Below, in pieces: positions 1-64,000 of a stretch of DNA of 64,000 nucleotides; the stretch's first letter is position 1, and each line of letters opens with the position of its first letter. The notes beneath the pieces were generated by a model, which had not been told where the DNA came from, made no database searches, and was given only the letters and a program-made list of their open reading frames with translations. Made by a program: the position numbers and the translations under genes. The DNA lies in the NCBI RefSeq assembly GCF_001999945.1, contig NZ_CP019650.1, positions 930,001-994,000 on the forward strand. Direction: 5' to 3'. Source of the stretch: Microbulbifer agarilyticus. GTDB lineage: Bacteria > Pseudomonadota > Gammaproteobacteria > Pseudomonadales > Cellvibrionaceae.

Positions 1-1
1 G

Positions 2-250
2 TCGGGTATCTACGGCCTAGCTATCGACACCGATGGCATCGATGGCTCCGAAGACAACGCCGGCGCATCGTTTACGCCAGACGACTGGGCCAAGATGCAG
101 TCGCAAGGCCTGCAACCAACGGCCTATCTCGCCAACAACGACGCTTACAGCTTCTTCGCGGAGCTGGGCAACCTGATTGTGACGGGGCCAACGCGTACTA
201 ATGTTAACGATTTTCGCGCAATCCTGGTGCTGCCAACTATGGATAACTAG
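2..250 (+). CDS. Glycerate 2-kinase, MOFRL family (C-terminal fragment)
   Basis: This is the last 82 residues of a gene that begins before the window; the reading frame runs from base 2 to the TAG at 248-250. The translated text contains TDGIDG, then LANNDAYSFF, then VTGPTRTNVND, which is the typical end of the MOFRL domain of type-2 glycerate kinases (TtuD/GckA-like, once called hydroxypyruvate reductase). Such enzymes phosphorylate glycerate to 2-phosphoglycerate in the cytoplasm. The pyruvate kinase gene begins 84 bases downstream on the same strand, a neighbourhood known from tartrate and glycerate catabolic loci, so the two may be co-transcribed and feed glycerate into lower glycolysis. 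The substrate preference cannot be judged from this fragment. Confidence 0.85.
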   Translation, partial: SGIYGLAIDTDGIDGSEDNAGASFTPDDWAKMQSQGLQPTAYLANNDAYSFFAELGNLIVTGPTRTNVNDFRAILVLPTMDN

Positions 251-334
251 AAAGCCAGGCCCGCCGGGGCAGGATTGCTGGCTAAGCTGAGTCTATAGAC
301 CCGGACGCGGTCGCAAGTTGCCAGAGAAACCTCC

Positions 335-1810
335 ATGCCCCACATCCCCACGGTCCAACCGGCCACCTCGCCTTTTCGCCGCACCAAGATTGTTGCCACA
401 CTGGGCCCGGCCAGTGATAAGCCGGGTGTGTTGGAGAGGTTGATCACTGCCGGTGTAGACGTGGTGCGCCTCAACTTTTCTCACGGCACTGCCGAAGACC
501 ACCGCCGCCGTTTAAAGCAGGTACGCGAGATCGCTGAACATCAGGGGAAGACCGTGGCGGCGCTGGGTGACCTGCAGGGGCCCAAAATCCGTATCGCCCG
601 TTTCCGCGAAAATCGCGTCATCCTGCACGAAGGGGAGCGCTTTCTGCTGGATATGGAACTTGACGCCAATGCCGGCGACGAGACACGTGTGGGTTGCGAT
701 TACAAAGAGTTGGTCAGCGATGTAGCGGCCGGCGATGTACTGCTGCTGGACGACGGGCGGGTAATCCTGAATGTGGAGCAGGTAACCGAGCGTCATGTTC
801 TGACTACGGTGGTGGTAGGAGGCAGCCTTTCCAATAACAAGGGTATCAACAAGCAGGGCGGTGGGCTGTCTGCAGCAGCCCTCACTGATAAAGACAAGCG
901 GGACCTCAAAACCGCTATCGAAATTGGTATCGATTACTTGGCGGTATCCTTCCCGCGCAGCGCCGAGGACATGCTGGAAGCCCGGGAATTGTTGGGTGAA
1001 GAGGGCAAGCATATCGGACTGGTGGCCAAGGTCGAGCGCGCCGAGGCCGTGGCGGATCACGACACCCTGGACGATATTATCCGCGCTTCAGAAGCGGTGA
1101 TGGTGGCCCGCGGCGACCTGGGGGTGGAAATTGGGGATGCCGCGCTGATCGGGGTGCAAAAGCGCATGATCAAGCGCGCCCGCCAGCTCAACCGCGCGGT
1201 GATTACCGCTACCCAGATGATGGAAACCATGATTACCGCACCGCTGCCCACCCGGGCAGAAGTGTTTGATGTAGCCAATGCGGTACTCGATGGCACCGAC
1301 GCGGTGATGCTCTCGGCCGAAACCGCCGCCGGTGGCTTTCCCGTGGAAGCGGTAGAGGCCATGCATCGCCTGTGCCTGGGCGCGGAACGAGAGCGTTCGG
1401 CCCAGGAATCCGGTCACCGCATGCATCAGGGGTTTACCCGCATCGACGAGACCATCTCTCTTTCCGCCATGTATGCTGCCAATCATCTGGAGCGGGTCAC
1501 CGCCATCGCCTGTATGACTCAGACCGGCTACACGGCGCTTATTGCCTCGCGTATTCGCTCCGGCCTGCCGATTGTTGGTCTCGCCCACGAGCCTGTCGCC
1601 CAGCGGCGGATGGCGCTGTATCGCGGGGTAATCTCCGTACTGTTCGTGCCCGGCGACGACGAGGGTGACCGCGAGCTCAACCAGCGCGCCCTGGATACCT
1701 TGCGGGCACGTGGCATTGTAGATGAAGGTGACCGGGTGATCCTGATTCGCGGTGATCTGATGCAGTCCCACGGTGGTACCAACACCCTGAAGATTCTCGA
1801 CGTCTGTTGA
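335..1810 (+). CDS. pyk: Pyruvate kinase
   Basis: Converts phosphoenolpyruvate and ADP to pyruvate and ATP, the last step of glycolysis. The 491-residue protein is of family length (about 470-490). It opens with [13 protein letters not shown] and VVRLNFSHG, then has the phosphate-binding lysine region VAKVERAEA near residue 230, the metal-binding [11 protein letters not shown] near residue 255, and ATQMMETMI near residue 290. These are the core TIM-barrel motifs of pyruvate kinases, and an allosteric C-terminal domain follows. The start at 335 leaves a short N-terminal tail before the conserved barrel; the ribosome binding site is weak. It lies behind a glycerate kinase and may be the catabolic isoenzyme of that operon, but this cannot be proven here. 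No clear intrinsic terminator follows. Confidence 0.96.
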
Positions 1811-1985
1811 TTCAGTCAGGCGCGAGATTGGCGGTGAAATTGCATTTAGACGGGCGGATGTGGTTAGAATACGGATGGTAGTGCCGAAACTACCTGTAAT
1901 TTGAAGCTAATCTTGAACAGAGGACTGTGCTGCAGATGGCCTGAATCGGGCCTCGATTTAAACACTGTCTAAACGAACGATATAA

Positions 1986-2110
1986 ACAACACCGAGCCTG
2001 CATTCCTAAGTCATCGATAAGTGAGCGATACGGGATGTAGGCCGCGAGCGGTAAAACCGCCCGCCAGGGTCGCAAGGGAAACCGAACGGCCTCCCGCATT
2101 TGGAAAGGTG
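1986..2110 (+). ncRNA. Probable molybdenum-cofactor (Moco) riboswitch in the moaA leader
   Basis: The 125 bases in front of moaA contain blocks I recognise from the Moco RNA motif found before moaA operons of gammaproteobacteria: ACCGAGCCT at 1991-1999, a GGTCGCAAGGG block near 2069-2079, and CGGCCTCCC followed by TTTGGAAAGG ending at 2108. The last block contains the only candidate ribosome binding site of moaA, so aptamer folding would control translation start. A TATAAA at 1981-1986 just upstream could be a -10 box, but I see no good -35. The region is open in the moaA frame from a GTG at 2021, which would give a false N-terminal extension. The motif assignment is from memory, not from a covariance search. 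Confidence 0.78.
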
Positions 2111-3094
2111 ATGAAGGAAAACCGCGTATTGGAAGACGGCCATGGCCGTCGTTTCTACTATCTGCGCCTGTCGGTGACAGACGTCTGCAACTTCCGTTGC
2201 GACTACTGTCTGCCCGACGGCTACCAGGCCAGCCCCAAGCAGCCCGACCTCAGCGTCGCGGAAGCTACTACTGTCATGCACGCGTTCGCGCAGCTCGGCA
2301 CCAGAAAGGTGCGCCTGACCGGCGGCGAACCCTCGCTGCGCAAAGATCTCCCGCAACTGATTCAGGCCGCAAAAACCACCCCGGGTATCCGCCGTGTTGC
2401 AGTTACCAGCAACGGTTACAAGCTGCCGAGTGCTATCGATACCTGGCACCACGCGGGCCTCGACCAGCTCAATATCAGTATTGACAGTCTGGACCCCAGT
2501 GAATTTGCCCACATAACCGGCCACGACTGCCTGCCTAAAATTCTCACCGGTATCGACCGTGCACTGGAATTGGGCGTGCAAACCAAGGTTAACGCTGTGC
2601 TGCTCAGCGACGGTGCGCGCGATCGGCTGCAGCAGTTTCTGGCCTGGCTCAAAACCACCCCAGTCACCCTCCGTTTTATCGAACTGATGCAGACCGGAGA
2701 CAATCGCGACTACTTCGCCAGCAACCACCTGCGGGGTGTCGAAATCGAGCAGCTATTGATAGAAACCGGCTGGCAATTACTCCCCCGCGCCATCGATGCC
2801 GGCCCCGCCCGTGAATACGTCCACCCCGACTACGCCGGCCGTATCGGTTTGATTACGCCCTACAGCAAAGACTTCTGTAGCAGCTGTAACCGCCTGCGCA
2901 TCTCCGCCCAGGGCAAACTGCACCTGTGCCTGTTTTCCGATGCCGGCATTGATCTACGCCATGCGATTCGCGATGGCGATGCTAATGCGCTGGCGGAAAG
3001 CGTAAGAGCCATGATCGACAATAAAGAAGTCAGCCACTACTTGCAGCAAGGCAATACGGGGGGAACAGAAAACCTCTCGATAATTGGTGGATAA
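2111..3094 (+). CDS. moaA: GTP 3',8-cyclase MoaA (radical SAM)
   Basis: First enzyme of molybdopterin synthesis: a radical-SAM protein that rearranges GTP to 3',8-cyclo-GTP, the precursor used by MoaC. The 327-residue protein shows the N-terminal cluster motif CNFRCDYC just after YLRLSVTDV, the SAM-binding LTGGEPSLR, the second iron-sulfur site CSSCNRLRIS followed by a third Cys in LHLCLF, and the characteristic C-terminal Gly-Gly. I chose the ATG at 2111 because residues upstream of it do not match the family and coincide with the Moco riboswitch; a GTG at 2108 directly before it is an alternative. Usual family length is about 325-330. The gene stands apart from moaB-E, separated by a 211-base gap holding an inverted repeat. 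Confidence 0.95.
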   Translation: MKENRVLEDGHGRRFYYLRLSVTDVCNFRCDYCLPDGYQASPKQPDLSVAEATTVMHAFAQLGTRKVRLTGGEPSLRKDLPQLIQAAKTTPGIRRVAVTSNGYKLPSAIDTWHHAGLDQLNISIDSLDPSEFAHITGHDCLPKILTGIDRALELGVQTKVNAVLLSDGARDRLQQFLAWLKTTPVTLRFIELMQTGDNRDYFASNHLRGVEIEQLLIETGWQLLPRAIDAGPAREYVHPDYAGRIGLITPYSKDFCSSCNRLRISAQGKLHLCLFSDAGIDLRHAIRDGDANALAESVRAMIDNKEVSHYLQQGNTGGTENLSIIGG

Positions 3095-3143
3095 AGCTAA
3101 GAATTTAACGCTTACGAAGTAATAAATCGGAAGCGAAGCAGGG

Positions 3144-3244
3144 GCGCTAGGGGGCTGGTTTTCAGGATCGTCGCAAACAGGATGTTTGCGCCGAAACGCC
3201 CAGGGATGGGTTCACAGTGGTCCTGAAAACCAGCCCCCTAGCGC
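3144..3244. repeat. Long imperfect-centre inverted repeat (REP/MITE-like) between moaA and moaB
   Basis: Two 24-base arms at 3144-3167 and 3221-3244 are exact reverse complements. Between them is a second hairpin, CGCAAAC at 3172-3178 against GTTTGCG at 3184-3190. The centre also holds the phrase CCCAGGGATGGGTTCAC, which resembles centres of intergenic palindromic repeats I know from marine gammaproteobacteria. It is not a standard terminator because no T-run follows the arms. It could be a bacterial interspersed mosaic element; only one copy is visible in this window. Confidence 0.7.
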
Positions 3245-3305
3245 GCCAGCGCCACAAACCAAGAACAAAGCCCCAACATAAAAGGCCGCGACGGAGCACC
3301 AAAAA

Positions 3306-3821
3306 ATGTCCCACGCCCCACTAGACCCAAATCAAAAACTGAACATCGCCGTTCTCACCGTTTCCGACACCCGAACCGAAGAAAACGATACCTCTGGCAA
3401 ATACCTGGTAGAAGCCCTGCAGGCAGACGGCCACAACCTCGCCGATAAAGCCATCGTCATCGACGACAAATACCTGCTGCGTGCGCAAGTCTCCGCCTGG
3501 ATTGCCGACCCGGAAGTACAAGTAATTATTTCCACCGGCGGCACCGGCTTCGCCGGCCGCGACTCCACCCCTGAAGCACTCGCTCCACTATTCGACAAAC
3601 ACATCGACGGCTTCGGCGAGATGTTCCGCTCCATCAGTTACGAAGAGATTGGTTCTTCCACCATCCAGTCCCGCGCACTGGCCGGCATCGCCAACCGTAC
3701 CCTGATCGCCTGCCTGCCCGGTTCCACCGGCGCGTGCAAAACCGGCTGGACCAAACTGCTGCAGGAACAGCTCACCGCAAGTCACAAGCCCTGCAACTTC
3801 GTTGGTTATCTAACCAAGTAA
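3306..3821 (+). CDS. moaB: Molybdenum cofactor biosynthesis protein MoaB
   Basis: A 171-residue cytoplasmic protein of the MoaB/MogA fold, which adenylylates molybdopterin or supports molybdate insertion. The N-terminal [13 protein letters not shown] and the nucleotide-binding [17 protein letters not shown] near residue 75-92 are diagnostic, as is [12 protein letters not shown] near residue 138. The length fits MoaB rather than the longer MogA of E. coli (about 195). It opens the moaB-moaC-moaD-moaE group: moaC starts 22 bases after its stop. The 211-base stretch upstream contains the inverted repeat and ends in a purine-rich segment that can serve as ribosome binding site. Confidence 0.94.
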
Positions 3822-3843
3822 ATCTCCCAAGGTTGGCCAATAC

Positions 3844-4335
3844 ATGACCCTGACACACCTCAACCAGCAAGGCGAAGCCAGCATGGTCGATGTCACCGAC
3901 AAAGACATCACCGACCGCTCCGCCCGTGCCATTTCCGCCGTTGCGATGTCTGCAGAAGCCTTCGCACAACTACAAGCGGGCAACAACAAAAAGGGCGATG
4001 TGCTCGCCACCGCCCGCATCGCCGGCATCCAAGCCGCCAAGAAAACCGCCGACCTGATCCCGCTGTGCCACCCTCTGGCGCTGACCAAGGTAAAGGTGGA
4101 TTTCGAACTGGACGAAGCAAACTCCACCGTGAATATTTCTAGTTTCTGTCGCCTTGCCGGCCGTACCGGCGTGGAAATGGAAGCGCTGACTGCGGCCAGT
4201 GTAGCCGCGCTGACCATTTACGATATGTGCAAAGCCGTCGATCCGGGCATGGTGATTGGACCTACCCAACTTCAGGAAAAGGTCGGTGGCAAGCGCGGTC
4301 ACTGGACGCCGGAAACCGCAGGGGAAAAATCGTGA
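3844..4335 (+). CDS. moaC: Cyclic pyranopterin monophosphate synthase MoaC
   Basis: Turns the MoaA product 3',8-cyclo-GTP into cyclic pyranopterin monophosphate. The 163-residue protein carries the family hallmarks [12 protein letters not shown] near residue 65, [19 protein letters not shown] near residue 122, and KAVDPGMVI just after it; these include the conserved active-site His and Lys. Length agrees with the family (about 160). The stop TGA at 4333-4335 overlaps the GTG start of moaD at 4332, so the two are translationally coupled. Confidence 0.95.
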
Positions 4336-4580
4336 TCAACGTACTGTTCTTTGCCAGCCTGCGTGAGCAATTGAACTGCGAGGGTCTGCAAGCGGACGCG
4401 GCGGGTATTACCGATATTGCCGGCCTGCGCGCTAGCCTCGCCGCAAGGGGCAGTGAGTGGCAAGCTGCACTGGCCAGTGATCAGCTGCAGGTGGCATTAA
4501 ACCAGAAGCTGTCCAGTATGAATGTTGCGGTCAAAGATGGTGATGAGGTTGCCTTCTTTCCGCCAGTGACAGGGGGCTGA
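4332..4580 (+). CDS. moaD: Molybdopterin synthase small subunit MoaD
   Basis: Ubiquitin-like sulfur carrier of molybdopterin synthase. Reading from the GTG at 4332 gives 82 residues, the normal MoaD size, beginning [13 protein letters not shown] and ending FFPPVTGG with the essential C-terminal Gly-Gly that becomes a thiocarboxylate. A longer open frame starting at 4227 exists, but it lies inside moaC in another frame and has no MoaD similarity; I reject it. The start overlaps the moaC stop by four bases. moaE follows after one base. Confidence 0.94.
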
Positions 4581-4581
4581 C

Positions 4582-5061
4582 GTGCCGCTGGAAATTTCTA
4601 TTTCCGTTCAGGCGGAAGGGTTTGACCCGGGAGCGGAATACAACCTGTTACGCAGCGAAAACTATGTGGACGGCGCCACCGCCATGTTCGTGGGTAACGT
4701 GCGCGACTTTTCCCCGGCAGAGTCGGGGGAGCAGCAATCGGTTGCGGTACTGGAGCTGGAGCACTACCCCGGGATGGCCGAGGCAGCCCTGACCGATATC
4801 GCCCGTCAGGCCGCGCAGCGCTGGCCGTTGGGACGCGTTCGAATTATCCACCGGTTTGGCCCGCTCGCTGCCGGCGACGAGATCGTATTCGTGGGGTCAA
4901 CCTCCGCCCACCGACAGGCCGCGCTGGATGCCTGCGCCTTCATCATGGATTTTCTCAAGAGCAGGGCGCCTTTCTGGAAAAAGGAGTTCGCCAAAGGTGC
5001 CGAGACGGGCGACTGGGTGCAGGCGCGCAACAGCGACGAAGATGCGCTGAAAAAGTGGTGA
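4582..5061 (+). CDS. moaE: Molybdopterin synthase catalytic subunit MoaE
   Basis: Large subunit of molybdopterin synthase; with MoaD it inserts two sulfurs into cyclic pyranopterin monophosphate. The 159-residue protein contains GATAMFVGNVRDF near residue 32, LEHYPGMA near residue 58, HRFGPLAAGDEIVFVG near residue 90, and RAPFWKKE near residue 128, which supplies the catalytic lysine region. It starts with GTG one base after moaD. It closes the moa group; no moeA, mobA or molybdate transport gene is in the window. Confidence 0.95.
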   Translation: MPLEISISVQAEGFDPGAEYNLLRSENYVDGATAMFVGNVRDFSPAESGEQQSVAVLELEHYPGMAEAALTDIARQAAQRWPLGRVRIIHRFGPLAAGDEIVFVGSTSAHRQAALDACAFIMDFLKSRAPFWKKEFAKGAETGDWVQARNSDEDALKKW

Positions 5062-5432
5062 GAGGATTTGAGTCTGCCAGTAAGTACTTGCAAACCCTGA
5101 ATGCATTTGTTTTCCTTGTGTTAGTTACGCCGGGCGGTAAAAACTTGACCCGGTTCCGCACCCTGCGGCGAAATTGTGACCTACCGCACATGTAGGCTTC
5201 GCTTTAGCCCCGTGATACCTGTCACAAAATCGAGCTTTTTTCTCTTGTCCTTTGAATTTTAAGAAAAAATTCTTATCCCACTCTCTGCGCGAGTTTTGAA
5301 GCGCCTCACATATCCCATCCGGTTGCTTGCAATACAATCACCCGCCTAAGAATGCGTATTCGGTCCGCAAAGAAAAAGTGACGGTCGAGTCTGCAGCCAA
5401 TAAAAAGGGTTGGGGTTTGAGGTAAAAGGGAT
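5062..5432. other. 371-base intergenic region before the envelope operon
   Basis: No coding sequence can be supported here. It holds a short AT-rich palindrome near 5268-5283 built on AAGAA and TTCTT, and a TACAAT at 5333-5338 that could be a -10 box, although no convincing -35 lies at the right distance. The promoter of the operon beginning at 5433 should be in this region. Confidence 0.5.
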
Positions 5433-5951
5433 ATGTACAGAATTCTGATGGCTACCGTTTTGCTGACGCTGGCGGCGATGAGCAATGCTCAAGGGGCCAA
5501 CCAGGTCAGCCGCGAAGAGATCCGCGGCCTCGACGAGCAGATCCAGGATGTTAAGAAAGATGTAATCAGCCTTACATCGGAGCTGAACCGCCTGGAAGAG
5601 AAGTTGCTGTTTCCCTCCAACACTCAGGTTGCGCTGTTTGTCTCCCTGCCGAATAACCAGGAATTCAGCCTGGAATCTGTCGAGGTGAAGCTCGATAACC
5701 AGGTTGTCGCCCACCACCTTTACACCTACCGCGAAATCGAAGCCCTGCAGTTGGGTGGGGTACAGCGTATCCATACCGCCAATGTGCAGACCGGCGCGCA
5801 TCCTCTGGAAGTGACCTACTTCGGCAAGTCCAAGTCCGGAAAAGAGTATCGTGCGACCGCGCGTTATAGTGTGGAGAAAGCGGTGGGTCCGAAATTTGTT
5901 GAGATCCAGATCGCCGGCAACCAGTCCGCTATCAACTTTAAGGACTGGTAA
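5433..5951 (+). CDS. Small exported coiled-coil protein, first gene of a Glt/Agl-like envelope operon
   Basis: I do not know an established name for this 172-residue protein. Residues 1-22 form a signal peptide (hydrophobic LMATVLLTLAAM, then SNAQG). Residues about 25-58 are heptad-like and charged, typical of a coiled coil, and the rest looks like a beta-rich periplasmic domain with VALFVSLPNN and HPLEVTYFGKSKSGKEY. Homologues in databases are sometimes labelled as AraC-type regulators, which the sequence does not support, as there is no helix-turn-helix. The next gene starts two bases after the stop, so it belongs to the operon running to 15722. By position it may be a periplasmic adaptor; that is inference. 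Confidence 0.85.
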   Translation: MYRILMATVLLTLAAMSNAQGANQVSREEIRGLDEQIQDVKKDVISLTSELNRLEEKLLFPSNTQVALFVSLPNNQEFSLESVEVKLDNQVVAHHLYTYREIEALQLGGVQRIHTANVQTGAHPLEVTYFGKSKSGKEYRATARYSVEKAVGPKFVEIQIAGNQSAINFKDW

Positions 5952-5953
5952 GC

Positions 5954-8053
5954 ATGATCACCCGTCTGGCCAGCGTGATTGCTGGTGCAGCCTTGACTGC
6001 GCTGTGTGCGGCACCCGCGCAGGCAAAAGCGCCTGTGGACCCGTCTGCCCTGCACACGGACCAGCTGCGCGACCTGTTTTTTGGTGAGGCACTGTTCCAG
6101 GCCCACCAGGATCAGTACTTTGATGCAATTACCGGTCTCGATACCGAACTCGACCAGTTCCGCCTGCTAGACGATCCAGAATTAGATCCATTCAGTCTGC
6201 ACTTTGGCCAGGCTGCTTTTGCTGTTGGTGACCTAGAACTCTCTTACCGCATGCACCGGGAAGCCGGCCGCGCCATGGAGCAGGTGCTCAAGGGCGATGT
6301 GCCGCAGCCAATCAAAAATGAAGCGGCCTACCGCCTCGCCAAAATTCACTACCACAAACAGCAGTTCGCCAATGCACTGCATGCTCTGGAGTTGATCGAA
6401 GGGCGTGTGCCCGAGCGGGTACGGGCGGAAGAGCTGTTTTTGCGTGCGCGCGTGTATATGCAGCTGGGCCGTTTCGAGGAAGCGATTGCGCTGCTAAAAG
6501 GGCTGAAAGGCGAAAAATCCCTTGCCGGGTTTGTGGAGTACAATCTGGGTATCGCTTTGCTCAAGGCCGGTGAGACCGAAAAGGGGGTGCTCGAGCTGGA
6601 TAGCCTTGGGCGCAATGCCGGTAGCAGCGACACCATGCGTGCGCTGCAGGATAAAACCAACCTGTTGTTGGGCTTCCAGCTGATGGAGTCCCAAAAGTAC
6701 GAGCGCGCGCGAACCTATTTTGATCGCGTACAGTTAAGCGGTCCTTTTTCCAATCAGGCGTTGCTGGGTGCCGGGTGGGTTGAGGCCAATGCGGGTCGCT
6801 ATGACCGCGCCCTGGTCCCCTGGCAATTGTTGACCCAGCGCAAGCCAACCAACGCATCGGTACAGGAAGCGATGCTTGCCGTCCCCTACAGTTACGGCAA
6901 GCTCGAGGTGCACAGTACCGCGGCGGTGAATTACGGTCAGGCGTTGGACCTGTTTGGCAACCAGGTTGATGTATTGACGCAATCCATCAACAGTATCCGC
7001 GAAGGTAAATTGCTCGAAGCACTGCGGCGTAAAGAAGCCAGCCAGGTTAAGAACTGGGTGGTGGAGTTGCGCAACCTGCCGGACGCGCCGGAAACGCACT
7101 ATTTACTGGAGCTGATGGCCTCCAATGATTATCAGGAATTCCTGCGTAACTACCAGGATCTGAATGACCTGAAAGAGCGGAACGAAGATTGGCTGCAGAG
7201 CCTAGATGCGTTTGACGAAGTCATTGCGCTGCGCCGCAGCTATTACGAACCCATATTGCCCTCTCTCGATGTGCAGTTCCGCCAGATCGATGCGCGTATC
7301 AAAATGCGTATGGAGCAGCGTCAGCGTCTGGCCGCTCGCATCGATAATCTGCTGGTGAATCGCCGCCCGGAGCTGCTGGCGAAAAGTGATGAAACGGAAT
7401 CGCGGCTGGTACTCCAGCAGATCCGGGAGATCCTCGACTACAACCCCACCCTGAAAAGCGAAGAAACCGAAGCGCGTATTGCCCGTCTTGAAGGTGTGCT
7501 CAAATTTCGCCTGTCCCGCGAATTTGATCATCGCCTGACCGAAGCCTTCAAGCGCTTGCAGGAGCTGGATGAGGTGATTGCCACTTTGCAGGAAACTTAT
7601 CAGCGCTATGTGCGCAGCCGGCAGGCAGCGACCCACAGCTATGAGGGGTATAGCGATCAGATCACCAGTTTGCGCGCGGGACTAAAACGCGCGCAAAAAC
7701 GTATCGATCAGCTGATGGCGCGCCAGGGGCGCATGCTTGAGCAGTTGGCGATCAACGAACTGGACCAGCGCCGTGCACAGCTCGAGAGCTATCAGATCAA
7801 GGCCCGCTTTGCCCTGGCCGATAGCTATGACCGCGCGAATGAACTGCAGGAGCAGCGCGCGGATGCCCGCAAGGTAGAAGAATACCAGCAGCAGGCTGAG
7901 CAAATGAAACAGGAGGCACCTGCGACGCCAATCTCTGCGGACGCGGATGGTGAAGCCCTGCCTGTGGATAACCCGCCGGAACTGCAAGCTCCCCAATCGC
8001 AGAGTGAAGCGATGGACGAGGTGGAAGAAGTAGACGGAGCTGGCGATGAATAA
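5954..8053 (+). CDS. Periplasmic TPR and coiled-coil protein (GltD/AgmU-like role suggested)
   Basis: A 699-residue protein with a signal peptide (residues 1-25, ending APAQAKA). Residues about 35-400 contain degenerate tetratricopeptide helices, for example AAYRLAKIHYHKQQFANALHALE and the stretch around ERARTYFDRVQ. From about 440 to 650 the sequence is highly charged and helical with long heptad runs, so a long coiled coil is likely, and it ends in an acidic, low-complexity tail. Signal peptide plus TPR plus coiled coil recalls the periplasmic TPR scaffold proteins of Myxococcus Glt machinery. Its last codons overlap the start of the next lipoprotein gene by eight bases, indicating translational coupling. 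The orthology is an inference from architecture and neighbours. Confidence 0.88.
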   Translation: MITRLASVIAGAALTALCAAPAQAKAPVDPSALHTDQLRDLFFGEALFQAHQDQYFDAITGLDTELDQFRLLDDPELDPFSLHFGQAAFAVGDLELSYRMHREAGRAMEQVLKGDVPQPIKNEAAYRLAKIHYHKQQFANALHALELIEGRVPERVRAEELFLRARVYMQLGRFEEAIALLKGLKGEKSLAGFVEYNLGIALLKAGETEKGVLELDSLGRNAGSSDTMRALQDKTNLLLGFQLMESQKYERARTYFDRVQLSGPFSNQALLGAGWVEANAGRYDRALVPWQLLTQRKPTNASVQEAMLAVPYSYGKLEVHSTAAVNYGQALDLFGNQVDVLTQSINSIREGKLLEALRRKEASQVKNWVVELRNLPDAPETHYLLELMASNDYQEFLRNYQDLNDLKERNEDWLQSLDAFDEVIALRRSYYEPILPSLDVQFRQIDARIKMRMEQRQRLAARIDNLLVNRRPELLAKSDETESRLVLQQIREILDYNPTLKSEETEARIARLEGVLKFRLSREFDHRLTEAFKRLQELDEVIATLQETYQRYVRSRQAATHSYEGYSDQITSLRAGLKRAQKRIDQLMARQGRMLEQLAINELDQRRAQLESYQIKARFALADSYDRANELQEQRADARKVEEYQQQAEQMKQEAPATPISADADGEALPVDNPPELQAPQSQSEAMDEVEEVDGAGDE

Positions 8054-11000
8054 TTCCGGTGTACTGAAAAAGGCCATGGCATCGCAGTACCGAAGCCTGG
8101 GATTGGTTACTGCCGCCTCTGCTGCACTGCTACTAAGCGCGTGCGCAAGTAACAGCGGCAAAACTATTGGTAGCTTACAAAAAGTCGAAATCGAGATACG
8201 TGAAACCCAGATCGATGGCAGCCTGGAAAAGGCGCTGGCGAGCTACCAGAAGTATCTGCAGGAAACCCCGGAAACGGCGCTGACGCCCGAAGCTATCCGC
8301 CGTATTGCCGACCTTAAAATCAAGCAGGCCCACCGCGCAGAAGAGGGCATTCTACCGGCCAGCAGCGAGACGCGGATCCTGTCAGAAGATCAAGTGGCCG
8401 CGGCTAATCAGCTCGCTAATACTAAGGCCGCGACCGCGACCGCGACCGCGACCGCGACCGCCAGCGCCGAACTCGACGCACCGCAGCTTGCCAGCGTGCC
8501 GGCGGGCTCTGAGCGCACACAAGTCGATCTGGCGAGCGTCACCCGCGGCACTGACGAGAAGCAAAGTGAGTTCGAGGCGCGTGCCAGTGGCTCGGTAGAT
8601 TTGAGCGGGCTGGAAAGCAACGCCGAGGTGTCCGTGCCAGGTGATGAGGCAGACGCACTGCTCGCCGCCAATGCCCGCGAGGCGATCGCCCTGTATCAAA
8701 AGTTGTTGGTGCAGTACCCGTTGTACGAGCGCAATGATCAGGTGATGTACCAGCTATCCCGCGCGTATGAGGAGACGGGCGAAGTGGAAGAGGCTGTTGC
8801 CATCCTGCTAAAGCTCGTGGCCAAGTACCCCGCGTCGCGCCATCTTGATGAAGCCTATTTCCGCTTGGGTGAATACTATTTCACGCGCAAAAAATACCTC
8901 GATGCGGAAGAGTCCTATGGCCGTGTGATTGCGATGGGTGAGGTATCGAGCTTTTACGAGCTGGCCATGTACAAACGCGGCTGGGCATTGTTCAAGCAAG
9001 ATATGTACGAAATGGCGCTGGACGATTTCGTTGGCATGCTCGACTACAAAGTGGCGGACGGCTACGACTTTGAGCAAACTTCCAACGAAACCGAGCGGAA
9101 GCATATCGAAGATACCTTCCGTGTGATCAGCCTCAGTTTCTCCTATCTCGGTGGTGCGGATTCCATCGTCGATTACTTCTCGCGCAAGGGCGCGCGGGAT
9201 TACGAGTCCTACGTCTACAGTCATCTGGGTGAGTATTACCTGGACAAACGACGCTATCAGGACGCGGCAAAATCCTACGACACCTTTGTCGAACTCAATC
9301 CGTTGCATAAGGTTGCGCCCGACTTTTCCATTCGCGTCATTGAGATTTACCAGAAGGGTGGATTCCCTCGCCTGGTGTTGGAGGCGAAGAAAGATTTTGC
9401 CAACACCTACGCGCTGGATGCTCAGTACTGGACGGTGTTTGAAATCCAGGAATATGCGGTGGTGCTGGAGTTCCTGCAAACCAACCTGATTGATCTGGCG
9501 AGCCACTATCATGCTGCTTACCAGAATGTGAAGCCGAAAGACAAAGAATTCGCCAAGAAACGCGGCGAGAATTATCTTGAGGCGATTCACTGGTATCGCC
9601 GTTACCTTGCATCCTTTGCCGACAAGCCCAAAGCACCGGAAATCAATTACCAGCTCGCCGGCCTGATGCTGGAGAACAAGGACTTCCTCAATGCGGCGCG
9701 GGAATATGAGCGCACTGCATACGATTACACCGGGCATGCGGTCAATGAGAATGCCAGTGAAGCAGGCTATGCCGCGGTGTTTGCTTACCGTGAGCACCTC
9801 AAAAACGATCTCGCCCAGGCCAACAATGCAGAAAAGGTTGCGCTGCAGAAAGAAATTATTCGCTCTTCTCTGACCTTCTCCGAAACCTTCCCGCAGCACG
9901 CCAAGGCGCCACAAATTCTGCTCGGCGCGGTGGATGACCTGTACAAACTGAAGAGCTTCTCGGAAGCGATTCAAAACGGGCGCCTGCTGCTGGAGAAGTT
10001 CCCTGGAGCGGAACAGCCGGTCAAGCGCTCTGCCTGGTTGCTGGTAGCCCATGCGTCTTTCGATACCGAATTGTATGCGGATGCAGAAGCGGGCTATCTG
10101 GAAGCGCTGCAGCTCACTGCCGTCGATGCGAAAGACCGTTTGGACCTGGTAGAGAATCTGGCAGGATCCATCTATCAGCAGGGTGACCAGGCGCGCAAAG
10201 CGGAAGATCACCTGGCTGCAGCAGAACATTTCTTACGTATCCGCGGTGCCGCGCCGACTGCCTCGATTTTGGCTACGGCCGAATATGATGCAGCGGCCTC
10301 CTTGATCCAGTTGCAGAACTGGGGCCGCGCGGCTGACGTCTTGCAAGCGTTCCGTGGCAACCACCCACAGCATGAGTTGCAGAAAGAAGTGACCAAAAAG
10401 CTGGCAGTGGTTTATCAGGAAAGTGGCCAGTTGTTGCTCGCCGGTGCCGAGTTTGAGCGCATCGAGCGTGAGTCCGAAGATGAAGACGTGCGCCGTGAAG
10501 CGCTTTCCCAGGCGGCAAGCTTGTACAGTGCAGCCAAGAGTTACGATAAGGCACTGGCGGTACTCAACCGCTACGTGAAACTCTTCCCGAGGCCCATGGA
10601 GCCGGCGCTGGAAACGCGCCAGAAAATTGCCGATATCTACCTCAATAGTGGCAACCGTAAAGCGTATTTCAACACGCTGGATGACATAGTACGGATTGAG
10701 TTGCGCGGTGGTAACGAGCGCAATGATCGCACCCGCTACCTGGGTGGTAGCGCCGCGTTAAAACTGGCCGAACCAAAATTCGATTCCTTTGCGGAAATTG
10801 CCCTTGTCGCGCCACTTGAGCGCAATCTCAACACCAAGCGCACACGCATGCAGGCAGCGACCAAGGCATTCAGCGATTTGATTGACTATCAGGTTGCCGA
10901 CGTTACCGCTGCAGCGACGTTTTATCTGGGCGAAATCTACTTGCACTTCAGTACGTCTCTGAAGGATTCCGAACGGCCAACCAACTTGAATGCGATGGAA

Positions 11001-11363
11001 CTCGAAGAATATGAGTTGGCGCTAGAGGAGCAGATCTATCCATTCGAAGAGCGCGCAATCTCTGTGCATGAGAAAAATATCGACCTGATGGCAGCCGGTA
11101 TTTACAACAGGTGGATAGCGAAGAGTATTGGTCAGCTGGCCGGCTTGGTACCGGCTAGATACGACCGCCCGGAAGAGGCGGGCAATATCGTCAGGATCAT
11201 AGTTCCGCAGCTCGAAACAGTGTCACAGCCAGAAATAGTGTCTCAGCCTGAAACAGAAAATTCGGCGACCGAAGTGATACATGGTACGACGGTCTCCCAA
11301 GAACCTGTCACAGAAGCAGACGCGATGATCGCGGATAATTCGACCCAGGAGGATCAGGGCTGA
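8046..11363 (+). CDS. Large TPR lipoprotein of the envelope operon
   Basis: A 1,105-residue predicted outer-membrane lipoprotein: the N-terminus ends in LLLSAC, so Cys33 would be lipidated, and the residues after it (ASN) do not signal inner-membrane retention. After a low-complexity stretch at about residues 125-145 made by a hexanucleotide repeat, the body from about 205 to 900 is filled with tetratricopeptide-like helices such as AYFRLGEYYFTRKKYLDAEESY, AYEETGEVEEAVAILLKL and LGEYYLDKRRYQDAAKSY. The C-terminus is acidic and repetitive (pairs of SQPE). A Shine-Dalgarno GGAG at 8036 supports the start at 8046. The stop overlaps the next ATG by one base. TPR lipoproteins of this type act as large protein-binding scaffolds; the partner is not known, but the motor-like genes downstream are the obvious candidates. 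Confidence 0.9.
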   Translation: MNNSGVLKKAMASQYRSLGLVTAASAALLLSACASNSGKTIGSLQKVEIEIRETQIDGSLEKALASYQKYLQETPETALTPEAIRRIADLKIKQAHRAEEGILPASSETRILSEDQVAAANQLANTKAATATATATATASAELDAPQLASVPAGSERTQVDLASVTRGTDEKQSEFEARASGSVDLSGLESNAEVSVPGDEADALLAANAREAIALYQKLLVQYPLYERNDQVMYQLSRAYEETGEVEEAVAILLKLVAKYPASRHLDEAYFRLGEYYFTRKKYLDAEESYGRVIAMGEVSSFYELAMYKRGWALFKQDMYEMALDDFVGMLDYKVADGYDFEQTSNETERKHIEDTFRVISLSFSYLGGADSIVDYFSRKGARDYESYVYSHLGEYYLDKRRYQDAAKSYDTFVELNPLHKVAPDFSIRVIEIYQKGGFPRLVLEAKKDFANTYALDAQYWTVFEIQEYAVVLEFLQTNLIDLASHYHAAYQNVKPKDKEFAKKRGENYLEAIHWYRRYLASFADKPKAPEINYQLAGLMLENKDFLNAAREYERTAYDYTGHAVNENASEAGYAAVFAYREHLKNDLAQANNAEKVALQKEIIRSSLTFSETFPQHAKAPQILLGAVDDLYKLKSFSEAIQNGRLLLEKFPGAEQPVKRSAWLLVAHASFDTELYADAEAGYLEALQLTAVDAKDRLDLVENLAGSIYQQGDQARKAEDHLAAAEHFLRIRGAAPTASILATAEYDAAASLIQLQNWGRAADVLQAFRGNHPQHELQKEVTKKLAVVYQESGQLLLAGAEFERIERESEDEDVRREALSQAASLYSAAKSYDKALAVLNRYVKLFPRPMEPALETRQKIADIYLNSGNRKAYFNTLDDIVRIELRGGNERNDRTRYLGGSAALKLAEPKFDSFAEIALVAPLERNLNTKRTRMQAATKAFSDLIDYQVADVTAAATFYLGEIYLHFSTSLKDSERPTNLNAMELEEYELALEEQIYPFEERAISVHEKNIDLMAAGIYNRWIAKSIGQLAGLVPARYDRPEEAGNIVRIIVPQLETVSQPEIVSQPETENSATEVIHGTTVSQEPVTEADAMIADNSTQEDQG
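8429..8460 (+). repeat. Hexanucleotide tandem repeat (CGCGAC) inside the TPR lipoprotein gene
   Basis: Five perfect copies of a six-base unit lie at 8429-8458, with a partial sixth. In frame they encode alternating Ala-Thr. Because the unit is six bases, copy number changes would lengthen or shorten a linker by two residues without breaking the frame. Confidence 0.9.
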
Positions 11364-11971
11364 TGGGTATTCTGTTGCCGTTTACGGAGATCACGCGATT
11401 GGGGAAATTGGGGTTGCTGCTGGTTTTGCTGCAGTTACTTGCCGCATGTGCCAGTAGTCCCCAGACCTCGCGCAGCCCAGTAAACCCCTTGAATGTGAAG
11501 GTCTCCGGTAGTGTCAATCGAGACTTTACCCAAGCCGTTGCATATCTCGAAGGGGAGCGCTATCCAGAGGCGATTGAATTGTTGCAAAGCGTGGTCGAGC
11601 GAGAGCAGAGGCTTTCTGCACCCTATGTAAATCTCGGTATTGCCTATTACCGTACCGGTGATGAAAAGCATGCGGAGGAGTCTTTTCTGGAAGCCTTGCG
11701 CGCTGCACCGCTCGACCCGGTCGCGAGTAATGAGTTGGGGGTTCTCTACCGTCGTCAGGGGCGATTTGACGAGGCGAAAGCTACCTACGCAAAGTCTTTG
11801 CAGTTACACCCGGACAACCCGCCGCTCATCAAGAATCTCGGTATCCTATGTGATCTCTATCTTCGGGATGCGAGCTGCGCACTCGCCCAGTTTGAGCAGT
11901 ATTTAAAAGTTCGACCGAATGATGCCAAAGTCTCTATCTGGGTAACCGACCTCAAGCGGAGAGTGAACTGA
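11363..11971 (+). CDS. TPR lipoprotein (GltE/AglT-like role suggested)
   Basis: A 202-residue lipoprotein with the lipobox LLAAC, Cys29. The mature part is four or five tetratricopeptide repeats: AVAYLEGERYPEAIELLQ, APYVNLGIAYYRTGDEKHAEES, VASNELGVLYRRQGRFDEAKATY and PLIKNLGILCDLYL. It has the size and layout of small TPR outer-membrane lipoproteins such as AglT/GltE or PilW-like pilotins. It overlaps its neighbours by one base on each side, so it is co-translated with the large TPR lipoprotein upstream and the small protein downstream. The genomic setting with TolQ/TolR-like genes favours a role in an energised envelope complex over type IV pilus assembly. Confidence 0.88.
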   Translation: MGILLPFTEITRLGKLGLLLVLLQLLAACASSPQTSRSPVNPLNVKVSGSVNRDFTQAVAYLEGERYPEAIELLQSVVEREQRLSAPYVNLGIAYYRTGDEKHAEESFLEALRAAPLDPVASNELGVLYRRQGRFDEAKATYAKSLQLHPDNPPLIKNLGILCDLYLRDASCALAQFEQYLKVRPNDAKVSIWVTDLKRRVN

Positions 11972-12279
11972 TGAACAGTGTTTTGCGTCCACTTGCGGTA
12001 CTTTTTCTATTGTCGACTGGCGTTGCCGCGTCGGGACAGGAAGAGGGCGAAAGCGGTGAATCTAAGGTGGACAATGAGGTTAAGGAGCTGTCCGGTATCT
12101 CCATTATCGGTAACAAAGAAGCCCCAAAATCTCTTTACATCGTGCCGTGGAAAAGCTCGGAGGTCGGTGTCGAAAGTGGCTTGAACTCCAGTTTGCTCGA
12201 CCCTAGGTTGCAGCCGTTGGACAAAGAAGTATTTTCTCGAGAGCTTGAGTTTTACCAGCTCAGTCTCCCGGAAGACTAA
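11971..12279 (+). CDS. Small exported protein of unknown function in the envelope operon
   Basis: A 102-residue protein with a signal peptide (residues 1-22, cut near VAASG). The mature part starts with an acidic linker, then a block that looks conserved in character, LSGISIIGNKEAPKSLYIV followed by PWKSSEVG. I believe I have seen similar phrases in hypothetical proteins next to TolQ/TolR-like genes in other gammaproteobacteria, but I cannot name the family. Its start overlaps the stop of the TPR lipoprotein (TGATG). A 109-base gap with a small hairpin (TGGCC/GGCCA near 12317-12331) separates it from the TolQ-like gene. Confidence 0.8.
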   Translation: MNSVLRPLAVLFLLSTGVAASGQEEGESGESKVDNEVKELSGISIIGNKEAPKSLYIVPWKSSEVGVESGLNSSLLDPRLQPLDKEVFSRELEFYQLSLPED

Positions 12280-12388
12280 TTTCGTACTTATTTTACTTTT
12301 ACATTTAATTTACTAGTGGCCTATCAGGCCAGAACGAGGCAAAGCGGCGCAACCGCGGACCCGAGAAAGAAAACCAAGAGGAAAAGTG

Positions 12389-13165
12389 ATGGATTTCTTT
12401 AACAGCGTAATCGCGTTTTTTCAGACTGGTGGTGCATTCATGTATCCCATTCTGGTGGTGTTCGCGCTCGGCGCCGCAGTGGCCATCGAACGTTACATTC
12501 GCCTTATTTACGAGCGTCGTACCAATCGCGCGGCCTGGGAAAAGCTTCAGCCAATTTTGAAAAGCGGTGACTTTGACCGCGCGCGTAACCTGGTGAAGGA
12601 AGATAACACTGGTGTCGGCCGTTTGCTTGCCATGGGTCTCGAGCGCCAGGGTGCTGTTCGTCGTCGTGAAGACATCGAAATCGCGATGGAAGAAAGCATT
12701 ATGGAAACCATTCCGCAGCTGGAAAAGCGTACTCCATACGTGGCTCTCGGTTCCAACATCGCCACGCTGTTGGGCCTTCTGGGCACCATTATGGGCCTGA
12801 TTGAAGCATTTACAGCGGTAGCCAATGCCAACCCCGCGGAAAAGGCCGACTTGCTGTCTGCCAGTATTTCTGTGGCCATGAATACCACCGCCTTCGGTCT
12901 AATGGTCGGTATCGCACTGCTGATTGTGCACGCGCTGCTGAACTCGCTGACCGGTCAGATCGTGGACAGCCTGGAAATGGTCTCTGTGAAGGCCTTGAAC
13001 ATTATGTCTTCTGCTACCCGTCGTCGCAGTGATGCAGCCAAAGAAGAAAAGGCAGCAGGACCCGCAGATAAGCCCAAGAATCAAGACGTCGAACAAACCC
13101 GTCAGGCTCAAGCAAAGCCTGTGGCCAAAAAGACGGGTGAAACTTCCAACGCGGAATCGGTGTAA
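12389..13165 (+). CDS. MotA/TolQ/ExbB proton channel family protein (AglR-like)
   Basis: A 258-residue inner-membrane protein with three predicted membrane segments: about residues 17-37 (MYPILVVFALGAAVAIERY), about 125-150 (SNIATLLGLLGTIMGLIEAF) and about 165-190 (TTAFGLMVGIALLIVHALL). The LLGLLGTIMGLIEAF and SISVAMNTTAFGL segments are the hallmark of TolQ/ExbB/MotA stators. These proteins form pentamers that use the proton gradient to drive a TolR/ExbD partner. The C-terminal cytoplasmic tail of about 50 residues is longer than usual and rich in Lys, Ala and Gln. The ATG at 12389 is preferred over GTG at 12386; AGAGGA lies just upstream. The stop overlaps the next ATG. Confidence 0.93.
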   Translation: MDFFNSVIAFFQTGGAFMYPILVVFALGAAVAIERYIRLIYERRTNRAAWEKLQPILKSGDFDRARNLVKEDNTGVGRLLAMGLERQGAVRRREDIEIAMEESIMETIPQLEKRTPYVALGSNIATLLGLLGTIMGLIEAFTAVANANPAEKADLLSASISVAMNTTAFGLMVGIALLIVHALLNSLTGQIVDSLEMVSVKALNIMSSATRRRSDAAKEEKAAGPADKPKNQDVEQTRQAQAKPVAKKTGETSNAESV

Positions 13166-13764
13166 TGAGAAACAGGCGTCACAGCAGAGCCAAAGAAGCG
13201 CCGGAGCTGGACATTACCGCCTTCCTGAACTTGATGGTGGTGCTGGTACCGTTCCTGCTGGTTTCCGCCGTGTTCTCGCGGGTCACCATTCTTGAGTTGA
13301 ATATGCCAAGCGGTGCCGGTGGCGGTGCAGATGATCCGGGGGTATCTCTGGAGGTCGTGGTGCGCAAAGAGGTCTTGGAAATCAGTGATGGTGACAAGGT
13401 GATCGCCCGTTTTCCGAACCTGAACCAAAGTGAAGAGCAAGCCGATGCTGCAACCGCGGCAGACGCAGTGCAGGTACCGGTGGATGAAAATGGCTTGCCC
13501 ATTGTTCCGCCGACGGAAGAGGTTTACGACTTGGTTCAATTGCGCGAGACGCTGATGCGTATTAAGGAAACCTATCCGGACAAAACCGATTCCACCTTGT
13601 TGATGGAGCCCGATGTGGCTTACGAGCATCTGGTCGGCATTATGGATACCGTGCGCAGCGCTGACGTGGTGCCTGTTCCGGAAGACGGCAGTGCTCCAGA
13701 CCCGGATGCCGTGCCGGAACGTATGGAACTCTTCCCCGATATTTCCCTGGGAGACGCGCCGTGA
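13165..13764 (+). CDS. ExbD/TolR-like protein lacking the conserved membrane Asp
   Basis: A 199-residue protein with one N-terminal membrane helix and a periplasmic domain, laid out like ExbD/TolR/AglQ/AglS. The helix reads LDITAFLNLMVVLVPFLL; in ExbD and TolR the residue at this point is the proton-carrying Asp (as in TPFIDVMLVLL), but here it is Asn22. The periplasmic part is larger than in ExbD (about 140) and contains an acidic insertion at residues 85-110. The start codon overlaps the TolQ-like stop, and the stop overlaps the GTG of the second ExbD-like gene. The two paralogues probably assemble together in one motor, with this copy perhaps not protonated; this is inference from the residue change. 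Confidence 0.92.
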   Translation: MRNRRHSRAKEAPELDITAFLNLMVVLVPFLLVSAVFSRVTILELNMPSGAGGGADDPGVSLEVVVRKEVLEISDGDKVIARFPNLNQSEEQADAATAADAVQVPVDENGLPIVPPTEEVYDLVQLRETLMRIKETYPDKTDSTLLMEPDVAYEHLVGIMDTVRSADVVPVPEDGSAPDPDAVPERMELFPDISLGDAP

Positions 13765-14336
13765 AACGTGAAAGTAGACGCATGAAGCGCATGGCGCGTA
13801 GCCGCAAGCGCAAAACACCGGGAATGAACCTGACTTCCCTGATGGATGTATTCACGATCCTGGTGTTCTTCCTGCTGACCAATAGCGCCAGCGATGAAGC
13901 GATTGAAGCCCCCAAGGTGATTACCCTGCCGGATTCGGTGGTGGAGTCCAAGCCGCGGGAAACCGTGACTCTTATGGTTACCCACGATGAGGTGTTGATC
14001 GAAGCAAAACCGGTGATGACTACCGAGGAGCTTTTCCAGAGTGAGGAGCTGGTGGTCGCAGCAATCCAGCAGGCCATGATTCAGGAAGTCGGCAAAGCAA
14101 TGACCATGGCGGATACCGAGTTGGAAGAAGCCAAGCTGGCGCTTGCCGAACGCGCGGCGGCGGGGGAAGACGTAACGGAGGAGGCGGCAGCCTTGCTGGC
14201 AGAGCCACCGGAAGTGAACATTCTCGCGGACCGTACCGTGCCGTTCAGTATCCTGAAAAAAGTTATGTCCAGCTGTACCAATGCCGGATACACGCGAATT
14301 TCCCTCGCGGTTATTCAAAAAGCATCTCAGAGTTAG
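13761..14336 (+). CDS. ExbD/TolR-like protein with the conserved membrane Asp
   Basis: Second TolR/ExbD paralogue, 191 residues. A very basic cytoplasmic N-terminus (many Arg and Lys in residues 2-18) precedes the helix NLTSLMDVFTILVFFLL, in which Asp29 sits where ExbD has its essential protonatable Asp. The periplasmic part has an acidic, alanine-rich insertion at about residues 105-150, then a TolR-like end (VPFSILKKVMSSCTNAGYTRISLAVI). It starts with GTG overlapping the previous stop by four bases. With the TolQ-like protein it should form the proton-driven core of the operon. Confidence 0.93.
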   Translation: MKRESRRMKRMARSRKRKTPGMNLTSLMDVFTILVFFLLTNSASDEAIEAPKVITLPDSVVESKPRETVTLMVTHDEVLIEAKPVMTTEELFQSEELVVAAIQQAMIQEVGKAMTMADTELEEAKLALAERAAAGEDVTEEAAALLAEPPEVNILADRTVPFSILKKVMSSCTNAGYTRISLAVIQKASQS

Positions 14337-14345
14337 TGAGCGTTT

Positions 14346-15722
14346 GTGAATAAATTTCATCAACAAAAACAGGCACTGGCCGCCAAGCAGGACGCGGTTC
14401 GCCAGCAGTTGGCTGTACTCGAGGACGAGTGCGGTCAGGTTGATGGCAAGCTGGAGGCGCTGCACCGGGATGAAGCCAAGCATCAATTGCTGGATGAGAT
14501 TTCGGACCGTCTGGGCCAGCTGGAAGAGGTGGGTGCAGGCGATCTGTTCTGGGCAGAGCACTATAAGCAGGATGCGTCCAAAGCGCTTATCCATCGCCTG
14601 CAGAAAACGGTCAGTATCTACCACGCGAATATCGACCTGCTGCACGAGCGTAAAAACAAGCTGCAGGCGCAGGTTGAGGATTGTCGTGACGAGCTGTTCG
14701 ATCTGGATGCAGAGTTCCGGGAAATCCGCCAGGCGGAAGAGGAAGTTCACTACGAGTACGAAGTAACACGCGAGCTGGGTACATCTGCCTTCCGCGATGG
14801 GACTATGCCGTGGAGTACCAACGGCGAGGATGAGCGTCGGTTCCGCAAGAGCCTGCTGGCCTGTTTGTTACTCGCACTTTTCCTCGGTTTCGGTACGCAT
14901 ATGTGGCAGTTGCCGGAACCGGACGAAGATGAAGTTGTGGAGGTGCCCGAACGTCTGGCCAAATTGGTATTGGAAAAGAAAAAGCCCAAACCCAAGCCAG
15001 AGCCCGTGGTGAAGAAGCCGGAAGAAAAGAAAAAAGAGCCTGAGAAACCCAAACAGCAGGTGGCAAAGGAAGAGCCCAAGCCGTCCAATGTCGAGAAGAA
15101 GCAGGTGCGCAAGAAAGTGGAGCGCGCCGGTGTTCTTGCCTTCAAGGATAACTTCCAGGATCTTATCCAGGATGATCTCGACAATCGCCTGGGTAACCAG
15201 ACTCAGCTCAGTACCGCAGGCAAGAAGGAAAATCGTAGTCAGCGCTCGCTGATTACCGCTGCCGCGAAATCTGGGTCTGACGGTATCAATACCGCAGCGC
15301 TCAGCCGCAACGCTGGCGGTGTGGGTTCCGCGCTGGATGGGGTGAGTTTCTCGCGGGTATCCAGTGGTATTGGAACTGAGGGCGATTTCGCCGGCGAAGA
15401 GCGCCCGCTCAGCGACGGTATGGGACCATCCCGGACCGACGAAGAGATCCAGATCGTGTTTGACCGCTACAAGTCTGCATTGTACCGGATCTACAATCGC
15501 GAGCTGCGCAACAACCCGGCGCTGCAGGGCAAGATGGTGCTGCGAATCACCATCCAGCCAGATGGCTCGGTGTCTCTGGCGGCGGTGGAGACCAGCGATA
15601 TGGACTCCCCGGCACTGGATAGCAAGATCGTGGCGCGGGTGAAGCGGTTCAATTTTGGTGAAAAAGCCGGTGTGCCGACCATCACTATTTTGTATCCGAT
15701 CGACTTCCTGCCTGCAGCATAA
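14346..15722 (+). CDS. TonB/TolA-like energy transducer with cytoplasmic coiled coil (AgmX/PglI C-terminal type)
   Basis: A 458-residue protein with an unusual layout. Residues 1-160 are cytoplasmic and strongly coiled-coil (many QQ, EE, LEAL heptads). One membrane helix lies at about 168-187 (SLLACLLLALFLGFGTHMW). Residues about 205-255 are a Lys/Pro/Glu linker like that of TonB. Residues about 365-458 form a TonB-C-like domain (RIYNRELRNNPALQGK, then VVLRITIQ-type text and VARVKRFNFGEKAGVPTITI), as in the AgmX/PglI (GltJ/GltG) proteins of Myxococcus. TonB and TolA have only a few cytoplasmic residues, so the long coiled coil suggests a cytoplasmic partner. GTG start at 14346. It is the last gene before a terminator. 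Confidence 0.9.
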   Translation: MNKFHQQKQALAAKQDAVRQQLAVLEDECGQVDGKLEALHRDEAKHQLLDEISDRLGQLEEVGAGDLFWAEHYKQDASKALIHRLQKTVSIYHANIDLLHERKNKLQAQVEDCRDELFDLDAEFREIRQAEEEVHYEYEVTRELGTSAFRDGTMPWSTNGEDERRFRKSLLACLLLALFLGFGTHMWQLPEPDEDEVVEVPERLAKLVLEKKKPKPKPEPVVKKPEEKKKEPEKPKQQVAKEEPKPSNVEKKQVRKKVERAGVLAFKDNFQDLIQDDLDNRLGNQTQLSTAGKKENRSQRSLITAAAKSGSDGINTAALSRNAGGVGSALDGVSFSRVSSGIGTEGDFAGEERPLSDGMGPSRTDEEIQIVFDRYKSALYRIYNRELRNNPALQGKMVLRITIQPDGSVSLAAVETSDMDSPALDSKIVARVKRFNFGEKAGVPTITILYPIDFLPAA

Positions 15723-15731
15723 TCTGCGGTT

Positions 15732-15775
15732 AAAAAACAACCACTCGGGGTCTTCCCGAGCGGTTGTTTTGTTTC
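15732..15775 (+). terminator. Intrinsic terminator of the envelope operon
   Basis: Arms at 15735-15749 and 15755-15769 pair over 15 bases with one mismatch around a five-base loop, followed by a T-rich tract. It separates the motor-like operon from the giant surface protein genes. Confidence 0.9.
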
Positions 15776-15971
15776 TTAAGAAATTACCTGAGCTTTACTT
15801 GAGAACTGCTTGGCAAAGATAGAAAAAGCTCCCCTCTCACCCCGACAATTTTGACTTGTTTCACGGTGGTGATCCTCTCCTTCCAATAAAGTTCCGCGAC
15901 CGGCTCCTTCTCCGGTACTGCTGCCTGTGCGGCAGTTGGCAAACAATAAAACTGACTGGCAGCGGAAAGCG

Positions 15972-18356
15972 ATGAAGTCTGAAGTAACAGGGCGAAAATC
16001 TTTCACAAATACACTGGCCGCGGTGGCGCTGGCCTGTGTAGGGGTACTGCTGCCGGTGGGCAAGGCTTCTGCCCAGTCTTGCCCGAATCCCGATATCGAG
16101 ATCAGCCATAGCACTTCCAGCTTCTGTGAGTTGTGTAGCGGTGGCCAGGTCATCCTGACCATTCACAACGATACCAACAACGGTCCGGGCAATGACGCCA
16201 ACCAGGCGATCACTAACATCGTGGTACAAGAAGACCTGCTGGAAGTGGCCGATGTCCTCAGCTACCTGAATAACTCAGCTGATGTATCCATCACCGGAGC
16301 GCCAGACCCCGGTGTGGTGAACCCAAGTATCAGTGGGTCCACGCTGCAATGGAGTTTCGGCAGCGGTGTGTCCATTGACCGCAATGAGACCATGACGATT
16401 ACCTTCGACCTGGAGGCGATTCCGGGCGAGCAGGAAGAGTTGGTCAATATCAGCCGTGCGCTGGCGGCTTCGGTTCAATATGACTATCTGAATTGTGGTG
16501 GTACACCGGAGTCTGGTGCGGACACCAGCCCAGGTTTCACGCTGCCGATCAATGAGCCGCGCCCCTCCATTGCCAAGGCCGGGATCAATGTGGATGCGGG
16601 CATGGGCGGCGGTGACTATGCCGACACGGTATACGGTCATGAAGACGACGGTGTTGTCTGGCGTGCGACCTTCAGCAATGCCGGCCCAGTCACTATGGAA
16701 GACGTAAAATTTTCCGACGACATGACCCCGGGCACCATGGATATCCTGTCGGTTTGTTCCAGCCAGGGCGATGCCATCAATGTGGCCAATGGCGCTTCCG
16801 CGAGTACGGGTAGCTGTGTGGATGTGTCCGCACGCAATAATTCGCTGTCGGACCTGACTGCTGCTGATCTGGGTTTCAGTCTGGATGTGGCGAATACCCT
16901 GAATGTGTATTTTGCCGGCCGCTTGAACGACTCCTGTAACAACCAGACCAATACGTTGCACTCGCTGGAGTGGGGTTGCGCAGTAGTGGCACCAGAGGGC
17001 GGGATTTCACAGAGCGCTGTGGGAAGTAGCCCATCCCCCGATTCGGTGACCACGACGCTGAGTGTTTTGTCATCCGACAGTGGTGGTATCAACGGCGGTG
17101 TGAACTACCGCGCGGACTATGCCGGTATTGATGGAAGTGGCCCTGTCGGCATGCGTGGTCTGGTGACGCTGACGGTTGAGAACCTGAGTGGCGGTACCAT
17201 CAAGAATGTACGCCTTACCGATACGTTGCCCGATGAATACATTGTTGATCCCAGTTACGAACCCGATTTTACGATCAATTCATTGTATGCGGATTACGAC
17301 GGTCGGGTTGTCGACTTTATCTGGGAAAACCGCGTTAATCCCGTTGCCGGTAACCAAAGCTATCTTGCGGATACAGACCTGAAAGCCCCGGTATTTAGCC
17401 TCCACAGTAATGGTGAGCGGGCGAATGGCCAAGCCGACCAGGTTAACCTGTTGCGACACGGGGATATCGCCACCATCACCTTCCGTATTGTTCAGGCCAA
17501 CCAGAATGGCTCACTCGATTACTATGATCGTGAGACCGATCTCGATGCCAGTGGTAGCGCCGATCCCGACCCCGCTGCTATGGGGACCCTGCAAAACAAT
17601 GTGCAGGTCGAGTGGGAAGATTTCTGCAATACCGGCGGCCTGAGCCACAGCAAAGACAGCAACTTTGGGTTTACGCCGAATCCGGAAGATCTCGATATTT
17701 CCATGGATGCGCCGCTGTATATTGTGAAGGACTCGGGCACGACCGATCTCTCCATTACCATTCGCAACAATGGCGGCCATCGCGCCCATGACTACTACGC
17801 GTACGTGACGTTTGGTGAGGCCATGAATGTCGTTGGTATTCCCAACGGCTGTATCGCGACCGCCAACCCACCTCAGCACCCTGATGGTGGGGCGATGCCA
17901 GTGTGGAATGATCCGAGTTTTATTCCCGCCAGTGCATCGGTTTACCTGTGTTCAGACGGCAATTCTGGTCTGGGGAGCATCCCGGGGGGCGGCTCGCGCA
18001 CACGCACTTTCCAGGTCGAAAAAAATCACGGTGCGACGGACGATGATTTGACCTTCCGTGCAGACATCGTGGGGGAAATCACGCTTGCCAACGACGAACC
18101 CCTGGAATACCCAACCGCAGCAACTTTGGCATTGACGACACCGAGTGCGCAGCGGGCCAACAACTACACCCTCGATGGTGTGCGCTCCAAGGTATTGGGT
18201 TTTAACCTGCTGAAATCTCTGGTGCCTGGCAGTTGTACTGAACTGTCCGCGGGTAATCGCGGGGGGATGAAGAAAACATCCTTATTGGTGAAGACTGTCG
18301 TTTTGAAATCTATGCCGGTGGCTGGTTTGGTTTCAGGACTCCTGGCTATAGCTTGA
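15972..18356 (+). CDS. Giant DUF11-repeat surface protein, N-terminal part (frameshifted)
   Basis: Reading from ATG 15972 gives a signal peptide (residues 1-36, ending GKASAQS), then a Cys-containing N-terminal domain (FCELCSGGQ) and beta-sandwich repeats of the DUF11/isopeptide-fimbrial type, marked by phrases such as VRLTDTLPDEYIVDPSYEP and VEDLLEVADV. GGAAAG lies just upstream of 15972; a GTG at 15927 is an upstream alternative with no better support. The last roughly 30 residues (from about 765) are out of frame: after a run of six G at 18261-18266 the sensible protein continues in another frame with DEENILIGEDC, which joins the next entry. One extra G would fuse both into a 3,746-residue protein. 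So this is one gene interrupted by a mutation, a phase-variable tract or a base-calling error. Confidence 0.85.
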   Translation: MKSEVTGRKSFTNTLAAVALACVGVLLPVGKASAQSCPNPDIEISHSTSSFCELCSGGQVILTIHNDTNNGPGNDANQAITNIVVQEDLLEVADVLSYLNNSADVSITGAPDPGVVNPSISGSTLQWSFGSGVSIDRNETMTITFDLEAIPGEQEELVNISRALAASVQYDYLNCGGTPESGADTSPGFTLPINEPRPSIAKAGINVDAGMGGGDYADTVYGHEDDGVVWRATFSNAGPVTMEDVKFSDDMTPGTMDILSVCSSQGDAINVANGASASTGSCVDVSARNNSLSDLTAADLGFSLDVANTLNVYFAGRLNDSCNNQTNTLHSLEWGCAVVAPEGGISQSAVGSSPSPDSVTTTLSVLSSDSGGINGGVNYRADYAGIDGSGPVGMRGLVTLTVENLSGGTIKNVRLTDTLPDEYIVDPSYEPDFTINSLYADYDGRVVDFIWENRVNPVAGNQSYLADTDLKAPVFSLHSNGERANGQADQVNLLRHGDIATITFRIVQANQNGSLDYYDRETDLDASGSADPDPAAMGTLQNNVQVEWEDFCNTGGLSHSKDSNFGFTPNPEDLDISMDAPLYIVKDSGTTDLSITIRNNGGHRAHDYYAYVTFGEAMNVVGIPNGCIATANPPQHPDGGAMPVWNDPSFIPASASVYLCSDGNSGLGSIPGGGSRTRTFQVEKNHGATDDDLTFRADIVGEITLANDEPLEYPTAATLALTTPSAQRANNYTLDGVRSKVLGFNLLKSLVPGSCTELSAGNRGGMKKTSLLVKTVVLKSMPVAGLVSGLLAIA

Positions 18357-21300
18357 TCCAGGTAGAAAGCGTCGCCGTCAGTGATGACATGCCCGATGGT
18401 CAGGGTTATATCGACCACAATGCATTGGCATGTGCAGAGGCCAGCTTCCCTAACCCGGAAACGGTTTGTGATGTGGCTCTGGCGGGCGCGGCAGAATCTG
18501 GTGGATTGAATAATCCGCTCAGTGAAACCGATCTTCAATGGAGTCTTGGTGACACCATTGACGAGCGCAACCGCTGGTTCCTCGCGGATATGACCACTCG
18601 CCTGCTGAACGATCCAGTCGACACCGTTGCTGCTCCCAACCAGCACGCGGCCGTGAGTACCGATTATGCGCGTGCTGTCTTTACTGCGGTTTACGATACC
18701 GAGAGCATCGTCATCGACAATAGTGGCGGCCGCCCCAATATTCCCGGCTACCCGGAAGAGGCGGATTGGCGTGAAGACCTGACGGTTGCAGAACCCGAAT
18801 TTGAAATTGAAAAACTGGTGTGTAACGAGACCACCAGTGGCGGCTGTGCCAGCGACAGCGATTTTGCCGATAACGCCGAAGGTACGCGCTTCGATACCTT
18901 TATCTACAAAATTACCGTAAGCAACCGCACCAGCGATAGCGGTGTACCACGTGCACCCGGTTACGACCTCGTTGTTATCGATAATCTCGATGCCCGCGGC
19001 CAAATGTGTGTACAGGACTTTGGTAGCGATGGCCTGGATAACGATGGGGATGGTAGCGACGAAGCCGATGGTACTCAGGAAGGTTTCCTCGGTACTGCAC
19101 CTTTCCAGAACGATTACGATATTCCCACGCACTGTAACGATGGCGGCACACCTGCGGTAATTACGTTCCGTCACGATCTTTCCGATGCGCTCAAGCGCCT
19201 GGATGCCGGCGAGAGTGTTTCCTTCCTGTATCGCGTGGCACCGCACCAGTCGGTCGCACCGTTGCAGCCGTTCCTGAACACCACTTACGCGCGCTACGAT
19301 TCTCTGGCGAACGCATTTGGTAATCAGAACGTACCGCAGCTCGAAAGTGATGCAAATCTGGATGGTTTGGGGGATGACCTCGGGTCTCCGGACAATAGTG
19401 GGCGCGCGCGGCATTACCAGACCGAAAGCACCACTGCGAATATGCAGATAATCCCGGTGGAAACCCAGCCCAAAGAGGTGGTGACTAGTGCGACCATCGA
19501 GGCGGCCCTGGTAACCCCAAGCAGCGCCGATGGTAGCGCCCTCGTTGTGGGTGAAGAAATTCGCTATCGCCTGACGGCACAGATTCCGCCTTCACGTCTG
19601 CGTGAGCTGACGATTACCGATACCTTGCCGGAAGGGTTGCGTTGTACCGATGCGCCAGAAGTGGACCTGGATGCGATCGCTGCGGCGTCGGGAGCGAGTT
19701 TCGAACCCGGCGGCCAGTTTACGATCGCTAATGGTGGTATTAGCTGTAACAACGACAGCATTACCTGGAATTTTGGTCTGCAGGATTTGACCACTGCAGG
19801 CGGCCGTCGCCTGGACCTGCCGGTAGACTTCTTCGCGCGCTTGGAAAACAGTGCGCAAACCAATGACGGTAATGTCATCACCAATGGTGGTAGTGCAACC
19901 ACGGCGGAAGTTTCCTACATTGATGAAACCGGCGCGCAACAGCGTATTGCGTTTGAAAGCCATAGTTTCACGGTACTCGAACCGCAAATTGCCCTGCAGA
20001 AAGCGTTTGATGTTACCAATACCGATGCGGACGATATTCTCACGGTGACCGTTACCGCAGAAAATTTCGGTTCTGCCTCTGCGTACAACCTGCAGGTGTT
20101 GGATGATCTCGTGGGAAGTCGCTACACCTATGTCGGCAACATCGGTGGTAACGACCCTCCCGATAGCGACAATGATGGTGTAAACACCAATGCCCCGACC
20201 TTCGCCTGGGACCGCAGTAATAGTGATTACGCCATTGCCCCCGGTGAATCCAAATCCTTTACCTTCCAGGTGCGCGTTAACCAGGATGTCGCACCGCATG
20301 AAGTCCTGTCCAATACTATCGAAAGCCGCTGGCAATCCTTGCCCGGCGATGATGTTGCGTTAAATAGTAGTGGTGTAATCGGCAACGATGGTGAAATCGA
20401 CGGTATGCGCATCGGCGCGTTGCCGAATCTCGGCGATGCGGTGAACGACTACGAAACGACTGCAGACGCCGAAACCGAAGTATTGCCACTGACGATTAGC
20501 AAATCCGACCTCGACGATACCGTGGTCCCCACCATTGGTGCGCACAAGCATTTCCAGCTTGAAATACTGCTGCCGGAAGGGATCACTACCGAGGTGTCTG
20601 TTTCCGATGTGCTTAACGCCAATGGCACTGGCTATGCGTTGACGCACAATAGTGATTACGACATTACCTACGAGTTTATCGGTATCGACGCCATTAATGG
20701 CGAAACGCCGTCCGAGGCAGCGCTTACCTTATTCCCCACCGACGGTACCACCACGCCAGGTACGGTTACCTGGGAAATCGGCACCGTGGATACAGCCCAC
20801 GAAGATGATGTGACGGTCAATGATGTGACCCCCACCATTCGCATTCAGTACTTTGCGCGTATTAACAATGATACCGGTACCGATGCGGGCGATAGCCTGG
20901 TTAACACTGCCACGCTGAATTACCTGAACCCAGTGACCGGTGTGGCCGAATCATTGGGTGCCGCGGCCCCGGCAACCACCGTGGTTGAACCACTGCTGCA
21001 ACTGGAGAAGACCGTTGCCAACCTGACCAATGATGGTCAACCGGCGCAAGGCGGTGACGTGCTGGAATATACCCTGCGGGTTACCCACGCCGGCGGCTCC
21101 TCGGCCGATGCCTTTGATTTGAATCTGGTTGATACGTTGCCGTCGGAATTGCAGCTGGATGACAGCTTCACGCCGACTGCGCAGATCGATACAACAGATG
21201 TGGCCGGTTTTGTCGCTGCGCCGTCTGGCGCGCCCTTGGGGCCGCTGGTATGGGGCAAGGGCAACAGTGATAACAGTCTCGACCTGCCACAGGGCAGTGA

Positions 21301-24300
21301 ACTGGTGCTGGTGTATCGTGCCCAGGTGCGTTCGGTATTCGGTAATCCGATTAACAACAGTGTGACGTTGGACTGGAGTTCGCTAAACGAAAATGTTGCC
21401 GGCGAGCCGGAGTTTGAACGTCACGGTAATGGCTGCCCGACCGTCACCGCGCCGGACGATTATTGTGTTGGTCCGGTGCAGGCGAGCATCATCACCGAAG
21501 ACAATACGGCCATCGACAAGTCCGTTGTGGAAGATACCGATACGGATTCCGACATTGGCACTCTGCGAGTCGGTGACTTTGTGACCTATCGTCTGCAACT
21601 GAGCTTGCAGGCTGGTACCACGCCATCTGTTGCTGTGCAGGATACATTGCCGGCGGGTCTCGTATTTGATGGGGTCGTCAGCATCAATGGCGACACCAGT
21701 GTGCCGTACGCGCCGGGCAATGGTTTCGACTATGGCGAAATCCCGGCCAGCGCGGTGCCCGCACAGGGTGCGGAGGGTGTGATTAGTTGGGCGATAGGAG
21801 ACGTTACCCGCGATTTCTCCGCGAGCTCGCCGCTGATCATCGAATACCGGGTAAAAGTTGCGGAAGACAACGGCATTATCCACGTGCCCTCGCAGTCCCT
21901 AACCAATACCGCACAACTTACCTACGGCAGTGATTCACTGGAAGATACTGCGCTGGTAACCGTGTTACAGCCCGTGATCGACAGCCTCGAGAAAACCGAG
22001 CGCAGCGGTAAACCGAACCCATACAACAACATCGACCTGATTAACGATGTCATGCAGTTCCGTTTGCACGCATGTAACGTGGGCGATGCACCGGCGTACA
22101 ACCTGCAGCTGACCGATAATCTGGCGATGGAAATGGATGAATCGTCCATAGCCAATGTACAGGTATCCATCGACGGCGCGCCGTTGATGGATGGTGACTA
22201 TAGCTATACCGCGCCGACCGCGCGTGGTGGGGATATGGTGTTTAGCCTGGGGGTGCCGGTGCCCGCAGGGCTCTGCCTGGATATCGATTACGACATCGGT
22301 TTCTATCAGGATGTGGGCGGTGATCAATCCTGGGTGAACACCTTCACGGTAGATCAATATTGGTCCCTGCCCGATAGCAGTGGCCAACAATATGGCCCGG
22401 TTGACCTGCCAGTACCTTTCTCCATGAGTACTGCGGCTGCGGTGGTGGAGCCACTGGTGAAAACGCTTCTGCTGCCGGCCGATGGTACGGCGACGGTTGG
22501 CGAGCAAATTCATTATCGTATTGCGGTGCCGGGTGTTGCCAATGATGCGGTGGCGCTGCGCAATGTGCAGGTGATTGATACGCTGCAAAGCCTCGGCGAT
22601 ATCGTGCTATTTGAATCCGCTACCTTAAATGGTGAGGTGTTTGATCCGGTAGTGGATCAGGCGTCCGGCACCATTACTTTTGATATCCCCACCATTGCTG
22701 TTGGCAGCGTGGCGGAAATTGAGATTCTTGCGCGGGTAGCCGACGTGGCCACCGCTGTTGCGGGAACGGAAATCATCAATGCCGCCGACTTTACCTATGA
22801 AGAAGGGGGCGTAAACCTGCCCGGTGGCGGCAATGATGTGCGCTTCACCATTGTCGAACCGGACCTGATCATGGATAAGACCGGCCCGGCAAATGTACAG
22901 GCGGGTTTACCTGGGCGCTTTTTACTGGATGTGCATAACACCGGTGAGGGCAGTGCCTATGACGTAACCCTGACCGATATTCTGCCGAGTGCCGGTGACG
23001 CAGGTGAGCAGGGCGGTATGTGTGTAACGCCGCCGGAGAATATTACTGCCGAATTGCTTGATGGTGCGGGTAATAACGTTAGTACGCTTACCGCCGGTAC
23101 CGACTTTACCACCAGTTACGATGTGGATAGCTGTACCTTGATTGTCAACACGCTTGGCGACGGGGGCGCGATAGCCGCAGATCATCACTTGCAGCTCGCT
23201 TACGATGCCTATCTGGATGTCGACACGGAAAACGGTGCAGCATTAACCAATATCGCTGGTGCCACCCAATGGTATGGATTGCCGTCTACCGAGGATCTGC
23301 GCCGGGTTTACGATCGCATGCTCACCGATGGTTCGCCGAGTGTGGTGGACTTCGAAGATGCATTGACGATTAGTGCACAGGTTCCGCGGGTGGCATTTGC
23401 CAAGTCTGTGGAGAATATCACCCGTGGCGAAAGCCCAGCGGTTAATGCAAGCCCTGCTGACCTGCTGCGCTACACGCTGACACTGACAAATGAGGAAGAC
23501 GTTGCGGTAGACGATTTCAGTGTGCAGGACGATCTCGGTAGCCTGAATGCCTTCACCGCATTCACATCGGGCACACTCAATATCATTAGCGTGCCGACTG
23601 GTGCAGATAGCAGTGCAACCGATGCCACTGGTGGCACCAATAGTGCGGGACTGCTGGATGTTCGCAGTCTCAGCCTTGCCGCCGCCGGTGAGCCTGGCGA
23701 TAGCATTGAGATTGTGTTTGAAGTGCAACTTGCCACGGTTATCGACAACGGCAGTGTGGTACTCAACCAGGCGCGGCTTGAACTGCCGGGACAATCTGCG
23801 TTTGTCAGTGATGATCCAAACCTGAACGGTGTGGAAGACCCGGATGTTGCTGGTGACGAAGACCCGACGCAGGTCATTATCGAGTCGGCGCCAGTGTTCA
23901 AAGTGGAAAAAATCTCCGAAGACCTCACCGGCGAGCCTGACAGCCTGATGCCCGGTGACACCCTACGCTATACCCTGCGTGTGGAAAACATTGGTAATGA
24001 AAACATGCGTGAGGCAAGCCTGAGAGATCAGGTCCCTGCCAATACCACCTATGTTGCCGATTCCACCTCGCTGAATGGTGCGGTACTGGACGATATCAAC
24101 GGCAGTACACCACTGGCCGAAACGCTGGCTATTCAATCGCCCGGTGCTGATGCGGGTGAATTGCTGGCGGATCCGAGTGCATCCGGTGCACAGGCAGCGG
24201 TGATTATTTTTGATGTCATTATCAATGAGGTGAATGACGGCACGGTTATTTCCAACCAGGGCTTCGCCAATGGCGTTGGCATCGGGGTGAATGCCGGCGG

Positions 24301-27211
24301 GGAAGATGTTCCCCTGGATGAGCAGCCCTCCGACGACCCGACGACCGAGGTCGCCGACGACCCCACCATCGATATCGTTGGTAATGTGCCGCTGATCCGT
24401 GGACACAAGACGGTTGAACTGGTGGTAGACAATATGACCGCCGGCATTGTCGATCCGGAAGACGTGCTGCGCTACACCATCGTCATTAGCAATTTGGGTG
24501 GTAAAGACGCTAGTGAAGCGCGCTTTATGGATCTGGTGCCCGAATACACGACTTACGTCGCGGGCAGCACGACTCTGAATGGTTTCGCATTGGCCGACGA
24601 CGGTGCCGATTCACCGCTGGTAGCCGGTATTGCAATCAGTAGTGATGACCTGACGCCGCCATTACCGGTAGGGACCGATGGCATCCTGACGACTGGGCAG
24701 GCGGCGACCATTGTGTTTGATGTCATGGTCAATGCCGATACCGAGCGCGGCACCATCATCAGCAACCAGGGTAATATCTACAGTCTGGAAGTGCCTCTGA
24801 CGCTGACGGACGCGGATGAAAATAGCAGCAATGGTGCCCAGCCGACCGAGGTTGTCGTGGGCGATGCGCAGCAGCTTTCCATCACCAAGGAAGTGGCCGT
24901 GGTTGGCGGCGGTGCCGCGGAGTCCGGCGAGGTGCTCGAATACATCGTGCGGGTTACCAATATCAGCGCGGTACCGGCGAGCCTGGTCACTATTGATGAC
25001 GATCTGCTGGTTGCCGGTGAAGGTGTACTCACTTACGTAGAGGACTCCGCACTGCTTAACGGTCAGCCCGATGGCATCATGATCGATGGTTCACTTATTA
25101 CTGTCGACTACAGCACCAACTATGGCGACCTGCAGCCGGCGGAAACCATTACTTTGCGTTTCGAAGCCAAGCTGGGTGAAAACCTGGCGATGGGTTACAC
25201 GGTGCTGAACACCGCGCAGGTAAAATGGAACGATCCTCCCGTCTATAACGAAGCGACGGTGGCCATCGATATAGGCGGTACTCCGGGCATCGCCAACCTT
25301 TCCGGCTACCTCTGGCACGATGTGAATTTCAGTGAGGCACTGGATCCCGAAGAGTCTGCGCTCAGCAACTGGAATGTAGAGCTGTATTTCAACAATGCGC
25401 TGCTGGAAACGGTGCAGAGCGATGAAAACGGCTACTTCGTGTTTGACGGGCTTGTGCCGAACATGGATGGCGCTGATGCCCCGGGTATCAGTTATGAAAT
25501 TCGCTACCTGGCACCCAATGCCAGCGGCACCACGGCGTCACTGGGCACGGCGAGTTCGGATTACACCAACGGACCGCAACAGGTGCTGAATATTTATGTG
25601 GAGTCTGGGGCTAACCCGCAGAACCTGAACCTGCCGATTACGCCAAATGGTGTGGTTTACGATTCGGTGCTGCGAGCTCTGGTCAATGGTGCGCGCGTGC
25701 GTCTGTTAAGTGCCTCCAGTGGCCAGCCGCTGCCGGAAAGCTGCTTTGATGATGCCAAGCAACAGAACCAGGTGACAGTCACCGGTGGTTTCTACAAGTT
25801 TGACATCAACTTCAGCAGTGCCGCCTGTGCCATTAACGCGGACTACCTGATTGAAGTGGATGTGCCCAGCGAAGACTATGTGTCCGGGCCATCGCAAATC
25901 ATCCCACCGCAAACCGGTGTGGATACCGGCAGTTTTGATGTGGCGGCGTGTATCGGTAGTGCCGCGGATGTGAACTCCGCAACGCCAGACCACTGTGAAG
26001 TGCAGGCGTCGGTGACCCCGCCGCCGGTGGATGTGGATGCGCGCAGTGCGGAGACGGATTACTACCTGCGTCTGAATCTGGATGACAGCAACCAGCCGGG
26101 TAGCAGCCAGTTGTTCAACAACCACATTGCACTGGACCCACAACTGGAAGGCGCGCTGGCGCTGACCAAAACAGCGGCCATGCTGAATGTAACCCGCAGC
26201 CAGCTGGTGCCGTATACCATCACCTTTAATAACTCGTTGCCGGTACCGTTAACGGACTTGCAACTGGTGGACTACTTCCCGGTTGGTTTCAAATACGTTG
26301 CCGGCTCCGCAAACCTGGATGGCGAGGCTGTAGAGCCCGAGGTAAACGGCCTGCAGTTGCAGTGGCCCAACCTGCGAGCGGAACCAGAGCAAATTCATAG
26401 TATGAAGTTGTTGCTGGTTGTGGGTTCCGGAGTGGGTGAGGGCGAGTACATTAACCGGGCGCGCATGTTCAATGAACTGTCTGGCCAGCAGACCTCCGGT
26501 GAGGCGTCGGCCACGGTCCGTGTGGTACCCGACCCGACGTTCGACTGTACCGATGTGATTGGCAAGGTATTCGACGATAAAAACCTTAATGGCTATCAGG
26601 ACAAAGGCGAGGGTGGCGTACCCGGCGCCCGTGTAGTGACAGCCAATGGCCTGAAAGCAACTGCTGACGCTCACGGCCGCTTCCATATCACTTGTGCGGC
26701 GGTGCCGAACCCGGACCGCGGTTCCAACTTCGTGCTGAAGCTGGATGACCGCAGCCTGCCCAGTGGCTTCCGCCTGACCACGGAAAACCCGCGGGTACAA
26801 CGCGCTACCCGAGGCAAAATGCTGGAGTTCAACTTCGGCGCCAGCCTGCACCGCGTTGTGCGGCTGGACCTGGCTGAAGCGGTATTCGAGCCAGGAACCA
26901 CCGAGTTGCGCCCGCAATGGCGTTCACGTACCGAATTGCTGCTGGAGCGTTTGCAGGAGGCTCCGTCCCTGTTACGCCTGTCCTACCTGGCAGAAAATGA
27001 AAACCCGGCGCTGGTGCAAGCCCGCCTGGAAACCATCAAGGCGCGTATTGCCGAAGACTGGGCAGCGTTGGATTGCTGTTACCCGTTGAATATTGAAACC
27101 GAAGTTTTCTGGCGCCGAGGCGCGCCGCCCGAACGCGGCGGTGTACTGGACGAGCTGAGACAAAGTATTAACCGCATGATCGGAAGTGAAGATCAGGGAG
27201 GGGCCTGGTGA
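18353..27211 (+). CDS. Giant DUF11-repeat surface protein, main part (continuation after frameshift)
   Basis: A 2,952-residue continuation of the preceding entry; the nominal TTG start at 18353 is artificial because the same frame reads sensibly from 18266. It contains at least twelve DUF11-like repeats, each with a motif like DTLP or its variants: ITDTLPEGLRC, LVDTLPSELQL, VQDTLPAGLVF, LTDILPSAG, LRDQVPANTTYV, FMDLVPEYTTYV, LVDYFPVGFKYV. Asp-rich loops such as DGLDNDGDGSDEADG suggest calcium binding. Toward the end are SdrD-like or carboxypeptidase-regulatory-like domains (LSGYLWHDVN near 25300; IGKVFDDKNLNGYQD near 26560). The last 130 residues resemble a degenerate OmpA-like domain (VFEPGTTELRPQWRSR). 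No membrane anchor is evident. It is coupled to the next gene by overlap. A surface adhesin or fibre is the likely role. Confidence 0.88.
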   Translation: MIQVESVAVSDDMPDGQGYIDHNALACAEASFPNPETVCDVALAGAAESGGLNNPLSETDLQWSLGDTIDERNRWFLADMTTRLLNDPVDTVAAPNQHAAVSTDYARAVFTAVYDTESIVIDNSGGRPNIPGYPEEADWREDLTVAEPEFEIEKLVCNETTSGGCASDSDFADNAEGTRFDTFIYKITVSNRTSDSGVPRAPGYDLVVIDNLDARGQMCVQDFGSDGLDNDGDGSDEADGTQEGFLGTAPFQNDYDIPTHCNDGGTPAVITFRHDLSDALKRLDAGESVSFLYRVAPHQSVAPLQPFLNTTYARYDSLANAFGNQNVPQLESDANLDGLGDDLGSPDNSGRARHYQTESTTANMQIIPVETQPKEVVTSATIEAALVTPSSADGSALVVGEEIRYRLTAQIPPSRLRELTITDTLPEGLRCTDAPEVDLDAIAAASGASFEPGGQFTIANGGISCNNDSITWNFGLQDLTTAGGRRLDLPVDFFARLENSAQTNDGNVITNGGSATTAEVSYIDETGAQQRIAFESHSFTVLEPQIALQKAFDVTNTDADDILTVTVTAENFGSASAYNLQVLDDLVGSRYTYVGNIGGNDPPDSDNDGVNTNAPTFAWDRSNSDYAIAPGESKSFTFQVRVNQDVAPHEVLSNTIESRWQSLPGDDVALNSSGVIGNDGEIDGMRIGALPNLGDAVNDYETTADAETEVLPLTISKSDLDDTVVPTIGAHKHFQLEILLPEGITTEVSVSDVLNANGTGYALTHNSDYDITYEFIGIDAINGETPSEAALTLFPTDGTTTPGTVTWEIGTVDTAHEDDVTVNDVTPTIRIQYFARINNDTGTDAGDSLVNTATLNYLNPVTGVAESLGAAAPATTVVEPLLQLEKTVANLTNDGQPAQGGDVLEYTLRVTHAGGSSADAFDLNLVDTLPSELQLDDSFTPTAQIDTTDVAGFVAAPSGAPLGPLVWGKGNSDNSLDLPQGSELVLVYRAQVRSVFGNPINNSVTLDWSSLNENVAGEPEFERHGNGCPTVTAPDDYCVGPVQASIITEDNTAIDKSVVEDTDTDSDIGTLRVGDFVTYRLQLSLQAGTTPSVAVQDTLPAGLVFDGVVSINGDTSVPYAPGNGFDYGEIPASAVPAQGAEGVISWAIGDVTRDFSASSPLIIEYRVKVAEDNGIIHVPSQSLTNTAQLTYGSDSLEDTALVTVLQPVIDSLEKTERSGKPNPYNNIDLINDVMQFRLHACNVGDAPAYNLQLTDNLAMEMDESSIANVQVSIDGAPLMDGDYSYTAPTARGGDMVFSLGVPVPAGLCLDIDYDIGFYQDVGGDQSWVNTFTVDQYWSLPDSSGQQYGPVDLPVPFSMSTAAAVVEPLVKTLLLPADGTATVGEQIHYRIAVPGVANDAVALRNVQVIDTLQSLGDIVLFESATLNGEVFDPVVDQASGTITFDIPTIAVGSVAEIEILARVADVATAVAGTEIINAADFTYEEGGVNLPGGGNDVRFTIVEPDLIMDKTGPANVQAGLPGRFLLDVHNTGEGSAYDVTLTDILPSAGDAGEQGGMCVTPPENITAELLDGAGNNVSTLTAGTDFTTSYDVDSCTLIVNTLGDGGAIAADHHLQLAYDAYLDVDTENGAALTNIAGATQWYGLPSTEDLRRVYDRMLTDGSPSVVDFEDALTISAQVPRVAFAKSVENITRGESPAVNASPADLLRYTLTLTNEEDVAVDDFSVQDDLGSLNAFTAFTSGTLNIISVPTGADSSATDATGGTNSAGLLDVRSLSLAAAGEPGDSIEIVFEVQLATVIDNGSVVLNQARLELPGQSAFVSDDPNLNGVEDPDVAGDEDPTQVIIESAPVFKVEKISEDLTGEPDSLMPGDTLRYTLRVENIGNENMREASLRDQVPANTTYVADSTSLNGAVLDDINGSTPLAETLAIQSPGADAGELLADPSASGAQAAVIIFDVIINEVNDGTVISNQGFANGVGIGVNAGGEDVPLDEQPSDDPTTEVADDPTIDIVGNVPLIRGHKTVELVVDNMTAGIVDPEDVLRYTIVISNLGGKDASEARFMDLVPEYTTYVAGSTTLNGFALADDGADSPLVAGIAISSDDLTPPLPVGTDGILTTGQAATIVFDVMVNADTERGTIISNQGNIYSLEVPLTLTDADENSSNGAQPTEVVVGDAQQLSITKEVAVVGGGAAESGEVLEYIVRVTNISAVPASLVTIDDDLLVAGEGVLTYVEDSALLNGQPDGIMIDGSLITVDYSTNYGDLQPAETITLRFEAKLGENLAMGYTVLNTAQVKWNDPPVYNEATVAIDIGGTPGIANLSGYLWHDVNFSEALDPEESALSNWNVELYFNNALLETVQSDENGYFVFDGLVPNMDGADAPGISYEIRYLAPNASGTTASLGTASSDYTNGPQQVLNIYVESGANPQNLNLPITPNGVVYDSVLRALVNGARVRLLSASSGQPLPESCFDDAKQQNQVTVTGGFYKFDINFSSAACAINADYLIEVDVPSEDYVSGPSQIIPPQTGVDTGSFDVAACIGSAADVNSATPDHCEVQASVTPPPVDVDARSAETDYYLRLNLDDSNQPGSSQLFNNHIALDPQLEGALALTKTAAMLNVTRSQLVPYTITFNNSLPVPLTDLQLVDYFPVGFKYVAGSANLDGEAVEPEVNGLQLQWPNLRAEPEQIHSMKLLLVVGSGVGEGEYINRARMFNELSGQQTSGEASATVRVVPDPTFDCTDVIGKVFDDKNLNGYQDKGEGGVPGARVVTANGLKATADAHGRFHITCAAVPNPDRGSNFVLKLDDRSLPSGFRLTTENPRVQRATRGKMLEFNFGASLHRVVRLDLAEAVFEPGTTELRPQWRSRTELLLERLQEAPSLLRLSYLAENENPALVQARLETIKARIAEDWAALDCCYPLNIETEVFWRRGAPPERGGVLDELRQSINRMIGSEDQGGAW

Positions 27212-30200
27212 TGTTTCGTCCTTCGCAAAAAAAACTGGCGATAATTATTGCCGCATTGGCCAGCGCCCCGGTTTTGGCTCAGGAGACCAGTCAGGAAGAG
27301 TTGTCCTGGTGGCAGAAAATTCCGGGTCTTTCACCACAGGTTGAAAGCGCTGGAGACCACTCCGACAGCTATACGAACAGGCCGCTCGGCAGTAATACTG
27401 AAACTACCCTGATACCCGCCGCTGGACAGCTGTGGGTGCAGGATGCGGAATCGTTTATCTCCCCTGAAGAGGCAGTGTTGGAAAACGATGTATTGCCGCC
27501 TTTGCTGTACCGGGAAGTGGAAGATGAACTGCCCGCGGAATTAATTGCACAGCTGGAAGAAAAGCTTGCTGCGCTGGAAAACGCACATGAGCTGCAGCTG
27601 ATTTTCACTGGGCATACGGACACCAGCCCCCTCAGAGAAGAGCAACAAGCCGAATTCGCGGATAAAAATGCCTTCGCCCTGGCACGTGCACAGCGGGTTG
27701 CGGAGTATTTCCAGACCGCGCTCGAGCTGTCCGACGATGCCATCGTGGTTGAGGCGCGCGGTGATAGCGAGCCACTCACGGAAAACATCACTGTACAGGG
27801 ACGCGAACTCAATCGCCGCGTAGACCTGACACTGCGCTATTTCGAATTGGACCAGCAGGCCAGGGATGCCCAGCGACGCGCCGAAGCACTTCAGCTGAAT
27901 CGTGTGCAGGTCTGCCGTCAGGAAGCCGTGTGTAAGCTGCGTTACAGTGATGGCTCCGACCAGCGCGCGCGGCTGAAAAACCTGGTTTCCCCGCTGCGCC
28001 TGCAGCCCGGGCAGGTGGACCTGCCAGCTGGTTTTGTCCGCCGTATTCACGAGGTGCGCAGTACCTTGCTGGATAAACCCAATCTCACTATTCATTTTGT
28101 CGGGCACACCAATGCGGCGTCCTTCCCGGAGGGACCGGCAGAGCTGTACGACGACCAGATGGCTCTGTCGCGCGCTGAGGCGCGGCGGGTAGCGCTGGCG
28201 GTAGCGGATCAATTGAATCTGCCGGGTTACATGGTGACCAGTAGCGGTAAAGGTGCAACCCAGCCGGTCGCCGCCAACGACACCGCCAAGGGGCGCTCCC
28301 TCAACCATCGGGTAGAGGTAGAGTTTTGGTATGACGACTTGCTGGAAACGGCGGCCGATGGTGTGCAGGCATGTCCGGAATCCGCCACCGCAGAAACCAT
28401 CACCATTGCGCACGAATCGGCCACCGGTGATGTGCCGCCAATTTTCCTCAATAGCGGTGATCCGCAGATCTCCAGTGCCCAGCTGGCGCAGATGCAGCGG
28501 CTCATGGATGAGGTGGCAGGAAAGTCGAATGTACGCCTGAGCTTTGTCGGCTATAGCGATAACCAGCGTATGGAGCGTCGCGAGGCCATGGTATACGGCG
28601 ATGACGTGGGTCTATCGTCTGCGCGCGCACAGAAAACCATGCGCGCAGTGCAGGAAAGACTTGGCCTTGAAGACAGCCAGATTGAATTCCACGGGCGCGG
28701 TTATGTTGAGTCCAAGGACGTGGTGCAAACCGGGTTTATCCACATGGACGGCGCCCGCGTCGAGGTGCAGGTCTTATATGATGAGCTGGCCATACTGGCG
28801 GAGCAGGACCGCCTGGAGATTGAGCGCCTGCAACAGGAAGCCGTAGCCCATAACCCCTACGCTCTTAACCTGATGCGCATTACCGTGGACGGGGCACCGG
28901 AATACGACCCACACAAAAATTCTGCGGACTTGCAGCGCTGTACCGACGTCGCGCTGGAGCAAGCCAACATCCAGTTCCGTTTTGACAACCAAACCATGCA
29001 GCCGCGCCTCAACGTAACGGCATTCCCCAGTACCATTCGCTACGCGGACGATCCGGAAACCGAACTCGTTGAAAGTCGCGTGTCGTTCAAGCAGTACATG
29101 AATTACCCGGCGTTTGTTACTCGCGGGGAAGTACGTATTTTTGAAGCGGAACAATCGCTGCGCGACGCGCCTCTGGCGGTTGTGACGTTGGACCAGAATG
29201 GCGAAGGCGAATGGGATGCCGATTTCGAAAGCTTCCAGGCACCCCTGAAAAAACTAAAGTATGTGCTGCGGGTTTACGATTGGAAGCAGCGCTTTGACGA
29301 GACTCGCCCGCAAACGCTCTGGCTTGTGGATAATTTCGAGCCGCAGCTGCAGCAAAATACCACGGCCAACGAATTGTTGGTGGGGTATGGGGAAAACCGC
29401 CTCGCTGAACAGAATATTCCGGTAAGCGGTAACGCGGTGCTGGTCAATGGCGCAGAAATTCCGACCAACCACAGTGTGTGGCTGGCGGGCAGGGAGGTGC
29501 CGGTTAGCAACGACGGCACATTTGTCGCTGAAGAAATCTTTGCCAAGGGTCTGCACACTGTGGAAGTGGCGGTGCTGGACGATCATGGCAACGGTGAATT
29601 ATTCCTGCGGGACCTCGAGTTCAACCGCGACGACTGGTTTACCGTTGGCATTGCCGATGTCACCATCGCCCATGATGATACCAATGGCCCGGCGGCGCTG
29701 GTAACCGGGGATGAAACCCACTACGACAACTCTGCAAGCTACGACGGTCGCCTGGCGTTTTACACCAGCGGCAGCTTTGGTGATGGCTGGCGCCTGTCTG
29801 CCAGTGCGGATACGGAAGAGGGGCCAATCGACGAGCTGTTTTCCAACTTTATGGAAAAAACGCCGGATGCACTGTTCCGTCGTCTCGATAGCGACCTCTA
29901 CTACCCGACGTTTGGTGACGACTCCACGGTGGTCGAAGATGCACCAACCTCTGGCAAGTTCTATATCAAGCTGGAAAACTACGACGACTACGGCCTGTGG
30001 GGTAACTTCAAGGCGTCGTATACCGACAATGAACTCGCGCATATCGACCGCGCGCTGTACGGGGCCAATCTCCATTTTGAAACCGACGATCTCACCGACT
30101 TCGGCGACAAACGTTTTGAGGTGGACGCATTCAGTGCCGAGCCCGGTACCATCGCTGGTCGCGATGAGTTCCGCGGTACCGGCGGTTCGCTGTATTACCT

Positions 30201-32442
30201 GCGCCACCAGGATATCCTCACCGGCTCCGAGCGCCTGCGTGTGGAAGTGCGGGATAAAAACTCCGGGCTGGTATTGGGGGTGAAAAACCTCACTCCGGTC
30301 ATCGATTACGATGTGGATTACATTCAGGGACGGGTGGTACTGAACCGTCCGCTGTCGGCAATTGCCGGCGATAACCTGATCATCCAGGACGGTTCCTACA
30401 ACGGTAACCCGCAGTATCTGGTTGCCCGCTATGAATACACACCGGGTTTTGATGACCTGGATACTCTGGCGGTGGGCGGTCGCGCGCACTACTGGGCCGG
30501 GGATCATGTGCGTATCGGCGTGACTGCGAGCCAGCAGGATGAGGAAGACAATGAATCTTCGCTCAATGGCATTGATCTGACACTGCGCAAAACGTCCGGT
30601 ACCTGGATCAAGCTGGAAACGGCCGAAAGCCAGGGGAATGCCCTCGAAAGTCTTTCATCGCTCGATGGCGGTTACAGCTTCAGTCAGGAACGTCTGGGCG
30701 ATTCGACTGACTCTATTGATCCTATCGACCCGAATGCAAAAGCCGGCGCGAGTAAAGTCGAAGCGGCGATGCAGTTGGACGACTTTTTCTCCGGTGCACG
30801 CGGCTCCGTATCGGTCTATGCGCAGCAGCGCGACGCAGGATTTTCCGCACCCGGGCAACTGGTTGCCAGGGAGACCGAGCAATACGGCGGAGCGATCAAT
30901 GTGCCAATTGGCGAGCGTTTCGATGTGGCGCTCAAAGCCGACAGTAAAGAACAGCAGCAGGGCCTGCAGACAGGAGCGACCGATGTAGAACTTGGATATC
31001 GTCTGGATGACCACTGGCGTCTCGCCGCAGCGGCCCGTTCGGACTCCCGGGAAGACCTGTCACCGGTCGTACCGCTGACGCAAAAACAGGGCGACCGTAC
31101 CGATGTGGCCATCCAGGCCGGTTACGATTCCGGAGCCAACTGGAGTGCATTTGGTTTTGTACAGCGTACCGCTGAGCTTTCCGGCAGTCGGGAAGAGAAT
31201 AACCGGATTGGTTTTGGCGGCGCCTATCGGGTGAGTGATCGCTTTACCGTAGATAGCGAACTCTCCGGTGGCGATACCGGTACTGCTGCCAGTGTGGGTA
31301 CCGATTTCCTCGTAACCGACCGTACCAATCTTTACCTGAATTACACCCTCGACAATGAGCGTACCGACACCGGGGTGCGTGCGCGCAAAGGTAACCTGAA
31401 TAGCGGTTTCCGCAGCCGCTTCTCGGACACCACCAGTATTTACGGCGAGGAACGCTATACCCACGGTGATGTGTCTACGGGCCTCACGCACGCGTTGGGC
31501 GTTGATCTGGCGCCCAGTGACAAGTGGAGTTACGGCACCAATCTTGAGGCGGGTACCCTTGAGGACCCGCGCACCGGGGCGGAAACCGAGCGCCGGGCGA
31601 TGGGTGCGAGTGTGGGCTTTAACGACGATGCCTTGCGCTGGTCCACCGCGGTGGAGTACCGGGTCGACAATATCCAGACGTTAACGGTATCCACGGTCGA
31701 CATTGTCGAACCGCCGAGCGAGATCACTGCTGGTGAGCCCGTTGATCAGCCAGTGGAGCAGGTCGTCGAGCAGTCGGTATTGGAAAACGAACGTAAGACC
31801 TGGCTGTTGAAAAATGCTCTCAGCTATCAGCTGAGTGCGGACTGGCGCCTCGTGGGCAAGTTGAATTACTCCGACAGCGAGAGTTCTGCCGGGCAGTTCT
31901 ATGACGGCAAGTTTACCGAGGGGGTTATGGGCTACGCCTATCGCCCGGTGGATAACGACCGCTGGAACACCCTGTTGAAGTACACCTATTTCTACAACGT
32001 GCCCACGTCCGACCAGGTACTGGTGACCTCAAGCAGTCGCAATAGCGCGATCGATTATGTGCAGAAGAGCCATATCTTCTCTGTGGACACCAACTACGAT
32101 CTGACGCGTCGCTGGACCCTGGGTGCCAAGTACGCTTATCGCCTCGGTCAGTTGAGTATGGAACGGGAAAATCCGGAGTTCTTCGACAGTACCGCGCACC
32201 TGTATGTGTTGCGTGCGGATTGGCACTTCGTCAATCAGTGGGATTTGCTGATAGAAGGGCGGATGCTCGACCTGCCGGAAGCGGGTGACCGCCGAAGCGG
32301 CGCACTGCTCGCGCTTTATCGTCAGATGGGGCGCAACTTTAAGGCTGGCGTCGGTTACAACTTTACCGACTTCTCTGATGACTTGACCGATCTCGATTAC
32401 GATAGTCAGGGTGTGTTTATCAATATGGTGGGTAAGTTCTAA
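27211..32442 (+). CDS. Outer-membrane protein with three OmpA-like domains and a predicted beta-rich C-terminal region
   Basis: A 1,743-residue exported protein (signal peptide residues 1-24, ending APVLAQ). Three OmpA-C-like segments follow each other in the first 530 residues: LIFTGHTDTSPL with ELNRRVDLTL, HFVGHTNAASFP with SLNHRVEVEFW, and LSFVGYSDNQRM with GARVEVQVLY. From about residue 870 the text is rich in alternating beta-strand patterns ending in VFINMVGKF with a C-terminal Phe, as in outer-membrane barrels. The OmpA-like parts may bind peptidoglycan or the degenerate OmpA-like end of the giant protein. ATG 27211 overlaps the previous stop (TGATG); GTG 27208 is equally possible, since AGGGAGG lies 8 bases before it. 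A role as anchor or exporter of the giant protein is inferred from coupling only. Confidence 0.86.
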   Translation: MFRPSQKKLAIIIAALASAPVLAQETSQEELSWWQKIPGLSPQVESAGDHSDSYTNRPLGSNTETTLIPAAGQLWVQDAESFISPEEAVLENDVLPPLLYREVEDELPAELIAQLEEKLAALENAHELQLIFTGHTDTSPLREEQQAEFADKNAFALARAQRVAEYFQTALELSDDAIVVEARGDSEPLTENITVQGRELNRRVDLTLRYFELDQQARDAQRRAEALQLNRVQVCRQEAVCKLRYSDGSDQRARLKNLVSPLRLQPGQVDLPAGFVRRIHEVRSTLLDKPNLTIHFVGHTNAASFPEGPAELYDDQMALSRAEARRVALAVADQLNLPGYMVTSSGKGATQPVAANDTAKGRSLNHRVEVEFWYDDLLETAADGVQACPESATAETITIAHESATGDVPPIFLNSGDPQISSAQLAQMQRLMDEVAGKSNVRLSFVGYSDNQRMERREAMVYGDDVGLSSARAQKTMRAVQERLGLEDSQIEFHGRGYVESKDVVQTGFIHMDGARVEVQVLYDELAILAEQDRLEIERLQQEAVAHNPYALNLMRITVDGAPEYDPHKNSADLQRCTDVALEQANIQFRFDNQTMQPRLNVTAFPSTIRYADDPETELVESRVSFKQYMNYPAFVTRGEVRIFEAEQSLRDAPLAVVTLDQNGEGEWDADFESFQAPLKKLKYVLRVYDWKQRFDETRPQTLWLVDNFEPQLQQNTTANELLVGYGENRLAEQNIPVSGNAVLVNGAEIPTNHSVWLAGREVPVSNDGTFVAEEIFAKGLHTVEVAVLDDHGNGELFLRDLEFNRDDWFTVGIADVTIAHDDTNGPAALVTGDETHYDNSASYDGRLAFYTSGSFGDGWRLSASADTEEGPIDELFSNFMEKTPDALFRRLDSDLYYPTFGDDSTVVEDAPTSGKFYIKLENYDDYGLWGNFKASYTDNELAHIDRALYGANLHFETDDLTDFGDKRFEVDAFSAEPGTIAGRDEFRGTGGSLYYLRHQDILTGSERLRVEVRDKNSGLVLGVKNLTPVIDYDVDYIQGRVVLNRPLSAIAGDNLIIQDGSYNGNPQYLVARYEYTPGFDDLDTLAVGGRAHYWAGDHVRIGVTASQQDEEDNESSLNGIDLTLRKTSGTWIKLETAESQGNALESLSSLDGGYSFSQERLGDSTDSIDPIDPNAKAGASKVEAAMQLDDFFSGARGSVSVYAQQRDAGFSAPGQLVARETEQYGGAINVPIGERFDVALKADSKEQQQGLQTGATDVELGYRLDDHWRLAAAARSDSREDLSPVVPLTQKQGDRTDVAIQAGYDSGANWSAFGFVQRTAELSGSREENNRIGFGGAYRVSDRFTVDSELSGGDTGTAASVGTDFLVTDRTNLYLNYTLDNERTDTGVRARKGNLNSGFRSRFSDTTSIYGEERYTHGDVSTGLTHALGVDLAPSDKWSYGTNLEAGTLEDPRTGAETERRAMGASVGFNDDALRWSTAVEYRVDNIQTLTVSTVDIVEPPSEITAGEPVDQPVEQVVEQSVLENERKTWLLKNALSYQLSADWRLVGKLNYSDSESSAGQFYDGKFTEGVMGYAYRPVDNDRWNTLLKYTYFYNVPTSDQVLVTSSSRNSAIDYVQKSHIFSVDTNYDLTRRWTLGAKYAYRLGQLSMERENPEFFDSTAHLYVLRADWHFVNQWDLLIEGRMLDLPEAGDRRSGALLALYRQMGRNFKAGVGYNFTDFSDDLTDLDYDSQGVFINMVGKF

Positions 32443-32741
32443 TCGGGCCTCGCTGGGGGCGCGCTAAGCACTCCCCAAAGTTTGGATGCAGTATGACCGA
32501 TCGGTAACTCTTGATTCCGGGTGTCGACTTGGCGCGATATACGGCCAACTACGGCCATCTACATAGTCTATATAGAAAGTATCGCGCAGCTGGTTTAAGT
32601 CCGGAAATTGCTGGGAGTAATTTAATGCCAGAAGTGACTTGACTCCCAGTGGGGCGATCAATAGAATGCGCAGCCTCTGAGCGGTTGGGGTCACCCACCG
32701 CAGGAAGTCGAGACTTACCAGGTCGACTTCCGGGTCGTTGG
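32443..32741. other. Intergenic region before the initiator tRNAs
   Basis: No gene can be supported. The left half is featureless to my eye. The right half contains a strong promoter and, at 32703-32731, a perfect nine-base stem (GGAAGTCGA/TCGACTTCC) that ends ten bases before the first tRNA and may be a processing or pausing structure. Confidence 0.55.
32639..32667 (+). promoter_or_regulatory. Sigma-70 promoter for the tRNA-fMet genes
   Basis: TTGACT at 32639-32644 and TAGAAT at 32662-32667 are separated by exactly 17 bases, close to consensus at both boxes, about 75 bases upstream of the first tRNA. Confidence 0.78.
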
Positions 32742-32818
<77 letters not shown>

Positions 32819-32874
32819 AATTTCCATTTATACTTCTTGAGGTTTAAGTGGTCGCCTAGCCCCAGAGTTGTTGT

Positions 32875-32951
<77 letters not shown>

Positions 32952-32992
32952 AATTCTTGTAGTTACATGAATACTATGTGACTACGCAGTTG

Positions 32993-33016
32993 AAGCCCCT
33001 ATTAGGGGCTTTTTCG
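32993..33016 (+). terminator. Intrinsic terminator after the tRNA genes
   Basis: AAGCCCC and GGGGCTT pair around a short loop (TATTA) at 32993-33011 and are followed by a run of T. Transcription into rimP would need read-through or a second promoter in 33017-33210. Confidence 0.85.
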
Positions 33017-33210
33017 TATCTGCGGCAAACGGGAATTTCCCGGTTTGCCATCCGAATGGGCCGGGAGTCGGCGCCGCGGTTTCTCATTCGGGCCGTGGGG
33101 TTAGCTCCGCTGCCCATTTTTTGTTTTTTGCGGTCGGCACAAGCGATCGCGCATCCGCCCCTCCGGGCAGTCGCACTGCGATTGGCGCGGGCCGGGGCCA
33201 AAGTGGTGAT

Positions 33211-33681
33211 ATGGCAAGCAAGCGCGAACTTTTGGAAGAGCTTCTGGCTCCGGTGGTTGAATCACTGGATTGTGAACTGTGGGGGATTGATTACCAGACC
33301 CACGGTCGCAACGCCCTGCTGCGAATTTATATCGACGCCGAGCGTGGTATCTCCGTGGACGACTGTGAAAAGGTCAGTCGCCAGGTCAGCGCGGTGATGG
33401 ATGTAGAAGATCCCATCACCAGCAAGTACACCCTGGAAGTGTCCTCCCCCGGGATGGATCGCCCGCTGTACAAGCTGGAGCAGTACCAGCGTTATATCGG
33501 TGCCCAGGTTGAGTTGCGCCTGCGTATGCCATTGGACGGGCAGCGCAAATGGCGCGGTTTGTTGGCCGGTGTAGAGGGTGATGAGATCGTCCTGCGTATC
33601 GATAGCGAAAATGAATATTTGCTTCCCATCGACAGTATCGAGAAGGCAAATATCATTCCGCAATTTGATGACAGCGAATAA
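33211..33681 (+). CDS. rimP: Ribosome maturation factor RimP
   Basis: Cytoplasmic factor for 30S subunit maturation. The 156-residue protein starting at ATG 33211 begins [19 protein letters not shown] and contains the family motifs [34 protein letters not shown] and [11 protein letters not shown]. An upstream start at 33121 would add 30 residues of low-quality sequence with no family match, so I reject it. It opens the conserved rimP-nusA-infB group. The 190-base leader carries a T-rich stretch (33115-33130) after a GC-rich segment that could be an attenuator, and an imperfect palindrome near 33023-33049. Confidence 0.95.
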
Positions 33682-33835
33682 GCGGTAACAGAGTTTCAGG
33701 CCTGAATTTTGGGCCAGTGTCCGGTTTTCGGGCCAACAATAAAGGGCAATGCGGAAGTAGTGGGTGGGACTACAGGTAACGGTTCCACCAAAGCATTGAA
33801 TAGTCAGCACGTAGCGTTTTTGAAGAGGCAGCTGC

Positions 33836-35338
33836 ATGAACAAAGAAATCTTGCTGGTAGCCGAAGCGGTTTCCAACGAGAAAGGCGTTGACCGGGATAT
33901 TATTTTCCAGGCAATCGAAGTGGCCCTTGCGACGGCTACCAAGAAGCGCTACGACGAAGATTCCACTATCGAGGTGATTATCGATCGCCAGAGTGGTGAC
34001 TATGAAACCTTCCGCAGCTGGGACGTTGTCGATGATGACACTCTGGCGGAGCTGGGTACCCAGTTCACTCTGGAAGAAGCCCATGAAAAAGATCCCGAGC
34101 TGAAAGCGGGTGACGTGTTTCGCGAGCAGGTGGAAAACGTAGGCTTCGGTCGTATCGCAGCGCAAACGGCCAAGCAGGTCATCGTACAGAAGGTCCGTGA
34201 AGCCGAGCGCGCCAAGATCGTCGATGAATATCGCGATCGCGTTGGCGAAATGGTCAGCGGTACCGTGAAGAAAGTGACCCGCGACTTTATCGCGGTGGAT
34301 CTGGGTAACAATGCCGAAGCGCGCCTGCCGCGCGATCAGCTGGTTGGCCGTGAGATTTTCCGCCTCGGCGATCGCGTACGCGCCATCCTGCTGGAAATCC
34401 AACCGGAAGCCCGCGGCCCGCAGCTGATGCTGAGTCGCTCCTGCCCGCAGATGCTGATCGAGCTGTTCCGCATTGAAGTGCCGGAAATCTCCGAGCAAGT
34501 GATCGAAATACGCGGTGCCGCTCGCGATCCGGGCCTGCGCGCCAAGATTGCCGTGAACACCAATGACGGTCGTATCGACCCGGTTGGCGCCTGTGTAGGT
34601 ATGCGCGGCGCGCGTGTTCAGGCGGTTTCCAACGAACTGTCTGGTGAGCGAGTGGACATCGTCCTGTGGGATGACAATCCGGCCCAGTTCGTGATCAACG
34701 CCATGGCACCTGCCGAGATCGAATCCATCGTGGTTGATGAAGATGCGGGCTCCATGGACGTAGCGGTAGCGGAAGAAAACCTGGCCATGGCGATTGGCCG
34801 CAGCGGCCAGAACGTACGTTTGGCTTCCGAGCTGACCGAATGGCAGATCAACGTAATGGGCGTTGACGAATGGCAGGCCAAGCAGGAAGCGGAGTCTGGC
34901 AGCATTATGGAAACTTTCATGGAGCGCCTGGATATCGACGAAGATGTTGCCGGCGTTCTTGTGGAAGAAGGTTTCACCTCCCTTGAGGAAGTGGCCTACG
35001 TACCCATCGAGGAAATGCTCGACATCGAAGGCTTTGACGAAGATATCGCCGAAGAATTGCGCGCCCGCGCCAAAGATGCCCTGCTGACCCAGGCGCTGGC
35101 TTCCGAAGAGGAGCTGGAAGCGTCCGAGCCGCAGGAAGATCTGTTGAACATGGAAGGTATGGATCGTCAGCTGGCGTTCCAGCTTGCCAGCCGCGGTGTT
35201 GCTTCTATGGAAGACCTGGCAGAGCAGGCGGTTGACGACCTGCTGGAAATTGAAGGCATGGACCAGGAACGTGCCGCAGCCCTGATTATGAAAGCACGCG
35301 AGCCGTGGTTCGCCGACGACAGTGATCAAGAGGCTTAA
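33836..35338 (+). CDS. nusA: Transcription termination/antitermination factor NusA
   Basis: Binds RNA polymerase and controls pausing, termination and antitermination. The 500-residue length matches gammaproteobacterial NusA. Visible domains: the N-terminal polymerase-binding domain (1-125, [18 protein letters not shown]), S1 (about 135-200, [16 protein letters not shown]), KH1/KH2 ([18 protein letters not shown] near 250 and [16 protein letters not shown] near 320), and two acidic repeats (about 365-425 and 435-490) that bind the alpha subunit in E. coli. The ATG at 33836 is preceded by GAAGAGG. infB follows after 146 bases that contain three GC-rich stem-loops (for example 35348-35365) but no T-run. 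Confidence 0.97.
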
Positions 35339-35484
35339 TGCCCAAGTGCCGGGTGTGAGCCCGGCCCAGCGCGCCACTAAGTTGGCGGCGCGCACGCCCC
35401 GAATAGCCTGCTCGGCAGGCCAAGGGCGGAGCGGAAAGATGAATTGATACCGCGCCGCCGCAATGCGACTTTTTAGGAGAGAGA

Positions 35485-38310
35485 ATGGCCGAAGTAACAG
35501 TTAGCGAACTCGCCAAATCGGTTGGTGCCACCGAGGAGCGTCTGCTTAAGCAGATGCACGAAGCGGGTTTGCCCCACACTTCAGCGGATGCAAAGGTATC
35601 TGCAGAAGAGAAGCAGGTCCTGCTCAATTTCCTGAAAAGCAGCCACGGCAGCAGCAAAGGGGAAGAGGACGCCGCACCTCGCAAGATTACCCTCAAGCGT
35701 AAAACCACTACCACGCTGAAAACCGGCTCTGGCACCGGCCGCAAGACCGTGAATGTGGAAGTTCGCAAAAAGCGCACCTATGTGAAGCGCGCAGAGTCCG
35801 ACGCAGAACAGCCGCAAGAAGAAGTGGATACTTCCGCACTGAAGAAAGCGGAAGAAGAGCTGGCTGCGGCAGAGAAGGCTGCAGCGGAACGCGCTCTGGT
35901 TGAGAAGGAAGCTGCGGAAGCGGAAGCCCGCGCTAAAGCGGAAGCTCAAGCGAAAGAACAGGCTGAAAAAGAAGCCGCCGAGGCTGCCAAAGCGGAAGCG
36001 GAAGCCAAGGCTGCGGAAGCCGCCAAGGCAGAGAAGCCCGCCACCGAAGCCAAATCCGAAGCCAAGCCTGCGCCGAAAGCCAAGCCTGCGCCTGCTCCGG
36101 TTCGTTCCAGCTATGTGGACGATATTGAAGCCATGCGTATTGCCGCCATGGAGCGCCGCAAGAAAGAAGCGGAACGCGAAGCGGCAGAGCTGGAAGAGAA
36201 AAAGGCGCGCGTAGAAGCCGAGCGCAAGCGCGTTGAAGAAGAGCAGAAAGAACGCGCCGAAAAGGCCAAGCAGAAGGCCACCGCGGATACTTCTGGTGGC
36301 GTTAAGCCGTCCCTGCGTCGCAAGCAGGAAGCCGCTGTTGACAACAAAACCAGCGAAGACGATGAGCCGCGCAAGCGCCGCAGCAGCCGTCGCGGCAAGT
36401 CCGGCCCGAAAAAATCCAGCAAAACCTCCCTGTACGATGCCGCATTGGAAGTATTTGATGGGGACGACGACGGCAAGCGTGGCACCCGCTCTTTGTCCCG
36501 TCCTACGCTGAAAGTGAAGAACACACACGGCTTCAAAAAGCCGACAGGAAAGCAAGTGTACGAAGTACAACTGGGCGAGACGATTACCGTTGGTGAACTC
36601 GCCAAGCAGTTGAATGTTAAAGCTGGTGAGCTGATCAAACGCCTGATGAAAATGGGCGAAATGGTCACCATCAACCAGAGCTTGGATCGCGATACCGCGA
36701 CCCTGATTGTCGAAGAGATGGGCCACAAGGTGGTACTGGTCTCTGAGAATGCCCTGGAAGATGCGCTGGTTGCCGAGTCCCAGCAGGAAGGCGGCGAAGA
36801 CGTGAGCCGTGCCCCGGTTGTGACCGTTATGGGTCACGTTGACCACGGCAAAACCTCTCTGCTCGACTACATCCGTGAAACCAAAGTGGCGTCCGGTGAA
36901 GCCGGCGGTATTACCCAGCACATTGGTGCTTACCGGGTGAAGACCAGCCAGGGCGAGATTGCCTTCCTGGATACGCCGGGACACGCCGCGTTTACCGCCA
37001 TGCGTGCACGTGGTGCCCAGGCGACTGACGTGGTCATCCTGGTTGTGGCTGCGGACGACGGTGTAATGCCACAAACCGAAGAGGCCATCGCCCACGCCAA
37101 GGCTGCCGGTGTACCGCTGGTTGTGGCGATCAACAAATGTGATAAGGAAGCGGCAGATCCGGATCGTGTAAAGAACGAGCTGGCTGCGAAAGACGTGATT
37201 CCGGAAGACTGGGGCGGCGACACCCAGTTCATCGAAGTATCAGCCCACACCGGGCAGGGTATTGATGAGCTGCTGGAAGCTGTATCCCTGCAGTCCGAGA
37301 TGCTGGAATTGAAAGCCAAGGTCGGTGTACCGGCCACCGGTGTTGTGATCGAAGCGCGCCTGGAAAAAGGCCGCGGTGTGGTTGCCACCCTGCTGGTACA
37401 GAGCGGCGAGTTGCAGCGCGGTAATATCGTGTTGGCTGGCCAGAGCTACGGCCGTGTGCGTGCAATGACCAACGAACTGGGCAAATCCGTGAAAGAAGCG
37501 GGCCCATCCACACCGGTAGAGCTGCTGGGCCTGGATAGCACCCCGAATGCTGGTGACGAGTTCATGGTTGTGGCGGACGAGCGTAAAGCCCGCGAAGTTG
37601 CCGAACAGCGTGCAGACAAAGAGCGTACCGAGCGTATGCAGCGTCAGCAGGCTGCCAAGCTCGAAAACATGTTTGCCAACATGGAAGCCGGTGAGAAGAA
37701 AGTACTGCCGGTTGTGGTTAAGGCCGACGTACGTGGTTCCCTGGAAGCGATTCTGGCTGCGCTGGCGGATATCGGTAACGAAGAGGTATCTGTTAACGTG
37801 GTATCCAGTGGTGTAGGTGGTATCGCGGAAAACGATATCAACCTGGCTCTGACCTCTGGCGCGATCGTCATTGGTTTTAATACCCGTGCCGACGCCGCTG
37901 CACGCAAGCTGGCAGAAACCGAAAGTGTTGAAGTACGTTACTACAGCGTGATCTACAACCTGCTGGACGAAGTGAAGCAGGCCCTGTCTGGCATGCTGGA
38001 TCCGGAAGAGCGCGAAGAAATCGTTGGTATCGCCGAAGTGCGCGACGTATTCCGCTCCCCGAAACTTGGTGCCATTGCCGGTTGTATGGTTACCGAGGGT
38101 ACCGTGTACCGCAATAAGCCGATCCGCGTACTGCGTGACAACGTAGTGATCTACCAGGGCGACTTGGAATCCCTGCGTCGTTTCAAAGACGACGTGCAGG
38201 AAGTCCGCAACGGTATGGAATGTGGTATCGGCGTTAAAGACTACAATGACGTCAAGCCTGGCGATCAGATCGAAGTCTTCGACATCGTAAAAATCGCCCG
38301 CGAACTGTAA
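35485..38310 (+). CDS. infB: Translation initiation factor IF-2
   Basis: GTPase that brings formyl-Met initiator tRNA to the 30S subunit. The 941-residue protein has an N-terminal IF2N domain (1-50), a very long charged Ala/Glu/Lys linker with coiled-coil character (about 95-310), a second IF2N domain (about 350-415), then the G domain with GHVDHGKT near residue 450, [12 protein letters not shown] and SAHTGQG, and the C-terminal tRNA-binding domains ending [18 protein letters not shown] sits a few bases upstream of the ATG. Its location shortly after two initiator tRNA genes is fitting. Length is at the upper end for the family because of the linker. Confidence 0.97.
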
Positions 38311-38317
38311 CGTTCTC

Positions 38318-38373
38318 TTTCGCCGGCAGCTGGGTCACCGCGGTTTTACCGCGGGACCTGGCTGTCGGCGAAA
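38318..38373 (+). other. Long stem-loop between infB and rbfA
   Basis: TTTCGCCG at 38318-38325 pairs with CGGCGAAA at 38366-38373, and the inner segment continues pairing through GCAGC/GCTGT and CCGCGG/CCGCGG with small bulges. No T-run follows, so it is more likely an RNA processing or stability element than a terminator. Confidence 0.6.
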
Positions 38374-38395
38374 TGCCATTCTTGATAGGTAAACA

Positions 38396-38794
38396 ATGGC
38401 CAAAGAATTCCATCGAGCCGACCGGGTTGCCGACGCCATGCGTCGTGAACTGGCGCGGCTGATTCAGCACGAAGTGCGCGACCCGCGTGTTGGCATGGTC
38501 AATGTCAACGACGTGGAAGTGAGCCGCGATCTCACCACTGCCAAAGTGTTTGTCACTTTGGTGGGCGAAGACGATCGCAGCAAGATCGATATTTCCATGG
38601 ACGCGCTGAACAAGGCTGCCGGCTTCCTGCGCAGCCAGCTTGCCAAGGAAATTCAGATCCGCACGATTCCCCGTTTGCAATTCCGCTACGACGAAACCTC
38701 TGTTCGTGGCCAGCACTTGTCGGCATTGATCGACAAGGCGGTGAAGTCCGACCAGAAAAAGTCTGACGACGAACCGGAAGAACAGAACGACTGA
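38396..38794 (+). CDS. rbfA: Ribosome-binding factor A
   Basis: A 132-residue KH-type factor for late 30S maturation and 16S processing. Typical motifs: RADRVADAMRRELARLIQHEVRDPRVG at the N-terminus, then TTAKVFVTLVG, and RTIPRLQFRYDET. The C-terminal tail is charged and short. The stop TGA shares its last base with the truB ATG, so the two are coupled. Confidence 0.96.
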   Translation: MAKEFHRADRVADAMRRELARLIQHEVRDPRVGMVNVNDVEVSRDLTTAKVFVTLVGEDDRSKIDISMDALNKAAGFLRSQLAKEIQIRTIPRLQFRYDETSVRGQHLSALIDKAVKSDQKKSDDEPEEQND

Positions 38795-39744
38795 TGGGCC
38801 GCAGACCAAAATGGGGCCGGCAGGTAAATGGTGTGCTGTTGCTGAACAAGCCCACCGGTATTTCTGCCAACGACGCCCTGCAACGAGCCAAACGCCTGTT
38901 CTTTGCCAATCGCGCTGGCCACACCGGTGCACTGGACCCGCTGGCGACCGGCGTACTGCCGGTATGCTTCGGTGAGGCGACCAAGTTCTCCCAGTACCTG
39001 CTGGATGCGGACAAGCGCTATCGCAGTACCTTCTGTCTTGGTATGACCACTGAAACTGGTGATGCGGACGGCGATGTCGTGGCCACTAGTGATGCCTCGG
39101 CGATCACCGAGCAGCAGGTACTTGATGCCATGGCGGATTTCCGCGGCACTATCAGCCAGGTGCCGTCCATGTATTCCGCGCTGAAGCATAATGGCCAGCC
39201 GCTATACAAGCTGGCGCGTCAGGGCATTGAAGTAGAGCGTGAAGCGCGCCAGGTGAAGATTTTCTCCTACGAGTTGCTGAGCTTCATCCCGGCCGCAGAT
39301 TCTCCAGACAAGCTGCCCAGGGCAGAGGTCGAAGTGCACTGCTCCAAGGGCACCTATGTACGCAGTCTCGCTGAAGATTTGGGTAAGGCGCTGGGTGTGG
39401 GGGCTTTTGTCGAAAAGCTGCACCGCATTGCCGCGGGTCCCTATCACGAAGACGACGCGGTCACCTTGGATGAGCTGACCGAAGAGCGTGGGGAAGACCG
39501 CGCCGAAGTACTCGATCACCACTTGTTGCCAGAGGATTCTCCCGCCTCTGGGCTGCCCAAAATGATCCTCGCGGATGACACGGGTTACTATCTGCGTCAG
39601 GGGCAACCGGTTATGGATCTGCAGGTCTATCGCTTGGGCGACGAAGGTGATATGGTGCGCCTCTTCCTGGAAAGTGGTGAATTTCTGGGCGTTGGAGAGA
39701 TTACTGATGACGGGCGGGTTGCCCCCCGCCGGTTGGTAAAATAA
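38794..39744 (+). CDS. truB: tRNA pseudouridine(55) synthase TruB
   Basis: Makes pseudouridine 55 in the T-loop of tRNAs. The 316-residue protein has GVLLLNKPTGISANDAL, the catalytic motif GHTGALDPLATG (catalytic Asp about residue 50), YRSTFCLG, VPSMYSALKHNGQPLYKLAR and CSKGTYVRSLAEDLG, all signature blocks. The last 70 residues form the C-terminal PUA-like domain. It overlaps rbfA by one base, as in many relatives. Confidence 0.97.
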   Translation: MGRRPKWGRQVNGVLLLNKPTGISANDALQRAKRLFFANRAGHTGALDPLATGVLPVCFGEATKFSQYLLDADKRYRSTFCLGMTTETGDADGDVVATSDASAITEQQVLDAMADFRGTISQVPSMYSALKHNGQPLYKLARQGIEVEREARQVKIFSYELLSFIPAADSPDKLPRAEVEVHCSKGTYVRSLAEDLGKALGVGAFVEKLHRIAAGPYHEDDAVTLDELTEERGEDRAEVLDHHLLPEDSPASGLPKMILADDTGYYLRQGQPVMDLQVYRLGDEGDMVRLFLESGEFLGVGEITDDGRVAPRRLVK

Positions 39745-39836
39745 CCCGCAGGAGCCGGTTTTCCGGCGAATACGGGGAATAAGCGACTAGCTGGTCTGTA
39801 AACATGCACGGGCCAGCCGAATTTTCAAAGCATGTT

Positions 39837-39855
39837 ACGAACGAGGTAATTCGTT
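39837..39855 (+). promoter_or_regulatory. Hairpin masking the rpsO ribosome binding site
   Basis: ACGAA at 39837-39841 can pair with TTCGT at 39850-39854, or AACGA at 39840-39844 with TCGTT at 39851-39855, with the Shine-Dalgarno GAGG in the loop directly before the ATG at 39856. The two alternatives fit a small switch; in E. coli, S15 represses its own mRNA at a pseudoknot over the start. The equivalence is inferred. Confidence 0.5.
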
Positions 39856-40125
39856 ATGGCACTGTCTGCAAACGAAAAAGCAGCCATCCTGAAAGAGCAT
39901 GGCCAGTCTGAAGGTGATACCGGTTCTCCGGAAGTTCAGGTAGCCCTGCTGACTGCCAACATCAACAAGCTTCAGGGTCACTTTGCTTCTCATAAGCAAG
40001 ACCACCACTCCCGTCGTGGTTTGATCCGTATGGTAAACCAGCGTCGTAAGCTGCTGGACTACCTGAAGCGCAAGGATCTGACCCGTTACGCTCAGCTGAT
40101 CGCCAAGCTCGGCCTGCGTCGCTAA
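39856..40125 (+). CDS. rpsO: 30S ribosomal protein S15
   Basis: The 89-residue primary 16S-binding protein of the 30S platform. Signature text is present: [19 protein letters not shown], then [29 protein letters not shown], with the conserved His and Asp residues that contact helix 22. Length is exactly that of E. coli S15. A strong terminator follows and pnp starts 242 bases later, the classic rpsO-pnp pair. Confidence 0.98.
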
Positions 40126-40132
40126 GACCCTG

Positions 40133-40166
40133 ACAATGCCCGCCTCTGGCGGGCATTGTTCTTTTT
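40133..40166 (+). terminator. Intrinsic terminator after rpsO
   Basis: A perfect 12-base stem, ACAATGCCCGCC at 40133-40144 with its complement at 40148-40159, a three-base loop, then TCTTTTT. As in E. coli it probably lets part of the transcripts continue into pnp. Confidence 0.95.
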
Positions 40167-40320
40167 AGTTCTTGTATAAATGCTGCTTTACACGCATTGA
40201 GTTGCAGGAACGAGTGAATATAGGAATTTCGGGGAGTCGGTTAAGTAGTTCCCCGGGATTGTCGGTATACGTTACAGGCCGGCAACCATCGTCCGTTTGT
40301 TTGCGGGCGAACACTGTAGG

Positions 40321-40344
40321 GGCTGTTGGAATGGGCCAGCAGCC
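40321..40344 (+). promoter_or_regulatory. Stem-loop in the pnp leader
   Basis: GGCTGTTGG at 40321-40329 pairs with CCAGCAGCC at 40336-40344 (one G-T pair) around a six-base loop, 24 bases before the pnp start. In E. coli a leader hairpin cut by RNase III mediates PNPase autoregulation; this may be the counterpart. Confidence 0.5.
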
Positions 40345-40367
40345 GTAAGGAAACAGGAAAGAAACTA

Positions 40368-42485
40368 GTGAATCCAGTAACCAAAACATTCCAGTACGGA
40401 AAAGATCAAGTCACCATCGAGACTGGCCGAGTTGCACGCCAGGCCACCGGCGCAGCGCTGGTCACCATCGGTGAAACCGTTGTGTTGTGTACCGTTGTTG
40501 GCGCCAAAGAAGCCAGACCAGATCAGGGCTTCTTCCCGCTGTCCGTACACTATGTAGAAAAAGCCTACGCAGCCGGCAAGATCCCCGGTGGTTTTTTCAA
40601 GCGTGAAGGCCGTCCGTCTGAGAAAGAAACTCTGACTTCCCGCCTGATCGACCGTCCGATCCGTCCGCTGTTCCCGAATGGCTTCATGAACGAAGTACAG
40701 GTGATGATCACTGTACTGTCCGCTGAGAAAGACGTAGATCCGGATATCGCCGGCATGATCGGCACCTCTGCCGCCCTGTCTGTTTCCGGTATTCCTTTCG
40801 CGGGCCCGATTGGTGCTGCCCGTGTTGGTTACACCGAGAAAGACGGCTACATCCTGAACCCTGGCTATGCCGCTCTGAAAGAGTCTGAGCTGGACATGGT
40901 TGTTGCCGGTACCAAAGATGCGGTACTGATGGTTGAGTCCGAAGCTGCGGAGCTGCCGGAAGACATCATGCTGGGCGCGGTACTGTACGCCCACCAGGAA
41001 ATGCAGGCGGTTGTTAAAGTCTGTGCAGAACTGAAATCCGAAGCGGGCAAGCCCACTTGGGACTGGCAGGCGGAAGCGGTTAACGAAGAACTGAAGTCTG
41101 CGCTGGAAGCCCAGTTCGGTGAGAAAGTCGCTGAAGCCTACAAAATTACCGACAAGCAAGCGCGTACTACCCGTCTGGGCGAGCTGCGTAACGAAGTGGC
41201 TGAAGCCCTGTCTTCTGATGAGCTGGACGAAGGCACGGTTAAGAGCTACTTCGGCAAGCTGGAGAAGAAGACCGTACGTGGCGCTGTGGTACGTGGTGAG
41301 CCGCGTATCGACGGCCGCGACACCAAAACGGTACGCCCGATTTCCGTAGAAGTTGGCGTTCTGCCCAAGAGCCACGGTTCCTCGCTGTTCACCCGTGGTG
41401 AAACCCAGGCGCTGGTGGTTTCCACTCTGGGTGCGACCCGTGATGCACAGATCATCGACGCCCTGGAAGGCGAGCGTAAAGATTACTTCATGCTGCACTA
41501 CAACTTCCCTCCCTACTCTGTAGGTGAAGCGGGTCGTGTTGGTGCTACTAGCCGTCGTGAAATCGGCCACGGCCGTCTGGCCCGTCGTGGTATCGCTGCG
41601 GTACTGCCGAACCCGGAAGAGTTCCCTTATACCCTGCGTGTGGTATCCGAGATCACCGAATCCAACGGTTCCAGCTCCATGGCATCTGTGTGTGGTTCCA
41701 GCCTGGCTCTGATGGACGCGGGTGTTCCGCTGAAGGCGCCGGTTGCCGGTATCGCCATGGGCCTGGTGAAGGAAGATGAAGGCTTTGCCGTGCTGACCGA
41801 TATCCTGGGTGACGAAGACCACCTTGGCGACATGGACTTCAAAGTAGCCGGTACCGCTTCTGGTGTGACCGCGTTGCAGATGGACATCAAGATCGAAGGC
41901 ATTACCGAAGAGATCATGGAGACCGCACTGGAGCAAGCTCTGCACGCGCGTCTGCACATCCTCGCGGAAATGAACAAGGTCATCGGTGCTTCCCGCGACG
42001 TGGTTAACGAAAACGCTCCGCGTTACGCCACCCTGAAAATCCATCCGGACAAGATCCGCGACGTGATCGGCAAAGGTGGTGCGACCATTCGCTCCATCAC
42101 CGAAGATACCGGTGCAACCATCGACATCGAAGATGATGGTACCGTGAAGGTGTTCGGTGAAGACGGTGAGAGCCTGGAAGCAGCGGTAACCCGCATCGAG
42201 GAAATCACCGCAGAAGCCGAAATCGGCGCGATCTACGAAGGTAAGGTTGTGCGCATCGTGGACTTCGGTGCGTTTGTTAACTTCCTGCCGGGTAAAGATG
42301 GTCTGGTACACATTTCCCAGATCGCGGAAGAGCGCGTAAATGCGGTTACCGACTACCTGAGCGAAGGCCAGATGGTGAAGGTCAAGGTACTGGACGTAGA
42401 TCAGCGCGGCCGCATCAAGCTGTCCATCAAGGAAGCCAAAGCCGATGAAGCCGAGCAGGCGGATGAGGCGACTGGCGAGGAGTAA
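40368..42485 (+). CDS. pnp: Polyribonucleotide nucleotidyltransferase (PNPase)
   Basis: Phosphorolytic 3'-5' exoribonuclease of the RNA degradosome. From GTG 40368 the protein has 705 residues, the normal size: first RNase PH domain ([24 protein letters not shown]), a helical linker, second RNase PH domain with [15 protein letters not shown] and the metal site [18 protein letters not shown] domain ([15 protein letters not shown] near 555) and S1 domain ([20 protein letters not shown] near 625), ending in an acidic tail. AGGAAAG upstream supports GTG 40368; a TTG at 40326 would put 14 extra residues into the leader hairpin, so I reject it. Confidence 0.97.
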
Positions 42486-42520
42486 TCCCCGCTGGTTTCC
42501 AGGCCCACTTGCGGGCCGAC

Positions 42521-42553
42521 AAAAACGGTGGCTATATGCCACCGTTTTTTTTG
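42521..42553 (+). terminator. Intrinsic terminator after pnp
   Basis: AAAACGGTGGC and GCCACCGTTTT pair around TATAT and run into eight T bases. Confidence 0.94.
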
Positions 42554-42603
42554 CTTTAAATTTGGCAAAAATCTGAAGGGACGAGAGCAATGAGGAGTGT
42601 GAA

Positions 42604-43428
42604 GTGGAAGTGCTATTGATTTACCTGCTGGTAGGGATAGGAGCGGGCACCATCGCCGGCTTGTTTGGTGTCGGCGGGGGCCTGATCATCGTGCCGGCAC
42701 TGGTGCTGGTGTTTGCCGCTCAGGGCATTGCACCGGAGATTCTCACCCATATGGCGGTGGGGACCTCACTCGCTACCATCATCATCACCTCCATCAGCTC
42801 CATTCGCACCCATCATCTCAAGGGGGCGGTGGACTGGAGTATTGTGGCTGCCATGGCACCGGGTATCTTGATTGGCTCCTGGATTGGCGGTATGACCGCC
42901 GATTGGCTGAGCGGCGCCTGGCTACAGTTGCTGATTGGTGTTTTTGCTGTAGGTATCGCGCTCAAGATGTGGCGCGACGGCCTGCGCACGGCGCAGCTCG
43001 TCAATGACGGCAGCCGTGTCCCGGGCAGGGCGGGGCTCTCGCTCGCCGGTGGCTTTATCGGTTGGGTTTCGGCGATATTTGGTATTGGTGGTGGGTCGCT
43101 GACGGTGCCATTCCTTAGCCGATGCCATGTGGTCATCCAGCGTGCGGTGGCGACTTCTGCAGCCTGTGGTCTGCCCATTGCCGTCGCCGGCGCGCTCAGC
43201 TTCGCCGTCCAGGGTTGGAATAACCCTCAGCTGCCGGAGTGGAGTAGCGGCTATATCTACTGGCCTGCATTTCTCGGCATTGTGCTCGCCAGTACCTGGT
43301 TCGCCCGCCTCGGCGCGCTACTTGCGCACAAGCTTTCACCGCAATTATTGAAGAACTGCTTTGCCGGTCTGTTGTTCCTGATTGGTGCGCGCTTTATCTG
43401 GCTGAACTATGGAGTAGTTTTCGGTTGA
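42604..43428 (+). CDS. TauE/SafE-family membrane permease (putative sulfite/organosulfonate exporter)
   Basis: A 274-residue inner-membrane protein with about eight hydrophobic segments. The opening LLVGIGAGTIAGLFGVGGGLIIVPALV and the internal partner FIGWVSAIFGIGGGSLTVPFL are the two repeated glycine motifs of the TauE/SafE (DUF81) family. These proteins export or import sulfite, sulfoacetate or other small anions; the substrate cannot be told from sequence. GTG start at 42604, with GAGGAG about ten bases upstream; an ATG at 42590 is out of frame. It stands alone between the pnp terminator and a bidirectional terminator. Confidence 0.92.
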   Translation: MEVLLIYLLVGIGAGTIAGLFGVGGGLIIVPALVLVFAAQGIAPEILTHMAVGTSLATIIITSISSIRTHHLKGAVDWSIVAAMAPGILIGSWIGGMTADWLSGAWLQLLIGVFAVGIALKMWRDGLRTAQLVNDGSRVPGRAGLSLAGGFIGWVSAIFGIGGGSLTVPFLSRCHVVIQRAVATSAACGLPIAVAGALSFAVQGWNNPQLPEWSSGYIYWPAFLGIVLASTWFARLGALLAHKLSPQLLKNCFAGLLFLIGARFIWLNYGVVFG

Positions 43429-43463
43429 CCCAGCCTTCGCCTGTGTCGAAAACAGTGCACATA

Positions 43464-43502
43464 AAAAAGGCCGCTGCGGGTAACCGCAGCGGCCTTTTTA
43501 AT
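43464..43502. terminator. Bidirectional terminator between convergent genes
   Basis: A perfect 16-base stem with A-tract on one side and T-tract on the other, arms 43464-43479 and 43484-43499. It can end both the permease transcript on the plus strand and the peptide transporter transcript on the minus strand. Confidence 0.95.
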
Positions 43503-43520
43503 TACTTTGTAATCGAGTGA

Positions 43521-45056
43521 TTACACGGTCTTGGCAGTAGCCTCGGCTGGCTCAACAGGCTCGATATGGTCGCTGCCCTGGGTTTCCCAGGACTTGGACT
43601 TGAGGCTGATCAGCGCGATCACGGCACCGATACCAATGCTGAAGATGGCGATCTGCAGGTACAGGTTCGGCAGTTCGGAAACATTGTTCGGGTCGAAGTT
43701 GCCGGCCAGCAGGCCGGCAATGATGTTGCCGATGGAGTAGGTGAGTACAAACACACCCATCATCTGTCCGGCGAAGCGGCGTGGAGACAGCTTGCTCACA
43801 GCACTCAGTGCAACCGGGCTCAGGCACAGCTCACCCACGGTGTGCAGGAAGTAAGTGGTCACCAGCCACATCGGCGCGACTTTCAAGCCTGCAGCGGCCT
43901 GTTGGGCAGCGAAGAACATGACGATGAAGCCGGTGGCCATGATGATCAGGCCAATCGCACATTTCATGCCGTAGGACGGCGAGATCATGCGCTTGCCCAA
44001 GTTGATCCATAGGGCGGCGAAGAACGGCGACAGGATGATGATGAACATCGGGTTCACGTTCTGGAACCAGGATGCTGGGATCTCGAAGGAGCCGATCATG
44101 CGGTCGGTGAAGTCACGGCCGAACAGGTTCAGAGAGGAACCCGCCTGCTCAAAGCCGGACCAGAAACACGCGGAAGCTACACACACCAGGAACAGGGCCC
44201 ACATACGCTTCTTCTCGGACGGGCTCAGTTGGCCGGCAAAGTAGATATAGGCGTAGTAGATAAAGAAGATCAGGGTGAAGGCAACGGCTACATACTTGGC
44301 AACGGAAACGGGATCAAACACGATCACGCCGCTCAAGGTCAGCGCCGTAATTACCACAACGGCGGCCACGACTGCCCAGATGGTACCCCAGGCCTTCTTG
44401 GCGCCCGCTTCGGTCATCGGGTGTTCTGGCTTCAGGCTGGCGTCGCCCAGATTTCCGATGGTCTTGCGGTACTGGACCAGGCCGATGGCCATACCCACGG
44501 CAGCGGCGCCGAAGCCCCAGTGCCAGCCCACTTTTTCACCGAAGTAGCCACAGATCATGTAGCCCAGCACGGAACCGATGTTGATACCCATGTAGTAGAG
44601 GGCATAGCCACTGTCGCGACGCACGTCGTCGTCGGAGTAGAGGTGGCCAACCAGGGCACTGATGTTCGGCTTCAGCAGACCGGTACCGGTGGCAACCAGG
44701 ATCAGGCCGATAAAGAAGGTATTCTCACTGGGAATGGCGAGCACGATATGGCCGCACATAATGATAATGCCGCCGTACCAGACGGTGCGCTGACCACCGA
44801 GCAGGCGGTCGGCAATCCAGCCACCTGGGAGGCCCAGGAAGTAAACGGCACCGGTATACAGGCCGTAGACTGCGGTTGCGGCGGCAACGGTGAAGGCGAG
44901 GCCTTCCTGCTGCAGGCTGGCGGTCATGAACAGGACCAGCAGGGCCCGCATGCCGTAGTAACTCATCCGCTCCCACATCTCGGTAAAGAAGAGGGTGGAG
45001 AGCCCTTTGGGATGACCAAAGAAGCCATCGCTGTTGTGTTGTAGTTGTGACGACAT
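43521..45056 (-). CDS. POT-family proton-coupled peptide transporter
   Basis: A 511-residue inner-membrane transporter of the PTR2/POT family, importing di- and tripeptides with protons. The N-terminal helix has FFTEMWERMSYYGMRALLVLF, containing the ExxER motif used in proton coupling; VYGLYTGAVYFLGLPGGWIADRLLGGQ and the later FWSGFEQAGSSLNLF are also typical. It has about fourteen membrane segments, as in bacterial Dtp/DtpT proteins. The promoter region carries a palindrome over the -10 box. Nearby are a predicted cysteine-protease-like lipoprotein and many TonB-dependent receptors, consistent with growth on peptides; this link is an inference. Confidence 0.94.
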   Translation of the reverse strand: MSSQLQHNSDGFFGHPKGLSTLFFTEMWERMSYYGMRALLVLFMTASLQQEGLAFTVAAATAVYGLYTGAVYFLGLPGGWIADRLLGGQRTVWYGGIIIMCGHIVLAIPSENTFFIGLILVATGTGLLKPNISALVGHLYSDDDVRRDSGYALYYMGINIGSVLGYMICGYFGEKVGWHWGFGAAAVGMAIGLVQYRKTIGNLGDASLKPEHPMTEAGAKKAWGTIWAVVAAVVVITALTLSGVIVFDPVSVAKYVAVAFTLIFFIYYAYIYFAGQLSPSEKKRMWALFLVCVASACFWSGFEQAGSSLNLFGRDFTDRMIGSFEIPASWFQNVNPMFIIILSPFFAALWINLGKRMISPSYGMKCAIGLIIMATGFIVMFFAAQQAAAGLKVAPMWLVTTYFLHTVGELCLSPVALSAVSKLSPRRFAGQMMGVFVLTYSIGNIIAGLLAGNFDPNNVSELPNLYLQIAIFSIGIGAVIALISLKSKSWETQGSDHIEPVEPAEATAKTV

Positions 45057-45073
45057 ATCAGCGTTTCCGATTG

Positions 45074-45108
45074 TTATAACGTTATAAGTTAATCCCCTGC
45101 GAGTGTAA
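45074..45108 (-). promoter_or_regulatory. Promoter with overlapping palindromic operator for the peptide transporter
   Basis: On the minus strand TTACAC (45108-45103) and TATAAC (45086-45081) are spaced by 16 bases. The perfect 14-base palindrome TTATAACGTTATAA at 45074-45087 covers the -10 box and is a likely repressor site. The regulator is not identifiable from this window. Confidence 0.6.
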
Positions 45109-45232
45109 CAGCGGTGCCGGAAACTGGCGAATGGTTACAGCTGAAACAGGAAATGAACCTGCGAAAGGTATTCCTACACGACAAGAATTGTGGAAAATCA
45201 GAGATTCAGAAAACGATATGGGGAGAATAACC

Positions 45233-46429
45233 ATGAAAACCCCGGAAAATTCTGGAGTGGCAGGCAAAAAACGTTCATCGCTGACGGCTTGGCGGAACAA
45301 GATCTGGTTTGGTGCCCTGGCGCTCCTCCTGAGCGGCTGCGCCAGTGTCCCGGACGAGGTACACCAGCCAATCGATACTTATTGGCTGCTATCCGGCCAG
45401 CCCCTGTTTGCAGAGCCTGTGCGTCTCTCTGAGCTGCCGGAGGACGATATCCTCGGCCTGGCGCCCGAGATACGGGCTTATCTCGCAGAAATCGCGCCGG
45501 AATCGGGGCCCCAACACCGGCTGCAAATGCTACTCAACGGGTTTGAGCGCCGCGATTACACGGTGCAGTACCACGCGGACAAGACGCTCACTGCCAGCGA
45601 AACCTATTCCCAGCAGGTGGGCAACTGCATGGCGTTCACCGTGCTGATGGTAGCCATGGCTCGGGAGCTCGGTGCTAATGCCTATTTCAATCAGGTGGAA
45701 GTGCCTCCGGTGTGGGGCCACGAGGAAGCCCAGACCTTTGTGGTGTATCGGCATATCAATATGGTGAGCCAGAGTCCGCGTGGACGGCGCGTGGTCGACT
45801 TTAACCTACAGGCTTATGATCCTGTCTACGATCAGCACAAGATTTCCGATACCGAGGCTTTTGCCCAGTACTACAGCAACCGGGGTCTTGAGTTGATGCA
45901 GCAGAGTGAGATGCGTGATGCTTTCCTCTATTTGCGCAAGTCCCTCGAGTTGCGGCCAATCAATGCCGACCTATGGGCAAACCTCGGTGCTTTTTACAGC
46001 CGCAATCAGGAATTTGGTGCGGCTGAGGAAAGTTACAAACGCGCGCTGCAGCTGAAGAGTGATCACGCCATTGCCATGAGCAACCTGGAGCGGCTGCATC
46101 GCAAGCAGGAAGAGTTTGAGCTCGCCGATTATTACGCGAAGCGGGCACGCTACCATCGCGAACGTAATCCGTATTATCTGTATTACCAGGCGCGGGCGGC
46201 GTATGAAGAGGGTGACTATAAAAGTGCGAAAAGCCAGCTGAGGCGTGCTATCTGGCAGTACGAAGATGATCACCGATTCCACTTTTTGATGGGGCTCACG
46301 CGCTTCCGCCTGGGAGAATTCGATGACTCCCGAGAACATTTTACTGAGGCCTTTTCACTGGCGAGTAATCCGACAACTCAAGAGAGTTACCGCAGAAAGC
46401 TCGGACTTTTGTTGGAACCCAAGAAATAG
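45233..46429 (+). CDS. TPR lipoprotein with transglutaminase-like cysteine protease domain
   Basis: A 398-residue predicted lipoprotein: the N-terminus ends LLLSGC, Cys36. Residues about 95-195 look like a transglutaminase/protease-like fold with Cys132 in VGNCMAFTVL, His174 in YRHINMV and Asp189 in VVDFNLQ, the order and spacing of a Cys-His-Asp triad. Residues about 210-390 hold tetratricopeptide repeats (ANLGAFYSRNQEFGAAEESYKRAL, IAMSNLERLHRKQEEFELADYY, YLYYQARAAYEEGDYKSAKSQL). The ATG at 45233 follows GGGGAG; the upstream frame to 45131 has no family character. It is divergent from the peptide transporter with about 176 bases between. It may cut or crosslink envelope peptides; the substrate is unknown. 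Confidence 0.86.
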   Translation: MKTPENSGVAGKKRSSLTAWRNKIWFGALALLLSGCASVPDEVHQPIDTYWLLSGQPLFAEPVRLSELPEDDILGLAPEIRAYLAEIAPESGPQHRLQMLLNGFERRDYTVQYHADKTLTASETYSQQVGNCMAFTVLMVAMARELGANAYFNQVEVPPVWGHEEAQTFVVYRHINMVSQSPRGRRVVDFNLQAYDPVYDQHKISDTEAFAQYYSNRGLELMQQSEMRDAFLYLRKSLELRPINADLWANLGAFYSRNQEFGAAEESYKRALQLKSDHAIAMSNLERLHRKQEEFELADYYAKRARYHRERNPYYLYYQARAAYEEGDYKSAKSQLRRAIWQYEDDHRFHFLMGLTRFRLGEFDDSREHFTEAFSLASNPTTQESYRRKLGLLLEPKK

Positions 46430-46436
46430 TAAGTAT

Positions 46437-46466
46437 AAAAAAAGGGGGCCGGAGGCCCCCTTTTTC
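46437..46466. terminator. Bidirectional terminator between convergent genes
   Basis: GGGGGCC and GGCCCCC with a three-base loop, flanked by A-run and T-run (stem 46439-46465). It serves the TPR lipoprotein on the plus strand and the TonB-dependent receptor on the minus strand. Confidence 0.94.
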
Positions 46467-46500
46467 TCTGACGGAATGTCAGTTACTTCAAATCGAAACC

Positions 46501-49203
46501 TTAGAACTGGTAAGAAGCACCAGCCCAGAAGTAGCGACCCTGGAAGTCGTAGAAGCTGTTCCAGTCGTTGTAGCCTGAGGTATCTTCCGGTGCCTTGTCG
46601 GCCACGTTGTCGATACCAGCAGACAGACGCGTACCTTCGTTGATATCCCAGCCTGCACGCAGGTTCAGGTAAGTCATGGACTTAACCGGCTTGTACGGGC
46701 TGTAGCCATCGTCGAAGTACTGCATTTCCGCACCCATATCCCAGTCGTTACCGTACCAGGTGGCACTGGCCAGGCCGCGCCATTTCACGTACAGACCACC
46801 GGTGGTGCCCACGTACTCGAGGTAGTCGGACTCGGTACCGGACTGCTCGTTGTACTCATTGTACTCCAGCAGGCGGGAAGCCTGAGCGCGCAGACCGAGA
46901 CGGCCGGCATCGAAGTGCAGGTTGTGTACGATGTCGACGTCAACACCGCGGGTGTCGATCTGGCCGATGTTCATCTTCGCACCTTCCAGCGCAACGATCT
47001 GATCACCAGCGCCACGGGTAACAAATTGACACGCGCTTGCAATGCCATCGCGGAAGCAGTCATCCAGGATGCGCTGCAGATCCGGCGAGGTGATTGCGTC
47101 TTCGATGCTGATGTCGTAGTAGTCCAGGGTGATAGACAGATCGTCTACGAAGCTCGGGGTCCACACGATGCCTGCGGTGAAGGTTTTTGCTTCCTCCGGA
47201 GTCAGTTCTTCGTTACCACCGATGTTGGTTGGCACCTGGTTGCCCGCCTGGGTGAAACCAGCACCGACCATGTCGCAGTTTGCCCCCTGGCCGTCGGAGT
47301 TGGACGAGCTGGTGTCACACGGATCGATCAGGTACTCATAGCTCTGCGCAGAACCGCTGAACAGTTCATAGATTCCCGGTGCACGGAAGGAAGTGGAGTA
47401 GCTGGTACGGAAACGCACATCTTCAACCGGTGCGTAAACCAGACCAACTTTACCGGTGCTCTGGCCGCCGAAGGTGCTGAAGTCGGAGTAGCGAACAGCT
47501 ACGTCAGCGGTCAGTTCTTCTGCGAATTTCGCACCTTGCAGGATTGGAAGATTAAATTCCGCGAACACCTCGGTAACGTCGTATTCACCGCCGGTGGCGT
47601 CTTGCTGGTTACCAAAGGTTTCACCGCTCTGGGTTTCCGGGGAGGGGTTGAACTCACCGGATTCTTCGCGGTATTCAACGCCTGCCGCGAAGCCAAGAGC
47701 ACCGCCCTGGAATTCGATGGCATCGATGTCTCCGGACAGGGATGCCCCCACATTCAGCAGCTCGTAGGAGTTATTTTCACGATCGTCGTAGCGGAAATAA
47801 TCCATGATTTCAGGGCTCATGCCGCCCGCGAAATCAAAGTCGAGACCCGCTTCACCGCTGAAGATCTGATCCAGCTTGGTTTTATTGTAGGAGTTCAGGG
47901 TTACGTTTTTGCCTTCGTTTTTGCCGTAGCTCGCGAAGGTGTCCCAGCTCCAACCGTTGGAGAAGTCACCGCTCAGACCAGTGGCGAGGCGGTAGGTGTC
48001 GGTGGTCTGCTCGTAAGAGCGAGTGCCGCCGTCCACCGGGCGAATACGGAAATCGGAGAAACCGTCGACCCAGTCGGTGCCGTGGGCGGCAACGGGAGCG
48101 GTCGGCTCAAGGCCGTCCGGGCTGCCCTGTGCTTCCCATTCGGCTACTGCAGCGTTATACGCAGCCAGCTCGATCTGATAGGCATCGTCCGCTTGTTGCC
48201 AGGCATCCTGCAGCTGATTCTTGATAGCTTCAGGCAGGTGCGTTTCCGGGTTCAGATTAAAGCCGTTACCAGCATACATGGGCTGTGCGGCCAGCTGCTG
48301 GTTGGTGGTTTTGGTAGTGAAGCTTGCTTCGCCCCACAGCTCAACGCTGTTGGTGATGGAGTACTTACCAGATGCGGTAGCGGAGGAGCGCTCCATGGCG
48401 CCAGACAGCCACATGTGTTGGCCAATGTCGTAGCCTGCGTAGTCGCCCAGGGTCACACCGTCTTCCTGGATACTGAAGGCGCCGTAGCGGGTAAAGATAT
48501 TGCCGTTCGGGCCCATGGAGCTGGTCAGGCCAGCCCAATCGCGATCGTTGTAAGTGATTTCGTCGCGCTGGCTGTGGCTGATGTTCGCGATGAAGCTGCC
48601 GCGTTCGCCTTCGCTACCAAAGGTGAAGGAGATGTCACCGTTCTCACCGCCGCCTTCGGAAGTGGCGCCGGCACGGGCATTGATGCGCAGGCCTTCAAAG
48701 GAATCTTTCATGACCACGTTGATCACGCCGGCAACGGCATCGGAACCGTAAACCGCGGAAGCACCGTCGGTCAGTACTTCGATTCGATCGATCATCTCAA
48801 CGGGGATGTTGTTCATGTCCACTGCAGAGCTCACGCCGGAGGCGGAGGATACGAAGCGACGGCCGTTCACGAGCACCAGGGTGCGCGCGGAACCGAGGTT
48901 ACGCAGGTCAACAAATGCCAGGCCCTGGCCACCGTTGTTGTCGTTTGCGTTGATACCGGTGGTACCCATGGACGGCAGCTGGTTCAGCAGCTCGTCAATG
49001 GTGCCAACACCGGAGCGGCTGATCGCCTCGGAATCTACGATGGTAATTGGGCCGGTGGTCGACAGTGGGTCGCGCGCAATGCGGGAACCGGTAACGATCA
49101 CTTCCTCAACGGCTGGGCCGGGGACGTTTTCCTGAGCGGAAACGCCTGCGGCAGCGATACTGCTGAAGGCCGCAATAGCGATACTCAATTTGGTCTTGAT
49201 CAT
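46501..49203 (-). CDS. TonB-dependent outer-membrane receptor 1
   Basis: A 900-residue TonB-dependent transporter: signal peptide (1-23, ending GVSAQE), TonB-box-like VEEVIVTGSRI, plug domain with LVLVNGRRFV and DGASAVYGSDAVAGVINVV, then a beta barrel ending in YFWAGASYQF with a terminal Phe. It moves an unknown substrate across the outer membrane using TonB energy. AAAGGAC precedes the start. It has no STN domain, so it is not a direct signal transducer. Of the five receptors here it is the most distant in position, separated from the others by marC-like and methyltransferase genes. Confidence 0.93.
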   Translation of the reverse strand: MIKTKLSIAIAAFSSIAAAGVSAQENVPGPAVEEVIVTGSRIARDPLSTTGPITIVDSEAISRSGVGTIDELLNQLPSMGTTGINANDNNGGQGLAFVDLRNLGSARTLVLVNGRRFVSSASGVSSAVDMNNIPVEMIDRIEVLTDGASAVYGSDAVAGVINVVMKDSFEGLRINARAGATSEGGGENGDISFTFGSEGERGSFIANISHSQRDEITYNDRDWAGLTSSMGPNGNIFTRYGAFSIQEDGVTLGDYAGYDIGQHMWLSGAMERSSATASGKYSITNSVELWGEASFTTKTTNQQLAAQPMYAGNGFNLNPETHLPEAIKNQLQDAWQQADDAYQIELAAYNAAVAEWEAQGSPDGLEPTAPVAAHGTDWVDGFSDFRIRPVDGGTRSYEQTTDTYRLATGLSGDFSNGWSWDTFASYGKNEGKNVTLNSYNKTKLDQIFSGEAGLDFDFAGGMSPEIMDYFRYDDRENNSYELLNVGASLSGDIDAIEFQGGALGFAAGVEYREESGEFNPSPETQSGETFGNQQDATGGEYDVTEVFAEFNLPILQGAKFAEELTADVAVRYSDFSTFGGQSTGKVGLVYAPVEDVRFRTSYSTSFRAPGIYELFSGSAQSYEYLIDPCDTSSSNSDGQGANCDMVGAGFTQAGNQVPTNIGGNEELTPEEAKTFTAGIVWTPSFVDDLSITLDYYDISIEDAITSPDLQRILDDCFRDGIASACQFVTRGAGDQIVALEGAKMNIGQIDTRGVDVDIVHNLHFDAGRLGLRAQASRLLEYNEYNEQSGTESDYLEYVGTTGGLYVKWRGLASATWYGNDWDMGAEMQYFDDGYSPYKPVKSMTYLNLRAGWDINEGTRLSAGIDNVADKAPEDTSGYNDWNSFYDFQGRYFWAGASYQF

Positions 49204-49721
49204 AGATATGTCCTTTATGTTTTCAGAGGCACTTTTATCTGGTTGCTCTATATCGAGTGCGAGCTGACTTTAAAGGACAAAAATATTTTATGGAACTAAC
49301 CTGACATTCGGGTATCTGCAAGATTTCAAGTATGCTGGTTGTTTTCCGCTCTAATCGTATGAAGTGCGATCTACCGAAAGTCAATATATCCTTATAGTGT
49401 GATTATTTTTATTAGAAATTATTAATTTTTTGAAAAAATTAGGATAACTACGGCTTTCATTCAATTGAAAAGCGATCGATCAAATAGTGTTCAGGCGATG
49501 GTTTGTTTGATTCTTGAGCGCTCTTCGGCTTTTTTGCGACCAATGGAATTAAGTTTCGTCGAGCTTAGATTGCGCAGTTGCAATGACTGAGTGATGGGCT
49601 CTTCGCGGCGACTAGCCGGTATTGCGTCTTGGCAATATCTGAGGAAAGAGCGTTTTTGATAGGTGGGGCAGATTTTAAGAAGTGCACTGGGCGCGATTTA
49701 CGCACCCAGAATTCAAACGGA
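49204..49721. other. 518-base intergenic region upstream of receptor 1
   Basis: No gene is supported. The part 49370-49460 is markedly AT-rich with A and T runs and may hold the receptor 1 promoter. A weak stem (TGGGCGCG against CGCACCCA, one mismatch, near 49688-49708) could end marC transcription. Confidence 0.5.
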
Positions 49722-50306
49722 TCAATTGAGGCTTTGTTTTATACCATCGAGGAACAACTGTACCGCGAGCATTACCAGTACCATCCCCATCAACCTTTCC
49801 ACGGCAATAAGTCCTCGATTTCCCAGCAGCTTAGCCAGCGGAGAGGATGCCAACAGGATAACTGCCGAAACGCCCCAGGCACCAAGCAGTGCGAGCGTCC
49901 AGTTCCAGAGCTGCTCTCCTTCACTGTTTGTCATCAGCATCAGAATCGCCATGGTGGAGGGGCCAGCGACCAGAGGCACTGCCAGCGGCACAAAGAAGGG
50001 TTCACCTTCCAGTCGCTCACCCATAATGCCGCCCTCAATCGGGAACACCATCCGTATGGCAATCAAGAACAGGATAATCGCGCCTGCAATGCGAATCGCT
50101 TCCTGCGACAAACCAAGCCAAGCGAGTACAAAGCGTCCGGCGTACAGGAATACGAGTAAAACGATTAGGGCGAAGATCAGCTCGCGCATGATGACGAAAA
50201 GCTGGCGTTTCGGTGGGACGTTCTTCAGTGCCGCAAGAAATACTGGGATATTACCCAGAGGGTCCATAACAAACAGTAGGGTCAGGAAGGCGGTTAGGGT
50301 ATCCAT
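49722..50306 (-). CDS. MarC-family integral membrane protein
   Basis: A 194-residue protein with six predicted membrane helices and the family motifs LFVMDPLGNIPVFLAAL at the N-terminus and FPIEGGIMGE followed by PLAVPLVAGPSTMAILML in the middle. MarC/YhgN proteins are inner-membrane proteins of uncertain function; an old link to multiple antibiotic resistance has not held up. The methyltransferase ends 48 bases upstream on the same strand, so read-through between them is possible, but base composition differs between the two genes. Confidence 0.93.
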   Translation of the reverse strand: MDTLTAFLTLLFVMDPLGNIPVFLAALKNVPPKRQLFVIMRELIFALIVLLVFLYAGRFVLAWLGLSQEAIRIAGAIILFLIAIRMVFPIEGGIMGERLEGEPFFVPLAVPLVAGPSTMAILMLMTNSEGEQLWNWTLALLGAWGVSAVILLASSPLAKLLGNRGLIAVERLMGMVLVMLAVQLFLDGIKQSLN

Positions 50307-50354
50307 GTATAGTTCTCGAGATATGGGTGCGGTGCGAACTTACGGCTAATCACG

Positions 50355-51284
50355 CTACTTCGTCAATGAAATATAGACCCCAATTGTACTTCCGCTATGC
50401 TTAAATTCCGTCGCTACGGAATGTGTAAATCCGATCTCAGTTGCTAAATTCAAGATAGTGGCTGTTTTATTGTCATCAAGTGATGCGTTGAGCATGTCTT
50501 TCTGACGCTTAAATGCAGATAAATACACACTTTTTCTCTGCGCCAGAAGGTCCTCTACTTCTTGTGTAGTTTTAGACCCTAAGAGTTTAAGAGTGTTACT
50601 AAGATCACTTACGATTAATTGGCACAGTTGTTGACCGGGGAACATCTTCCGCAGTCTATTGACCGCATCGTTCAGAGATTTTGCTACGGTTACATTGCTT
50701 TTTTCTGCATTACTCCGTGTGCGGATGAAATGAATTGCCAATTCAAAAATATTTAACTCCTGTAGAGCAATAGCGTATATGTCGATTTCATCTTTTGTGG
50801 ATTTTATTAGCGAGGAATTACTAGAGTGACAAACAAAGTGGGCTGTAGAGCCGGTCTTTAACACTCGAAATACTTCAGGAAGAGATTTCTCCCAGTTGCT
50901 ATATTCAATGCCGTATTGGGAGGAGATTAGGTGAAACTCATTTTCTGAGAATGGAAGCTCCTCGCAAGGAGTGTTGCTCAAAAATGTCACATCTTCCCGT
51001 GCTTTCTCTATTCCCTGTGTCGAATTCAGAGTGGGATTTATTTTTGCTGAATCTATGCCAAATATATTCGCGCTTCTATTCAATTTCTTAAGTGTTTCGT
51101 GGGCAATACACGGGATGGCGCCATTCCCTGTCGCAAGATCAAGTATGTATTCGTCTTGGTTTACTGCCGAAAATTTCTGTTCCCAAAACGATTTTAGGTT
51201 CCCTGTGTAGTTGTTTTGCAGCGATGCTCCAAATGTGGTTATAAACCCTTGTCGCCAAAATTCGGTCCAGTGTGCTTCGCTCAT
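50355..51284 (-). CDS. Class I SAM-dependent methyltransferase, AT-rich
   Basis: A 309-residue protein with the class I SAM-binding motif ILDLATGNGAIP near residue 48, the acidic post-motif region FGIDSAKI, and motif LPFSENEFHLISSQYGIEY near residue 115. The last 130 residues are helical and match nothing I know, so the substrate is unknown. Codon use is clearly more AT-rich than in every neighbour, with many AAA, ATT and TTA codons, which suggests recent acquisition. It starts directly after the terminator of receptor 2, with GGGAG in front of the ATG at 51284. Confidence 0.85.
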   Translation of the reverse strand: MSEAHWTEFWRQGFITTFGASLQNNYTGNLKSFWEQKFSAVNQDEYILDLATGNGAIPCIAHETLKKLNRSANIFGIDSAKINPTLNSTQGIEKAREDVTFLSNTPCEELPFSENEFHLISSQYGIEYSNWEKSLPEVFRVLKTGSTAHFVCHSSNSSLIKSTKDEIDIYAIALQELNIFELAIHFIRTRSNAEKSNVTVAKSLNDAVNRLRKMFPGQQLCQLIVSDLSNTLKLLGSKTTQEVEDLLAQRKSVYLSAFKRQKDMLNASLDDNKTATILNLATEIGFTHSVATEFKHSGSTIGVYISLTK

Positions 51285-51296
51285 TAGTTAGCTCCC

Positions 51297-51326
51297 AAAA
51301 AAAAGGGCCAACAAAAGTTGGCCCTT
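51297..51326 (-). terminator. Intrinsic terminator of TonB-dependent receptor 2
   Basis: Perfect ten-base stem (51303-51312 with 51317-51326) around a four-base loop, running on the minus strand into eight T bases, 35 bases after the receptor 2 stop. Confidence 0.94.
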
Positions 51327-51360
51327 AATATCTTAAGTAAACTTAAGAATACATGGCTTC

Positions 51361-53955
51361 TTAGAAGCTCATGCTGTACTCGGCGTATACCATACGACCG
51401 GTGGCATCATACAGGTCGTAGTGGTCACGAGCGTACTTGCCATCTTTGTCCATTACTGGATCTTCGTTGGTCAGGTTGCGCGCACCAACTTTGATTGCGC
51501 CGTAAGCCTCAGTATCCAGACGGTAGGACAGATTCATGGTGGTCCAGGAATCCAGATCCGCTCCGCTCTTCTCCAGGGTACCGGCATCGGTAACGCTGGT
51601 GAACTCATCATGCGCCGCAATGTAGTCAACGGTCAGGTCAACAGCGTGCATGCCCATGCTCCAGCCCAGAGAGAACTGGCCGCGGAGGCTCGGGTAGAGG
51701 TTGAAGGTGGAGATGTCCTGTACCGGGCCCTGATAGTAGGCATCGGTCTCGTAGGACAGCTGGTGGCTGACGAAACCACCCATGGAGATCAGACCGAAGT
51801 TGGTGTCGAAGCTACCGTCTACCTTCACGTCCACACCAGTTACGTCCAGCACACCTGCGTTGGTGGTTTGAGAGAAGAACTCACGCTGTGCACCAGTACC
51901 GGTAGTGTAGATACCGCTAGCCGGGTCCAGATTTACACCGGAAGCCAGGGCGTAGAAGATGCTCTGGGCAGAAGGCTGGATGATTACGTCTTCAACTTCT
52001 ACGTTCCACAGGGTGGCGTCCAGGCTCCAGCTGTCAGCGAACTGCCAGTTACCGCCGAAGGACATAGAGGTGGAGGTTTCCGCTTCCAGATCTTCGCTAG
52101 TGGAGTAGTAGGTGTCCCACTGACGGGAAAGACCAGTCGCCGGATCAGTTGCGTCTTCCGCAGAGAAGGCAGACGGACCGTACAGCTCGTCCAGCGCCGG
52201 AGCGCGGAAGCCTACACCAGCGCGGGCACGCAGAGTCAGGTCGTCAGACAGACGATAGCTTGCAGACAGAGACGGCGCTACGTTCGAGCCGAAGTCGCTG
52301 TAGTTATCGTAACGAACGGCAGCGTTCACTTCCATCTGGTCCATCACCGGGATGATGGCTTCAGCGAAGAGCGCTGCTACGTCACGATCGCCAGCAGCGG
52401 AGTTACCGGAGCTACCACCAACCAGGCCAGCTTCAGAAGCGTTATCGTACTGGTTGGCGTACGCCACGGAGTAGGCTTCAGCACCGGTCAGGACGATAGT
52501 TTCACCAGCGCCGAACCAGTCGCCGCCGTCAAACTGCAGGTGACCGTAGACTTTGGTCTGGGAGGTGAAGTTGTTCTGAGAAGTCAGGGCACGCATCGCG
52601 GCCGCACCTTCAGGGGAGAACGGATCAATGCCTTCGTTCAGAACGTAGTCCAGGCCCGGGTAGGACAGGTAGTAGGAACCGAATTCCTTCACCTCGTAGC
52701 GACCTTTCTGCGCATAAGTCTCGTAGCTCATGCCATTCGGCAGGTCGCCACGGAAACCAATGGTGAAGTCATACTGGCTGTCAGATACGTTGTTATCACG
52801 TGGGCCAATGTTGGTCCAGCGGTAGTAACCGGTGATCTCGTAGTCTTCGGTGATGGAGCCGTCAGCCAACAGGGCATCTACGTCGAACGGAACGTCCGCG
52901 TAATCAGCTGGCATGTCGGACCAAGCAGCCGCAGGCGGAGCGTAACGACCAAAAGAGTCAACCTTGGAGAAGAGCGCGTTCGCGAAGAACTCGACATTCT
53001 CAGAGATTTCGTAGTTGGCACTCAGGAAGGTGTTGATGCGGCTCAGCTCGGCCTTGTTGGCAGAGATGTTGGCATATGGGTAGGTACACAGGGTGCCGTC
53101 TGGCTCGCCGAAGGCTGCTGCGCCCATTTCGGTGAAGGTGGAATCGCCAGCACAGCTGGTTGCTGCCTGCAGACGGTAGTAATCGGTGTTTGGATCGTAG
53201 ATCTCGATGGTTTTACCGTAGTAGGAGTAGCCATCGGTATCCAGATAGGCGTCCAGGCGGCCGTCACCATTGTCGCGGATCCAAGCAGAGGTGTAATCGC
53301 GGTCACCATCGAAGATCGGGTCGCGATGGTTGTACTCGGCGGCGAAGGTGATGTTGCCACGGTCGCTGCTAACGCCGGTTACAAAGCTGAAAGACTCTTC
53401 GATACCGTCGTCGTTAGCGCGCTCACCACGGCGGGTGGTAAATTCGATACCTTCGAAGTTCTCACGCATCATCAGGTTAACAACGCCGGCAACAGCGTCA
53501 GAACCGTAAACTGCGGAAGCACCATCAGCCAGGATGTCGATGCGCTCTACAGCGGCCATCGGGATCATGTTCAGGTTGATGGAAGCTGCGCCCAGGTTCG
53601 GGGAACCCGGCATACGGCGACCATTGATCATTACCAGGCTGCGCTGGGAGCCCAGGCCGCGCAGGTCAACGGTGGCGTTGGACTGGGCGGAGCTACCGGA
53701 GCGCTCGTTGAAGGAGCCCAGGGAGTTCAGCGGAGTGTTGCGCAGGGTGTCGGCGATCATCAGGTTGCCAAGGGCATCGATGTCGGCACGGTCCATGCTT
53801 ACTACTTGCGCAGCTTCATCAAAGTTGGTGCGCTTAATGCGAGAACCGGTAACTACAACCTCTTCCACCATCGCACCTTCTTCTTGTGCGAATGCCGGCA
53901 GGGCTGGAACCATGATCGTAGCGGCTACGGCTACGGACAGGAGGTTCTTTTTCAT
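51361..53955 (-). CDS. TonB-dependent outer-membrane receptor 2
   Basis: An 864-residue receptor: signal peptide (1-23, ending PAFAQE), TonB-box-like VEEVVVTGSRIKR, plug with SLVMINGRRMPG and DGASAVYGSDAVAGVVNLM, and a barrel ending VYAEYSMSF. An FRAPALDELYGPSAFS segment (about residue 590) is the usual conserved barrel strand. Its 5' leader is homologous to that of receptor 3, including a paired stem. It has its own terminator. Substrate unknown; the absence of FecR or sigma genes beside it suggests control by other means, perhaps the leader. Confidence 0.94.
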   Translation of the reverse strand: MKKNLLSVAVAATIMVPALPAFAQEEGAMVEEVVVTGSRIKRTNFDEAAQVVSMDRADIDALGNLMIADTLRNTPLNSLGSFNERSGSSAQSNATVDLRGLGSQRSLVMINGRRMPGSPNLGAASINLNMIPMAAVERIDILADGASAVYGSDAVAGVVNLMMRENFEGIEFTTRRGERANDDGIEESFSFVTGVSSDRGNITFAAEYNHRDPIFDGDRDYTSAWIRDNGDGRLDAYLDTDGYSYYGKTIEIYDPNTDYYRLQAATSCAGDSTFTEMGAAAFGEPDGTLCTYPYANISANKAELSRINTFLSANYEISENVEFFANALFSKVDSFGRYAPPAAAWSDMPADYADVPFDVDALLADGSITEDYEITGYYRWTNIGPRDNNVSDSQYDFTIGFRGDLPNGMSYETYAQKGRYEVKEFGSYYLSYPGLDYVLNEGIDPFSPEGAAAMRALTSQNNFTSQTKVYGHLQFDGGDWFGAGETIVLTGAEAYSVAYANQYDNASEAGLVGGSSGNSAAGDRDVAALFAEAIIPVMDQMEVNAAVRYDNYSDFGSNVAPSLSASYRLSDDLTLRARAGVGFRAPALDELYGPSAFSAEDATDPATGLSRQWDTYYSTSEDLEAETSTSMSFGGNWQFADSWSLDATLWNVEVEDVIIQPSAQSIFYALASGVNLDPASGIYTTGTGAQREFFSQTTNAGVLDVTGVDVKVDGSFDTNFGLISMGGFVSHQLSYETDAYYQGPVQDISTFNLYPSLRGQFSLGWSMGMHAVDLTVDYIAAHDEFTSVTDAGTLEKSGADLDSWTTMNLSYRLDTEAYGAIKVGARNLTNEDPVMDKDGKYARDHYDLYDATGRMVYAEYSMSF

Positions 53956-54051
53956 TGTAAATCCTCTCTTGATCGTTGGATTTATGTTTTGAGTTGCCTA
54001 GTTAGGCGTGTGTGGAAACGACTACCCCCAAGCGGTCATTTCCTTCCCAAC
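53956..54051 (-). promoter_or_regulatory. Conserved 5' leader of receptor 2 with stem-loops
   Basis: On the minus strand GGAAATGAC (54043-54035) pairs with GTCGTTTCC (54022-54014), with CTTGGGG in the loop; a second hairpin GCCTA/TAGGC lies at 53996-54007. The leader aligns with that of receptor 3 from the ATG outward, and a 26-base block (54026-54051) differs at only two positions. Confidence 0.65.
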
Positions 54052-54232
54052 GTGTATTTAACGGACAGGGGATAAGTTCCCTCAAAAAAAAATATAAAAA
54101 TTTCAAAAGTGTCGTATTGGCAGGTTAGACAGGTGTCTATTGGTCGGTAAAAAGTATGAAATTTGAGCAGGCTTCTAAGTACATATAAAAGGCTCCGCCA
54201 TGATGGGGGGCTCTAAGTAGCGGAGGAGAGAC

Positions 54233-54256
54233 AAAAAAAGCGGCTCATAGAGCCGC
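54233..54256 (-). terminator. Intrinsic terminator of TonB-dependent receptor 3
   Basis: GCGGCTC at 54240-54246 pairs with GAGCCGC at 54250-54256 around a three-base loop, with seven T on the minus strand directly after. Confidence 0.93.
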
Positions 54257-54282
54257 CTTAAAGAGGTAAAAACGCCTAGAAC

Positions 54283-57114
54283 TTAGAAGTTAAAGCGAAC
54301 ACCAATGTAGCCACTGCGGCCAATCGGGTTATAGACCGCGGCGTTGGTATCAGTACCGGTTACGTTACCTGGCACACCGGACAGGATGATCGGCGCTTCT
54401 TCGTCGAGGAGGTTGGTTACCCCGATGTTTGCGCTGATGCTGTCGGTGAACTGGTAAGACGCGAATAGGTCGTGGCTTACATACTCTCCGACTGAATAGT
54501 CAAAGTCTGCACTGCTCAGATCCGGAGAAGCATCGCTCAGGTAGGAGGTTTCCAGCTGCACAATTAGGCGGTCCATGGCGTAGTTCACGGTTGCCAGCCA
54601 CTGGTGCTCGAAATAGCCCACTTCACCTACCAGTTCATCGTCGTCACCGAACTTGGTCAGGGTGTAGTCCATCACGTGGCCGTAGTTCAGGCTAACGCCC
54701 AGCTGACCCGGGCCAACGTCCATGCCCCATTGCGCCTGGAGGTCAATCCCTTCCGTCTTCAGGGTGCCTTCGTTGATGAAGCCGGAGTTTACTTCGGTAA
54801 TTTCGCCTTTCTGGAACGCAGCGCCGCTGCTGTCGCGGACGATGAAGTCACAGAAGTTGTTCGGGAAACTGGCGGAGTTGTAGCAGAAATCGACAGAGGT
54901 TTGACGGCCAACTGTATCGATCAGATCTTCGATTTCAATACTGTACCAGTCCAGGGACAGGGTCAGGTCACCGAAGTTACCCAGGGCCTGCTCGTAAACC
55001 GCGCCAAAGGTGTAGCTGTCAGAGGTTTCGGTAAACAGGTTCTCGTTACCTTTGCCGGTGAAACCACCAGTGCCCTGAATTTCGGGCTGGGTCAGCTCGA
55101 ATACACCTTCAGACGCAATACGCTCGGCAACCGCGGGAATGCTGCGGCAGTTATTCGCGACAACACCTGAAGTGGATGCGGTGACGCCGTTACAGGGGTC
55201 ACTAACAGTGGCGAAGTTCTCACCACCCGGAGAGAACAGCTCACTGATGTTGGGTGCACGTACGGCACGGGCGTACTGCCCGCGAACACGCAGGGAGTCG
55301 TCAATCACCCAGGAAACACGTCCGGTATAGGCGTCGGTGCTACCGATAGTGTCGTAGTCGGAGTAGCGGTATGCCGCACCAACACTCAGAGACTGGATCA
55401 GCGGTAGGTCGGTAAGAACCGGTGCCTCAAGCTCTACGTACACTTCGTTTACGCTGTAGCTGCCTTCGGTCGGCTCTTCTTTGTTACCTGCATTCTGGCC
55501 GGTACGGGTCAGGGCGTCAGGGAAGTCAGCGGCGTACTCATCGCGGTATTCCCAACCGGTTGCCATGCTAAGCGGGCCGGCCGGCAGCTCTACCAAAGTG
55601 CCATTAAAGTTGATGCCAGCAACGGTTTGCTTGGTGCGCTGGTCGCGGAGGGACGGTGCACGCACATAATCGGCAGCATCCGCAGAAATGGATCCCTTAC
55701 CAAAAATGTTAATGGGTACACAGCCTTCAGTTACCGCGGCAGGGTCAGCACAGATGAGGTTGCCATTGCCGTCGTCAACGACATTCAGCGCGTTGCGGAA
55801 GCTGGAAATATTCAGCTGGCCGGTACCGCGCTGACTGTCTTGCATCTGGCCCTGGCCGACAAAGGCGTCCCAGTTCCAGTCTTGAATTTCACCACGCAGT
55901 CCCATTAACGCGCGGAATGTTTGACGCTCGGCGAACGCACCGCGTTGATCCAACTCAGTAGTCCGACGCACAAACTGGATGTATTCGTCACCAGCGGCAA
56001 CCGCAAGGTTTCGCAGATCCTCGGGTACGAACGGGTTATCGATGGAGATACCGTCGATGAACAGATCTTCATAGGAGAAGGGGAAGGGCTCAATCTCGGT
56101 CTGGGTTTCGGTGCGCGCGAATGTGGTTTCAACAAACGCTTCCAGCGTGTCAGTCAACTCGTAGTTCAGATTGCCGCTGATCAAAAAGCGTTCAGTTGGA
56201 ACTGTATAGCGACGGAACTGCTGACGGTTAAAACCGTAGGTATCCGCATCCCAGGGAAGGACTTCGCCTGCGCCGGAGTCGTTGTCGAAGACATACTGAT
56301 CACCAGTGGACGGAATACCAAAGCGACCGTACTCGGAGAAAGAAGAATAGAACGGGGTAATGCTGTCGGTGATTTCGCCGCCGAAGTAGATGGCAGAGAG
56401 GTCATCGACCTGGGTATTGTTGCGGTCACGTGACAGTACACCGCCTTCGTCGGTATAGGTGATGGACACCACCGCATTACCCTTGTCGTCGTCGAAGTTG
56501 CCGCCTGCGGTCAGGTTGAAGCGGTCTGTGGTGTCGTCACCGTATTCCAGGGTCTGGCCATGCGAGGTGCTGATATTTACACCTTCAAAGTCATCTTTCA
56601 GGATGACATTGATTACGCCTGCCAGCGCGTCAGAACCGTAGATGGCCGAAGCGCCACCGGTAATCACTTCTACGCGTTCGATCAGTTCGGTCGGGATGGT
56701 GTTCCAGTCGACGGCAGAAGAGCCCGCTACACCAGAAACGTATCGACGGCCGTTTACCAGTACCAGGGTGCGGTCTTCACCCAGGTTGCGTAGTTCAACG
56801 GTATTGATACCGCCGCCGGAGGTGAAGAAGTTAGAGTTACTGGAGGACAGGCCGGAAACACCGGTTGCCGGTAGGGAGCGCAGAATATCCGCACTGTTCA
56901 GCTCACCAGAAAACTCAATATTGGTCGAATCCAGAGTAGTGATCGCCGTCGGGCTATCAAGGTTCGCACGCACGATACGAGAGCCGGTTACAACAACCTC
57001 TTCAACCAGCTGTGCCTCTTCTTGTGCGAATACAGACATGGAAGGAACCATGATCGCAGCGGCAGTAAGGCTCAGGGCGCCTTTAATGGCTGCGGACAGT
57101 CGGTTCTGTTTCAT
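54283..57114 (-). CDS. TonB-dependent outer-membrane receptor 3
   Basis: A 943-residue receptor from ATG 57114 (MKQNRLSAAIKGALSL); the frame stays open to 57201, but AGAGGA sits just before 57114 and the signal peptide starts there (ends MSVFAQE). TonB-box-like LVEEVVVTGSRIVR, plug with LVLVNGRRYVSG and GGASAIYGSDALAGVINVIL, barrel ending GRSGYIGVRFNF. The leader is shared with receptor 2, and the N-terminal style (AIKGA) with receptor 4, so these are likely products of gene duplication and divergence. Several Cys pairs occur in the barrel loops (PCNGV, NNCRS, FCYNS, NNFCDF). Substrate unknown. Confidence 0.94.
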   Translation of the reverse strand: MKQNRLSAAIKGALSLTAAAIMVPSMSVFAQEEAQLVEEVVVTGSRIVRANLDSPTAITTLDSTNIEFSGELNSADILRSLPATGVSGLSSSNSNFFTSGGGINTVELRNLGEDRTLVLVNGRRYVSGVAGSSAVDWNTIPTELIERVEVITGGASAIYGSDALAGVINVILKDDFEGVNISTSHGQTLEYGDDTTDRFNLTAGGNFDDDKGNAVVSITYTDEGGVLSRDRNNTQVDDLSAIYFGGEITDSITPFYSSFSEYGRFGIPSTGDQYVFDNDSGAGEVLPWDADTYGFNRQQFRRYTVPTERFLISGNLNYELTDTLEAFVETTFARTETQTEIEPFPFSYEDLFIDGISIDNPFVPEDLRNLAVAAGDEYIQFVRRTTELDQRGAFAERQTFRALMGLRGEIQDWNWDAFVGQGQMQDSQRGTGQLNISSFRNALNVVDDGNGNLICADPAAVTEGCVPINIFGKGSISADAADYVRAPSLRDQRTKQTVAGINFNGTLVELPAGPLSMATGWEYRDEYAADFPDALTRTGQNAGNKEEPTEGSYSVNEVYVELEAPVLTDLPLIQSLSVGAAYRYSDYDTIGSTDAYTGRVSWVIDDSLRVRGQYARAVRAPNISELFSPGGENFATVSDPCNGVTASTSGVVANNCRSIPAVAERIASEGVFELTQPEIQGTGGFTGKGNENLFTETSDSYTFGAVYEQALGNFGDLTLSLDWYSIEIEDLIDTVGRQTSVDFCYNSASFPNNFCDFIVRDSSGAAFQKGEITEVNSGFINEGTLKTEGIDLQAQWGMDVGPGQLGVSLNYGHVMDYTLTKFGDDDELVGEVGYFEHQWLATVNYAMDRLIVQLETSYLSDASPDLSSADFDYSVGEYVSHDLFASYQFTDSISANIGVTNLLDEEAPIILSGVPGNVTGTDTNAAVYNPIGRSGYIGVRFNF

Positions 57115-57213
57115 TGGAAATCCTCTCTTTATGTCGTTGGAGTTATGTGCATTGCCACTTGTTGCTGTGGCATTCGGAAATGACACTCCCCAAGTGGTCA
57201 TTTCCTACCCAAC
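57115..57213 (-). promoter_or_regulatory. Conserved 5' leader of receptor 3 with stem-loops
   Basis: GGAAATGAC (57205-57197, minus strand) pairs perfectly with GTCATTTCC (57184-57176); compared with receptor 2, one pair changes from G-T to A-T, preserving the stem. The loop again has CTTGGGG. A second hairpin GCCAC/GTGGC lies at 57154-57171, in the same place as in receptor 2 but with different bases. Confidence 0.65.
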
Positions 57214-57344
57214 TCATACGCAGCGAATGCGCGCTAGGTTTTCTCAAGAAATGTTTAAATATTCTCGAATGATCGTTTTGATAGGTGTGAGTTGCTGGAG
57301 AGGTTGACCGCTGAACAAAATGTGTTCAGCTAATACTTGCGAGC

Positions 57345-57374
57345 AAAAAAAAGCCCCGCACAAGGCAGGGCTTT
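57345..57374 (-). terminator. Intrinsic terminator of TonB-dependent receptor 4
   Basis: Nine-base stem (57351-57359 with 57365-57373, one G-T pair) followed on the minus strand by eight T. A further perfect seven-base hairpin (CTGAACA/TGTTCAG) stands at 57311-57329. Confidence 0.93.
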
Positions 57375-57392
57375 GACGAGAGGTAAAAACCT

Positions 57393-60170
57393 TTAGAACT
57401 CCAGGGTAATACCACCGTAGAAGTAGCGACCGACAGTGTCGTAGCTTCTCATCAGGGTGTTCATGTCATCATAGTTGGTGACATACGGAGGCTGTTGGTT
57501 CCAAAGGTTGCGGATACCACCGGTGATGGTGACGCCTTCCCACTGGAAGTAGTTGAAGTTCACATCCTGGTACCAGGTGTTATCAATCTGGGTGGCTAGG
57601 TCGCGCGGAGACGGATCGAAGTCGTCCACTTCACCGATCATACGAATGGTGGTGAAGGCGCTCCAGCAATCCAACTCGTAGCCCACGGTGCCGTAGAACT
57701 TCCACTCAGGGAAGGCCACGATGGCGGTGGTTACTGGGTCAGCATAGAAGTAGCCCGCCAGGTCAATGGTGGGGTCGTCCACGCTTCCTCGGTACTTCCA
57801 CTCGTGCAGGTAGGTCGCTGTAGCATTCACTGTCACTATGCCTGGACCAACAGGCACACTGTAATCGAAGCCCAAGTCGACACCAGAGGTTTCGAAGGTG
57901 GCCACGTTCTGGCTGTTCAGCAATTGACCGGCAATGGTCAGGTCGGAGGCGCGTCGAGTAGGCGCTCCCGCTGATGGACTAGTGCCCACCGCCGCTGCAC
58001 CAGTGATCAGATCACACAAAGGTGAGCTGAAGTTGGGGCTTTCGTAGCAGCCTTGCACAATGGTGTCTGTGGTCAGGGTGCCGATAGCGTCATCAATACT
58101 GATATTGAAGTAGTCGAGGGTGAAGCCCATGTCGTCAGTCCAGGACGGGGTCCACACTACGCCCAGAGTCCAGCTTTCGGACTTCTCGGCCGCTAGATCT
58201 GGGTTGCCACCGAACAGACCGGTTGCCTGGGTCGACGAAATGGTGGTGCCTGGCGCAATACCGTCTGCGGCACAGTTCGCTCGGATATTTGGGTCATCCG
58301 CGGCGCCGTATTCGTTACACGGGTCGGCATAGGACTCTGCAGATACCGTTGGGGGGAGGAATAGGTCGTCCAGGCCCGGTGCACGGAAGCCTTCCGAGTA
58401 GGTACCGCGGAAGCGCAGCTCTTCGAGTGGCGCATATTCCAGCACTGCGCCGAAGGTAGTGTCGCTACCGATGGTGTTGTAGTCGGAATAGCGGAAGGAG
58501 GCTTCTACTGCGAGGACTTCGACCCAGGGTTCGCCATCCATGATTGGGAGTCGTACCTCCCCATAGAACTCGTCGACGCTGTAGTTACCACCCCAGGAGT
58601 CGCCACTAACAAAGTAGATCTGACCAATCTGCGCGGCACCATCTGCGACAATTTCCACGCGCTCGGCACGGTGCTCATAGCCTACTGCCCAGGCTGGTCC
58701 TTCGCTGGCCAGAGACCAATCACCGAAGTCGCCTACCAGGTTCGCTTGGAGGCTACGCAAGGTGGAACGCTCTACCGGTGAGTTGGTTACAAGAGCGTAC
58801 TCTTGCATTTCTGGGGTAAGGGTTCCTTCCGCAAAGGGGTTCCACGCGACTACGCCAGTGGCGCCAACAGCGGCCGCACAATCTGGGTCTTCTGCGCAAA
58901 GATCCGGATCAAGGAGATTCTGGAAGCGCACAGTGTTGCCGCGGCCGCGGTCGATCTGTGAGTCTACCCAGCGCGCATAATTGTAAGACAGGTCCCAGGT
59001 CCACTCGTTACAGAATTCACCTTCCAGGCCGAGAACACCACGCCAGGTGTTCAAATCCTGAGTGAATGCGCGGCCGCCGGTTTCCTCCAGGCGGCGACCA
59101 ATGTTCACTGGTTCGCCGATAGGGTTATAGGGATTGCTTACAGGTACTTCTGGTCCCCAGAAGGTACCCTCTGCAGCCAGTAGCTGATCGGAGCGGCGGT
59201 TTACAAAAGAGAGTTCGGTAAACGCGTTAATGTCGGTGAAGTCTTTCCAGTCGTACAGCTCGTAGGTGCCGTAACCATACATGGACGCGACTTCTTGCGG
59301 GGTGATCAGGTAGCTCACTTCCGCGAAGTTATAGGCATCGGTGGCTGCGTCGAAATCGCGCACCAGACCGGTAACTGGATCTACGATCAGCTGATCGGAA
59401 TTCGCGGTGGGGGAGAAGCGCGCGGGTGTGGTTGTCGAGCTACCGCCGCAAATGACGTCACCGCCAATTTCACGTCGCGGGCAATCGGAGAAGCGGCGAT
59501 CGCCCTGACCGATTCGTTCGCGCTTGGTGTACTGCGCGTTGACCATTACGTGCCCTTTGTCATTGGAGGCACCCAAAGTCATTGCGGCCAGGTATTCGTC
59601 ACCGTCGCCGTGGGTGGAAGAGCCGTACTCCGCTCGGAGCTCCGCACCTTCAAAACCCTTTTTGGTGATGATGTTGATAACACCGGCGATGGCATCGGAA
59701 CCGTAAATGGTCGATGCACCGTCCCGCAGAATTTCCACACGCTCAATAATGGAAACGGGGATGGTGTTTAGGTCCACCACACCCGTTGCGCCGGCAGATG
59801 AGCTGAGTCGGCGGCCGTTCATCAAAATAAGTGTGCGGTTGGAACCCAAGCCGCGCAAAGAAGCGGTGGAAAGACCGGCACTGCCGTTGTTCACGGAAGA
59901 GCCCAGCTGGCCACCTGTCATAGATGGAATGTTTTGCAGGAAATCTTCCAGCGTTGTCTGGCCCGACTGCTCCAGTGCAGCCGCATCGAATACGGTGATG
60001 GGCGTGGCGCTATTGGCATCCGTCGCACGTTGAATGCGAGAACCGGTTACAACAATTTCCTCAACCTGCGCCTGAGCATCCTGAGCAAACGAAACGGTAG
60101 AAAAGCTGGATGCGACGGCTGCAGCTGCGATTGCGCCCTTGATTGCCCGAGAAAGACGGGTTTTGTCCAT
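57393..60170 (-). CDS. TonB-dependent outer-membrane receptor 4
   Basis: A 925-residue receptor from ATG 60170 (MDKTRLSRAIKGAIA); the longer frame to 60239 lacks support, whereas GGAGAGG precedes 60170. Signal peptide ends TVSFAQD; TonB-box-like VEEIVVTGSRIQR; plug with LILMNGRRLSSS and DGASTIYGSDAIAGVINII; barrel with FRAPGLDDLFLPP and a C-terminal YFYGGITLEF. Extracellular loops include Cys pairs (SDCPRREIGGDVICGG; DLCAEDPDCAAA). Terminator downstream. The leader does not share the stem of receptors 2 and 3. Substrate unknown. Confidence 0.94.
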   Translation of the reverse strand: MDKTRLSRAIKGAIAAAAVASSFSTVSFAQDAQAQVEEIVVTGSRIQRATDANSATPITVFDAAALEQSGQTTLEDFLQNIPSMTGGQLGSSVNNGSAGLSTASLRGLGSNRTLILMNGRRLSSSAGATGVVDLNTIPVSIIERVEILRDGASTIYGSDAIAGVINIITKKGFEGAELRAEYGSSTHGDGDEYLAAMTLGASNDKGHVMVNAQYTKRERIGQGDRRFSDCPRREIGGDVICGGSSTTTPARFSPTANSDQLIVDPVTGLVRDFDAATDAYNFAEVSYLITPQEVASMYGYGTYELYDWKDFTDINAFTELSFVNRRSDQLLAAEGTFWGPEVPVSNPYNPIGEPVNIGRRLEETGGRAFTQDLNTWRGVLGLEGEFCNEWTWDLSYNYARWVDSQIDRGRGNTVRFQNLLDPDLCAEDPDCAAAVGATGVVAWNPFAEGTLTPEMQEYALVTNSPVERSTLRSLQANLVGDFGDWSLASEGPAWAVGYEHRAERVEIVADGAAQIGQIYFVSGDSWGGNYSVDEFYGEVRLPIMDGEPWVEVLAVEASFRYSDYNTIGSDTTFGAVLEYAPLEELRFRGTYSEGFRAPGLDDLFLPPTVSAESYADPCNEYGAADDPNIRANCAADGIAPGTTISSTQATGLFGGNPDLAAEKSESWTLGVVWTPSWTDDMGFTLDYFNISIDDAIGTLTTDTIVQGCYESPNFSSPLCDLITGAAAVGTSPSAGAPTRRASDLTIAGQLLNSQNVATFETSGVDLGFDYSVPVGPGIVTVNATATYLHEWKYRGSVDDPTIDLAGYFYADPVTTAIVAFPEWKFYGTVGYELDCWSAFTTIRMIGEVDDFDPSPRDLATQIDNTWYQDVNFNYFQWEGVTITGGIRNLWNQQPPYVTNYDDMNTLMRSYDTVGRYFYGGITLEF

Positions 60171-60516
60171 GGTATACCTCTCCTGATACCGGTAATGATC
60201 GCCGAATATGGCTACGCCCTCCCTGACAACTGCATACATCTATCAACAAGAGGCTTGCTATCAACCCTAGAACAATTTTTCACCGTTCAAGTCGATTCGT
60301 GAATGAAATTGCGCCTTTGGTACAGACGTGCCAAAACCGGCGTCAGATGCGGGGAAAATGGCGAACGAGGTGTGCGTTCGTTGCGCGAAAGTGCGGATGA
60401 GAAGCGCCAGCGCGAGAGGCGTATGAAGGGTGTTTGAGAAAAATATTCTGCGTCAGGAGTTTCGTAGGAAAGTGGGCGAAGGAAAAATTCGCGGAGAATT
60501 TTTCGCGACGTTTGCT
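60171..60516. other. 346-base intergenic region between receptors 4 and 5
   Basis: No gene supported. A nine-base stem, GAAAAATTC at 60482-60490 with GAATTTTTC at 60496-60504, lies just after the receptor 5 stop but has no separate T-run, so its role as terminator is uncertain. The promoter of receptor 4 should be in 60240-60440; I see no clear boxes. Confidence 0.5.
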
Positions 60517-63411
60517 TTACATGTTGAAGCTAAAGGTCGTGTACCAGTAGCGACCGGCAATGTCGTAAGTGCGTGCGTCAAAGTTATCGTTGAACGCGGA
60601 AGCAGCGAACGGCGGAGCCTTGTCTATCAGGTTGTCGACGCCGATTGCAAAACGAAACCCTGTCGGTACCGCGTAAGCGATTTGAACGTCGTGGGTTGTC
60701 CAGCTGTGAATATCGCGACTGACGAATTCGTTGTCGAGGGTGAAGCTTTCTTCCAGACTGTCTACGTAATGAATGGTGTAGCCACCTTCCCAGCGTCCTC
60801 GCTGCATATAAACACCGGTATTGGCTTTCCACTCCGGGAGCGATCCGGCACCGCCACTCGCGGAGTCAACGAAGGTCCCGGTCAGGTCCTCGATCGGGCT
60901 GCCCGGCGCCAGCTGATTCAGATAACGATTAATATGGCTGCCATTCATGGACCAGCGAATGAGTCCCAACTCTTTTGACAAGTGCTGGTAGCGCATAGAG
61001 GCGTCAACGCCGCGCACTTCTCGTGCACCGATATTGAGTCTTGTGGCGACGATTCGCGTGATGTCACCGCCGGCGTCGCGTTGAACACGATCGCTGAATA
61101 GCCCGTTGTTTGCATTTTCATTAATTAGATATTGCGGGCTGGTGTCGATCACATCATTCTGGCGAATATCGTATAGGTCGAGACTGGCATGGAAGCCGGT
61201 AAAGTCGCCCGGCGTCCACACAATACCGAGGGAGCGGTTATCCGAAGTTTCTGGTTGCAGGCCTGGGTTGCCGCCAAATTCAGTCAGATACTGAATCCGC
61301 GATTGGTCCGCCTGCCCGTTGCAGCCGGTAAGGAGGGCTGCGTCGCTATTGGTGCAGGGGTCAAACAGGAATTCCTGGCTTTGGTAACCGGTCTGATTCA
61401 TGTCCACCAGAGTTGGCGCCTTGAACCCAGTGGCATAACTTGCGCGCACCAGAAGGGATGGCCAAGGGCGCCAACGTAAAGCGAGTTTCGGATTTGCGGT
61501 CGTGCCGAAATCGCTGTAATCGGAGTATCGTACAGCGCCGTCCAGCCACAATCGCTCAGTGAGTAGTGGGATGGAAATTTCTGCGAAGCTTTCGCCAATT
61601 AGTCGATACCCATGGGCGGCACCGGAGGATGCGCCACCGATGAACGAAGAGCCGCCGGCGTCGATGGAGCGGAAGCTAATTTCCTCCCTGCGTAACTCGA
61701 CGCCAGCCGCAGCGAGAACATCGCCTGACGGGATTTTGCCCAGAGGACCATCGGCAATATAAGTTACCGACGCCATTCGGCTCACGCCGTCCACATAACT
61801 GCTTGCGCGGATGTAATCCAGCTGTTGCTCGTCAATGCTTCCGGTTGTACCGAGTAAATTCACGGGTACACAGTCGCTGTTTTCTGAGCAGATGTCCGGT
61901 CCCTTCAGGGCGAGAGAGAGCCGGTAGGGGTCGATCAGGTTGGTAAGTCGTTCTCGTGCTCGGGTGTAGTGTGCGGCGGCAGTCAGCTCCCACTGCCAGT
62001 CGTCCATCAGTCCCTTCAAGCCGGCATTAAACCGGAAGGTGTCGGTGCCATTGTGTTGCGCGCGTGGGCCCAGCTCAATCACCCGTTTACGCACATCGAG
62101 AATGTCTTCGTTGAAGGGGTTATATATGTTGTCGCTAGCGATGGTCAGATCGCCATTGTCAAAGCGAGTAAACACCGGCGTTGGTGCCATCGCTGCCGCG
62201 GAGCGGGTACGAATGGCCATGGCTTCCGCGAATGCCTGGGTATCGTCCTGCAGGCGATGGTTCAGCGCCAAATAAATAGACTGGCGTTCAGAGGGGACCA
62301 GCGCGGATGTGTATTCGCGGAAGTTGTACAGGTCCTCCATCGTCCAGGTACGGTACCCGTCAGGGCTGTTGGTGACGACTTCATCTGCCAGGGCAATAAA
62401 TCCCTGTGGTGATGCCGCGGAGCGCAGATCGGTACCGCCGCGGGTGCGGTTGTCCGCAGAATCTGAAATGGAACGATCGCGGCTCAATACTTCGCCCTGG
62501 CGGTAGTCCGCGAGACTTAGCATCAGGTGCGTATTCTCATTGCCTCCGCCCCAGGTCACGCTGTAGGAGCTGGTTTCCTGATCTCCGCGTTCGGACTGGC
62601 CGTAGTAACTGTTCACTGACAGGCCGTCAAAGTCCCTGCGCAGGATGATATTCACAACCCCGGCAATGGCGTCTGAGCCATACACTGCGGACGCGCCGTC
62701 CTTTAATACCTCAATCCGGTCTACTGCGGAGAGGGGGATAGTGTTTAGGTCAGCAGCTTCGCCGCCAAAGCCGTTACTGACGATACGGCGGCCATTGATC
62801 AGTACGAGAGTGTTACTGGCGGGCAAACCGCGCAGAGTGACGGTGGCGGTGCCATTGCCGCCGTTGGTCACCGAGGTGCTGGTAGAGTTTCCGGAGACTG
62901 CGGGTAGAAACTTCAGTAGTTCTGAGACGGTCTGAGCGCCGGTGATTTCGAGTTCAGGCTGCGCTAGAACGTCGATCGGCGCATAGCTATCGAGTTTCAG
63001 GTAGCGCAAATGGCTACCGGTCAAGCTGCGGCCGGTGACGATCACCTCTTCTTCCGGCAACAGGGGGCTTTCATTCTCCTCCTGTCCGGATTGCTTTTCT
63101 TTGGCCACCACAGCCACGGCATTGGTGCCAGTGTGGGTAAAGGTCAGTTCGGTCTTTGCCAGCAGCTGTTGCAGAGCTGGGGCAATACTGCCGTCGGGCG
63201 TTTCGAGTTGCTGTTTCGGGACTTGAATAGAAGAGGCGCTATCTGCCTGCACTACCAGTGAAATGCGGCACTGGCGGCCCAGCGAAATGAGTGCTTTGGA
63301 GAGGTTGCCGGAAGGGAGTTCTACGCCGGATTTCGGGCAGGCGGCACTGCTACTCTGTGAGAGTACTATTAGACCCGTCAGCGAAAGTGTTGCCCAATGC
63401 CGGAAATTCAA
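60517..63411 (-). CDS. TonB-dependent receptor 5 with STN signalling domain (FecA type)
   Basis: A 964-residue receptor whose mature N-terminus (about residues 30-110) is a secretin/TonB short N-terminal domain: LPSGNLSKALISLGRQCRISLVVQADS, then PDGSIAPALQQLLAKTELTF. This domain contacts FecR-type regulators. It is followed by the TonB-box-like EEEVIVTGRSLTG, the plug (LVLINGRRIVS, DGASAVYGSDAIAGVVNIIL) and a barrel ending YWYTTFSFNM. The FecR-like gene lies 134 bases upstream on the same strand, so substrate binding probably signals to an extracytoplasmic-function sigma factor located beyond the window end. The substrate is unknown; FecA-type STN receptors import iron chelates, glycans and others. 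Confidence 0.94.
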   Translation of the reverse strand: MNFRHWATLSLTGLIVLSQSSSAACPKSGVELPSGNLSKALISLGRQCRISLVVQADSASSIQVPKQQLETPDGSIAPALQQLLAKTELTFTHTGTNAVAVVAKEKQSGQEENESPLLPEEEVIVTGRSLTGSHLRYLKLDSYAPIDVLAQPELEITGAQTVSELLKFLPAVSGNSTSTSVTNGGNGTATVTLRGLPASNTLVLINGRRIVSNGFGGEAADLNTIPLSAVDRIEVLKDGASAVYGSDAIAGVVNIILRRDFDGLSVNSYYGQSERGDQETSSYSVTWGGGNENTHLMLSLADYRQGEVLSRDRSISDSADNRTRGGTDLRSAASPQGFIALADEVVTNSPDGYRTWTMEDLYNFREYTSALVPSERQSIYLALNHRLQDDTQAFAEAMAIRTRSAAAMAPTPVFTRFDNGDLTIASDNIYNPFNEDILDVRKRVIELGPRAQHNGTDTFRFNAGLKGLMDDWQWELTAAAHYTRARERLTNLIDPYRLSLALKGPDICSENSDCVPVNLLGTTGSIDEQQLDYIRASSYVDGVSRMASVTYIADGPLGKIPSGDVLAAAGVELRREEISFRSIDAGGSSFIGGASSGAAHGYRLIGESFAEISIPLLTERLWLDGAVRYSDYSDFGTTANPKLALRWRPWPSLLVRASYATGFKAPTLVDMNQTGYQSQEFLFDPCTNSDAALLTGCNGQADQSRIQYLTEFGGNPGLQPETSDNRSLGIVWTPGDFTGFHASLDLYDIRQNDVIDTSPQYLINENANNGLFSDRVQRDAGGDITRIVATRLNIGAREVRGVDASMRYQHLSKELGLIRWSMNGSHINRYLNQLAPGSPIEDLTGTFVDSASGGAGSLPEWKANTGVYMQRGRWEGGYTIHYVDSLEESFTLDNEFVSRDIHSWTTHDVQIAYAVPTGFRFAIGVDNLIDKAPPFAASAFNDNFDARTYDIAGRYWYTTFSFNM

Positions 63412-63452
63412 TGCGACTCATCCCGCCCGTATCCGGCGCGATCAGCGACCAG

Positions 63453-63528
63453 AAAACATAGCTTATGTTTTAGTTGATGTCGTAAATGGGCGATCGTTCA
63501 GCTTATGGCTAAAAAAAGTACGATCGCC
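63453..63528 (-). other. Two hairpins between the FecR-like gene and receptor 5
   Basis: AAAACATA/TATGTTTT at 63453-63471 is a perfect eight-base stem with a three-base loop. GGCGATCGT at 63489-63497 pairs with ACGATCGCC at 63520-63528 around a 22-base loop. Either could act as a partial attenuator or processing site that separates receptor output from regulator output. Confidence 0.5.
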
Positions 63529-63545
63529 AAGGCGGGATTTATATC

Positions 63546-64000
63546 TTACTTATGCTTGGGAGACAAGAGAGTCAGGTTGGGGTCGCTCTGATCCTGGTCC
63601 AGGTCCAAAGCGGTGGCAATCGCAGACAGGGTGCTCTCCGGGTCGGCCAGTTCGAAGGTACCGGAAAGGGTGCGGTCGCCCACATTGGGGGCTGCGGCCG
63701 CAGGTACATTTAGGTAGCGGTTCAATTCTTCCAGCGCTTCATTGAGCGGGGTGCGGTCGAAAACCAGCTGTCCGCGGGTCCAGTCCAGCGCTTCATCGGC
63801 AGATGTACGGCTGACATTGGATAGGCCGTTGCCGGACACGCTGACCTTTTGATTACGCTTTAATTTTACGGTTTCGGGCTGTAGACCGCTGCCGGTGCGG
63901 GCTTCACTCACCGCAACCAAACCACCAGTAACGGATACCCGGGTGTTGCTGCGGTTGCGCTCAACATTGAACTGGGTGCCGAGCACGCGAATGTTGGCGT
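63546..64000 (-). CDS. FecR-family anti-sigma regulator (C-terminal part, cut by window end)
   Basis: The frame is open from the window edge to the stop at 63546; about 151 residues are visible. It starts ANIRVLGTQFNVE, the characteristic text of the periplasmic FecR domain, followed by VTGGLVAVSEA, VKLKRNQKVSVSG and the C-terminal region WTRGQLVFDRTPLNEALEELNRYLN, which in FecR proteins contacts the STN domain of the partner receptor. FecR proteins span the inner membrane and control an ECF sigma factor; the membrane segment and the sigma gene would lie beyond 64000. A GTG at 63984-63986 lies inside the domain and is not a start. Confidence 0.93.
   Translation of the reverse strand, partial: ANIRVLGTQFNVERNRSNTRVSVTGGLVAVSEARTGSGLQPETVKLKRNQKVSVSGNGLSNVSRTSADEALDWTRGQLVFDRTPLNEALEELNRYLNVPAAAAPNVGDRTLSGTFELADPESTLSAIATALDLDQDQSDPNLTLLSPKHK

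Follow-up and report, generated by a model that had tools for sequence, protein, structure and literature searches.

Gene organization of the locus

Open reading frame (ORF) coordinates placed nine genes on the + strand at 5433-15722 of the window, by which we mean the whole 64,000-nucleotide stretch of Microbulbifer agarilyticus DNA analysed here. Neighbouring ORFs mostly abut or overlap, the sole internal gap of more than 20 bp being located at 12280-12385, which confirmed the compact, co-directional and mostly overlapping nine-gene operon described in an earlier note on this DNA. The operon and the features that follow it are given below.

5433..5951, + strand: gene 1, exported protein of 172 aa (signal helix, coiled coil 27-59, beta-sandwich 65-171); conserved extra gene
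5954..8053, + strand: gene 2, GltC-like exported TPR/coiled-coil protein of 699 aa; TPR families
8046..11363, + strand: gene 3, GltD-like TPR lipoprotein of 1105 aa; TPR families
11363..11971, + strand: gene 4, GltE-like TPR lipoprotein of 202 aa; TPR families
11971..12279, + strand: gene 5, small exported protein of 102 aa with the motif G..E.P......PW; conserved extra gene
12386..13165, + strand: gene 6, AglR-like (TolQ/MotA-type) motor subunit of 259 aa; MotA_ExbB, 82.8 bits
13165..13764, + strand: gene 7, AglQ-like (ExbD/TolR-type) motor subunit of 199 aa; ExbD, 45.8 bits
13761..14336, + strand: gene 8, AglS-like (ExbD/TolR-type) motor subunit of 191 aa; ExbD, 57.1 bits
14346..15722, + strand: gene 9, GltG/TonB-like transducer of 458 aa; AgmX/PglI C-terminal domain (NF033768)
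15734..15770, + strand: hairpin and then a T-rich stretch, terminator-like, 3' of the transducer gene
15927..27211, + strand: giant exported protein of DUF11/isopeptide-fimbrial type, candidate cargo; two overlapping ORFs, 15927-18356 and 18353-27211
27208..32442, + strand: OmpA-domain protein (OmpA, PF00691) of 1744 aa that may include an outer-membrane barrel; candidate partner of the cargo

As read by eye, signal-peptide-like stretches open the products of genes 1, 2 and 5, and lipobox-like ones those of genes 3 and 4. Upstream of the operon lie molybdopterin genes, MoaE among them according to Pfam, and the remaining ones we take to be other moa genes. Downstream are two large genes for exported proteins (15927-32442), whose linkage to the operon is consistent in Microbulbifer; the interval of the earlier note ends short of both. 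Neither side has a Tol-Pal or iron gene next to the operon, in agreement with that note.

The giant DUF11 gene is present here as two ORFs, whereas in each of the two relatives with which it was compared one ORF spans both parts (2/2). In the OmpA-domain protein, OMP_b-brl was matched below the cut-off only, and the model of residues 560-1744, built from a six-sequence alignment, had a mean pLDDT of 35 and was unusable, so that the barrel stays only possible. Hairpins also follow gltG in all four relatives examined (4/4), one of them being weaker, though not all are followed by a clear T run; a wider scan detected 19 terminator-like sites against 12.8 expected. The hairpin between gltG and the giant gene thus suggests that the two may belong to separate transcripts.

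Family placement of the motor, transducer and TPR proteins

In a tree of 57 sequences, with outgroups taken from the host's own genome and from one Myxococcus genome, the AglR-like protein and both AglR-like proteins of that Myxococcus genome formed one split (ultrafast bootstrap 100), which excluded the Tol/Exb/Mot-type proteins sampled from both genomes and thereby placed the protein outside the ordinary TolQR and ExbBD families. The PDB sequence matches included no Agl motor structure, and the best ones to the AglR-like profile were TolQ and ExbB; the equivalog models matching the protein were likewise TolQ and ExbB, both below cut-off. An ordinary TonB/Tol assignment was rejected on the basis of the tree and the gene content. 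ExbD domains and profile scores indicated two distinct ExbD-type subunits in the operon: the AglQ-like family profile scored Myxococcus AglQ at 79 bits versus 28 bits for AglS, and the AglS-like profile scored AglS at 105 bits versus 18 bits for AglQ. As clean AglQ and AglS clades were absent from the tree of ExbD-type subunits, the two are assigned by their order in the operon, their profile scores and their nearest neighbours.

The GltG-like protein matched the AgmX/PglI C-terminal domain model NF033768 at 65.5 bits (cut-off 40) and the GltG equivalog NF033760 at 68.5 bits (4.2e-19), below the cut-off of 650. Comparison of lengths and a genus-wide alignment revealed an N-terminal coiled-coil extension of ~150 aa, observed in Microbulbifer only.

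Direct naming of genes 2-4 with NCBIfam was ruled out, as the TPR proteins of the window did not reach the cut-offs of the Glt models and gene 4 scored higher with the type IV pilus model PilW (64) than with GltE (41 bits, below cut-off). They were therefore named by way of their Myxococcus counterparts, which, apart from the true GltG, likewise lie below equivalog cut-offs. The profile of gene 2 matched Myxococcus proteins at 1e-13 and 4e-15, and these counterparts matched GltC of NCBIfam at 2.5e-18 and 6.6e-62, both below cut-off; a PDB search with gene 2 returned general TPR proteins only. With the gene 3 profile, four Myxococcus TPR proteins of 1089-1286 aa from Glt-type clusters were found (best 318 bits), but neither gene 3 nor any of the four matched a GltD model, and the name GltD-like thus derives from the Glt-type neighbourhood and from Luciano et al. 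(2011). The profile of gene 4 reached four Myxococcus proteins of Glt-type clusters (119-220 bits), and its counterpart matches GltE of NCBIfam below the equivalog cut-off. By way of these counterparts, homologues of GltC and GltE are present in the operon.

The two small exported proteins are less readily placed. Gene 1 gave a fairly confident AlphaFold model (pLDDT 86.5) whose fold matched nothing in the PDB at E 0.001, and a PDB search with gene 1 found no match below E 0.5; a weak homologue adjoins mglA in Myxococcus sp. CA023. Gene 5, whose G..E.P......PW motif is conserved in an alignment of 21 sequences, had no family match in Pfam or NCBIfam; its weak homologue in Myxococcus, of 91 aa (6e-6), is encoded next to a GltG paralogue.

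The Asn/Asp pattern and the genomic neighbours of the core

In the conventional proton-conducting AglRQS motor both AglQ and AglS carry a transmembrane Asp, a pattern not found here, as defined by two codons.

13228..13230, + strand: Asn22 codon (aac) of the AglQ-like gene, aligned with Myxococcus AglQ Asp28
13845..13847, + strand: Asp29 codon (gat) of the AglS-like gene, the pair's only Asp at this transmembrane position

With Asn in the AglQ-like subunit in place of the expected proton-carrying Asp, protons can be carried at this position by the AglS-like subunit alone. Among gammaproteobacterial copies, the AglQ position was N in 103/108, S in 2/108 and D in 3/108, with Asp in 109/109 AglS partners. 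Within the host's order the residues were N 39, S 2 and D 2 (n=43; AglS Asp 44/44), a count that takes in the window and its genus mates, comprises AglQ proteins of 150-220 aa (thus omitting, for example, the split one of L042) and includes an Asp-bearing protein at the AglQ position (L073) that had been scored as aglS and was reassigned. Elsewhere in the class they were N 64 and D 1 among 65 loci of 57 genomes (AglS Asp 65/65), all loci scoring at least 119 bits, after omission of L245 and L252, which had already been counted, and of the window's own row. This class-wide Asn in AglQ beside an invariant Asp in AglS appears to be new. In Myxococcus xanthus, AglQ D28N abolished proton conductance and paralysed the machine (PMC3858216). 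The Asn could alternatively mean that AglQ lies outside the conducting axle.

Matches to GltG were obtained in 54 of the 145 genomes of the order (one of them, in G063, weak) and to gene 3 in 63 of the 145, nine of these being weak TPR matches. In 44 contexts, which represent a selection from the clusters found in the order, all nine gene families were labelled together in 24 and the four motor/transducer families in 42; collinear recurrence in so many genomes places the nine-gene set far above chance. All the outcomes that the earlier note had named as fatal to its proposal, namely motor genes of the ordinary TolQR or ExbBD families, TPR proteins unconnected with Glt/Nfs and a lack of co-conservation, were contradicted by the results. 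Elsewhere in the order such cores often stand beside a haem/flavin redox module, an association that appears to be new. Seven families define the module, namely an HZS_alpha lipoprotein-like protein with CXXCH motifs, SH3, a small barrel, a thioredoxin-like protein with WCGPC, DUF3570, ApbE and a ~535 aa protein. At least three of the seven adjoined the core in 18/44 contexts from 10 family codes, counts that are descriptive because the labels were seeded with proteins of the same contexts and those for SH3 and the small barrel overlap, the u523 labels being partial in two contexts. By genome, DUF3570 and GltG occurred together in 41 cases, GltG only in 13, DUF3570 only in 13 and neither in 78; by family code both were found in 21/47 (p about 1e-4, Fisher's test, in which kinship is ignored except in the family-level version). 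The host's own second core copy carries the redox module. Two other members of the genus, with neither a DUF3570 match nor a second core copy, keep the window-type machine and its DUF11-OmpA neighbours.

Of 47 Microbulbifer genomes, 45 show linkage of the window-type gltG with the OmpA-domain gene, at 9-24 kb to the nearest copy, and the DUF11 gene immediately follows gltG in the window and in the three relatives examined. As the distance between gltG and the OmpA-domain gene varies, the length of the giant gene presumably varies too. This linkage, with the giant gene in between in the genomes inspected, appears to be new. Among the 44 contexts, viewed downstream over a median of 7 kb, DUF11/OmpA-domain neighbours were seen only in the two window-type Microbulbifer ones and in none of the other 42, and an argument for the cargo from general conservation was thus discarded. 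The pair also occurs in a genome with no GltG match (G061) and is therefore not dependent on the machine everywhere. The earlier note had left the cargo unnamed; a candidate is now at hand in the giant protein encoded just beyond the noted interval, its role as cargo being putative.

A proposed trans-envelope machine and its known relatives

To the observed gene content, family membership, Asn/Asp pattern and genomic linkage, we add a reading to which we assign a probability of roughly 60%: the operon encodes a proton-driven trans-envelope machine of the Glt/Agl/Nfs type with an asymmetric Asp/Asn axle, which in Microbulbifer most likely acts on the giant surface protein. The AglR-, AglQ- and AglS-like proteins would form an inner-membrane motor driven by the proton-motive force, the GltG-like protein would transmit movement over the periplasm via its TonB-type tail, and the GltC-, GltD- and GltE-like TPR proteins, the last two being lipoproteins, would with the two small exported proteins constitute the periplasmic and outer-membrane part, so that the machine would span the envelope and work on a cargo. 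For the axle we infer an AglR5-(AglQ+AglS) heterodimeric arrangement with one working Asp. The direction of the force is likewise conjectural; the Microbulbifer copy, with its longer transducer, may help to display, extend or move the giant DUF11 protein, together with the OmpA-domain protein, at the cell surface. A wider proposal, to which we give slightly less than an even chance, is that gammaproteobacterial Glt-type machines possess a natural one-Asp axle (an AglQ-Asn/AglS-Asp heterodimer in an AglR pentamer), the wild type being fixed for a substitution fatal to the Myxococcus motor, and that this asymmetry has been kept class-wide while coupled to differing surface systems, the haem/flavin redox module in many lineages and the giant fimbrial-type protein in Microbulbifer. 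Rotary models of 5:2 motors use two Asp residues in turn, and the AglQ Asn therefore offers a natural test of how such motors work.

It is conceivable, but clearly less probable, that the same machine serves another cargo, its ancestral job being an outer-membrane redox one; the Microbulbifer copy would then have retained a similar task on substrates unlinked to it, and the DUF11-OmpA pair would merely have settled nearby in the genus ancestor. The redox module beside the core in 10 family codes and in the host's own second copy, the co-occurrence of DUF3570 with GltG and the coreless pair of G061 all agree with this, whereas the two genus members that retain the window-type machine and DUF11-OmpA without DUF3570 or a second core, and the persistence of the 45/47 linkage despite varying distance, argue against it. 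Similarly doubtful is an AglR5-AglS2 motor with a homodimeric two-Asp axle, in which the Asn-bearing AglQ would be a separate structural or regulatory subunit. The invariant Asp of AglS and the prevalent Asn of AglQ would suit it, and according to a review the assembly of AglQ and AglS into hetero- or homodimers has yet to be established (PMC9389320); against it, AglQ retains its ExbD-type domain and is labelled beside AglS in 42/44 contexts, and the M. xanthus AglQ needs its own Asp28 (PMC3858216).

A true gliding motility machine seems improbable: the core proteins are common to the Myxococcus Glt-type clusters, but none of the Group A proteins GltA, B, F, H, I, J and K was recognised within the operon by Pfam or NCBIfam. 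Least plausible of all is an ordinary TonB/ExbBD or Tol-Pal system, for which only a very slight chance is left when the TolQ and ExbB matches of the AglR-like protein are set against its split with Myxococcus, the AgmX/PglI tail, the TPR partners and an operon with no Pal, TolB or receptor gene. For the trans-envelope machine that we favour, the recurrent neighbours represent candidate cargoes, the giant surface protein in Microbulbifer and the multihaem/flavin outer-membrane module elsewhere, and either link, if true, would give an orphan machine an assay. No later functional study of the gammaproteobacterial core complex was apparent from titles in the literature searched.

With TonB-ExbBD and Tol-Pal the window machine has the motor superfamily and the TonB-like tail in common, but it differs from them in its separate clade, its two differing ExbD-type subunits, its TPR lipoproteins and an operon without receptor or Pal. 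With the Myxococcus Agl-Glt gliding machine (G1, G2, M1) it shares motor, transducer and TPR core; there, however, Asp is present in both AglQ and AglS rather than in AglS only, and the N-terminus of GltG matches FHA models, whereas that of the window GltG is a coiled coil. The Agl-Nfs spore-coat machine of Myxococcus, in which the Agl motor powers a Glt paralogue, moves a surface polymer (PMC3858216), its cargo being a carbohydrate coat in contrast to the candidate protein cargo proposed here. Counterparts of genes 1, 2 and 3, arranged as in the operon, come after mglA and a gene whose position suggests mglB in Myxococcus sp. CA023, with no adjacent AglRQS seen on a contig that stops after gene 3. 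We take this cluster to be G4 (the MXAN_1922 region), from the gltD homologue MXAN_1922 and from the mgl locus numbers. MXAN_1922 is listed as a gltD homologue by Luciano et al. (2011; PMC3169522).

The closest likeness is to the Glt/Agl 'core complex' (group B) of Gammaproteobacteria, whose function was stated as unknown and in which, as in the window operon with its putative GltD, homologues of AglR, Q, S and of GltC, D, E and G are clustered together, with one extra gene and with duplications in Teredinibacter, Saccharophagus and others (Luciano et al., 2011; PMC3169522). Two extra genes (1 and 5) are found here, each with a weak Myxococcus homologue, in contrast to the single one of that study, which was described as having no homologue in Myxococcales or Bdellovibrionales; further features of the window that do not appear in the accessible portion of that account are the AglQ Asn, the extended GltG and the linkage to the giant protein (PMC3169522). 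The AglR type, the two ExbD-type subunits, the AgmX/PglI-tailed GltG and the location of all genes in one region are traits of the core complex, and the operon, as the earlier note had proposed, is a Glt/Agl/Nfs-type member with related sets in Gammaproteobacteria, matching the core complex as presented by Luciano et al. (2011; PMC3169522).

Composition and affiliation of the operon

Reading of the ORFs in the window confirmed the proposal of the earlier note that nine co-directional genes, which mostly overlap or abut, lie on one strand, and reproduced exactly the same coordinates.

The operon, its downstream genes and a second core copy (leaders read by eye, domains found by domain search)
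5433–15722, + strand: operon of genes 1–9
gene 1: exported coiled-coil protein (leader)
gene 2, GltC-like: exported TPR protein (domain, leader)
genes 3 and 4, GltD- and GltE-like: TPR lipoproteins (domains, leaders)
gene 5: exported protein of 102 aa (leader)
gene 6, AglR-like: MotA/TolQ/ExbB-family protein (domain)
genes 7 and 8, AglQ- and AglS-like: two ExbD/TolR-family proteins (domains)
gene 9, GltG-like: TonB-like protein with an AgmX/PglI-type tail (domain)
15927–27211, + strand: giant DUF11 gene
27208–32442, + strand: OmpA-domain gene
G000:C1:4000001–4020000 (locus L037, with L189 upstream): second, more typical core of the same genome, which is a single contig of 4.26 Mb

The nine genes are one conserved unit. 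Among 44 core neighbourhoods fetched from genomes of the order and labelled by gene family, 24 carried labels for all nine families and 42 for AglR, AglQ, AglS and GltG together. The remaining 20 comprised 15 in which the missing labels were limited to gene 5, gene 2 or both, and five in which gene 1 or more was unlabelled, in one case due to a contig end. Matches to GltG were present in 54 of 145 genomes of the order and to gene 3 in 63, nine of the latter being weak; gene 3 is most closely related to proteins of Microbulbifer, with at most 94% identity, that value being to one named M. agarilyticus. In three neighbourhoods of one family (L043, L044 and L045) genes 1 and 2 both follow gltG, behind a thioredoxin-like gene, indicating that they move as a pair. 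In two others (L068 and L070) gene 3 encodes 1447 and 1534 aa and gene 2 is unlabelled, possibly reflecting a fusion of the two. Gene 3 of the window also contains a short GC-rich tandem repeat (8426–8459), seen as a hairpin and coding for an Ala-Thr run, which is a possible slippage site.

The operon belongs to the Glt/Agl core complex, a kind known since 2011, when homologues of AglR, AglQ, AglS, GltC, GltD, GltE and GltG, together with one additional gene, were described as a gammaproteobacterial cluster, named a ‘core complex’, whose function was unknown (Luciano 2011, PMC3169522). For comparison, a genome of Myxococcus sp. CA023 was reached through an MglA search. The AglR profile detected two of its proteins at 184 and 163 bits, all other matches scoring at most 84, and the first of these sits in a trio of 245, 162 and 194 aa, the same lengths as AglR, AglQ and AglS of M. 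xanthus (PMC3169522). In a 57-sequence tree the core AglR proteins and the two Myxococcus proteins formed one split with an ultrafast bootstrap of 100. Profiles of genes 2, 3 and 4 matched CA023 proteins located in Glt-type clusters; the gene 2 counterparts matched NCBIfam GltC at 2.5e-18 and 6.6e-62, and one gene 4 counterpart GltE at 3.5e-35, all below the equivalog cut-offs. As genes 1 and 5 also found weak Myxococcus counterparts (1e-7 and 6e-6), these extra genes are, judging from profile matches, probably not confined to Gammaproteobacteria. On one CA023 contig (L178, C36:1–12000) a gene taken as mglB precedes mglA, and homologues of genes 1, 2 and 3 come immediately after mglA, their order unchanged; a core-like cluster thus adjoins mgl there.

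The Microbulbifer version and its neighbours

The window-type core of Microbulbifer takes a special form. Its GltG has an extra N-terminal coiled-coil part and measures 458 aa in the window; among 42 GltG proteins from the neighbourhoods, the two window-type ones of the genus have 459 aa and the other 40 have 301–357 aa. All 47 window-type copies of the genus align over nearly their full length, and in a five-protein tree window GltG and two genus mates formed one clade, apart from the second copy of the same genome, which grouped with other members of the family. Window-type GltG occurred in 47 of 48 Microbulbifer genomes and the OmpA-domain protein in the same 47, the one genome without both being 80% complete. 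In 45 of the 47 the two genes share contig and strand, with the OmpA-domain gene downstream and its nearest copy 9–24 kb off; in two they lie on different contigs. The giant DUF11 gene, parts of whose product NCBIfam assigns to an isopeptide-forming fimbrial-type protein, begins directly 3′ of gltG in the window and in three relatives examined. It is split into two overlapping ORFs in the window (18230–18360), by either a sequencing error or a real frameshift, and is a single ORF in two genus mates compared. In two Microbulbifer genomes (G170, contig C7; G191, contig C1) a further OmpA-domain copy lies at a distance of ∼16 kb from the first, suggesting tandem duplication of the DUF11-OmpA pair.

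As far as we could see, this genus-wide giant partner of the core is new. Its candidate role as cargo is weakened by a terminator-like hairpin 3′ of gltG in the window, with hairpins at the same place in four of four relatives examined (one weaker, and the T run not in all); by the occurrence of a DUF11-OmpA pair in a genome (G061) lacking a GltG match; and by the absence of such neighbours from all other contexts among the 44, where the median downstream stretch seen was 7 kb.

A second, typical core copy is present in 35 of 48 Microbulbifer genomes; that of M. agarilyticus is accompanied by a redox module and the window copy is not. The recurrent module comprises an HZS_alpha protein, SH3, small barrel, thioredoxin-like, DUF3570 and ApbE proteins and a protein of ∼535 aa, and at least three of these seven families were found in 18 of 44 contexts (10 family codes). 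The HZS_alpha-domain protein is large and lipoprotein-like, and 15 of the 16 copies have two or three CXXCH motifs. Across 145 genomes, counted without phylogenetic correction, 41 had both GltG and DUF3570, 13 only GltG, 13 only DUF3570 and 78 neither; over 47 family codes both occurred in 21 (p ∼1e-4, likewise uncorrected). Genes for ApbE, DUF3570, thioredoxin-like, SH3/barrel and HZS_alpha proteins border L037. The module, with its HZS_alpha/PD40 protein, also adjoins Glt-type cores of several families, in different orientations, among them those of contexts L040, L041, L042, L047, L054, L057, L058, L066, L067 and L069. DUF3570 is flavinylated by ApbE (PMC8238504), and the terms tetratricopeptide, ExbD, TolR and gliding were not found in the main text of that paper. 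As far as we could see, the association of the module with the core is new.

A lopsided motor

In ExbD/TolR-type subunits the proton is carried by a transmembrane Asp. The motor of the window operon is lopsided: the AglQ-like protein has Asn22 (codon 13228–13230) at the place of Asp28 of Myxococcus AglQ, and the AglS-like protein has Asp29 (codon 13845–13847). In M. xanthus, replacing AglQ Asp28 by Asn stops proton conductance and leaves the machine paralysed (PMC3858216). Among the copies of the order the AglQ position was N in 39, S in two and D in two (n = 43, after one Asp-bearing protein, L073, labelled aglS by score, was reassigned to AglQ), and the AglS position was D in 44 of 44; the Ser copies include the second core of M. 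agarilyticus. A search of 274 genomes of the class gave 65 further loci, in 57 genomes; their AglQ position was N in 64 and D in one, and their AglS position D in all 65. Asp at the AglQ position was confined to two copies of one family code (f23; L071 and L073) and one of genome G207 (L299). These few gammaproteobacterial copies with Asp in both ExbD-type subunits are useful as natural controls.

Such conservation argues for a kept role of the AglQ Asn rather than drift. The passages on Agl/Glt consulted in open-licence papers hold no mention of it, and it is new as far as could be seen, a prior mention being possible. We infer that the axle is a heterodimer with one working Asp; the main rival is an AglS homodimer, and a review that describes a conserved Asp in both AglQ and AglS leaves open whether the two subunits pair as hetero- or homodimers (PMC9389320).

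Judging from homology and conserved residues, the machine most likely works as follows. Protons passing through AglR by way of the Asp of AglS would turn or shift the AglQ/AglS axle. GltG would couple to the motor, consistent with the AglR-GltG contact found by two-hybrid assay in M. xanthus (PMC3169522), cross the cell wall and pull on the TPR lipoproteins and, via these, on an outer-membrane partner. In Microbulbifer, gene linkage points to the OmpA-domain protein, together with the giant DUF11 protein, as the most likely partner. Myxococcus AglS, like AglQ, has Asp at the transmembrane position, so that the Myxococcus motor bears Asp in both subunits, whereas that of the window bears it in the AglS-like subunit only.
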